Shown here one piece after another: positions 1-36,075 of a stretch of 36,075 nucleotides of DNA. Source of the DNA: a virus; IMG/VR virus record IMGVR_UViG_3300046674_000366, positions 1 to 36,075 of that record; one strand, 5' to 3'. The first letter of the stretch is position 1. Each line of letters starts with the position of its first letter. A program made the translations under genes and the position numbers. The notes under the pieces were generated by a model. That model was not told the DNA's origin, did not search any database, and saw nothing but the letters and a program-made list of their open reading frames with translations.

Positions 1-94
1 GGTGGCCGAAGGTGGCCGGGTGCGGGATGTCGATGGCTTCGAGGACGGCGGCGAGGAGGTCGCGCACCGGCTCGGGGATGTCGATGTCGGTCAC
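1..94 (-). CDS. Partial small protein, diverged homologue of the 112-aa protein at 35418-35756
   Basis: A GTG start at 94 opens a frame that runs off the left edge after 31 codons. Its product begins MTDIDIPEPVRDLLAAVLEA and closely matches the N-terminus of the protein encoded at 35418-35756 (MTNIDIPEPVRDLLAAVLEA). The GTG overlaps the TGA of the preceding gene at 91-93, as in the right-end copy, so the two genes are translationally coupled in both places. The function is unknown. This is one arm of the diverged end duplication described in the findings. Confidence 0.75.
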   Translation of the reverse strand, partial: MTDIDIPEPVRDLLAAVLEAIDIPHPATFGH

Positions 95-255
95 CGGGCG
101 TCCGCCTTGCGGATGCTGCTGCCGGTGACGCCGGCCTGGGTGACGCGCACGGTGATGGTGCGGCCCGGGGTGCGGCGGATGCTGCCCGCGGCGATCAGAC
201 GCCGAGCGGGGCTGAACTGCGCACACGACGGCGCGCTAGGGTTCTTCCTGTCCAT
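91..255 (-). CDS. Small basic protein of 54 aa, diverged homologue of the 52-aa protein at 35753-35911
   Basis: The product has a variable N-terminus (MDRKNPSAPSCAQFSPA) and a conserved C-terminus (RRTPGRTITVRVTQAGVTGS, then SIRKADAR) nearly identical to the right-end copy. The RRLIAAG-IRRTPG stretch resembles a short winged or beta-hairpin DNA-binding element, but no family is recognised. The ATG at 255 is chosen because homology begins shortly after it; the ribosome site is weak. The stop overlaps the GTG of the next gene by four bases. The two copies differ most in the first 17 residues and in the upstream DNA, so the left copy may belong to a related element rather than to this genome. 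Confidence 0.65.
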   Translation of the reverse strand: MDRKNPSAPSCAQFSPARRLIAAGSIRRTPGRTITVRVTQAGVTGSSIRKADAR

Positions 256-312
256 GACGAGCCCAATCTCGTGGTGGAAAGTGCCGACGCGTTGCTGCGC
301 GTCGGTGCGGTA

Positions 313-439
313 GGGGTCGGGCGACGCGCGCGCCTCGGGTGTTCCACCACCCGGGAGCTGTCGTCCGGCCCCGCTTCTATTCGGTTGTCGAGTACTTCTT
401 GATCGCGTCGTTGACGGAGGTGTAACTCCGTCCGACGTC
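313..439. repeat. Left copy of an exact 127-bp direct repeat
   Basis: Every base from 313 to 439 matches 35949 to 36075, and the match runs exactly to the last base of the window. It covers the 3' end of the small HTH gene and the spacer after it. Upstream of 313 the two copies diverge, with patchy similarity over the next two small genes. This is the pattern expected when a circular molecule is opened at an assembly-graph branch, and 127 is a common maximum assembler k-mer. A real duplication is the alternative. Confidence 0.95.
336..353 (-). terminator. Small hairpin after the HTH gene
   Basis: CGGGTG and CACCCG pair perfectly around a six-base loop (TTCCAC), just downstream of the stop of the small HTH gene at 377. 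The same hairpin is present at 35972-35989 in the repeat copy. The stem is short and there is no U-tract, so a terminator role is only possible. Confidence 0.35.
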
Positions 440-625
440 CTTCGCGACCTTGTAGGCGCTGCCGAGTTCGGCCTTGCCGTCGGCGAGCGCCTTGCCGCGC
501 CGTTCGAGCGCTCCGGACAGTTGCGATTGGAGCTGTTCCACCAGCTCTTCCTCACGCCTGAACCGGACCCGCCAGGGTTCCTCGGTCACAACGGAGAGAC
601 TATCACGGGGGGCCGTTATAGTCAC
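377..625 (-). CDS. Small helix-turn-helix-like protein, 82 aa
   Basis: The GTG at 625 sits five bases after AAGGAG and overlaps the TGA of the upstream gene (GTGA), fixing the start. The product starts MTITAPRDSL. It has a charged helical middle (RREEELVEQLQSQLSGALER) and a C-terminal segment (VAKDVGRSYTSVNDAIKKYS) that looks like a HTH recognition helix. This suggests a small DNA-binding regulator that closes the early operon; no named family is claimed. Its last 63 bases recur at 36013-36075, so in a circular molecule this gene leads directly into the transfer-gene cluster at the right end. Confidence 0.75.
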   Translation of the reverse strand: MTITAPRDSLSVVTEEPWRVRFRREEELVEQLQSQLSGALERRGKALADGKAELGSAYKVAKDVGRSYTSVNDAIKKYSTTE

Positions 626-1260
626 GCGTTCTCCTTCGGCTGGAAGTGCGCGAGCAGCAGCAACTCCTGCTCCGTCCGGTACGACGCCCCGCACCACCGG
701 CACCGCACCACCTCACCCGGCAGCCGGGACAGCACCGCACCGCACACCGCCCCGTCCACCGCCGCGATGCACAACCCGAGCCGCTGACGACGCGGCAGCG
801 GATCCCCGACGAGCGACCGCAGCTGGGCCTCCAACTCGCGGACCTCGCGCGCCAGGTCGCCGGCCGCCGGGTAGTGGACGACGATCCACTCCAGCTCCAT
901 CGACAGCCACCGGCAGTCCGCGGCCAGCCCGGCCGGGGGCGGCGCCGCGTGCTGCGGCCACCGCTCCCGCTGGACGTCCACCCGCCAGGAGTGCACGACC
1001 TCGCCCGCCCGGTTGCCGTGGATCTCGTCGAACACCGCCTCGTTGATCGGCGACCGCGGGCCAGCGGCCGACCGCGTGGCGACCAACTCGCCGAACCCGG
1101 AACGCGCGGGCACCAGATGCATGGTCAGCTCGGCGTCGAGGTCGGGCAGTTGGGCGAGGCGCCGGACGAGGGTGACCGCGTCCCGCTCGCACAGGTACCG
1201 GCCGTCGGCCTCGCCCTCGCACAGCCCGCAGGCGTTCACGGCTTGGTCGTTGAGGGTCAC
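622..1260 (-). CDS. Unknown protein with two Cys-rich zinc-binding-like motifs, 212 aa
   Basis: The GTG at 1260 follows GGGAGG by six bases. The N-terminus carries a CGLCEGEADGRYLC pattern (about residues 12-25) and the C-terminus a CRWCGASY knuckle followed by H (about residues 187-204). The two clusters could each bind a metal or form one split site. The middle is helical with no recognised fold. The gene lies between SSB and the small HTH gene in the early operon, with short or overlapping spacers, so a role in DNA metabolism or regulation is plausible but unproven. Confidence 0.75.
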   Translation of the reverse strand: MTLNDQAVNACGLCEGEADGRYLCERDAVTLVRRLAQLPDLDAELTMHLVPARSGFGELVATRSAAGPRSPINEAVFDEIHGNRAGEVVHSWRVDVQRERWPQHAAPPPAGLAADCRWLSMELEWIVVHYPAAGDLAREVRELEAQLRSLVGDPLPRRQRLGLCIAAVDGAVCGAVLSRLPGEVVRCRWCGASYRTEQELLLLAHFQPKENA

Positions 1261-1290
1261 GTCGGCCTCCCTTCTCTGGCTGGTCGCTGA

Positions 1291-1767
1291 TCAGAACGGG
1301 GGCTCGTCGCTGTGTCCTGCGCTCTGCGCGGCGGGCTGCTGGTTGCCCCAGCCGCCGCCCTGCTGCTGGCCGCCACCGTGTCCGGATCCGGACACGCCGC
1401 CCGCCGGGTTCTTGGTGACCTTGGCGGTGGCGCGGGCGAGGGTCGGGCCGACCTCGTCGACGTCGAGCTCGTACACGGTCCGCTTCACGCCCTGGCCGTC
1501 CTCGTAAGACCGCTGCTTCAGCCGACCCTGGACGATGACGCGCACGCCCTTAGCGAGGGACTCGGCGACGTTCTCGGCGGCCTGCCGCCACACCGAGCAG
1601 GTGAGGAACAGGGCGTCGCCGTCCTTCCACTCGTTGGCCTCGCGGTTGAAGACGCGCGGGGTGGAGGCGATGCGGAACTTGGCGACGGCGGCGCCGGCCT
1701 GGGTGAAGCGGAGTTCGGGGTCGTCGACCAGATTGCCGACGACGGTGATGACGGTCTCGCCTGCCAT
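1291..1767 (-). CDS. ssb: Single-stranded DNA-binding protein, 158 aa
   Basis: This is a classical bacterial-type SSB. The N-terminal OB fold (residues about 1-110) starts [20 protein letters not shown] and has the family pattern [16 protein letters not shown], then [20 protein letters not shown] and [17 protein letters not shown] Gly/Gln-rich linker follows, and the protein ends in the acidic tip SDEPPF, which in this family recruits partner proteins. It coats ssDNA during replication of the element. The ATG at 1767 is preceded by AAGGAG with eight-base spacing. Upstream lie a small hairpin (1788-1806) and a strong terminator (1829-1857), so the gene may have its own promoter or be regulated apart from the genes before it. 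Confidence 0.95.
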
Positions 1768-1787
1768 GGCGGGGCTCCTTCGGGAGT

Positions 1788-1806
1788 GGTGGTCGCGGTG
1801 ACCACC
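1788..1806 (-). promoter_or_regulatory. Hairpin in the ssb leader
   Basis: GGTGGTC (1788-1794) and GACCACC (1800-1806) form a perfect seven-base stem with a five-base loop, just upstream of the ssb ribosome site. It could be a translational control element or operator; there is no direct evidence of function. Confidence 0.35.
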
Positions 1807-1828
1807 GGTTGCGGGATGCTGGGTGGGA

Positions 1829-1857
1829 GGCCGGGCCCGATATCCGCGGGCCCGGCC
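1829..1857 (-). terminator. Strong intergenic hairpin before ssb
   Basis: GGCCGGGCCCG (1829-1839) and CGGGCCCGGCC (1847-1857) are perfect inverted repeats with a seven-base loop. The hairpin sits between the stop of the gene at 1871 and ssb. GC stems without a U-tract are typical terminators in actinobacteria. Confidence 0.75.
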
Positions 1858-1870
1858 GATTGCGTGCGGG

Positions 1871-2269
1871 TTAGGCCGAAGTGCTGCTCTGCCACGGGTC
1901 GGTGTTGAGGAACTGCTCCCGCTGGAACGCCTGCGCGAGGTCATCCAGTTCGGCGGCGAGCCGGTAGACCGGGCCGAGGGGCATGCCGACCGGGGTCTCT
2001 GCGCTGCGGAAGAAGTAGGCGAGCCAGCCCTGGACTACGTCGCGGAACACGACCGGGTTGCCGTGGAGTTCGCCGCTGTCGAGTCGGCGCAGGCTGGCCT
2101 CCAGGGTGGTGAGGGCCGTCCGTTCCCCGGCGTTGAAGGTGGGGTCCTCGGCGAAGTAGTGGAGGTCTTCGGCGAGGCCTTCGATCATGCTGGGGGCGAC
2201 GGCGTTCCAGAGGCCGGTGATGCGAGCTGCGGTGAAGTCGTCGACGTCGGTGATGGTGGTGCGGTGCAT
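1871..2269 (-). CDS. Unknown protein, 132 aa
   Basis: The ATG at 2269 is preceded by GAAGGAG with good spacing. The product ([20 protein letters not shown]) appears all-alpha and acidic, with an aromatic stretch [12 protein letters not shown] near residue 85. No motif or family is recognised. It sits between the 213-aa unknown protein and ssb in the early operon and is followed by a strong terminator, so it is the last gene of its transcription unit. Confidence 0.7.
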
Positions 2270-2303
2270 GGTGGTTCTCCTTCGGTTGTTGGCTGGCTGC
2301 CGG

Positions 2304-2945
2304 TCAGCGGCCGATGAACAGCTGGGGCAGGGCAGACAGTTCGCGCCAGGCCGCCCTGTACGCCTCGACGGGCAGCAGCTCGGCGACCTCGGCCGAGCTG
2401 CGGAGGGGGCGCTGATAGGCGTCCGCGAAGTCGGCCGGAAGGCGCTCGGCCTGCTCGTCGTAGCCGGTCCGATCGAAGACGGACAGGGCCAAGGGCCCCA
2501 CCGTGCCAGCGAACCGGACGCCTTGGACGTAGACGGTCGCTCCGATCTCTCGGGTGGTGACCGAGCGGTGGACCTTGAGATCTCCGTGCTCCGCGCGGGG
2601 CGTATCCCGCCGGGCGCCTTCGTGGATGCGGGCCGTCACGTACTCGGCCACCAGCGGATGCCGGAGGTACGCGTGCTCCGGGGCCAGGACGAACCCGCGG
2701 CGCAGCTGGTCGCCGAGCTGCCACACGACGTGCAGGTGCTCCTTGGCGTCGTCGCATCGGTCGGGGTGGTAGTTGACGATTCCCCACGGGGTGCCCTGGA
2801 CGTGTCCGGTGTTGTCGATGGCCGGCTGCTCGATGAGCTGGCGGAAGATGCCCTGGGTCATCTGCTTGGAGCCGACGTTCAGGGTGCGGATCTGGACGGT
2901 GGCTGTCTCGATGGACGTGCTGTCCGGCGTGGGCTGGGTTGCCAT
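2304..2945 (-). CDS. Unknown protein, 213 aa
   Basis: The ATG at 2945 (MATQPTPDSTSIETATVQIR) has AAGGAG upstream. The frame stays open to 3044, but the upstream codons are Pro/Arg-rich and lack a ribosome site. The protein mixes strands and helices, with recognisable stretches NTGHVQGTPWGIVNYH and IGATVYVQGVRFAGTVGPLA. No family is recognised. It is the first gene after the AT-rich region at 3070-3132, which may supply its promoter. Its place among replication genes suggests a role in replication or early takeover. Confidence 0.7.
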   Translation of the reverse strand: MATQPTPDSTSIETATVQIRTLNVGSKQMTQGIFRQLIEQPAIDNTGHVQGTPWGIVNYHPDRCDDAKEHLHVVWQLGDQLRRGFVLAPEHAYLRHPLVAEYVTARIHEGARRDTPRAEHGDLKVHRSVTTREIGATVYVQGVRFAGTVGPLALSVFDRTGYDEQAERLPADFADAYQRPLRSSAEVAELLPVEAYRAAWRELSALPQLFIGR

Positions 2946-3069
2946 GTCTCTCCTTGGGGTGCGGCGGCACGGGTGCGGGTTGTTTCCCTTTTTTCCATGC
3001 CGTGCAGGGGTGGGGATCGGGTGGCGAGGTGGCCTGTTGCTCACGGTCCGCGCATGACCTCTCCCCTCA

Positions 3070-3132
3070 TTGATTACAGAGAGTAATAATTACTCTTTAA
3101 ATTGGCTTACGGGGAGACCTGTAAGTAATCAA
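3070..3132. other. AT-rich nested palindrome, candidate replication origin or promoter/operator
   Basis: This is the most AT-rich stretch noticed in the window. AGAGTAAT (3080-3087) and ATTACTCT (3089-3096) form a palindrome around one base, and this lies inside a wider perfect pair, TTGATTAC (3070-3077) and GTAATCAA (3125-3132). Several GTAA/TTAC words recur. It lies in the 233-bp gap between the DUF3987 gene and the next early gene. On the minus strand, TTGATT with a TAAGCC 17 bases later could also act as a promoter. Confidence 0.5.
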
Positions 3133-3178
3133 GGGCAGTCCTCGGCCTCCCCTCGGGCATGGAATTAATGGAAAGAAC

Positions 3179-4744
3179 TCACCCGGCCTTCGCCTTGAAC
3201 GTCTCCGGGTGCGCGACAAAACGAGACTTCGGCGGCCGGCCGCGAGCCCCGTCCTCGCGCGGCGGAGGGTCGATCCTCCGGACCCACCCGGCGTGCTCCA
3301 GCACGCCGATAGCGGCGTCCACGTCCTCCATGGCCGTGCACCACTTCTGGCCCCGCACGGCCTTCTCCACGTCCTTCGCAGCGAACCGACCCCGCTGCTC
3401 GGCACGGCGCACCCAGTCCAGGACGGCGCGCGCGGGACCGAGCTTGGACTGCCGCTCCTCCGACATGAGGTCAGCGACCAGACGCGCGTGCTGGATCAGG
3501 TACGGCACGAGGGAGATCGCGTCGTCCATCACCTCGCCGCTCACGGTCAGCGTGGTCGGCTCCTCGTACAGCGCGAGCACCGCGGCGATCCGCAGAACCT
3601 GACCGGGCAGCTTCTTCGCCCAGCCCTCCACCGCGGCGAGGTCGCCGTGCGCCTTGTGTCGCGGCTCCAGCGCTTCCCAGAACGAGCGGAAGAGATCCTG
3701 CGCCTTCTGGTCCAGGCTCATCACCCGGTACTCGGGGTCGTCGTGGATCGTCTGCATCATCCGGACGACGGCCGCGTTGTACGCGGCGGTCACCTCGGCC
3801 GGGATCGGATCGCTGTCGTAGGTCCGCTCTCCGACTCGGCTGGTCGGCATGGCGAAGATGAACCGGGCCATGAGGCCGCGGGCCTCGAAGACGTCGCCGG
3901 TCTCTCCCATGCCGGTGAGGAACCCGGGCTGCACGGCGAGACCGAGGCTGAGGTTCGGGCGCTTGAGCAGGACGGGCGGGCCGCTCTTGCGGTTGACGGA
4001 GTGCGTCTCGTGGCTCCACGCCTTGAGGACGATCTCGGGGTTGGCCGACTTGCTGTACCGGCCGCCGACGTTGCCGAGGAACGATCCCTCGGTGGACAGC
4101 ACGGCGAGCCGCTCGCCCTGCTCGGCGATCAGGTCGATGGCAGCCTCGGGCGTGGTGTCGTCGGCGACCAGCTGGGTGTGCACGAGGGGGTCGCCGAGTT
4201 CCTCCAGCTCGGAGTAGGCAGCTTCCAGGTTCTGCTTCGCCTTGCTGCGGGCGGCGGAGTCCTTCGCCTTGATGACGCGGTTCTCGGCCTCGGTGACCGC
4301 GGCCTCGGTCATCTTCCGGTCCCGCCGGTCCCGGACGACCGCGACCTTGTCGGCTTCCCTGCGGCGTTCCTCCTCCGCGTAGATCGGCTTGCCCATCAGG
4401 CTCAGGGCTGGCGACTTCATCTCTCCGGGGGCGGCGACCGGCATCGTGTACAGGGTGACCGGCTCGGTCCAGTCCGGCTTCGGGCTCACGGCCCGGCGTC
4501 CGCCGATCGCAGTGGAGACGGCGGCCATCCCGAGCCAGGCCGGCAGATCGACGGGCACCTGAAGGCTGGTGGACACGGCCTGCGCCATGACCCCGATGCC
4601 GCGCAGTCGACCGGAGTCGAGCGGCAGCGGCGGCGGGGGCGCCAGGGGGACCGCTTCGTCCCACCCCTGGCTGTCCTCGGCGTGGACACCGGACGACCAG
4701 TCGGGTTCCTTGACGTCCTCGGCCCAGTTCGGCTCTTCGCTCAT
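3179..4744 (-). CDS. DUF3987 (YfjI-like) replication-associated protein, 521 aa
   Basis: The sequence matches the DUF3987 family, found next to primases in phages and integrative elements and thought to act as a helicase-like partner. The N-terminus is acidic and Pro-rich. A P-loop position occurs at about residues 105-112 (APGEMKSP), where the Gly-rich loop is altered but the KSP is kept. A long charged helical segment (about 120-185) follows, then the family core (ERLAVLSTEGSFLG, LGLAVQPGFLTGM, ARFIFAMPTSRVG). The C-terminal part (about 430-521) looks like a winged helix. The ATG at 4744 overlaps the primase stop by four bases, so the two are coupled and probably work together. The altered P-loop makes ATPase activity uncertain. 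Confidence 0.85.
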   Translation of the reverse strand: MSEEPNWAEDVKEPDWSSGVHAEDSQGWDEAVPLAPPPPLPLDSGRLRGIGVMAQAVSTSLQVPVDLPAWLGMAAVSTAIGGRRAVSPKPDWTEPVTLYTMPVAAPGEMKSPALSLMGKPIYAEEERRREADKVAVVRDRRDRKMTEAAVTEAENRVIKAKDSAARSKAKQNLEAAYSELEELGDPLVHTQLVADDTTPEAAIDLIAEQGERLAVLSTEGSFLGNVGGRYSKSANPEIVLKAWSHETHSVNRKSGPPVLLKRPNLSLGLAVQPGFLTGMGETGDVFEARGLMARFIFAMPTSRVGERTYDSDPIPAEVTAAYNAAVVRMMQTIHDDPEYRVMSLDQKAQDLFRSFWEALEPRHKAHGDLAAVEGWAKKLPGQVLRIAAVLALYEEPTTLTVSGEVMDDAISLVPYLIQHARLVADLMSEERQSKLGPARAVLDWVRRAEQRGRFAAKDVEKAVRGQKWCTAMEDVDAAIGVLEHAGWVRRIDPPPREDGARGRPPKSRFVAHPETFKAKAG

Positions 4745-5601
4745 GCCTGCCCCCGGTCGGCAGGGTGAGGGACGGGCGCCCAGACCTGGTTGAACTCCGA
4801 GTCCTTGTGACCGGCGGCGAAGTGGTCGTGGGCGTCCTTGCCGGTGAGGGCCTGGACCACGTACACCGTGCGGGCCAGCCCGCGGAGCGACGCGACGACC
4901 AGCTCTGCGTGCTCGCGGCCCTTGGGGTCGCGGTCGGCGACGATCGTCACGTCCGCGCCTTCGAGGTACGCGGCGTGCTCAGCCACCCACTTCCCGGACC
5001 CGGCCGCGTTGCAGGTGGCCACGAGCCCGTGGTCGACGAGCGCGTGTACGTCCTTCTCGCCCTCGGCGATCCAGATGACCCGGTCCGCTTCCTTCGCGGC
5101 CAGCAACTCGGGCAGCCGGTAGGGGACGAGGGGTACGAGCCGGTTGCCCTCCTTGTCGTTGAGGGACCAACGGCGTCCGGAGCGGGTGCCGTTGTCCGGC
5201 CGCCACTGGGCGAAGCACTTGTTGTCGCAGCGGGTCACGCCGTGGACGACCGCCTTGTTCTCGTTGCGGTAGACGTACTGGGCGACCCGCTTGTGGCCGC
5301 GGTCCTGGCAAGGGATCCACGTGTCGTCTTCGGGCCTGTCGCGCGGGCGTTCGGCCAGCGGCTCGTCGAACAGGTCGGCCTCGGTCCAGCCGATCGCGGC
5401 GAGGAAGTCGGTGTTGCCGTCGCACTTGTGGCAGTGGATGACGACGCCGCCGTTGTTGCCGCGCCGAACGGCAACGGTGTCCGGGGAGTCCCCGTCGTGG
5501 CAGACACCTTGGACGCGCAGTGCGCCGCCGCTGAACCGGTGCTGAAGACCGAGGTCGCGGACGCGGTCGGCGAGCTTGTTGTAGGCGATCCCGTCGGTCA
5601 C
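4741..5601 (-). CDS. TOPRIM-domain DNA primase-like protein, 286 aa
   Basis: The N-terminal region holds a zinc-finger-like motif (GVCHDGDSP and HCHKCDG, residues 33-62), as in DnaG and phage primases. A further Cys cluster occurs at about 98-129 (PCQDRGH, RCDNKC). A TOPRIM domain follows, with the catalytic Glu in IAEGEKD (Glu180) and the acidic pair in VADRD (Asp223, Asp225). It probably makes primers for element replication. The GTG at 5601 lies six bases after GGAGGT and overlaps the TGA of the upstream gene. The stop overlaps the DUF3987 start, forming a primase/helicase-like pair. No DNA polymerase gene was seen, so the host polymerase is presumably used. Confidence 0.85.
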   Translation of the reverse strand: MTDGIAYNKLADRVRDLGLQHRFSGGALRVQGVCHDGDSPDTVAVRRGNNGGVVIHCHKCDGNTDFLAAIGWTEADLFDEPLAERPRDRPEDDTWIPCQDRGHKRVAQYVYRNENKAVVHGVTRCDNKCFAQWRPDNGTRSGRRWSLNDKEGNRLVPLVPYRLPELLAAKEADRVIWIAEGEKDVHALVDHGLVATCNAAGSGKWVAEHAAYLEGADVTIVADRDPKGREHAELVVASLRGLARTVYVVQALTGKDAHDHFAAGHKDSEFNQVWAPVPHPADRGQA

Positions 5602-5906
5602 GTGGTCACCTCCGGGAAGTAGTACGTGCCGGTCGGGAGGCCGATGCAGCGCGAGCGTCGGGGGCAGACGCGCGGTGCCGAGGCGAGGCCGGCGGAGTGG
5701 ACGTGCTGGGTGCCGCAGAACGGGCAATCGACGACGAGGAGCGCGCGCGGCTCGTCGGGTGTTTCACCTGAAACGGTGTCGCGGTAGGCGACGAGGCGGG
5801 CCGCGGCGGCGGCCATGCCGAGAGCGGACGGAGGCGACTGGATCGGCGCCTCGTCCTGCTCGGTGTCCTCCCCGAAGATCGGGAGGACGGTGGTGGTGCT
5901 GTTCAC
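5598..5906 (-). CDS. Unknown Cys-containing protein, 102 aa
   Basis: The most likely start is the GTG at 5906 (MNSTTTVLPIFGEDTEQDEA), behind a weak AGAAGAGAG site; an internal ATG is possible. The C-terminal half has a CPFCGTQHVH motif and two further Cys (RVCPRRSRC), the pattern of a small zinc ribbon. Its TGA overlaps the GTG of the primase gene, so it is probably co-translated with it. It follows a strong hairpin at 5957-5990. A nucleic-acid-binding accessory role is a guess from the zinc ribbon and its position. Confidence 0.65.
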   Translation of the reverse strand: MNSTTTVLPIFGEDTEQDEAPIQSPPSALGMAAAAARLVAYRDTVSGETPDEPRALLVVDCPFCGTQHVHSAGLASAPRVCPRRSRCIGLPTGTYYFPEVTT

Positions 5907-5956
5907 GAACGTGCTCTCTTCTACGAGCGGGGCCAGTGAGGTTCGTGAGTGCGCAA

Positions 5957-5990
5957 GCGGCCCCGGGCCTGGGGGTTGGCCCGGGGCCGC
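5957..5990 (-). terminator. Strong GC hairpin terminator
   Basis: GCGGCCCCGGGCC (5957-5969) and GGCCCGGGGCCGC (5978-5990) are perfect 13-base arms with an eight-base loop. It lies between the stop of the 75-aa gene (6005) and the next gene, and probably ends or attenuates the upstream early unit. Confidence 0.8.
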
Positions 5991-6004
5991 CAGCGTTACC
6001 CCGG

Positions 6005-6232
6005 TCAGCCGGAGTTGTTCCGCTTGGTCTTGGCGACCTGGTCGCCCACGGCGATGACGTCGTTGATCCACCGGCGGACGGCGGTGAGCACCGTGACCGG
6101 GCTGGGCTGTTCTTCGAGGTGGATCCGGATGTTGTCGAGGATCAGCTCATGCCGGGCGTGCTCGGCCGCGCGCTGCATGTACAGGTCTTCGGGGACCAGG
6201 TCGATGGGCTCGTCCGGCGGGGTACGGGTCAC
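6005..6232 (-). CDS. Unknown small acidic protein, 75 aa
   Basis: The GTG at 6232 overlaps the preceding TGA by four bases. The product (MTRTPPDEPIDLVPEDLYMQ) appears entirely helical, with no recognised motif. It is the last gene of the coupled group 7714-6005 and is followed directly by the hairpin terminator at 5957-5990. Confidence 0.65.
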   Translation of the reverse strand: MTRTPPDEPIDLVPEDLYMQRAAEHARHELILDNIRIHLEEQPSPVTVLTAVRRWINDVIAVGDQVAKTKRNNSG

Positions 6233-6894
6233 CGGTGGCCCCCGTCCAGGTCGAGGGCACCGAGGGGACCGCGCCGGATCTGCTCGCGGGCGACCTCGGC
6301 CGAGGGCAGCGGACCCTCGGCGAGGATGGCGTCCGTCATGGACTCGCCCGTCTCGTGCACGGTGCCGTCCTCGGCGATCCGCACGGTCTGGAACTGGTCG
6401 CCGAGCCCGGTCTCGACCATGACCCGGCGGAAGGCGGGCTGAGCGTTGGCCATCAACTCCCCGCCCCAGGGGCCGTCGAGGGCGAGCAGGAGTGCCATCT
6501 GCCAGTTGCAGACGTCGAGGGTGTGGGTGGTGCCGTCGGCCCCGTAGACGGTGACCGTGTCCACCCGGGGCGGTACGGCCGGCTCTACTGCGGCTTCGGC
6601 GATCTCGTCGTCACGGACCCGCTCCCACTGCTGCCGGGTCGCACCGGTGGCCAACAGGACGGAGCCGACGAAGTACCAGTCACTGTCCCCGTCCCGCGGG
6701 TCGGCGAGAACGGGGATCAGCTTTTCCGGGAGGCCCATGAAGGTGACGGCCTGCTGGCTGTCCGTGAGGTGGCGGCCGTGGCGTTCCGCGAGGTCGCAGA
6801 CCGACAGGACGGTCTGGCCGTCGTGGGCGGCCAGTGCTCCGGACTCGATGTGTCCGTGGATCGTGGCGCGGAAGGTGTCCGGGGCGAAGTTCAT
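6229..6894 (-). CDS. Unknown protein, 221 aa
   Basis: The ATG at 6894 (MNFAPDTFRATIHGHIESGA) has CCAGGAGG upstream. The frame stays open upstream to 7212, but that stretch overlaps a coupled 73-aa gene and has arginine-rich shadow composition. The protein has a helical N-terminal half and a beta-rich middle (DTVTVYGADGTTHTLDVCNW). No family is recognised. Its start overlaps the previous stop and its stop overlaps the next start, so it belongs to a tightly coupled early group. Confidence 0.7.
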   Translation of the reverse strand: MNFAPDTFRATIHGHIESGALAAHDGQTVLSVCDLAERHGRHLTDSQQAVTFMGLPEKLIPVLADPRDGDSDWYFVGSVLLATGATRQQWERVRDDEIAEAAVEPAVPPRVDTVTVYGADGTTHTLDVCNWQMALLLALDGPWGGELMANAQPAFRRVMVETGLGDQFQTVRIAEDGTVHETGESMTDAILAEGPLPSAEVAREQIRRGPLGALDLDGGHR

Positions 6895-7112
6895 GCCGCC
6901 TCCTGGCTGTTCGGGGTGGTGATGGTGGAGAAGGCGGTCCTGATCACGGCCCGCTGGTGGTCGCTGAACGGCGGCGCCGACGAGACGATCGCGTCGATGC
7001 GAGCCCAGTACGCGGCGTTCCGGACGGGGTCCTCGAAGCGGACGGGACGGTCGCCGCGGGCCGGACGGCCGGAGACAACTCCGGCCGTCGCGGTCTTCCC
7101 GGGGGCAGTCAC
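6891..7112 (-). CDS. Unknown small protein, 73 aa
   Basis: The GTG at 7112 overlaps the TGA of the 201-aa gene, and its own stop overlaps the ATG at 6894. The product (MTAPGKTATAGVVSGRPARG) has a disordered basic N-terminus followed by a helical segment with VRNAAYWARIDAIVSSAPPF. The latter resembles short actinobacterial phage proteins of unknown role. Confidence 0.65.
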   Translation of the reverse strand: MTAPGKTATAGVVSGRPARGDRPVRFEDPVRNAAYWARIDAIVSSAPPFSDHQRAVIRTAFSTITTPNSQEAA

Positions 7113-7714
7113 TCGCCCGCCTTCTCGCCGAGGTGGGCGCGGAGCTGGTCCAGGACCTCGTGCGCGTCCATGCTGTGGGGGACCAGGACGAGTCCGGACT
7201 CGGGCCAGACAATAATCTGTCCGTCGAACTGGTCGTCGGCGCTCGCGTTCGCTCGCGCCAACCGCAGGTTGTTCTCCGCCGCGATCTGGTTGGCCATCGC
7301 CTGGAAGATGACTTCGAGGACGGTATCGACGTCGTTGGCCTCGATGAGCATCTCGCCGAAGGTGTTCAGGACCCGCTCGTACTGGGCGTCCCAGAGGCCG
7401 GCGTCCTTCGCGGCCTGCTTGTCGAGTTCGAGCTGCGCGAGCGCACGGGTCACCTCGGGGGAGCGCGCGGGCTGGGCGGGCTGGCTGAGTTCGGCCGTCA
7501 TGCCAGCGGCGATCGCGGCGGCGGTCTCGGGCGTGTAGTGCTCGGGGAGGGCCTTCCGCATGGCCTGGTCGACGGCCTCGGGCAGGGCCTCGACGACCTT
7601 GTCCCGGCTTGCGGTGAGGATGCGCTCCATCATCTCGTCGGCGGGGGACTCCTTGCCCGCCGGTGCGTAGGGCGGGGTGGGCGACGACGCTGTCGCCATG
7701 GCAAGGTTGCGCAT
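7109..7714 (-). CDS. Unknown helical protein, 201 aa
   Basis: The chosen start is the ATG at 7714 (MRNLAMATASSPTPPYAPAG), six bases after AAAGGA. A further in-frame ATG at 7738 lacks a ribosome site. After a Pro-rich N-terminus the protein is mostly acidic helices (EMMERILTASRDKVVEALPE; LNTFGEMLIEANDVDTVLEV), with a short beta-like end (GQIIVWPESGLVLVPHS). No domain is recognised. It is the first gene of a four-gene coupled set after the excisionase-like gene, so it is expected to be expressed early. Confidence 0.7.
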   Translation of the reverse strand: MRNLAMATASSPTPPYAPAGKESPADEMMERILTASRDKVVEALPEAVDQAMRKALPEHYTPETAAAIAAGMTAELSQPAQPARSPEVTRALAQLELDKQAAKDAGLWDAQYERVLNTFGEMLIEANDVDTVLEVIFQAMANQIAAENNLRLARANASADDQFDGQIIVWPESGLVLVPHSMDAHEVLDQLRAHLGEKAGE

Positions 7715-7739
7715 GAGGATCCTTTCGCAGCGGCGCATG

Positions 7740-7762
7740 GGGGCGGCCTGGCAGTTGGCCCC
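7740..7762 (-). terminator. Hairpin between the excisionase-like gene and the rest of the early operon
   Basis: GGGGCGGCC (7740-7748) and GGCCCC (7757-7762) pair with one bulge. It could attenuate transcription after the first early gene. No U-tract is present and confidence is low. Confidence 0.35.
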
Positions 7763-7780
7763 GGCGTCGCTGTTTTTCAG

Positions 7781-8038
7781 TTAGCGCTGGTGAGAGGTGA
7801 CTCGTGTGGCGTTGGCGTCGAGGTGGCCTGGCAGCTGTTCCTCGGCGTCAACGCTCTTGGTGCTGGCCTGCGAGAGCAGGGCCTCGTCGAACTCGCGGAT
7901 CGCGGTCTCCGGGTACAGGAAACGCCTCCCGACCTTCGCCCCCTTGGGGCCGTAGCCGATGTGCCGCCAGTACCGGATCGTGCTTGAAGCGGTGCGGTAG
8001 CGCTCCGCTACCTCCGCCGTCGTGAAGTAGTGCTGCAT
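7781..8038 (-). CDS. Excisionase-like / MerR-type HTH DNA-binding protein, 85 aa
   Basis: The product starts MQHYFTTAEVAERYRTASST and continues RYWRHIGYGPKGAKVGRRFL, the pattern of the HTH_17/excisionase group (winged helix with a YW-x-R recognition helix and a GPKGxKVGRR wing). The ATG at 8038 is preferred because GAGG lies nine bases upstream; a TTG three codons earlier has no room for a site. It is the first gene of the leftward early operon, divergent from the XRE repressor. That is the place of a Cro-like regulator or recombination directionality factor, so it could serve with the serine integrase. Its C-terminal tail (after about residue 55) is low-complexity. Confidence 0.85.
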   Translation of the reverse strand: MQHYFTTAEVAERYRTASSTIRYWRHIGYGPKGAKVGRRFLYPETAIREFDEALLSQASTKSVDAEEQLPGHLDANATRVTSHQR

Positions 8039-8098
8039 GCCGTTCAACCTCGTCAGGGATGGGCGAGGGAGCTTGGATCAGCCTCCTGATGCTGCTGA

Positions 8099-8128
8099 AG
8101 CATGCCAGCGCTTTCGCCACCCCGTCAA
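8099..8128 (-). promoter_or_regulatory. Candidate early leftward promoter
   Basis: On the minus strand, TTGACG (8128-8123) is followed after 18 bases by CATGCT (8104-8099), upstream of the excisionase-like gene. The -35 is good and the -10 weak. It lies in the 138-bp divergent region shared with the repressor promoter, where repressor operators are expected. Confidence 0.45.
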
Positions 8129-8140
8129 CCTTGCTGGGGG

Positions 8141-8168
8141 TGACGCCGTCGCGTGTCGTCGCTACCAT
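8141..8168 (+). promoter_or_regulatory. Candidate promoter for a leaderless repressor mRNA
   Basis: TGACGC (8141-8146) and TACCAT (8163-8168) are 16 bases apart. The expected transcription start falls at about the ATG at 8177, and no ribosome site precedes that ATG, so the repressor transcript is probably leaderless. CGTCA and TGACG words nearby form a loose dyad and could be operator half-sites. Confidence 0.45.
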
Positions 8169-8176
8169 CGATCCTC

Positions 8177-8980
8177 ATGAAGGATGAGCGCAGTTCAACG
8201 CCAGCCAACGAACCCGATCTGGATGCGGACGCCCTACGTGTGGCGTTGGGTCGCCGCATGAGGATGGCGAGGGTGAACCTAGGTCTCTCTCAACAGGCCG
8301 TAGCTGACGCGATGATGGGGCGCGGCTTCAGTTGGCGGCAGACCACGGTGGCCAAGACAGAGGCGGCCGATAGGCCGGCCCTTTTCACGGAAGTCGTGGC
8401 ACTCTCATCGATTCTGAAGCGGGAGCTGAGCTATTTCCTAAGCGGGCGGACTGCGCTAGACGAGGTGAAGGAGGAGTTGCAACAACAGACGAACGATCTG
8501 AAGCATCAGATGGACCACGCAAAGAGTCAGCTCGCCTACATCGAATCGAATCTAGCGAAAGCTGTCGTGGTTGAGGGGGTCATGCTGGCCATCGTTGAAT
8601 TCTCTTACACGCTGGACACGTCACGGCTAAAGCAATCTTTCGAGGCTTTCTCGCAAAGCCGTGCGTTCGATGTTCCTTCGCTGAAGCGCGTGCTTGATGC
8701 CGCAGGAGTACCAGCCCACCAGGTAGAAGAGGTGGATCAGATGGGGCTGACTCATGCGGCCCGAGAGGTAAAGGAGAAGGGGGTGACGGGCCCGAGCGAG
8801 TGGTTGCCGGGGTTCGGAGATAAGGAGATTCCTCTTTCGGCGGCGCACTACCTGGAAACAGGAAAGTCTCCTACCTACTTTCTCGACTACCTGCGTCGCC
8901 GTGAGACATACGTGAACACTGTGTGTCCGCTGCTAGTCGACGACGTCATCGACTGGGTCGAATCGAGGAATCATCCTTGA
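8177..8980 (+). CDS. XRE-family helix-turn-helix regulator, probable lysogeny repressor, 267 aa
   Basis: An XRE/Cro HTH domain occupies about residues 15-80 (LGRRMRMARVNLGLSQQAVA, then a Q-T-T-V-A-K-TE recognition helix). A charged coiled-coil (about 95-130, VKEELQQQTNDLKHQMDHAK) and a C-terminal domain of unknown type follow. The gene is visibly less GC-rich than its neighbours, a common sign of separately acquired immunity genes. It is divergent from the excisionase-like early gene, and its last ten bases overlap the end of the convergent integrase gene. The usual role would be to repress the early promoter and maintain lysogeny. The ATG at 8177 is chosen for the leaderless arrangement; an upstream GTG at 8153 is possible. 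Confidence 0.85.
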   Translation: MKDERSSTPANEPDLDADALRVALGRRMRMARVNLGLSQQAVADAMMGRGFSWRQTTVAKTEAADRPALFTEVVALSSILKRELSYFLSGRTALDEVKEELQQQTNDLKHQMDHAKSQLAYIESNLAKAVVVEGVMLAIVEFSYTLDTSRLKQSFEAFSQSRAFDVPSLKRVLDAAGVPAHQVEEVDQMGLTHAAREVKEKGVTGPSEWLPGFGDKEIPLSAAHYLETGKSPTYFLDYLRRRETYVNTVCPLLVDDVIDWVESRNHP

Positions 8981-10482
8981 GTGCTGCGCCTTTTCCATGC
9001 GAAATGCACAGCGTCGTAGTCGAAGTACCCGCCGTCGGGCATGCGCCCCGACCGCGGCTTGACCAGCGTGACGACGAGCGCCGCCCGCAGCACGTTGCGC
9101 TTCTGCTCCAGCAGCAACGCCTTCCACGCCTTCCGCACATCCGGCGCGCCGACCAGGCCGACGAGCGGGTCCACCATCGCCGCACGCGCCAACTGGTGCG
9201 TCACCCCGTCGAGCTGCGCGCGGGCCGTCTCCATGCCCTCGGTGAACGGGCCCAGCTCCAACTGGCCCGCACCGAACAGACCGGCCAGGTCGGTCATCCG
9301 CCGGCGGATCCGCTCGCTCTCCGCCTGCAACCCGGCAACGTCCACGTCGTCCGGACCGGGCAGCAACAGGTCCTCCGCGTCGTCGCGTGACAGCCGCTCG
9401 ACGATCGTGTCCTCGACGTACTGGTCGACGACCTCGGCCCGCCGCCCGCCGCCGTGCCCGGTCGGACACTTGTAGCTCGGGTACTGCCGGCCACCGGACT
9501 GGGTCACCGTCATGCCCTGACCGCAGTCCCGGCCGCACAGGTACAGCAGCGAGCCCACCCACTTCGGCTGGGCCCCGCGGTTCGAGGTACGTGACGGGTC
9601 GGACAGGATCGCCACAACGGCCCTGAACTTCTCCTCCGGGACGATCGGCGCCCACTGTCCGGGCCCGACCTCCTCGCCCCTGTAGACCGCGATCCCGGCG
9701 TTCCTCGGGCGCTTCAGCATGTCCCGCAGATCCTGGTGGGTGATCGCGTTCCCGCGGGTGGTGGTGAGCCCCTTGTCCGTGCACCACTTCACGCAGCTGC
9801 GGATGGACCCGCCGGACAGGATGGTGTCCGTCCACTGCCGCAGCGCCTCGGCCTCCTCGGGCACGACCTTGTTCGTGTCGAGGACGGGCACCTCGAGTTC
9901 CTCGCCGGTCGCCCGGTCGACCCGCTTCTGCGTCTCCCCGGTGGGTACGCCCCAGCCGAACGGGCGGGTGCCGCCCGCCCATTCGCCGGCCATGGCCTTC
10001 TGCTGCCGGGCGCGGGCGACGCGGTGGCCCTTGTGCTCGGACTCCTGGCGGGCGACGGCGCCGAGGATCCGCGCGGTCATCCGCCCGGACGGCGTGGCGA
10101 GGTCGACGGTCCCGGCCTGCACGGTGTGCGTGGCGATGCCGCGGCGCTCGGACAGGGCGATGTACTTCTCCAGCTCCGTCGGGCTGCGGTGGAGCCGGTC
10201 GGTGTGCCAGGTGATGACGATGGTGGCGGTGCCCTGCTCCAGGTCGTCGAGCATGCGCAGGTAGTCCTTGCGCTTCTTGCCGCTGTAGGCGGACACGTCG
10301 TTGTCGACGTACACCTCGACGACGTTCCAGCCGTTGCGTTCTGCGAGGGCTTCGCAGTCCTGGCGCTGTCGCTCGACGCCGAGGCCGGCGCCGGTGCGGT
10401 CCTGGCTGATGCGGCAGTAGATGACGGCGCGGGTCTTGGTGCCTGCGGCAACGTCGACGGCGGCGCGGAGAGTTGGGCTCAT
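8971..10482 (-). CDS. int: Large serine recombinase (integrase), 503 aa
   Basis: The N-terminal resolvase domain (about 18-165) contains RAVIYCRISQD, whose Ser26 is the expected nucleophile, and further core motifs VERQRQDCEALAERNGW, VDNDVSAYSGKKR and TWHTDRLHRSP. A recombinase domain follows (SIRSCVKWCTDKGLTTTRGN, RPRNAGIAVYRGEE). Next come a zinc ribbon (CGRDCGQG and YKCPTGHGGGRR) and a coiled-coil end, the architecture of phiC31-type integrases. It should join attP to a host attB without supercoiling and, with a directionality factor, reverse this. The ATG at 10482 lacks an obvious ribosome site; a GTG five codons upstream is an alternative. Its 3' end overlaps the convergent repressor gene by ten bases. 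Confidence 0.93.
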   Translation of the reverse strand: MSPTLRAAVDVAAGTKTRAVIYCRISQDRTGAGLGVERQRQDCEALAERNGWNVVEVYVDNDVSAYSGKKRKDYLRMLDDLEQGTATIVITWHTDRLHRSPTELEKYIALSERRGIATHTVQAGTVDLATPSGRMTARILGAVARQESEHKGHRVARARQQKAMAGEWAGGTRPFGWGVPTGETQKRVDRATGEELEVPVLDTNKVVPEEAEALRQWTDTILSGGSIRSCVKWCTDKGLTTTRGNAITHQDLRDMLKRPRNAGIAVYRGEEVGPGQWAPIVPEEKFRAVVAILSDPSRTSNRGAQPKWVGSLLYLCGRDCGQGMTVTQSGGRQYPSYKCPTGHGGGRRAEVVDQYVEDTIVERLSRDDAEDLLLPGPDDVDVAGLQAESERIRRRMTDLAGLFGAGQLELGPFTEGMETARAQLDGVTHQLARAAMVDPLVGLVGAPDVRKAWKALLLEQKRNVLRAALVVTLVKPRSGRMPDGGYFDYDAVHFAWKRRSTQG

Positions 10483-10674
10483 GCTCTGAGTCTGCACCCG
10501 TAGTGGTGTCACTGTCTCAGGTTCGGGAACCCCAATATGGCTTCGTGCCACCACTGGAAAGATCTTGCTCGAAAGGGTGGGCATTGGTGCCCACCCATGC
10601 CCTTGACCTGCGCTTATGTCGCCGATTTCCACAGCCTGTGGGCACGCCTTCGAATCCAAGGTTGGGTGCAAAAC
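10483..10674. other. Integrase upstream region, candidate attP location
   Basis: In large serine integrase phages attP usually lies next to the integrase gene. The 3' side here is closed by the repressor overlap, so this non-coding stretch is the best candidate. It holds a perfect dyad at 10575-10596 and is not disrupted by host DNA. The exact crossover dinucleotide cannot be read from the sequence alone. Confidence 0.4.
10575..10596. repeat. Perfect inverted repeat upstream of the integrase
   Basis: GGGTGGGCA (10575-10583) and TGCCCACCC (10588-10596) flank TTGG. It could be an operator, part of attP, or a second hairpin downstream of the terminator at 10675-10706. Confidence 0.6.
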
Positions 10675-10706
10675 GGCCCCGGCCGGATCGGCGTCCGGCC
10701 GGGGCC
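10675..10706 (-). terminator. Strong GC hairpin terminator
   Basis: GGCCCCGGCCGGA (10675-10687) and TCCGGCCGGGGCC (10694-10706) are perfect 13-base arms around a six-base loop. It follows the stop of the 46-aa gene at 10752 and separates that group from the integrase. Confidence 0.8.
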
Positions 10707-10751
10707 TGGTCCCGCCCGCCCCCAATGGGCACGGGGTACGGGGCGGGCGGT

Positions 10752-10892
10752 CTACCAGCTCTTGCGGCTGTACGCGTGCCAGTGCCTACCGCTGTGCCCG
10801 AACGGCAGGGTGCAGTGGTACCGGCCGCCCTGCCATTCGTTCCAGCAGTAGCCGCCGAGCCCGCGCTTACGAGGGAGGGACGAAAGGCTCAT
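10752..10892 (-). CDS. Tiny His/Cys/Trp-rich protein, 46 aa
   Basis: The ATG at 10892 has GAGGAGG upstream and overlaps the preceding TGA (ATGA). The product starts MSLSSLPRKRGLGG and continues with CWNEWQGGRYHCTLPFGHSG and RHWHAY. Two Cys and four His within about 30 residues suggest a metal-binding knuckle. Similar tiny proteins are common in Streptomyces, but no function is known to me. It is last in a coupled three-gene group and is followed by a strong terminator. Confidence 0.65.
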   Translation of the reverse strand: MSLSSLPRKRGLGGYCWNEWQGGRYHCTLPFGHSGRHWHAYSRKSW

Positions 10893-11068
10893 CGAGGCCT
10901 CCTCGCGCAGGCGCTGCGACGGGACGCGGCGCGCCACTGTCGGCGCAGCGCTCCGGCCCGCGGGCACTCCCGTTCCGGAACCGTCCGGCACGAGGTGCAG
11001 GTCGAGCAGTGGGTGAGTAGCGCCCGGTACTCCACGGGCGCGAGTGGCTGTACGGATCGGGCGCTCAC
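10889..11068 (-). CDS. Tiny Cys-rich basic protein, 59 aa
   Basis: The GTG at 11068 overlaps the TGA of the 58-aa gene, and its TGA overlaps the ATG of the 46-aa gene. The product contains PVEYRALLTHCSTCTSCRTV followed by another Cys (PEREC) and an Arg-rich tail. The CxxCxxC-type cluster suggests a small zinc or iron-sulfur site. The coupled overlaps on both sides are good evidence that it is real despite its size. Function unknown. Confidence 0.6.
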   Translation of the reverse strand: MSARSVQPLAPVEYRALLTHCSTCTSCRTVPERECPRAGALRRQWRAASRRSACARRPR

Positions 11069-11241
11069 GGCCGGACCGCCTGGCGGAGCGGGAGGAGGTG
11101 GCGCTGCTCCCGGCACGGGGCGCACGCGCTGCCGCCCTCGACCGGGGCGGCGGTACCGGACGGGCCTCGGTGCCAGTCGCACCATCCGGTGTCCGGTGTC
11201 TGGTCTGTGCTGCGGGGCGGGGTATGCGTATCGTCGGTCAC
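11065..11241 (-). CDS. Tiny Cys/His-containing protein, 58 aa
   Basis: The GTG at 11241 is five bases after ATGGAG. The product starts MTDDTHTPPRSTDQTPDTGW and continues CDWHRGPSG and SACAPCREQRHL, giving a possible C-x2-H plus C-x2-C metal site. It is the first of three coupled tiny genes and is divergent from the GntR-type gene, so it probably shares the operator region at 11311-11386. Function unknown. Confidence 0.6.
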   Translation of the reverse strand: MTDDTHTPPRSTDQTPDTGWCDWHRGPSGTAAPVEGGSACAPCREQRHLLPLRQAVRP

Positions 11242-11310
11242 GTCGACTCCATCCAGTCGGCCGAGCCCGGGGTCGGTGACACGGCCGCCGGGGTTTTCTG
11301 TGTTCGCAGC

Positions 11311-11386
11311 GTAGCCCTAGGTAGCTAGGGTAGCTAGGCGTGTCAGGCAATCTCGTCTCGCCGGGTAGGCCTGTCCTGCCTAGCGT
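11311..11386 (+). promoter_or_regulatory. GntR operator/promoter region with tandem repeats
   Basis: GTAGCTAGG occurs twice in tandem (11321-11329 and 11330-11338), preceded by the related GTAGCCCTAG (11311-11320). TAGGC (11366-11370) and GCCTA (11378-11382) form a dyad overlapping a possible -10, TAGCGT (11381-11386), seven bases before the ATG at 11394. The arrangement suggests a leaderless, autoregulated transcript with operators shared by the divergent tiny-gene operon. Confidence 0.5.
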
Positions 11387-11393
11387 CGAGATC

Positions 11394-11630
11394 ATGGACT
11401 GGAAGCCGGACATCCCGCGGTGGCGACAGGTGTACGAGGTGATCGAGGCGCGGATCGCGGACGGAACGTATCCGCCGGGCGAGCAGCTGCCGGGCGTGCT
11501 GGCCCTGCACGGCGAGTTCGGGATCGCGCAGATGACCGCCCGCCGGGTGCTCTCCGAGCTGAGGGACGCGGGCCTCGCACAGATGCAGCCGGGCATCGGC
11601 ACGTTCGTCACCGAGCTGCCCAAGCCGTAA
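11394..11630 (+). CDS. Small GntR-family winged-helix regulator, 78 aa
   Basis: The product is essentially only the GntR DNA-binding domain: MDWKPDIPRWRQVYEVIEAR, then IADGTYPPGEQLPGVLALHG, MTARRVLSELRDAGLA and QPGIGTFV. The usual GntR start pattern (Y-x-IxxxIxxGxYxPGxxLP) and the wing G-x-GTFV are clear. The C-terminal effector domain of full-length members is missing; such short forms are common in Streptomyces. Plasmid and AICE regulators of the KorSA type are also GntR proteins. It is one of only two plus-strand genes and lies between lysis genes and integrase. No ribosome site precedes the ATG, so it is probably leaderless. A role in controlling the neighbouring tiny genes or transfer genes is inference. 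Confidence 0.88.
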   Translation: MDWKPDIPRWRQVYEVIEARIADGTYPPGEQLPGVLALHGEFGIAQMTARRVLSELRDAGLAQMQPGIGTFVTELPKP

Positions 11631-11668
11631 GGGGGTACTCACTGACGAGTACCCCTGGACGCACGAAA

Positions 11669-11700
11669 GCGGCCCCGCCCTCCGAAGAGGGCGGGGCCGC
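11669..11700. terminator. Bidirectional terminator between the GntR gene and lysis genes
   Basis: GCGGCCCCGCCCTC (11669-11682) and GAGGGCGGGGCCGC (11687-11700) are perfect 14-base arms closed by a CGAA loop, an especially stable tetraloop type. It separates the convergent GntR gene (ends 11630) from the last late gene (ends 11703), and can serve both. Confidence 0.88.
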
Positions 11701-11702
11701 GG

Positions 11703-11969
11703 TCATCGTGCGAAGAGGGCGACGGCGCCGGTCGCCGCGCCAGCGACACCGGCGAGGACGCCGATGGTGGGCAGTGGCCATCGGGCTTTTTCCAGCGTGC
11801 GGATGCGGGCCTCGTGGTCAGCGACGTCCTTGCCGACGTCGTTGAGACCCTGCCCGATGCCATCGAGCTTGGTCTCCACCCGGGTCAGGCCATCGCTCAG
11901 GGATCTCAGCTCCTGGTACATCTGCGTGTTGCTGATGTAGACGCCCGGGTCCGGGACCGGGGCGCCCAT
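11703..11969 (-). CDS. XhlA-like coiled-coil membrane protein, probable holin accessory, 88 aa
   Basis: The N-terminal two thirds form a heptad-rich helix (ELRSLSDGLTRVETKLDGIG; DVADHEARIRTLEKARWP) and the C-terminus is one membrane segment (PTIGVLAGVAGAATGAVALF) ending in AR. This is the layout of hemolysin XhlA-type proteins, which act with a holin in lysis. The ATG overlaps the preceding stop by one base, so it is coupled to the 60-aa holin-like gene, next to the endolysin. It is the last gene of the late operon before the bidirectional terminator. Confidence 0.75.
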   Translation of the reverse strand: MGAPVPDPGVYISNTQMYQELRSLSDGLTRVETKLDGIGQGLNDVGKDVADHEARIRTLEKARWPLPTIGVLAGVAGAATGAVALFAR

Positions 11970-12151
11970 CAGACGCCCGTGGTCTGCCGGTTGGGCACCG
12001 CCCAGGTGATGCCCCAGGCGGCGAGGATGGCGAGCGCGATGGTCACGCCCTCCCCGGTGGTGAGCGTCCCGTCCTGCATGGCGGTGACGGCGACGGAGGC
12101 GCCGGCCGCGAGCCCGGCGACGAGGGACTTGGCGATGCTGGAGATCTTCAT
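11969..12151 (-). CDS. Holin-like small membrane protein, 60 aa
   Basis: The ATG at 12151 (MKISSIAKSLVAGLAAGASV) has GAGG upstream. Two membrane segments are predicted by eye, about residues 8-27 and 37-53 (EGVTIALAILAAWGITWAV), separated by a short polar turn (QDGTLTTG). Two-helix proteins of this size beside an amidase are usually holins, which make the membrane lesion that releases the endolysin. It is coupled to the XhlA-like gene downstream. Confidence 0.75.
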   Translation of the reverse strand: MKISSIAKSLVAGLAAGASVAVTAMQDGTLTTGEGVTIALAILAAWGITWAVPNRQTTGV

Positions 12152-12159
12152 GCTGGTCC

Positions 12160-12927
12160 TCACTTCGTTTCGAGCGCGGTGACGCGCTTCTCCAGGGCGG
12201 TGAGCCGCTGGTCGGTGGTGAGTGGCGGCGTCGGTATCGGGCCCGGGATCGGGGCGGGGAGAGTGACCGGCTTCGACCACGAAGCCGGGTGCGTCAGCCG
12301 CTCGGCGACGTCCGCCCGGAACTGCGTGCCCGTGTAGGCGAATTTGCCGCGGGTGCCGTATCCCTCAACCGGGCCGAGCGGGTCGACCTTGCACTCGATC
12401 GAGGTCTCCTTGTGGCAGCCGCACGACTCCGCCGACCAGCCGTACTCCCGGCAGAACGCGGCGTTGATCCGCACCCACGCGTCGTACTGCGCCCGCGTGT
12501 AGACGTCGCTGCCGTTGCCGAGGTTCTCCGTCTCGATGCCGTAGGCCACGTCGTTGCCGTCGATCGTGCCCGAGCTCTTGGCCGGAGCCGGGTGCGTGGA
12601 CTCCTCGTCGAGGAACGACTCGTAGGCGTTGCGCGCCATCAGCCCAGCGTGGTTCGCCCGGCCCGCACTGCACAGCGTGGCCAGCCCGGACTTCGCCAGG
12701 TGGATGTGAGCGAGCGGGCCGGGCAGTCCGGCGACGCCGTCCTTGGCGACGACCGCGAGCGAGTCGCGGCCTGCCGTGTGGTGGTTGAGGACCATGTGGA
12801 CCGGGCCGAACGTCTTGCCGGTCTCGTCGTCCCGTCCGCGGGTGCGCCAGCCCGGGTACTCGGCGACCTTGACGCCCTCGGACTTGAGTATCGCGAGCAG
12901 CCGGTCCGGTGTCAGTGGTGCGGCCAT
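12160..12927 (-). CDS. Endolysin, N-acetylmuramoyl-L-alanine amidase, 255 aa
   Basis: This is an Amidase_2/PGRP-type zinc amidase, which cuts the bond between the glycan sugar and the stem peptide of peptidoglycan. Zinc-ligand motif VLNHHTAG lies at about residues 46-53; the fold continues through LAHIHLAKSGLATLCSAGRA, VAYGIETENLG and a late Cys-His stretch (SCGCHKETS). The C-terminus has a Pro-rich linker (PIPGPIPTPPL) and a short heptad segment (TTDQRLTALEKRVTALETK) instead of a recognisable cell-wall-binding domain. The latter may oligomerise. It is followed by the holin-like pair, making a compact lysis cassette. Confidence 0.9.
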   Translation of the reverse strand: MAAPLTPDRLLAILKSEGVKVAEYPGWRTRGRDDETGKTFGPVHMVLNHHTAGRDSLAVVAKDGVAGLPGPLAHIHLAKSGLATLCSAGRANHAGLMARNAYESFLDEESTHPAPAKSSGTIDGNDVAYGIETENLGNGSDVYTRAQYDAWVRINAAFCREYGWSAESCGCHKETSIECKVDPLGPVEGYGTRGKFAYTGTQFRADVAERLTHPASWSKPVTLPAPIPGPIPTPPLTTDQRLTALEKRVTALETK

Positions 12928-12930
12928 GGG

Positions 12931-13407
12931 TCAGGGCTCCTCTACGGGGTGGATGGCGAGCTTGAACTCGGCGAGGGTGACCCGCCTCGAGGACGTCGCG
13001 TCGTGCGCGACGAGGAGGGCGAGGGGGACGTCGGGCCGGACGAAGAGCTGGTGGTGCTTGGTGAAGCACTGGATCCCCGGGCTCGGCGCCCGGTGGTCGG
13101 TGGCCGTGGAGTCGTAGTCGCCGAGCGGGTCGCGGACGAACCGGTCGCGGACCTCGGTGTAGTTCCCGGCCTCCCAGTAGATGAGGGAGGTGAGGACACC
13201 CCAGCCCGCGACGGCCGGCCAGATCAGCCCCGACCGCTCGTCGGTCTTCCAGTTGGTGACGTTGGCGCCGTCGGGCTGGGTGGGCTGGTGCATGCCCCAG
13301 GGGTCGTAGGACTCGGTGGTGTAGGGGAAGCGGACCAGGTGGTAGCCGTCGGTGGGGACGGACTGCGGGATGTCGACCTTGAGCGACACGATTCGGACGC
13401 CGGTCAC
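12931..13407 (-). CDS. Unknown late protein, probably virion-associated, 158 aa
   Basis: The GTG at 13407 (MTGVRIVSLKVDIPQSVPTD) is chosen because GGAGG lies five bases upstream; a GTG two codons earlier would have no spacing. The protein looks beta-rich with many aromatic residues (GYHLVRFPYTTESYDPWGM; GVLTSLIYWEAGNYTEV). No family is recognised. It lies between tail genes and the endolysin, so a tail-tip, baseplate or receptor role is plausible. Confidence 0.6.
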   Translation of the reverse strand: MTGVRIVSLKVDIPQSVPTDGYHLVRFPYTTESYDPWGMHQPTQPDGANVTNWKTDERSGLIWPAVAGWGVLTSLIYWEAGNYTEVRDRFVRDPLGDYDSTATDHRAPSPGIQCFTKHHQLFVRPDVPLALLVAHDATSSRRVTLAEFKLAIHPVEEP

Positions 13408-13430
13408 CGGCACCTCCGGAAATGACGAAG

Positions 13431-13455
13431 CCCCGGCCGGGAGGCTCGGGGCGGA
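13431..13455 (-). terminator. Weak intergenic hairpin after the 177-aa tail gene
   Basis: CCCCGGCC and GGCTCGGGG (about 13431-13452) pair with a bulge in the gap between two late genes. It may attenuate expression of the lysis genes; low confidence. Confidence 0.3.
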
Positions 13456-13470
13456 CGGTGTGGGGGCGGG

Positions 13471-14004
13471 TCAGCTGGTGGCTTCGTACCGGCCGGCGAT
13501 GTGCAGGGTCATGCCCGCGGCCGCGGCCACCGGGTTGGTCTGGTCCCAGAATGTGGAGTCGGGCTGGTTCGTCGAGCCGTTGACGGAACCACCGGCGAGG
13601 GCGCGGACGCTGCCGCCGTTGCTGGTGGAGATTTCGCCGGAGCCGCGCGCCTCGCCTGAGGCGCCGAGGCGGACGGACACGTTCGCCGCGCGGACCGCGC
13701 TGAAGGATCCGGCGACTGTGAAGGGCGGGAGGCCGAACGCCCAGTTCGCGTTGGCGCTGCCGAACGTGGTGGTGCTGCCGACGACGAGCTTGATGAGGAA
13801 GTCGACGCTCCTGCCGACTTTCAGGTACCGGCCGGTGAGGCTGCCGTTGTTGACCGCTGGGGTGCCGCCGGTCTCGGCGGTCCAGGTGGGTGTGTAGTCC
13901 GTCCAGGCGCCGAAGAACGACAGGAACTGATCGCGGATCTCCTGGTTCATCAGCGCGGCGGAGACCACCTCTCCGACGACCCAGGTACGTGGCGTGAACG
14001 TCAT
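13471..14004 (-). CDS. Tail fibre/tail-tip protein, 177 aa
   Basis: The start MTFTPRTWVVGEVVSAALMN followed by QEIRDQ is a pattern I associate with actinobacterial phage tail proteins. The remainder is Gly/Ser/Thr-rich and beta-like (TDYTPTWTAETGGTPAVNNG), typical of fibre or receptor-binding shafts. The ATG at 14004 follows AGGAGG and overlaps the previous TGA by four bases. It lies in the late operon after the large LamG-type tail protein. Recognition of the host surface is likely but unproven. Confidence 0.7.
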   Translation of the reverse strand: MTFTPRTWVVGEVVSAALMNQEIRDQFLSFFGAWTDYTPTWTAETGGTPAVNNGSLTGRYLKVGRSVDFLIKLVVGSTTTFGSANANWAFGLPPFTVAGSFSAVRAANVSVRLGASGEARGSGEISTSNGGSVRALAGGSVNGSTNQPDSTFWDQTNPVAAAAGMTLHIAGRYEATS

Positions 14005-14426
14005 GCCAGTTCCTCCTGCTGTTCAGGCTCCGCGGGCGGGTACGGATTGGCGGGGTCGTCGTCGTTCCACCAGTTCCGCAGGCCGGGCTTGAGCGCCATG
14101 AGGCCAGCCTCGACGGCGGCCGGGTCGGCGGGGAAGACGAGCGTGACCCAGCCCCACTGGCACTCGGTGCACGCGAAGCGGGGGTCGGTGGGCGAGACGA
14201 CCGCGGCCGACCCGCAGCTGCTGCAGTCGGCGATCCATCGGTTCTGGTTGATCCGTGCGTAGCCGACCTCGCCCGTATCGCCCTCCGGCGGGACCAGGCG
14301 GCGGCTGGTCCGGTACTCCATCCACCGCCAGACCAGTTCGGCGGCGGGCACGCTGGCCCACGCGTCGGCGGGCTCCCGGGGCGGCGGCGTGTAGTACTTC
14401 TCGGCGCGCACCACAGCGATCGGCAT
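14001..14426 (-). CDS. Zinc-ribbon-containing late protein, 141 aa
   Basis: The product starts MPIAVVRAEKYYTPPPREPA. The centre has two CxxC knuckles, DCSSCGSA and ACTECQWGW, about 20 residues apart, a standard zinc-ribbon spacing. It lies between two tail genes and is coupled to the next by a four-base overlap, so it is probably a tail component or assembly factor. Zinc ribbons are unusual among tail proteins. Function unknown. Confidence 0.7.
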   Translation of the reverse strand: MPIAVVRAEKYYTPPPREPADAWASVPAAELVWRWMEYRTSRRLVPPEGDTGEVGYARINQNRWIADCSSCGSAAVVSPTDPRFACTECQWGWVTLVFPADPAAVEAGLMALKPGLRNWWNDDDPANPYPPAEPEQQEELA

Positions 14427-14434
14427 GCGGGCTC

Positions 14435-16897
14435 CTAGTAGGCGAGGCGGGTGGTGGAATCGAGGACGCCGTAGACCGAGTCACCCAGGACCCAGACGCT
14501 GTCGGTGGCCGACGCCGAGGTGTGGAACTGGATGACGTGCGACCGCTCTTTGAGCGTCTCGGTGTAGCCCTCGACGGTGGAGCGGACGCTGGACGCGGAG
14601 GCCTGCGAGGGCAGATTGAACACGGTGAAATAGGAGCTGATCTCGGCGTCGAGGATGTCCAGATAGTTGGACAGCGTGTACGCCTCGATGACCACCTCGC
14701 GCAGCTCGGGCGCGGGGTTGGCGTAGCGGGACACCAGCCAGTACGCGGCATCCAAGACCGAGTTGTCGGAGGTCTTGATGATGTCGAGCGGTTGAGGGTA
14801 TTCGCCGAACGCCAGGATGCTGGCGGGTGCGGTGACCCGCTGGGTGGCGCCGCCCGGTCTGCTGGCTTCGACGGTGTTGACCAGCTTCTGGTCGTCGTCC
14901 GCGAAGCGGGTGCCCGGCTCCAGATCGGCGTAGTCGATCGTGAAAACCTCGCTGCTGGGGTCGGGGTTGTAGCGCAGGTCACGGGACTGGTAGGCCAGCC
15001 CGTAGTAGTCGCGCTCCGCGTACAACTTCCCGGACTCGGTGGACTCGACTTCCCGCATCCGGGCCACCACGCCGGTGCCGCCCGGGCCCTGCGAGGCGAT
15101 CGCGTCGTGGGTGCTGCCCAGGATCGTCACCGAGGGGATGCCCGCGTACCGGGCCAGCCTCGCCATCCGGACGTCCGCGTCCTCGCCAGAGAAACCGGTG
15201 GTCGCCGCCTGATAGTGGGACGGCGAGATCGTCGCCCCGATGTTCCCGTTGACCGAAGTCACCGCCACGTGCGCGATCTGCCCGTTGAAAAGCCTCGCGC
15301 CCTTGTAGCCGCCGACGTGCATGGTGCGCAGGCCGACCATGTCGACGACGGACAGCGTGAAGCTGGACGCGACACCGTCCACGTACAACTGCTTGCTGGG
15401 GTAGCCGTCGTGGACGACGTGGTGCCAGTTCCCGTCATTGAGCGCCGCGCCGCCCGACGTGTACACGGTGAGGCTGCCGCCCGCGTCGGTGTGCTCGATG
15501 GTGAGGACACCGCTGGCGTTCAGCGCGTAGACGATCTGGTGGTCACTGCCGCTGTCGAACATGCCGAGGATTGCTCGGCTGACCGTGGACGTCTTGATCC
15601 AGAATTCGGTGGTCTGCCAGTACGTGGTCGAGTCGGCCGCGAACTGCGAGCCCAGGTCACCGACCAGGTACTTGCCCGCAGAGGCGGACGCCGGTGTGAA
15701 CGTGACGCTGGTGTCGCCGGTGTCTGCCAGCCCCTCGGACCCGAACTCCAGCGTGCCGCCGGCACTGACCTGGGTGACCGCGAGGGAGCCGCAGCCGCCA
15801 CCGGAGATGTCGCCCGCCGCCGCGGACCCGGCCGGTTCCGTGAGCGGGTAGTAGGCGGACACGAAGTCCGTGACGGACGCGACGTTCTGCGCGAGGATCT
15901 CCTGCGCGAGCATGGACTTGAGGACCGGCAGCCGGTTGAGCCGCTTGAACAGGTCGGTGCACGTGATGCTGACGGTGCTGACCAACCCCTCCCAGTCGAC
16001 CGGGAATTCGTTGACCATGCCGTAGAAGCGCGGCCGGACGTCGGCGCCGACAAGGTCCCACTCGATGAAGTCGGCGGTCCCGCCGGTGCGGGTCGCGGCG
16101 AACTCGACGGCCACGGTCTGGCTCGTCACCCAGGCCGGCGTCGCCAGCGAACGGCGCACGGTCCAACTGGCGCCGTCGCCGCTGCTCTCCCAGTAGACGG
16201 TGCCGCCCGACTCCCGCACCCGCAGCCACATGTAGTCAATGGCGGAGTACGCCGTCGACACGGCCGAGCCATCGGAGAACCCGACCTGGTTCTGGCAGGA
16301 GATGTTCCCGGAGACCGGGTTGTACGACCAGCCGATACGGGTGCCGCTGGTGGTGCTGTTGACCCACATCGACGCCGAGCCGGTCGACGAGCCGGACGCG
16401 CCCGGCACGGTGACCAGCTTCGCCGTCAGCTTCGAGGCGGTGAACGTCCACTCGCGGGCGGACTGGTAGCCCGCGGTCGTGCCCACGGGGACCGGCACCC
16501 GCATGCGGCCGCCCGTCTCCGAGGCGCCGCCGTAGTTGTTCGGCCACAGCGCCGTGTTCACGGTCCGGTCGTCGAAGTCGTCGCCCAACATGGCGAGCGC
16601 GTAGGGCGCCGATCCGGTCCGGGTCGGGATGACCGCCTGCGAGATCCGGATCGGCGCGTTCTTCCGCACATACGGGTAGTACGGCGAGCTGCTGTTGCCG
16701 GGGGTGAACCGCCCGTCGAGGTTGTCGAGGCTCAGTGTCGCGGATCCGGGCTGCGTCTCTGACCGTTCGTCGGACGCGCCCCGGGTGATGACGACACCCT
16801 GGATGATGCCGTCCACGTACTGGCTGATGTCCGTCCAGGTGATGGTGGCCGGCAGCTGCACGAGGCCACCCCAGCCCGCCTCTACGAGCAGTGCCAT
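14435..16897 (-). CDS. Large minor tail/tail-tip protein with LamG-like domain, 820 aa
   Basis: The N-terminus (MALLVEAGWGGLVQLPATIT; ISQYVDGIIQGVVITRGASD, then QPGSATLSLDNLDGRFTPGN) is a recurring module of actinobacteriophage tail-tip proteins. The middle (about residues 350-560) has a concanavalin/LamG-like jelly-roll, including DGNWHHVVHDG and KQLYVDGVASS, probably binding a surface glycan. The C-terminal third continues as a beta-rich tail domain. It directly follows the tape measure gene, the place of distal tail proteins, and seems to combine several tail-tip roles. The ATG at 16897 is preferred over an in-frame GTG at 16915 because a GGTGAG site precedes it. Confidence 0.88.
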   Translation of the reverse strand: MALLVEAGWGGLVQLPATITWTDISQYVDGIIQGVVITRGASDERSETQPGSATLSLDNLDGRFTPGNSSSPYYPYVRKNAPIRISQAVIPTRTGSAPYALAMLGDDFDDRTVNTALWPNNYGGASETGGRMRVPVPVGTTAGYQSAREWTFTASKLTAKLVTVPGASGSSTGSASMWVNSTTSGTRIGWSYNPVSGNISCQNQVGFSDGSAVSTAYSAIDYMWLRVRESGGTVYWESSGDGASWTVRRSLATPAWVTSQTVAVEFAATRTGGTADFIEWDLVGADVRPRFYGMVNEFPVDWEGLVSTVSITCTDLFKRLNRLPVLKSMLAQEILAQNVASVTDFVSAYYPLTEPAGSAAAGDISGGGCGSLAVTQVSAGGTLEFGSEGLADTGDTSVTFTPASASAGKYLVGDLGSQFAADSTTYWQTTEFWIKTSTVSRAILGMFDSGSDHQIVYALNASGVLTIEHTDAGGSLTVYTSGGAALNDGNWHHVVHDGYPSKQLYVDGVASSFTLSVVDMVGLRTMHVGGYKGARLFNGQIAHVAVTSVNGNIGATISPSHYQAATTGFSGEDADVRMARLARYAGIPSVTILGSTHDAIASQGPGGTGVVARMREVESTESGKLYAERDYYGLAYQSRDLRYNPDPSSEVFTIDYADLEPGTRFADDDQKLVNTVEASRPGGATQRVTAPASILAFGEYPQPLDIIKTSDNSVLDAAYWLVSRYANPAPELREVVIEAYTLSNYLDILDAEISSYFTVFNLPSQASASSVRSTVEGYTETLKERSHVIQFHTSASATDSVWVLGDSVYGVLDSTTRLAY

Positions 16898-16901
16898 CTG
16901 C

Positions 16902-19900
16902 TCACCCCCCGACACTCAGTCGCACGGTCGCGCCCTGCGAGCGGCCGAACTGGACGAGAACACGCTGGATTTCGCGGCCGACGGCGACCGGGTCCATCGC
17001 CTGCTCGACGACGACGTTCACGTTGTAGACGACGCCGCCACCGGCGCCCGCCACGGCTGGGCGGCCGAGGACGGGCCGGGTTCCGGCGACCCGTCCGGAC
17101 ACCACGTCGAGTGCCCGGTCGAGGTGAGGCACCGCGTCGACCAGGCCGCGCGCGAGGCCCTGCGTGGAGTAGCGGCCGAGCTGCGCCATCACGGTCGACG
17201 GGGACTTGATGCCGAGGGCCTTCTTGATCGCGGCCTGCATGCCCTTGGCGATGGACATCATCAGCTTCTCGATGTCCTTCTGCTGGCCCTCCAGCCCCTT
17301 CAGGAATCCCTTCCCAGCGTTCTTGCCCGAGTCGTACAGGGCGTCTGCGCCCTTGCGGCCCAGCTTCTCGGCCGACTCGTTGATGGCGTACTGCGTCTTG
17401 TTGATCGAGGCGAACGTCTTCTTGTCCGCCCCCGCGAGCGCGGACGCGTAGGCGTATCCCTGCTCGGGGCCCATGTCGAGGATCTCGCGCAGCATGGTCT
17501 TGTTGAGGCCGCGCTTCGCCAGCGTCCCGATGAAGGTGCTGAACTGCTTCATCTTCGCCAGCTTCGCCTGCAGCCGGGCGGTGATCCCGCCCGCGCTGAC
17601 CGTCTCCTCGTTCTCGAAGAGACTGCCGAGGCTGGCTGACCGCTTCGCCCCGACCCGGGTGGACTCGGCGTAGGCCTTCGCGGTGGCGATCTTCTTTTCG
17701 AGGGCGTCCCTCTGCTTGGCCGCCGCGAGGAGCTTGCTCGTCTCCCGGTTGACGTAGGCCACCAGCCGGTTGTCCTTGGACCCGGAGAAGGCCGACCAGA
17801 TGTCCGCGGCCAGATCCTTGGCCGTCGCCTTGATCTTGTCCCGGGAGCCGGTCAGGCCCACGATCAGGCCCCTGCCCGCGTCCGCCGCGAGCGCCTTCGT
17901 CTTCTTGCTCGGGCTGGCGATCTCCAGCTCGCCGCGGATCCCGACGAGAACAGCCTGCGCCATCTTCCGGGCCGCGCCCTCGACGAGGCCGCCGCTGCCG
18001 GACATGCCGGAAGCCAGGCCCTTCGCGACGTCCATGCCCGCGCCGGGCATGCCACCACCACCGAGGCGGTCGGAGTTGATCGCCTCGATCAGCCCCCGGT
18101 GCTTCGCGGTCGACTTGGCATTGACGACGTACTCGCCGGTCGACGCCCACCACATCGGGATGGAGTCCGACCTTCCCGTGCCCGGTCCGTTCAGGAGACC
18201 GGTGGGCATCCCGCCGCCCGCGAACCCGGGCGCCGGCCCGCCGCGGGCACGGAACGTGGGCGACGCGTGGGAGTCCACGTGCTGCGTGCGGACCGTGGTG
18301 AGCGCAACCCGCCCGTTGAGATTGTTCAGCATCCGCTCGACGAGCGAGAGTTTCCCGCTCGCCTGGTCCGAGACCTTCACGGCCGCAGCCCGCTTCTGCT
18401 TCAGCGAGTCGAGGCGGGCCTGAGCCCGGCTGACCTCCGCGTCCAGCTGCTGCTTCTGCGCGCCGACCGCGACCTTGCGCTTCTGCTTCAGCGTGTCGAG
18501 CTCATGCTGCGCGGTAGTGATCTCGTTGGACAGCGGGGCGGAGTCGCCGTGGAACTGGACATCGGGCATGCCGCCCGCCGCGACCGAGTAGGCATCGAGC
18601 TGATCGAGGACACCGTCGAACGAACCGTCCGCGCTCTCGCGGAACTTGTGGAACTTGTCGGCCGCCCTCTGGATCTCGTCGCCGACTCCCGGGAGCGCGC
18701 TGGCCGCTTCCGCGGCGCCCGTCATGAGGACGTCGATGCCGCTCATGGCCGAGTCGAAGATCCCGGCCATGGCCATCACGATGAACTTGACCTGCCCGAT
18801 CACCATCAGCGCGGTGGCCTGCACCGCAACAGTCACGACGGCGCGGAACTTCTCGCTCTTCTGATAGGCGGTGACGAGTGCGAACCCGAGTGCCGCCCCG
18901 GCCGCGGCCGCAAGAATCAACGGATTCGCGTCGAGGATGAACAGGGCAGCCGAGACCCCCATCGTGGCGACCTTCACGGCGAGCAGGCTCGCGGCGATCG
19001 CCGCGATCACGTCCGGCGGCATCCACTGGATGAACTTCGCGAAGCCTTCCGCGATCTCGATGGACGTACCGATCAGAGGGCGCAGCGCGTCGTACAGGTC
19101 CAGGGCGGCCAGGGCCAGATTCTCCAGTGAGCCCTGCCCCTCGCCCGCGATGTCCATGAACCGCTTGAAGCCGTCCGAGTCGCCGAGGCCCTGGCCCCAC
19201 TTCGCGAACGCGGCGCTGCCTTTCTGGAGTCCGCCGGTGAACCGGTCGGACGTGGGCAGGAACGCGGAGATGATTCCGCCGAGCCCGACGAACACGTTGC
19301 GCCCGGTGGCGAGCAGATCCGGAAGGGTCTTCTTCGCCGCCGAGTTGAGTCGGTCGATGAACCCCTTGAGGCCGTTCCCGTCGAGGCCGTCCATGAAGTC
19401 GGACAGGGCACCGGCTGTCGTCCGCACCAGCGGCGTCAGCAGAGGCAAAGCCTTACGCGCACCCTCGATCCCCTTGGTGAAGATCGGCATGGTGTCGTCG
19501 GAGAGAGAGTCGGACCACTTCGCGTAGTCGCTCTTCAGACCGACGAACGCCTTGGCCGTCTCCCTCGTCTTCGGCGGCAGATCGGCCAGGGCTTTGCTGT
19601 ATGCCTTGTTCGCGGCGGCCGCCTTCTTGCCACCCTCGGCCTGCGCATCCTGTGCCGCCGCGTAGAGTTCCGCGGCCGCGGTCACCTTGGTCAGCTGAGG
19701 CTTCACCGCGGCACCGAACGCGCCGGCCGCCGCGCCCGCCGAAGCGAACGCGGCCGTCATGGCGCCCGCTCCGGCGATGATGGTCGCCGCCATGGGGCCG
19801 CCGCCGAGCTGGCCCGCGATGGCCAGCTTGGTCAGCTTCTTCTCCAGGTCCCCGGCGGAATCGCCGGCCCGGTCCATGACCCGGGACAGCCGGTCGCGGC

Positions 19901-19934
19901 CCTCGAGGATGAACGTCATGCGGGAGCTACTCAC
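16902..19934 (-). CDS. Tail tape measure protein, 1010 aa
   Basis: It is the longest gene of the window. The N-terminal part has alternating helical and small-residue hydrophobic runs (ATIIAGAGAMTAAFASAGAA). Central hydrophobic segments (about 310-410: WMPPDVIAAIAASLLAVKVA and VVTVAVQATALMVIGQVKF) follow, then a helical repeat region and a C-terminus with IASPSKKT and IKSPSTVMAQLGRYSTQGLA, the short Ser-Pro-Ser motifs common in tape measures. Known role: sets tail length and passes through the tail tube at DNA ejection. It lies directly after the frameshifted tail chaperones, as is standard. The GTG at 19934 follows AGGAGG and overlaps the end of the frameshift product. Confidence 0.93.
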   Translation of the reverse strand: MSSSRMTFILEGRDRLSRVMDRAGDSAGDLEKKLTKLAIAGQLGGGPMAATIIAGAGAMTAAFASAGAAAGAFGAAVKPQLTKVTAAAELYAAAQDAQAEGGKKAAAANKAYSKALADLPPKTRETAKAFVGLKSDYAKWSDSLSDDTMPIFTKGIEGARKALPLLTPLVRTTAGALSDFMDGLDGNGLKGFIDRLNSAAKKTLPDLLATGRNVFVGLGGIISAFLPTSDRFTGGLQKGSAAFAKWGQGLGDSDGFKRFMDIAGEGQGSLENLALAALDLYDALRPLIGTSIEIAEGFAKFIQWMPPDVIAAIAASLLAVKVATMGVSAALFILDANPLILAAAAGAALGFALVTAYQKSEKFRAVVTVAVQATALMVIGQVKFIVMAMAGIFDSAMSGIDVLMTGAAEAASALPGVGDEIQRAADKFHKFRESADGSFDGVLDQLDAYSVAAGGMPDVQFHGDSAPLSNEITTAQHELDTLKQKRKVAVGAQKQQLDAEVSRAQARLDSLKQKRAAAVKVSDQASGKLSLVERMLNNLNGRVALTTVRTQHVDSHASPTFRARGGPAPGFAGGGMPTGLLNGPGTGRSDSIPMWWASTGEYVVNAKSTAKHRGLIEAINSDRLGGGGMPGAGMDVAKGLASGMSGSGGLVEGAARKMAQAVLVGIRGELEIASPSKKTKALAADAGRGLIVGLTGSRDKIKATAKDLAADIWSAFSGSKDNRLVAYVNRETSKLLAAAKQRDALEKKIATAKAYAESTRVGAKRSASLGSLFENEETVSAGGITARLQAKLAKMKQFSTFIGTLAKRGLNKTMLREILDMGPEQGYAYASALAGADKKTFASINKTQYAINESAEKLGRKGADALYDSGKNAGKGFLKGLEGQQKDIEKLMMSIAKGMQAAIKKALGIKSPSTVMAQLGRYSTQGLARGLVDAVPHLDRALDVVSGRVAGTRPVLGRPAVAGAGGGVVYNVNVVVEQAMDPVAVGREIQRVLVQFGRSQGATVRLSVGG

Positions 19935-20510
19935 GGGCCTGCGCCTCCTGCTGTCGCTGGTAGTCGTCGATCCACGCGATGGCCCGCTCGAACTGGTCGA
20001 GGGTCAGCCGCTCGACATCCCACGGCTTCATGTGCAGGAGGTGCGCGAACAGCGGCTCGTAGGTCAGCCGGCGCCACGCGATGCTTTGACGGCCGACGCT
20101 TTTGGGACCGCCTCCGGGTTGCCGCCGGGCGAGGGCTCGTCCTCGTCGAGGAGCGCGTCGGCCTCGTCGAACTCCGCGAGGAGAGCCGCCTTCTGCTCGG
20201 GCTCGATGTCGGGGTTCTCCTCGACGGCCTTTCGGATCTCGGCCCGCTCCACCTTGCTGTACTCCCAGCCCAGCTCACTGGCGGCCGGGACGAACGCGCT
20301 GTAGCGGAGGTCGGCCTGGGTGCGCTTCATGAGGACCCAGGCGACAGCGCGCAGGGCGAGCATGCTGCCCTTGATGACCTTTGACCGGGCGGCAGCCCAG
20401 TCGAGGTCGGTGACCCGCTCGACGGCCTCGGCCTCGGTGGCGAGGATGCGGATCTCGGTGAGGTCCCAGCGGTGCGCGTCGCCGCCCTCGGGCTCATAGG
20501 TGATGATCAC
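19927..20510 (-). CDS. Tail assembly chaperone fusion (gpG-T) made by -1 frameshift, 194 aa
   Basis: Reading in frame from 20510 to the AAA codon at 20102-20100 and then slipping back one base continues in an open frame of 57 codons (SVGRQSIAWRRLTYEPLFAH, then LLHMKPWDVERLTLDQFERA and onward) to a TAG at 19929-19927. The fusion would be 137+57=194 aa. Its new tail is a plausible folded segment, unlike a shadow frame. In lambda and many tailed phages the longer product binds the tape measure and the short form binds the tail tube. The TAG overlaps the tape measure start by eight bases. Confidence 0.88.
20064..20510 (-). CDS. Tail assembly chaperone (gpG-like), 148 aa
   Basis: The zero-frame product (MIITYEPEGGDAHRWDLTEI) is helical and acidic at its end (AALLAEFDEADALLDEDEPS). 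It lies in the invariant place between the tail tube group and tape measure. The GTG at 20510 follows AAAGG. Translation normally stops at the TGA at 20064, while a share of ribosomes should shift at 20106-20100 to make the longer form. Its role is to keep the tape measure soluble and seed tail polymerisation. Confidence 0.88.
   Translation of the reverse strand: MIITYEPEGGDAHRWDLTEIRILATEAEAVERVTDLDWAAARSKVIKGSMLALRAVAWVLMKRTQADLRYSAFVPAASELGWEYSKVERAEIRKAVEENPDIEPEQKAALLAEFDEADALLDEDEPSPGGNPEAVPKASAVKASRGAG
20100..20106 (-). promoter_or_regulatory. Programmed -1 frameshift slippery heptamer
   Basis: On the minus strand the heptamer is C-CCA-AAA in zero frame, an exact X-XXY-YYZ site. It lies 33 bases before the last zero-frame codon, so both frames stay open across it. 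GC-rich sequence follows, which could fold as a stimulator; no specific stem is claimed. Confidence 0.88.
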
Positions 20511-20522
20511 GGGTGGTGCCTT

Positions 20523-21029
20523 TCAGTTCAGACGACGGCGGACGTCGTCCAGGACACGGGCCACCTCGCGCCCCATGCGCGGCTGGTGGCTTCTGACGGG
20601 GCGGTCCCACCACAGTGGCGTCGCGTTCTGCTGCGACCAGCGGCGTTTGTTGCCGAAGGTGGGGTGGCGCAGCCTGCCTTCGTTGAGGCGGGCGAGGACG
20701 CCGTTGCTGATGTCCGGGGGCAGGGCGGACCGGTCGACCCACACCCGGGCCCCGGGGTTGCCGGTGGTGCGCACCGAGATACGGATCGCCTCGGCGATGC
20801 TGACGCGCAGCGGCCGCGTGGTGGGTGAGGGCCCGCCCCGCTTACCGGACTTGCGGCCCTCGGACCTGATGTCGAGGTGACGGATGGAGTCCTGCAGATC
20901 GGCGCGCAGCGGCTCGGCCGCACGGCGGATCCGGCGCTGCATGCTGCTGCGGATGTTCTCGTGGCCGGCCGCCCGCAGCTTGCGCTGCAGGTCCAGGAGT
21001 TGCCCGGTGCCGGTGATGGATACCTGCAC
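20523..21029 (-). CDS. HK97 gp10-like tail component, 168 aa
   Basis: The N-terminus (MQVSITGTGQLLDLQRKLRA) and the basic helical body (RRIRRAAEPLRADLQDSIRH) match the HK97-gp10/minor tail family involved in head-tail joining. A middle beta region has RISVRTTGNPGARVWVDRSA, and the C-terminus contains the Trp-rich WSQQNATPLWWDRPV. The order here, tail tube then this gene then chaperones, is somewhat unusual, since gp10-like genes more often precede the tube gene. The GTG at 21029 lies nine bases after the tail tube stop. Confidence 0.7.
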   Translation of the reverse strand: MQVSITGTGQLLDLQRKLRAAGHENIRSSMQRRIRRAAEPLRADLQDSIRHLDIRSEGRKSGKRGGPSPTTRPLRVSIAEAIRISVRTTGNPGARVWVDRSALPPDISNGVLARLNEGRLRHPTFGNKRRWSQQNATPLWWDRPVRSHQPRMGREVARVLDDVRRRLN

Positions 21030-21038
21030 CGGGTCACC

Positions 21039-22025
21039 TCACAGCGTGATGTCCGTCGTCATGTACTCGATCTTCGGCTGGTTGGTGCCGTCGTACAGGG
21101 CGGTGAAGTTGAACGTCGGCCGCACGACGTCGAAGCCGTCGACAACCGGGGGGCCCTCGTCGAACTTCACTGCGGGCAGGGTGATGCGGAACGTCTCCGC
21201 ATACGTGCTCGCGATGATCGGGCCGACGAACTCCCACACCAGGCTGGTCGCGCCGTCGCTGGTGTACAGGTCGTCGAGGATCGTGTCGATGTAGTCCGTC
21301 TCCAACGAACCACTGATTTTCACCTGGTCATTGCTGATCGGTTCCTTCTTCAGTCCGGCCTGGCCCGCGTAGAAACGCTCCGTCGCCTGCGGCCGCTCGA
21401 CCTTCACGGACACCTTGCGGACGCCGTCGCGCGCCGTCTCCGAGGAATACGTTCCGGTCTTGACGGCCATCTGGCCGAAGTGGAAGGGCGACATGTTCGG
21501 GTAGCTCGCGACCCCGAGCGTCTGCGCCTCGTCGCACGTCTTGCCGTCGAACTCGAAGCTGCCGGTGAGCATGCCGCCCACCTCGCACGCGAACTCCGCC
21601 GACGTGACCTTGCAGCCCAGGAACGTCTTGTCCGTCACCGTGCCCGTGGTGAGGGGCACGCCCTTCTGGATCGTGAGCGACTTGCCAGCCGTATCCGCGA
21701 GGGTGTGCGTCTGCAGGTAGGCGGTGGTCGCCACCTGCTGCACCGGTGTGACCGTCGTTCCCATGAGCGCCTGCAGCAGGACGCCCATGGACTTGTTGAC
21801 GATCTCCAGGTCGATGGAGCCCTGCACCTCCTGGCGCGTCAGCACACGCCGGGACGACAGCGCGAGCAGACGCCCGGCCGCGATGCCCGCACTCTGCGCC
21901 GTCGTCTTCTTGAGAGCGAGGCTCTCCTTGGTGAACTCGATGAACTTGGCCGGCGCGACGAACGTGCCGTAGGACGACTCCGCCGAGATGCCGAGCTGGG
22001 CGCCAAGGCCCGAACCGATCGCCAT
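21039..22025 (-). CDS. Major tail (tube) protein, 328 aa
   Basis: The sequence MAIGSGLGAQLGISAESSYG, TFVAPAKFIEFTKESLALKK is typical of actinobacteriophage tail tube proteins. The rest is beta-rich, with a likely Ig-like or insertion region in the middle (FLGCKVTSAEFACEVGGMLT; GSFEFDGKT). It polymerises into the tube of a long non-contractile tail. The ATG overlaps the TGA of the 71-aa gene by one base. No sheath gene was found anywhere, which supports a siphovirus form. Confidence 0.88.
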   Translation of the reverse strand: MAIGSGLGAQLGISAESSYGTFVAPAKFIEFTKESLALKKTTAQSAGIAAGRLLALSSRRVLTRQEVQGSIDLEIVNKSMGVLLQALMGTTVTPVQQVATTAYLQTHTLADTAGKSLTIQKGVPLTTGTVTDKTFLGCKVTSAEFACEVGGMLTGSFEFDGKTCDEAQTLGVASYPNMSPFHFGQMAVKTGTYSSETARDGVRKVSVKVERPQATERFYAGQAGLKKEPISNDQVKISGSLETDYIDTILDDLYTSDGATSLVWEFVGPIIASTYAETFRITLPAVKFDEGPPVVDGFDVVRPTFNFTALYDGTNQPKIEYMTTDITL

Positions 22026-22240
22026 CAGAGATCAGCTCCCTTCGCGGCACGCGCCGCCCTCTTCGCCTCAGCCGCGGCCTTGAGGCCCGGCTCTTCCACG
22101 GACTCCCAGTTGGTGGTCTGGCAGACGTAGCCCTCGAACCGCTCGTCCGGTACCTCGATGACGGTGTCCGGCTCGACGAGCCGGTCGCCGAGCTCAGGCA
22201 CGGTGACCGGGTCCGAGCCCACGTAGCGCACTCGCGCCAT
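22025..22240 (-). CDS. Small head-tail region protein, 71 aa
   Basis: The ATG at 22240 (MARVRYVGSDPVTVPELGDR) has GAGGAG upstream. The first 50 residues form a compact beta domain and the end is a basic Ala-rich helix (GLKAAAEAKRAARAAKGADL). Similar small proteins lie beside tail tube genes in actinobacteriophages. Function is unknown; joining or capsid decoration is possible. Confidence 0.65.
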   Translation of the reverse strand: MARVRYVGSDPVTVPELGDRLVEPDTVIEVPDERFEGYVCQTTNWESVEEPGLKAAAEAKRAARAAKGADL

Positions 22241-22263
22241 GGCTGTACTCCTCGGGTGGTTGA

Positions 22264-29904: not shown

Positions 29905-30155
29905 GCGCCGTCGGGGGGCGTTGCGGTGGCCGTATGGCCGTCCCGTGACCCGGGTGAGTGAAGGTCCGCAGCCTGGGCCCCGTGCTCACCACGGCCCGTG
30001 TCAGTGCATGGTGAGCGGTCCCCCCAGGCGGCGGACGCTGAGCACGACGAAGCCCCAGCCGGGGGACGGTGGCTGAGGCTTCGTCGTGAGTGCTGTGATG
30101 CCCGTGTGCGGGCATGGCTGTACACGCAGATCGTGACACTGCGTTGACCTGCGGG
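29905..30155. other. Intergenic region of 251 bp
   Basis: No convincing gene is seen. One open minus-strand frame through it has no ribosome site and an arginine/proline-rich shadow composition. The region contains the terminator at 30044-30087, and presumably the promoter for the leftward genes starting at 29865, but no promoter stands out. Confidence 0.5.
30044..30087 (-). terminator. Terminator hairpin after the small HTH gene
   Basis: ACGACGAAGCC (30044-30054) and GGCTTCGTCGT (30077-30087) are perfect 11-base arms. Inside, CAGCC (30056-30060) and GGCTG (30071-30075) extend the stem with a small bulge. It lies about 70 bases after the stop at 30156. Confidence 0.82.
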
Positions 30156-30356
30156 TCAAGCGGACTGGGGCGAGGCGCGCCGGGCGACGAGAGCGGCGAC
30201 GTCCTGCACGGCGTACCAGGGCTGTCGCTCGGTGCCGCCGGAGCGGGAGAGCTGGCCTCGCTGGACGAGCTTGCGGACGGCCGGGAGGCCGACGCCGAGG
30301 GTGCGGGCGGTCTGGTGGGCGGTGAGGTGGCCGGGCCGGATGAGCTGTGACTCCAT
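30156..30356 (-). CDS. Small helix-turn-helix DNA-binding protein, 66 aa
   Basis: The product (MESQLIRPGHLTAHQTARTL, GVGLPAVRKLVQRGQLSRSG, then QPWYAVQDVAALVARRA) fits the helix-turn-helix/MerR-like or excisionase-like group, with a two-helix HTH, a turn and a short wing with WYAVQDV. It lies 13 bases after the DUF6221-like gene. No strong ribosome site is present, so it may be translated by coupling. It could regulate late or transfer genes; this is inferred only from the fold. Confidence 0.75.
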   Translation of the reverse strand: MESQLIRPGHLTAHQTARTLGVGLPAVRKLVQRGQLSRSGGTERQPWYAVQDVAALVARRASPQSA

Positions 30357-30369
30357 GCCCCCATGATGT

Positions 30370-30783
30370 CTACGGCCGCCACTCCTCGCGGTATCCGGGC
30401 CTGTCCGCGTAGGGCATGGCGAGCAGGCGCATCACGTCTTCCAGCGCGCCTTGCTCGACGCGGGCCGCCCGTCGGTTCTCCGCGCTCACTGGGTTCCTTA
30501 CCTGTGCTCGGACGTCTTCGTGTTGGCGCAGTACGCGGCGCTTCGCTTCGATCTCGCGCAGCACCCTGGCCGGATCATGCTCGGCGATGAACGCGGCCTG
30601 CTCCACGGTCGGGTAACCCTCGTCGTAAGCCACGTGATAGCCGTCATGATCACCTGAGACGTGAGCACCATTCTCATCCCCGTGGTGGTGCCATCGCCCT
30701 TCCGCGCCCTCGCGAGCCGCCAGTGCGATCCGCTCGTCCTCGTCGAGCTGCTCGCCGAGCCACCGCACCAGGTCTTCCGTCAT
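30370..30783 (-). CDS. DUF6221-like protein, 137 aa
   Basis: The start MTEDLVRWLGEQLDEDERIA followed by a His-rich region (WHHHGDENG, HVAYDEG) and HDPARVLREIEAKRRVLRQH matches the DUF6221 family common in Streptomyces and its mobile elements. The HDPARVLREIEAKR stretch is the clearest signature. The function of the family is unknown. The ATG at 30783 is preceded by GAGAGGA. It is first in a two-gene unit, after the tra terminator and repeats. Confidence 0.82.
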   Translation of the reverse strand: MTEDLVRWLGEQLDEDERIALAAREGAEGRWHHHGDENGAHVSGDHDGYHVAYDEGYPTVEQAAFIAEHDPARVLREIEAKRRVLRQHEDVRAQVRNPVSAENRRAARVEQGALEDVMRLLAMPYADRPGYREEWRP

Positions 30784-30870
30784 GGGGTCATCCTCTCGCA
30801 GTGGTGTCAGCCGCGGGCACAGTCTCGGGAGCCGGTTCCGGGGCGATCTGGGCCGCTCGTGGAGGGGCCC

Positions 30871-30956
30871 GAAACTCGAAACTTCGCAGGTGGGGTCCGA
30901 TATCGGGGGCGAAACCGGTTTCGGATCAAGGCGAAACCACGGGCTTGATCCGAAAC
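30871..30956. repeat. CGAAAC repeat cluster downstream of the translocase gene
   Basis: CGAAAC occurs at 30871-30876, 30878-30883, 30910-30915, 30932-30937 and 30951-30956, with one inverted copy at 30918-30923. TraB-type translocases of Streptomyces plasmids recognise short direct repeats (the clt locus) near tra, so this cluster is a candidate. The match to a known clt word was not established. Confidence 0.5.
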
Positions 30957-30959
30957 CGG
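30915..30959 (-). terminator. 16-bp perfect inverted repeat after the translocase gene
   Basis: CCGGTTTCGGATCAAG (30915-30930) and CTTGATCCGAAACCGG (30944-30959) pair perfectly around a 13-base loop, ending 11 bases from the tra stop. It could be the tra terminator, an operator or part of a transfer site. Confidence 0.75.
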
Positions 30960-30969
30960 GTTGAGGGCT

Positions 30970-33066
30970 CTACTCGGCGTCTTCTGCGGCGGGCAGATCG
31001 GCGTACCGGAGGCCCTTGGCGCCGCCGCAGCACTCCCGGATGGTGAGCTGCCGGGTGGACACCTTGTGGGGCTTCAGGGCGGCGGACAGGGCCGTGGACG
31101 CTCCGGCGGCGTCCAGCTCGGTCCACGGCCGGTACAGGTCGGCCCGGTACGCGGCGAGGGCCTCGACGAGCCGGTGCGAGTGGACGGTCTCGACTCCGTC
31201 GGGCCAGATGGCCCGCAGGTGGTCGAGGACCGTCTCGACGTCCTGCTCTTCGACCCGGGCGCCGACGGCCTGCCCGGTGAGGGTGCCGGCCGCGGTGCGC
31301 AGCGCCAGGGCGCGCTTGCCGATGTCCTCGGCCTCGGTCTGCTTGATGAACGCGGCGCGGACGGTGATGCCTTCGCGGCCGCGGGCGAGGATGCCGGTGC
31401 CCTGCTCGTCGATGCTGATGTCGGTGGCCCGGAGGCCGCGGTCGTAGGCGCCGGTGCCGAGCACGTTGTTGTTGGCGCGCCAGTCCATGACGGCGAGGCA
31501 CAGGCGGGTGCCGACGGAGCTGGAGACCGAGCTGGGCAGGCTCGGGGCGTCGGGGTTCTGGGTGAGCAGGATGAGGATGAGGCCGTAGGCGCGGCCCTTC
31601 TTGATGAGGCGGGTCGCGAGGGCGCTGGCCTCGTCCTTGTAGTCGGCGTGGGTGAACAGCTCCTGCACCTCGTCGATGACGATGACGCGCGGGCCGAGCT
31701 GCTGCTCCGGGTACTTCTCGGCGAGCGCCCGGGTGACGCGCCGGCCGTCGGGGACCTCGGAGGCGGGCAGTCCCTTGATGAACTTGGCGCGCCGCTGGTA
31801 CTCGGCGATCCCGGAGCGCATCCCGGCGAGGGCGGCCTCCAGGTCCTCGTCCTCGTCGCCGGACACGTACCGGTGGCAGACGGGCTTGACCGAGTCGAGG
31901 TCGCCAGAGCCCTTGAGTTCGTAGATCCACAGCTCGGCGGTGACGTCGAGGGCGACGCCGAGGACGATGGCGAGCGCGCACGACGTCTTGCCGGAGCCGG
32001 GGATGCCGCCGACGAGCAGGTTCGAGTACATGAGGGTGACCTCGATGAGGTTGCCGCGCGGGTCGAAGCCGTAGGGCAGCGGCTCGTACACGTCGGCCTG
32101 ACCGCCCTTCATGAGCGGCCACAGCCTCCGGTCGGCCTTGGCCGGGTCCCGCTGGGCGACCCACAGCACGAGACGCCCGGGGTGGGCGGTGCGGTCGGCC
32201 GAGGGCCACACGGTGCTGATGGGGCGGCGCATGGCGGCGGCGAGCGCGGCCCGTTTCTCCAGGACGGCGGTGGCCTCGACACCGGGCGGCAGGTCGACCT
32301 CGGCGCGCCAGCCGGGCCCGTCGCGCATCACCTCGGAGGCGAACTCCACGCCCTTGCGGCCCTTCCTGCCCTCGATGCCGATCGCGGCGAGCGCGTCGAA
32401 CACCTCGGTGGAGTCGAGGCGGCGGAGCACGTTGGTGGCGACGTAGCGGGTGATGAGCGCCTTGTCGCCCTTCTTGCCGTTCAGTCCGGCCAGGGCGGCG
32501 GCGCCGATGTAGGCGGTGAGCGTCCAGCCGGGTACGAGGAACGTGCTGACGAGGGTGGTGATGCCGGTGGCGGTGGCGACGGCGATGGAGGCGACGCGGC
32601 GGGGCCGGACGCGGCGGGAGTGCTCGCGGGACAGGGACAGCCACGCTTCGATGTCGGCGGACGCGGCGGCCTTGGCCTCGACGGGTCGGGCCTCGGTGTC
32701 GGCGACCCAGCGGCCCCAGCGGACGATGAGCCGGCCGGTGCCGCGAGGGGCGCGCAGGAGCAGCCGCCCGAAGTAGACGGGGGCGCGGAGGGCATGGAAG
32801 CCGGCGACGTGTCCGTAGTAGGACGCGGTCCAGCGGACGGAGTTCGTGAAGGCGTCCCAGCGGCGGAGGGCCGGGGGGACGATGGGCGGGGCCTCGGCGA
32901 GGTAGGCCTGGCGTTCGGCGATCCATGTGCCGTCGGCGGCGGGCTCGGGGCGGTCGACGGGACGCGGCTCGGCGTTCTGGATGATGTCGAGGACGGTCTG
33001 CCGGACGCCAGCGTCCTCGGCGTCCTGAGGGGCGTCCTGTAGCGGCTTGATCAGGCTGTCGGTCAT
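30970..33066 (-). CDS. FtsK/SpoIIIE-type (TraB/TraSA-like) DNA translocase, 698 aa
   Basis: A hydrophobic region at about residues 158-195 (RVASIAVATATGITTLVSTF) likely anchors it in the membrane. The motor domain has Walker A GGIPGSGKTS (353-362), Walker B VIVIDEVQEL (461-470), an LTQNPD sensor-like stretch and LKGSGDL. The C-terminal 90 residues (LDHLRAIWPDGVETVHSHRL, ALKPHKVSTRQLTIRECCGG) resemble a winged-helix DNA-reading domain. In actinobacterial plasmids and AICEs such proteins alone move double-stranded DNA between hyphae. It is coupled by position to SpdB-like membrane genes. A true role in transfer, rather than phage DNA handling, is inferred from this context. Confidence 0.88.
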   Translation of the reverse strand: MTDSLIKPLQDAPQDAEDAGVRQTVLDIIQNAEPRPVDRPEPAADGTWIAERQAYLAEAPPIVPPALRRWDAFTNSVRWTASYYGHVAGFHALRAPVYFGRLLLRAPRGTGRLIVRWGRWVADTEARPVEAKAAASADIEAWLSLSREHSRRVRPRRVASIAVATATGITTLVSTFLVPGWTLTAYIGAAALAGLNGKKGDKALITRYVATNVLRRLDSTEVFDALAAIGIEGRKGRKGVEFASEVMRDGPGWRAEVDLPPGVEATAVLEKRAALAAAMRRPISTVWPSADRTAHPGRLVLWVAQRDPAKADRRLWPLMKGGQADVYEPLPYGFDPRGNLIEVTLMYSNLLVGGIPGSGKTSCALAIVLGVALDVTAELWIYELKGSGDLDSVKPVCHRYVSGDEDEDLEAALAGMRSGIAEYQRRAKFIKGLPASEVPDGRRVTRALAEKYPEQQLGPRVIVIDEVQELFTHADYKDEASALATRLIKKGRAYGLILILLTQNPDAPSLPSSVSSSVGTRLCLAVMDWRANNNVLGTGAYDRGLRATDISIDEQGTGILARGREGITVRAAFIKQTEAEDIGKRALALRTAAGTLTGQAVGARVEEQDVETVLDHLRAIWPDGVETVHSHRLVEALAAYRADLYRPWTELDAAGASTALSAALKPHKVSTRQLTIRECCGGAKGLRYADLPAAEDAE

Positions 33067-33151
33067 GCTGGTGGCTCCGGTTGCTCGATGGGCGGTCCGG
33101 GGCCCGGGGACGGCGACGGCTTGCAGGCAGGACGCCGTCCCCGGGGCGGTG

Positions 33152-33337
33152 CTACTTGCGGCGTGCGGCGTCCTTGGCGTCCTCGCGCTTCTGCGCGTCC
33201 TCGCGGATCCGCTCGACGCGGTTCTCCAGGGCCTTGACGGGCTTGCCGCGGGCCTGACGGCGTTCGATGCGGACGCCGAGGAGGATCACGGCGGCCAACT
33301 CGCGGGCGTTGTGCGGGTCCTTGTCGGTGAGCGCCAT
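33152..33337 (-). CDS. Small charged helical protein, 61 aa
   Basis: The product starts MALTDKDPHNARELAAVILL, continues GVRIERRQARGKPVKALENR and ends with a charged Lys/Arg/Glu helix. The ATG at 33337 follows GGAGG and lies against the previous stop. It sits between the transfer membrane genes and the translocase. No family is recognised. A tiny DNA-binding or adaptor role is possible from its charge. Confidence 0.65.
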   Translation of the reverse strand: MALTDKDPHNARELAAVILLGVRIERRQARGKPVKALENRVERIREDAQKREDAKDAARRK

Positions 33338-33338
33338 G

Positions 33339-33545
33339 TCAGGCCTCCGGGGTGGTGTCGTCGGGCAGGGCCTGGGCGACGGCGGCGTCCGCGACGGCGA
33401 TCGATGCCCACAGGGCGCCGGCGGCGGCGAGCGGCTCCGCCCTCTGCCAGCCGTCGCCCCGGGCCGCGGACTCGGCCTCGCGGGCGAGGGTGGTGGCGCG
33501 GTCGATGGCGGCGTCCGCCATCTTCAGGCGCTTGTCTCGGTTCAC
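33339..33545 (-). CDS. Small helical protein, 68 aa
   Basis: The GTG at 33545 (MNRDKRLKMADAAIDRATTL) follows AGGAGG; the longer open frame upstream is Pro/Ser-rich shadow sequence. The protein is Ala-rich and helical, without membrane segments (AREAESAARGDGWQRAEPLA; AAGALWASIAVADAAVAQAL). It lies in the SpdB-like gene group. Function unknown. Confidence 0.65.
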   Translation of the reverse strand: MNRDKRLKMADAAIDRATTLAREAESAARGDGWQRAEPLAAAGALWASIAVADAAVAQALPDDTTPEA

Positions 33546-33558
33546 GGGTTCCTCCTGT

Positions 33559-33858
33559 TCAGCGGTGCTTTTGGATGTCGCTCCAGATGGAGCGGAGGAC
33601 GAGGGCGAGGATCGCGACGGACACGGCGCCGATGGCGACGGCGATGGCGAACAGGGAGGCGACCAGGCCCCCGGCGATGCCGAGGCCACCGATGGTCAGC
33701 CACTTCCGGGCGTCGAACTCCTGCCGGGCCTGCTGCGGGGCGGGCGTCTGCTCCGCGGTGGCCTTCTGCACGGCGAGGATTGCGGTGATCGTCCGCATCA
33801 GCTCGGTGTTGTCGGCAGCCTCGACGGCGTCCCGGGCCGCCTTCTCGATGTCGCTCAC
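33559..33858 (-). CDS. Membrane protein of the transfer cluster, 99 aa
   Basis: The GTG at 33858 (MSDIEKAARDAVEAADNTEL) overlaps the upstream stop by four bases. A cytoplasmic helical half precedes one long or two short membrane segments (WLTIGGLGIAGGLVASLFAI, AVAIGAVSVAILALVL), then a basic end. It is coupled to the larger SpdB-like gene and probably works with it in the membrane during transfer. Confidence 0.7.
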   Translation of the reverse strand: MSDIEKAARDAVEAADNTELMRTITAILAVQKATAEQTPAPQQARQEFDARKWLTIGGLGIAGGLVASLFAIAVAIGAVSVAILALVLRSIWSDIQKHR

Positions 33859-34802
33859 GGGTTGCCCCCGCCCGGCCCGGCCAGTGCCTTCTCCCGGTCG
33901 TACAGGGCGTCGATGGTGTCCCATGCCCCGGTCAGACCTTGGGCGTTCATCTCGGCCCGCATCGCCGCACGGAACTGCCGCTTCGAGGGCGGCGGGTCGG
34001 TGGCGTACAGCTCGGCGGCGAGCATCGCTACCGCCTTGCTGTTCGCCGTCCGCGGCCCCTCCAGCGGGGGCGTGCCAGAACCGTGACCGCCCTGCGTGAC
34101 CGCCAGGCTTGAACCCCCCGTGCCACCTGCGGTTTCGTCGTCCGGCACACCCCCCGCGAGGAGGGCCTGCAACTCGGTGTCGGAGACCAGGGCGGGAAGG
34201 TCGGTGTGCCAGTCCGGCAAGGGGTGCTCGTCCACGATCTCCGCGTACCGCTCGAACGCGTCGTGGGTGGTCGTGATGGCCTCGGCTTCCGCCTCCCGGG
34301 ACGCCTTCACGATGTCCGCGGCAGCGAGGGTCTCGTCGGCCCGTGCCGCGGCCACGGCACGGGAGACGGCGATGCGGTCACGCGTGATGGCACGGGTTCG
34401 GTCGATGGCGGCCTGCGCCCGCGCGCTGATCCGGGTGCGCTCCCGGTCGATCGCCATGACGAGCGTCGTCTTCGCGAGGACGGGGATCAGGGCGCCGACC
34501 GCCGCGGCGAGAGCGTCTCCGGCGAGCGCCCCGTGCACGGCGAGGACCGCAACGGTGAGGGGCAGGAACACCCACCCGATGACCTTGGGGAGTCGGGCAC
34601 TGGATCCCTGCCGGCGGTGCGCGGTCTCCTGCGCGAGGGCGTACAGCCAGACGGCGTCGTAGAGGACGGCGACGGAGTAGGCGAACGCGGGGTGGGCGGT
34701 CGCGGTGAGGATGCTGCCGATCGCGGCGACGGCCCACACGACCGCGACGGCGGTAAGGATGGCGGGCAGCAGCCAGGGCGCTGCCTTCCTGACGTGGTTC
34801 AC
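33855..34802 (-). CDS. SpdB-like multi-pass membrane protein, 315 aa
   Basis: Four membrane segments are seen in the first 120 residues (PWLLPAILTAVAVVWAVAAI; AFAYSVAVLYDAVWLYALA; VIGWVFLPLTVAVLAVHGAL; ALAAAVGALIPVLAKTTLVM). A charged coiled-coil follows (about 118-180, RERTRISARAQAAIDRTRAI), then a cytoplasmic tail with a helical end (SKAVAMLAAELYATDPPPSK). This is the layout of SpdB proteins of Streptomyces plasmids and AICEs, needed for spreading transferred DNA along the mycelium. The GTG at 34802 follows GAGAGGA and overlaps the previous TGA. It is an unexpected cargo for a phage genome. Confidence 0.78.
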   Translation of the reverse strand: MNHVRKAAPWLLPAILTAVAVVWAVAAIGSILTATAHPAFAYSVAVLYDAVWLYALAQETAHRRQGSSARLPKVIGWVFLPLTVAVLAVHGALAGDALAAAVGALIPVLAKTTLVMAIDRERTRISARAQAAIDRTRAITRDRIAVSRAVAAARADETLAAADIVKASREAEAEAITTTHDAFERYAEIVDEHPLPDWHTDLPALVSDTELQALLAGGVPDDETAGGTGGSSLAVTQGGHGSGTPPLEGPRTANSKAVAMLAAELYATDPPPSKRQFRAAMRAEMNAQGLTGAWDTIDALYDREKALAGPGGGNP

Positions 34803-35050
34803 GGGGTGTCCTCTCGGAACGACGCGTAGTCGCCGGGCGGGTAGACGTAGTTACTGAGGGCGCCCTCGGCGGCGACGGCCGCAGCGCCGAGGGTGGCGAC
34901 GACCGCAGCGGTGCCGGCATGCCCGTGCTGCGCGGCTGCCTGCGCCGTTACGGCAGCGAGCTGGGTGGCGCGGCGGGCGGAGGCGGGGGAGCCGTCGGGC
35001 GTGTTCATCGCGGAGTACAGGGCGTCGCGGGCCCGGTCGCGGAAGCTCAC
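34799..35050 (-). CDS. Unknown small Ala-rich protein, 83 aa
   Basis: The product starts MSFRDRARDALYSAMNTPDG and has an Ala-rich central helix (AVTAQAAAQHGHAGTAAVVA, TLGAAAVAAEGALS). That helix may be weakly membrane-associated. The GTG overlaps the upstream stop and the TGA overlaps the SpdB-like start, so it is co-translated with the transfer genes. Function unknown. Confidence 0.65.
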   Translation of the reverse strand: MSFRDRARDALYSAMNTPDGSPASARRATQLAAVTAQAAAQHGHAGTAAVVATLGAAAVAAEGALSNYVYPPGDYASFREDTP

Positions 35051-35421
35051 TGGCCACCGTCCCGGAGCGCGTCGAGCTGGTCGGCGAGGCCGCGGAGCCG
35101 ATCGGCGTACCGGTCGAGGTCAGCGGCCAGGCTGTACAGCTCGGTGGCGTCGAGGGTCTGGCCGAGCGGGTAGACAGAGACGCCGGGCGCCCGGCCGCCG
35201 AGGTGCCTGTCGGAGGACTCGGCGTAGGGGGACTGGACGAGCTCGGCGGCGAGCAGCGTGCGGCCGAGGTAGAGGCACTCGACGACGGGGCCGGCGTGGA
35301 TGAGGTCGACGCGCTGGGTCTCGGGGTCGTGGTGGGCGTGGCCCGCGCACCACGTGGGCTCGGGCAGGGCGACCGGGCCGTGGTCGGCGGTGGTCAGGGT
35401 GACGGTGCGCAGCTCGGTCAC
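35047..35421 (-). CDS. DUF6907-like protein, 124 aa
   Basis: The product (MTELRTVTLTTADHGPVALP, then EPTWCAGHAHHDPETQRVDL) has the TWCxxHxHHD motif that I associate with DUF6907, a family frequent in Streptomyces and its elements. The second half (HLGGRAPGVSVYPLGQTLDA; LYSLAADLDRYADRLRGLAD) is beta then helix. The family function is unknown; the Cys-His cluster could bind metal. It is coupled to genes on both sides. Confidence 0.75.
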   Translation of the reverse strand: MTELRTVTLTTADHGPVALPEPTWCAGHAHHDPETQRVDLIHAGPVVECLYLGRTLLAAELVQSPYAESSDRHLGGRAPGVSVYPLGQTLDATELYSLAADLDRYADRLRGLADQLDALRDGGQ

Positions 35422-35756
35422 TGGTCCTCCCCTGCGGGGAGCGCGACGGCCTCGGCCCAGGTCTTGCCCTCGTTGAGGGCGGCGTCCGCCTGGTCGACGG
35501 TGACGTAGCCGGTGACGGGGTGCTGGGCGAGACGGTCGCGCAGGTAGCGGGCGTCCCAGGCGGGGCCCATGGCGGGGCTGAGCTCGGCGTCATCGAGCGT
35601 GCTGCGCAGCGCGAGGCGGGCGTACATGACGCGGTCGTTGAGGAGCCGGTCGTGGGCGTCCTGGCCGCCGTAGGTGGCGGGGTGCGGGATGTTGATCGCT
35701 TCGAGGACGGCGGCGAGGAGGTCGCGCACCGGCTCGGGGATGTCGATGTTGGTCAC
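35418..35756 (-). CDS. Unknown protein, 112 aa
   Basis: The GTG at 35756 (MTNIDIPEPVRDLLAAVLEA) overlaps the previous TGA by four bases. The C-terminal part (GPAWDARYLRDRLAQHPVTG; YVTVDQADAALNEGKTWAEA) is helical. A diverged partial copy starts at 94 and runs off the left end of the window. No family or function is recognised. Confidence 0.7.
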   Translation of the reverse strand: MTNIDIPEPVRDLLAAVLEAINIPHPATYGGQDAHDRLLNDRVMYARLALRSTLDDAELSPAMGPAWDARYLRDRLAQHPVTGYVTVDQADAALNEGKTWAEAVALPAGEDQ

Positions 35757-35911
35757 CGGGCGTCCGCCTTGCGGATGCTGCTGCCGGTGGCGCCGGCCGC
35801 GGTGACGCGCACGGTGATCGTGCGGCCGGGGGTGCGGCGGATGATGCCGGCCGCGACGAGGCGGCGGCTGGGCTGCGCACTGGTCAGTGCGCACGGAATA
35901 GACTCCGGCAT
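35753..35911 (-). CDS. Small basic protein, 52 aa
   Basis: The ATG at 35911 (MPESIPCALTSAQPSRRLVA) follows AGGAGG by seven bases. The C-terminal 35 residues (AAGIIRRTPGRTITVRVTAA, GATGSSIRKADAR) are nearly the same as in the left-end copy at 91-255, while the first 15 differ. A small DNA-binding fold is possible. It is the first gene of the transfer cluster after the small HTH gene. Confidence 0.72.
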   Translation of the reverse strand: MPESIPCALTSAQPSRRLVAAGIIRRTPGRTITVRVTAAGATGSSIRKADAR

Positions 35912-35948
35912 GGCCGGTCCTCCTGGTTGAGTCAGGGGGTTCTGGTCT

Positions 35949-36075
35949 GGGGTCGGGCGACGCGCGCGCCTCGGGTGTTCCACCACCCGGGAGCTGTCGT
36001 CCGGCCCCGCTTCTATTCGGTTGTCGAGTACTTCTTGATCGCGTCGTTGACGGAGGTGTAACTCCGTCCGACGTC
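35949..36075. repeat. Right copy of the exact 127-bp direct repeat
   Basis: Identical to 313-439 and ending at the window edge. If the molecule is circular, 36075 continues at 440. Confidence 0.95.
36013..36075 (-). CDS. Partial 3' end of the small HTH gene (last 20 aa)
   Basis: This encodes DVGRSYTSVNDAIKKYSTTE and the TAG stop, identical to the end of the gene at 377-625. It is cut by the window edge and is probably the same gene seen twice. Confidence 0.85.
   Translation of the reverse strand, partial: DVGRSYTSVNDAIKKYSTTE

Follow-up and report, generated by a model that had tools for sequence, protein, structure and literature searches.

The stretch of viral DNA analyzed here (the window; 36,075 nucleotides) carries, within a temperate siphovirus genome, what its sequence suggests is a TraB/AICE-type module for the transfer of double-stranded DNA. 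It comprises a Tra-type motor, a candidate loading site directly behind the motor gene, and an SpdB homolog with other small genes upstream (Table 1). The likely main role of this module is to transfer DNA among hyphae or to spread it inside them, and the region probably serves the transfer of the prophage from one mycelium to another. The phage belongs to a family of temperate Streptomyces viruses that possess a plasmid-style pump along with its apparent DNA tag and so may spread both as particles and by direct DNA transfer. The original prediction of an FtsK/TraB-type motor with a winged helix, placed beside SpdB-like genes in a siphovirus, was borne out by an intact reading frame, a PF01580 match, the modeled fold, and the virion genes on the contig. 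It gave no strand for the genes, which lie on the minus strand, and overlooked the repeat element behind the motor gene.

Table 1. Features of the window, with the evidence for each assignment
Feature	Positions	Strand	Basis or remarks
DUF3987 replicative helicase	3179..4744	minus	PF13148 9e-85
DNA primase	4741..5727	minus	phrog_6088 2e-21; Toprim match below Pfam cut-off
Serine integrase	8971..10725	minus	phrog_95 6e-98; PF00239/PF07508
Endolysin	12160..12927	minus	phrog_880 5e-42
Tape measure protein	16902..19934	minus	same scan as the endolysin
Major capsid protein	23605..24819	minus	phrog_10 7e-83
Portal protein	25582..26727	minus	phrog_12 3e-72
Terminase large subunit	26741..28270	minus	phrog_9 7e-75
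Terminase small subunit family	28711..29148	minus	phrog_4581 3e-36
MerR-like HTH protein	30156..30356	minus	phrog_2474; in relatives often the next gene past the element
DUF6221 protein past the element	30370..30783	minus	E 8e-32; absent from some relatives
clt-like repeat element, 6 GTTTCG/CGAAAC sites	about 30865..30960	minus	starts ~10 nt past the motor stop; central palindrome CGAAACCGGTTTCG
Tra-type translocase for DNA (698 aa) with N-terminal helices, a motor of the FtsK fold (Walker A GIPGSGKT), and a winged helix at the C terminus	30970..33066	minus	ORF, Pfam, PHROG, tree, structure model
Conserved gene (61 aa) immediately upstream of the motor	33152..33337	minus	retained in L047 and L048 despite motor replacement
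Small conserved gene upstream of the motor	33339..33689	minus	43-65% identity in several type-A loci; likely start near 33545
Small membrane protein, one predicted membrane helix	33559..33924	minus	ORF list, hydropathy, relatives; likely start 33858, giving 99 aa
SpdB homolog, 315 aa, 3 predicted membrane helices	33855..34802	minus	pIJ101 SpdB, E 1e-6
83-aa small protein, module start	34799..35050	minus	ORF list, hydropathy scan
DUF6907 protein	35047..35421	minus	E 7e-26

The window represents a circularly permuted temperate siphovirus of ∼35.6 kb, in which virion, packaging, lysis, and serine-integrase genes share a contig with the motor. Its end is joined to its start in a second viral contig (L005/L054; IMGVR_UViG_3300046459_000567; 99-100% identity) from the same or another sample, and we infer that the DNA is circular or concatemeric. 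Measured against the marks of an AICE, namely a site-specific integrase and the absence of virion genes, the window has the former (of the serine type) but does carry virion genes, which are the mark of a phage-plasmid. No partition family was detected among the window proteins scanned against Pfam, NCBIfam, and PHROG, and a Pfam analysis of 10 window proteins, covering DUF3631 and Prim-Pol, detected no AICE replication module. The DUF3987 helicase showed a 32% match to a replication protein of the NBC_00562 plasmid.

The motor is encoded by a single intact open reading frame, and its product matches PF01580 (FtsK_SpoIIIE) with 28.7 bits, just over the Pfam cut-off of 24. Its structure model (mean pLDDT of 79) resembles the folds of FtsK and of the conjugation protein TcpA, and includes a winged helix consisting of (i) helices 613-620, 630-640, 642-649, and 653-667 and (ii) a hairpin, 672-675/682-687. 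Toward the N terminus, a hydropathy scan returned a single weak window (160-178), and the model contains long helices (139-177 and 181-195); the same scan returned none in the TraB protein of pSVH1. Judging from dN/dS ratios of 0.15-0.46 (12 pairs), the motor is under purifying selection. Within a 32-protein BLAST set, it matched the TraB proteins of pSG5 (E 5e-39) and pSVH1 (E 4e-33), and a phylogenetic tree placed it with these two proteins and AICE-like Tra proteins with support of 100/99, subject to long-branch warnings. The S. scabiei FtsK, EccC, and the translocase of phage Gilgamesh fell outside this clade; grouping with a housekeeping FtsK or with a phage-only clade, either of which the original prediction would have taken as speaking against it, was not what the tree returned. 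The Tra protein of pIJ101, a proven transfer motor, was placed on the FtsK side of the tree and not with the motor's clade. Two sequences were omitted from the tree, namely scab_L233 (the same protein as L232) and scab_L235 (which lacks the Walker A motif).

The repeat element contains six of the nine GTTTCG/CGAAAC sites in the entire window, a clustering that none of 2000 shuffles reproduced, and at least three such sites are present in 64 of 65 type-A loci; the locus L065 has a type-A motor without the element. Repeats near a tra gene, as expected for a clt, were found for the window, the type-A loci, the AICE-like loci, and pSVH1. In pSVH1, for which we confirmed the repeat consensus GACCCGGA, five of the seven repeats occupy the corresponding position, 16 nt downstream of the traB stop codon, the first and second being spaced by 22 bp; in the AICE-like relatives, dyads lie at about +12 and +34, likewise 22 bp apart. 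TraB-type winged helices read 8-bp repeats, according to two reports (PMC3583192, PMC4170104). Further, in the type-B viral loci (L046-L049) the motor and the element have been swapped jointly, while their flanks are conserved. Because the element shares its position with the pSVH1 repeats, a wing residue predicts the repeat class among relatives (see below), and type-B loci show co-replacement, recognition of the element by the motor, in the manner of TraB and clt, is very likely, and such a clt-like site strengthens the case for a transfer module. The element was also compared with the sps palindrome of SpdA2; it is not the same site, since the sps sequence, CGTCACGTGACG, differs.

The correspondence between wing and repeat was examined in AICE-like motor families, where 134 of 136 loci contained a parseable dyad (L093 and L148 were excluded for an unparsed dyad, L003 and the type-B loci by design). 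An imperfect dyad is visible in L093. Dyad classes were grouped from their sequences ahead of the column scan, though not blind. Across the 97 motors of family C and the 26 of family D, wing column 892 tracked dyad class with a normalized mutual information (MI) of 1.00; this three-class result for 123 motors excludes the TCTA (7) and TCGA (4) classes. The value remained 1.00 after redundancy removal (86 C, 20 D), the maxima of 300 label shuffles being 0.36 and 0.70. The wing threonine is common to the TCTA and ACGT classes, and a one-residue code is therefore perfect for three classes only. Dyad class changed at least 19 times on a tree made without the winged helix, and independent pairs for GGTC agreed in 8/8 cases (p 0.008), with residue sets that were picked after the data had been seen. 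Nucleotides between the stop codon and the first dyad scored only 0.03-0.47, which disfavors hitchhiking as the cause of the association; the association returned at a distal site ∼90 nt past the stop (family C, 0.49-0.62; family D, 0.30-0.41), and nucleotides separating the two dyads reached 0.62 in the small family D. Other winged-helix columns were also associated, namely 880 and 885 in family C (0.74-0.76) and 883 in family D (1.00); given these columns and the inter-dyad signal, column 892 is the best marker and not a proven contact. Families C and D share near-identical wing segments, and recombination of adjacent blocks may be the route by which classes move. Gene content was checked in three of the AICE-like loci, of which L096 and L092 fit an AICE, whereas L100 (family D) has an integrase and an HTH gene, with no replication family found, so that family D is AICE-like on weaker grounds. 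Type A has a single element class, and column 892 is a gap in 60/60 aligned motors (five motors <600 aa were left out of this alignment); the evidence for the code thus comes from the AICE-like families, and its extension to the phage relies on homology.

The SpdB-like assignment in the original prediction also holds by sequence, as the product of 33855-34802 is homologous to the characterized SpdB of pIJ101 in an hmmsearch among 1153 ORFs, while nothing in Pfam or NCBIfam scored above cut-off. This SpdB family occurs in only 5 of the 58 type-A loci that have sufficient upstream sequence. A crude search without a chance control, which carries no weight, found upstream ORFs with at least three hydrophobic stretches in 60/101 loci.

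Several other explanations of the motor and the element deserve weighing. The nearest non-phage kin of the motor are AICE-like genes, which would fit a chance AICE insertion or a chimeric assembly joining a phage to an AICE. Against this, the motor occurs in 45 viral loci, of which 37 have a terminase and 38 a terminase or capsid gene in the same record (the seven records with neither are all contigs of ≤20.4 kb), and it is under purifying selection; moreover, a chimera is unlikely because the second contig, concordant with the window, bridges the window ends and because the complete S. scabiei 87.22 chromosome has the motor in a prophage next to virion genes of the same types (L071, L223). 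We regard this explanation as extremely improbable. A phage-specific role, in which the motor aids genome entry, packaging, or host takeover, is suggested by its match to phrog_1358 (5e-28; PHROG label 'moron, host takeover') and by FtsK-like proteins in other phages (Gilgamesh; BFVD matches). However, the phage encodes its own terminase, Gilgamesh lies outside the clade, two relatives (L096, L092) have AICE gene sets, and tblastn with window proteins detected no terminase, portal, or capsid gene in 20-kb stretches around motor relatives with the same site type (L088, L091, L096, L100), all of which makes such a role very unlikely; a similar stretch around another motor relative, L097, gave a partial tape-measure match.

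It is likewise highly doubtful that the element serves some other protein as operator, terminator, or iteron and is tied to the motor through physical linkage. The element is intergenic and close to the last codons of the motor gene, and the near-identical C and D wing segments hint at block recombination, as such linkage would have it; yet the association is low from stop to dyad and comes back at the distal site, the MerR-like gene behind the element is retained in L046 and L047 though the repeats differ, and in type-A loci the repeats stay constant while the next gene varies. A more serious alternative, still unlikely, is maintenance, in which the motor and the element move or segregate the excised prophage within one mycelium (across septa or into spores) and to no other strain. 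FtsK-like motors do segregate DNA in their hosts. One report (PMC4170104) further describes Spd proteins as acting in spread within the mycelium, and SpdA2 together with sps, its site, as having an effect on stability and not on transfer. The nearest characterized motors with a site at the same place are, however, transfer proteins, and two loci with a canonical set of AICE genes (L096, L092) have the same type of motor and element. AICEs are known to transfer between mycelia.

In the transfer reading that we prefer, excision would yield circular prophage DNA, and the winged helix of the motor would bind the element as a putative clt. A motor hexamer at the membrane would then pump the DNA into an adjoining hypha, SpdB and the small membrane proteins would aid its spread across septa within the recipient mycelium, and the serine integrase would insert the transferred DNA, with virions providing a second route of spread. 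Speaking against this reading are the complete lack of a phrog_9 terminase in 8 of 21 genomes with type-A motors, the small share of type-A loci that have the SpdB family of the window, the type-A locus L065 with its missing element, the placement of pIJ101 Tra outside the clade, the negative Pfam result for AICE replication families, and the limits of the wing code noted above. We tentatively propose, as a possibility still short of even odds, that motor and element form an exchangeable specificity cassette common to phages and AICEs, in which a code of wing residue and dyad center sets which motor moves which integrated element; many Streptomyces prophages might then have a virion-free second route, with co-mobilization by elements of the same class. 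A phage that brought along both a conjugation-type pump and the site to load it would make transduction and conjugation harder to tell apart in the bacteria from which many antibiotics come. The motor-site code predicts clt-like sites for >100 AICE-like loci, and with it the standing question of whether the Tra protein of one element moves another becomes directly testable.

The earlier view that this combination looks unusual was too strong, as dozens of viral contigs have it and pZL12 is in print; a transfer-capable Streptomyces phage-plasmid was, by the title of that report, already known, as the original prediction had allowed. Among the matches listed in a literature search on tra genes of phages and prophages in Streptomyces, with a coverage that leaves out most subscription journals, there was no report of the same combination. 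Precedents thus exist in pZL12 and in two Pseudonocardia plasmids, and what is new is the breadth of the distribution, the cognate site, and the wing code.

Among known systems, the TraB-clt pairs of pSVH1 and pSG5 resemble the phage module in their FtsK-type motor, in repeats directly behind the motor gene, and in an SpdB2 protein or homolog encoded upstream. They differ in that (i) their repeats are GACCCGGA where the phage has GTTTCG, (ii) their motors are ∼30% identical to that of the phage over some 350 residues, and (iii) their Spd protein is of the SpdB2 kind, whereas the phage SpdB is of the pIJ101 kind and is accompanied by virion genes. AICEs with Prim-Pol replication contain the closest non-phage sisters of the motor (about 36-43% identity), a dyad element at the same position, and a spread-type DUF2637 gene upstream; L096 and L092 combine Prim-Pol and a DUF3631 or D5-type protein with a tyrosine integrase, whereas the phage, besides its virion genes, has a serine integrase, a different primase, and a DUF3987 helicase. 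The Pseudonocardia plasmids pPaSha2 (CP052773) and NZ_CP053567 each unite virion genes, a DUF2637 gene, and this motor class (40% and 30% identical to the phage motor) on one circular plasmid, with CCTGACC repeats behind one motor and, directly after the other, a small gene and no such cluster; unlike the phage, both are plasmid records. The plasmid-phage pZL12 of Streptomyces is about 90 kb in size. By its title, the report on it (Zhong 2010) describes replication, transfer, and a plasmid/lytic phage cycle in one element, and pZL12 differs in carrying ParA and ParB. Finally, as described in PMC3583192, TraA of pWTY27 (688 aa, two membrane helices) footprints direct and inverted repeats in a clt composed of the last 16 bp of traA and 159 bp downstream; it resembles the phage module in motor size and in a repeat-bearing clt at the motor gene, and differs in residing on a plasmid and in its TGACACC repeats.

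The termini of the window, a 36,075-base IMG/VR record, overlap (5-439 versus 35,667-36,075 at 83% identity, with approximately the last 127 bases identical), and another viral contig, 20,428 bases long, spans the end/start junction at 99-100% identity; the source was therefore a unit of ∼35.6 kb, present as circular or concatemeric DNA. Approximately positions 1-310 are a diverged version of the window's own opposite end, probably contributed by another strain where the contig terminates. The window encodes virion and lysis proteins (terminase, portal, capsid, tape measure, tail, and endolysin), as well as a serine integrase, primase, DUF3987 helicase, and SSB.

Positions of the putative transfer-related features in the window and in the compared loci
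Feature	Record	Position	Strand	Content
Putative transfer module	window	ahead of packaging genes	(-)	DUF6907, 83-aa protein, SpdB homolog, small genes, motor, element, DUF6221, MerR-like protein
SpdB homolog	window	33855-34802		
Motor	window	30970-33066	(-)	698-aa Tra-type DNA translocase
Element	window	~30865-30960		clt-like repeats
Repeat cluster	pSVH1	8158-8256		five copies
Type-B block	L046	2546-4732		motor and element swapped as a block; incoming motor 30% identical, different repeats
Type-B block	L047	10061-12268		as L046
Type-B block	L048	from 10056		as L046
Type-B block	L049			as L046
DUF2637 proteins	L085; L086	8186-9040; 10439-11389		
Region compared with the motor slot	L228	24874-31062		
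Motor and repeats	L227	14290-16690		

The motor product contains an FtsK_SpoIIIE domain, and a profile search matched it to FtsK as well as to the 6o1x DNA translocase coupling protein. A structural model (mean pLDDT 79) predicts an FtsK motor fold, closest to DNA-bound FtsK and next to TcpA of pCW3, with a C-terminal winged helix in which helix 653-667 would take the recognition-helix position and residues 672-687 would form the wing. A tree built on the ATPase region, which has several long branches and drew a program warning of false joins, grouped the window motor with AICE-like Tra proteins (100/100), with TraB of pSVH1 and pSG5 joining farther out (100/99), in keeping with the Tra affinity put forward in the original prediction. 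S. scabiei FtsK and EccC fell outside this clade, as did phage Gilgamesh and pIJ101 Tra. Twelve pairwise dN/dS values for the motor ranged from 0.15 to 0.46.

An HMM of the SpdB homolog matched pIJ101 SpdB at 1e-6 (among 1153 ORFs) and placed the same family upstream of nine compared motor loci, five of them type A (window-like motors), including the window's relative L005. Some other motor loci have DUF2637 proteins at that position, which is consistent with the high variability of spd genes described in PMC4170104. In L085 and L086, the DUF2637 spread-type proteins encoded upstream of the motor have a MerR-like helix-turn-helix at the C terminus.

Directly 3' of the motor stop lies a conserved noncoding stretch with GTTTCG/CGAAAC repeats. 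The whole window has nine such sites and six of them fall here, a number reached in 0 of 2000 shuffles. At least three sites fall within the first 150 nt after the stop in 64 of 65 type-A loci (some being the same isolate from two collections), versus 0.02 per 150 nt elsewhere in these loci. L065 (Streptomyces actuosus), with an 86%-identity type-A motor, has no repeat sites and has other sequence past the stop, from ∼12112 onward. Type-B loci, which encode distant viral motors, contain TAGAGGGG-type repeats at the same position, and AICE-like loci contain GCTA-NNNN-TAGC dyads, usually at +12 and +34. In our positive control, pSVH1, the first of five GACCCGGA/TCCGGGTC copies lies 16 nt past the traB stop, the initial two are 22 bp apart, and two further copies occur elsewhere on the plasmid; PMC5133688 gives GACCCGGA as the TraB recognition sequence, and PMC3583192 describes a footprinted clt of pWTY27 that likewise adjoins traA. 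A box like GACCTGCG or CCACCTGCGGAAAC was seen by eye ∼100-160 nt past the motor stop in pSVH1 and pSG5 (L224, L225) and in many AICE-like loci.

The motor occurs in 45 distinct viral loci, 41 type A (64-100% identity) and four type B (∼30%). Terminase was found in 37 of these records, capsid in 24, and either in 38; the remaining seven are contigs of ≤20.4 kb. The window's own terminase matched in 23 of the 45 (33-96% identity) and its integrase in 10, two of them weak and partial, and therefore a single motor type resides on many phage backbones. Motor relatives (E ≤1e-45) were present in 149 of 392 Streptomyces-genus genomes, with identities from 88% to ∼30% among the matches listed; nine genomes had full-length type-A motors (52-88%), and three had fragments. 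As for whether type A belongs to phages only, a phrog_9 terminase was present in 13 of 21 genomes with type-A motors and, as read from coordinates, within ∼25 kb of the motor in nine; the other 12 had no phrog_9 terminase near the motor, so phage-only status is not proven.

The type-B blocks are flanked by phage sequence common to type-A phages. Between L046 and the type-A phage L014, similarity extends up to the first motor codons, is absent over motor and element, and returns ∼170 nt past the stop; L047 breaks and resumes likewise against the window, L048 shares the upstream break with similarity returning farther downstream, and L049, probably the same phage as L046, repeats its pattern. 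Motor and site were exchanged jointly.

Sequence covariation in AICE-like relatives and the joint exchange of motor and site in type B make it very likely that the motor reads its adjacent element. A parseable dyad was present in 134 of 136 AICE-like loci, and alignment column 892, in the wing, showed normalized mutual information of 1.00 with the three classes of dyad center (the central 4 nt) in both 97 family-C and 26 family-D motors. For ACGT, column 892 is V in 29 family-C motors, with one T and one I, and T in four family-D motors, with one P; for CCGG, it is R in 16/16 family-C and Q in 14/14 family-D motors; and for GGTC, it is G in 56/57 and K in one. Beyond these classes, TCGA pairs with F (4/4) and TCTA with T (7/7), so T is not exclusive to ACGT. 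After redundancy removal (86 C and 20 D motors), the value remained 1.00, against maxima of 0.36 and 0.70 in 300 label shuffles. Nucleotides between the stop and the first dyad scored 0.03-0.47 in the two families, and for inter-dyad nucleotides the maximum was 0.31 for family C and 0.62 for family D; the dyad arms are nearly invariant. Further winged-helix columns were associated with class, column 883 fully so in family D. On a tree of 107 motors built without the winged helix, dyad class changed at least 19 times, and independent pairs on supported branches agreed in 8/8 cases for GGTC (p = 0.008), ∼7/8 for ACGT (median p = 0.016), and 4/4 for CCGG (p = 0.125). We propose that helix 653-667 may read the constant arms and the wing the center.

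The window is an integrating temperate phage with an FtsK-fold motor, an adjacent site whose counterparts covary with the motor in relatives, and a SpdB homolog. The idea that a phage with a TraB-type motor and SpdB-like genes might spread by both virions and mycelial transfer is supported, and sharpened by the TraB/AICE Tra clade, the SpdB homolog, and the clt-like site, from which we infer transfer itself. In the most likely mechanism, the winged helix would load the excised circle at the element, the motor would pump double-stranded DNA into the adjacent hypha, and Spd proteins would aid spread, followed by integration of the transferred element; virions would provide the other route.

Among the AICE-like relatives, L096 and L092 share the order DUF2637, Tra, element, Prim-Pol, replication protein (DUF3631 and D5-type, respectively), and tyrosine integrase, which agrees with the AICE modules listed in PMC3218068; the L096 integrase has SAM-like and central domains above cut-off and the catalytic family below it. 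In the family-D locus L100, an integrase was found and no replication family. The transfer part of these AICEs is common to the window phage, whereas the Prim-Pol/DUF3631 or D5-type replication part is not; the phage helicase matches, at 32%, replication proteins encoded on the NBC_00562 plasmid and in L091. The 36.7-kb circular plasmid NZ_CP108470 (L228) encodes a terminase with 65% identity to that of the window, together with annotated HNH and DUF6221 genes in similar order. No motor is among its annotations; a tyrosine integrase and ParA take the expected motor position and may be a different maintenance module occupying that slot. A deposited phage-AICE hybrid is the circular Pseudonocardia plasmid NZ_CP053567 (L227): alongside capsid, terminase, Prim-Pol, and DUF2637, it encodes an FtsK-type motor, and the 160 nt that follow the motor contain seven CCTGACC sites. 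It is one of two deposited Pseudonocardia plasmids, the other being pPaSha2, that carry virion genes and the window's motor class. The title of Zhong 2010, as cited in PMC4487206, ascribes to the Streptomyces plasmid-phage pZL12 both replication and transfer along with a lytic phage cycle. Our literature search found no report of how broadly the motor occurs among integrating siphoviruses, of a clt-like site there, of joint motor-site replacement, or of the wing code; within that literature, these four are new, and a plasmid-phage with transfer (pZL12) and the Pseudonocardia plasmids were already known.
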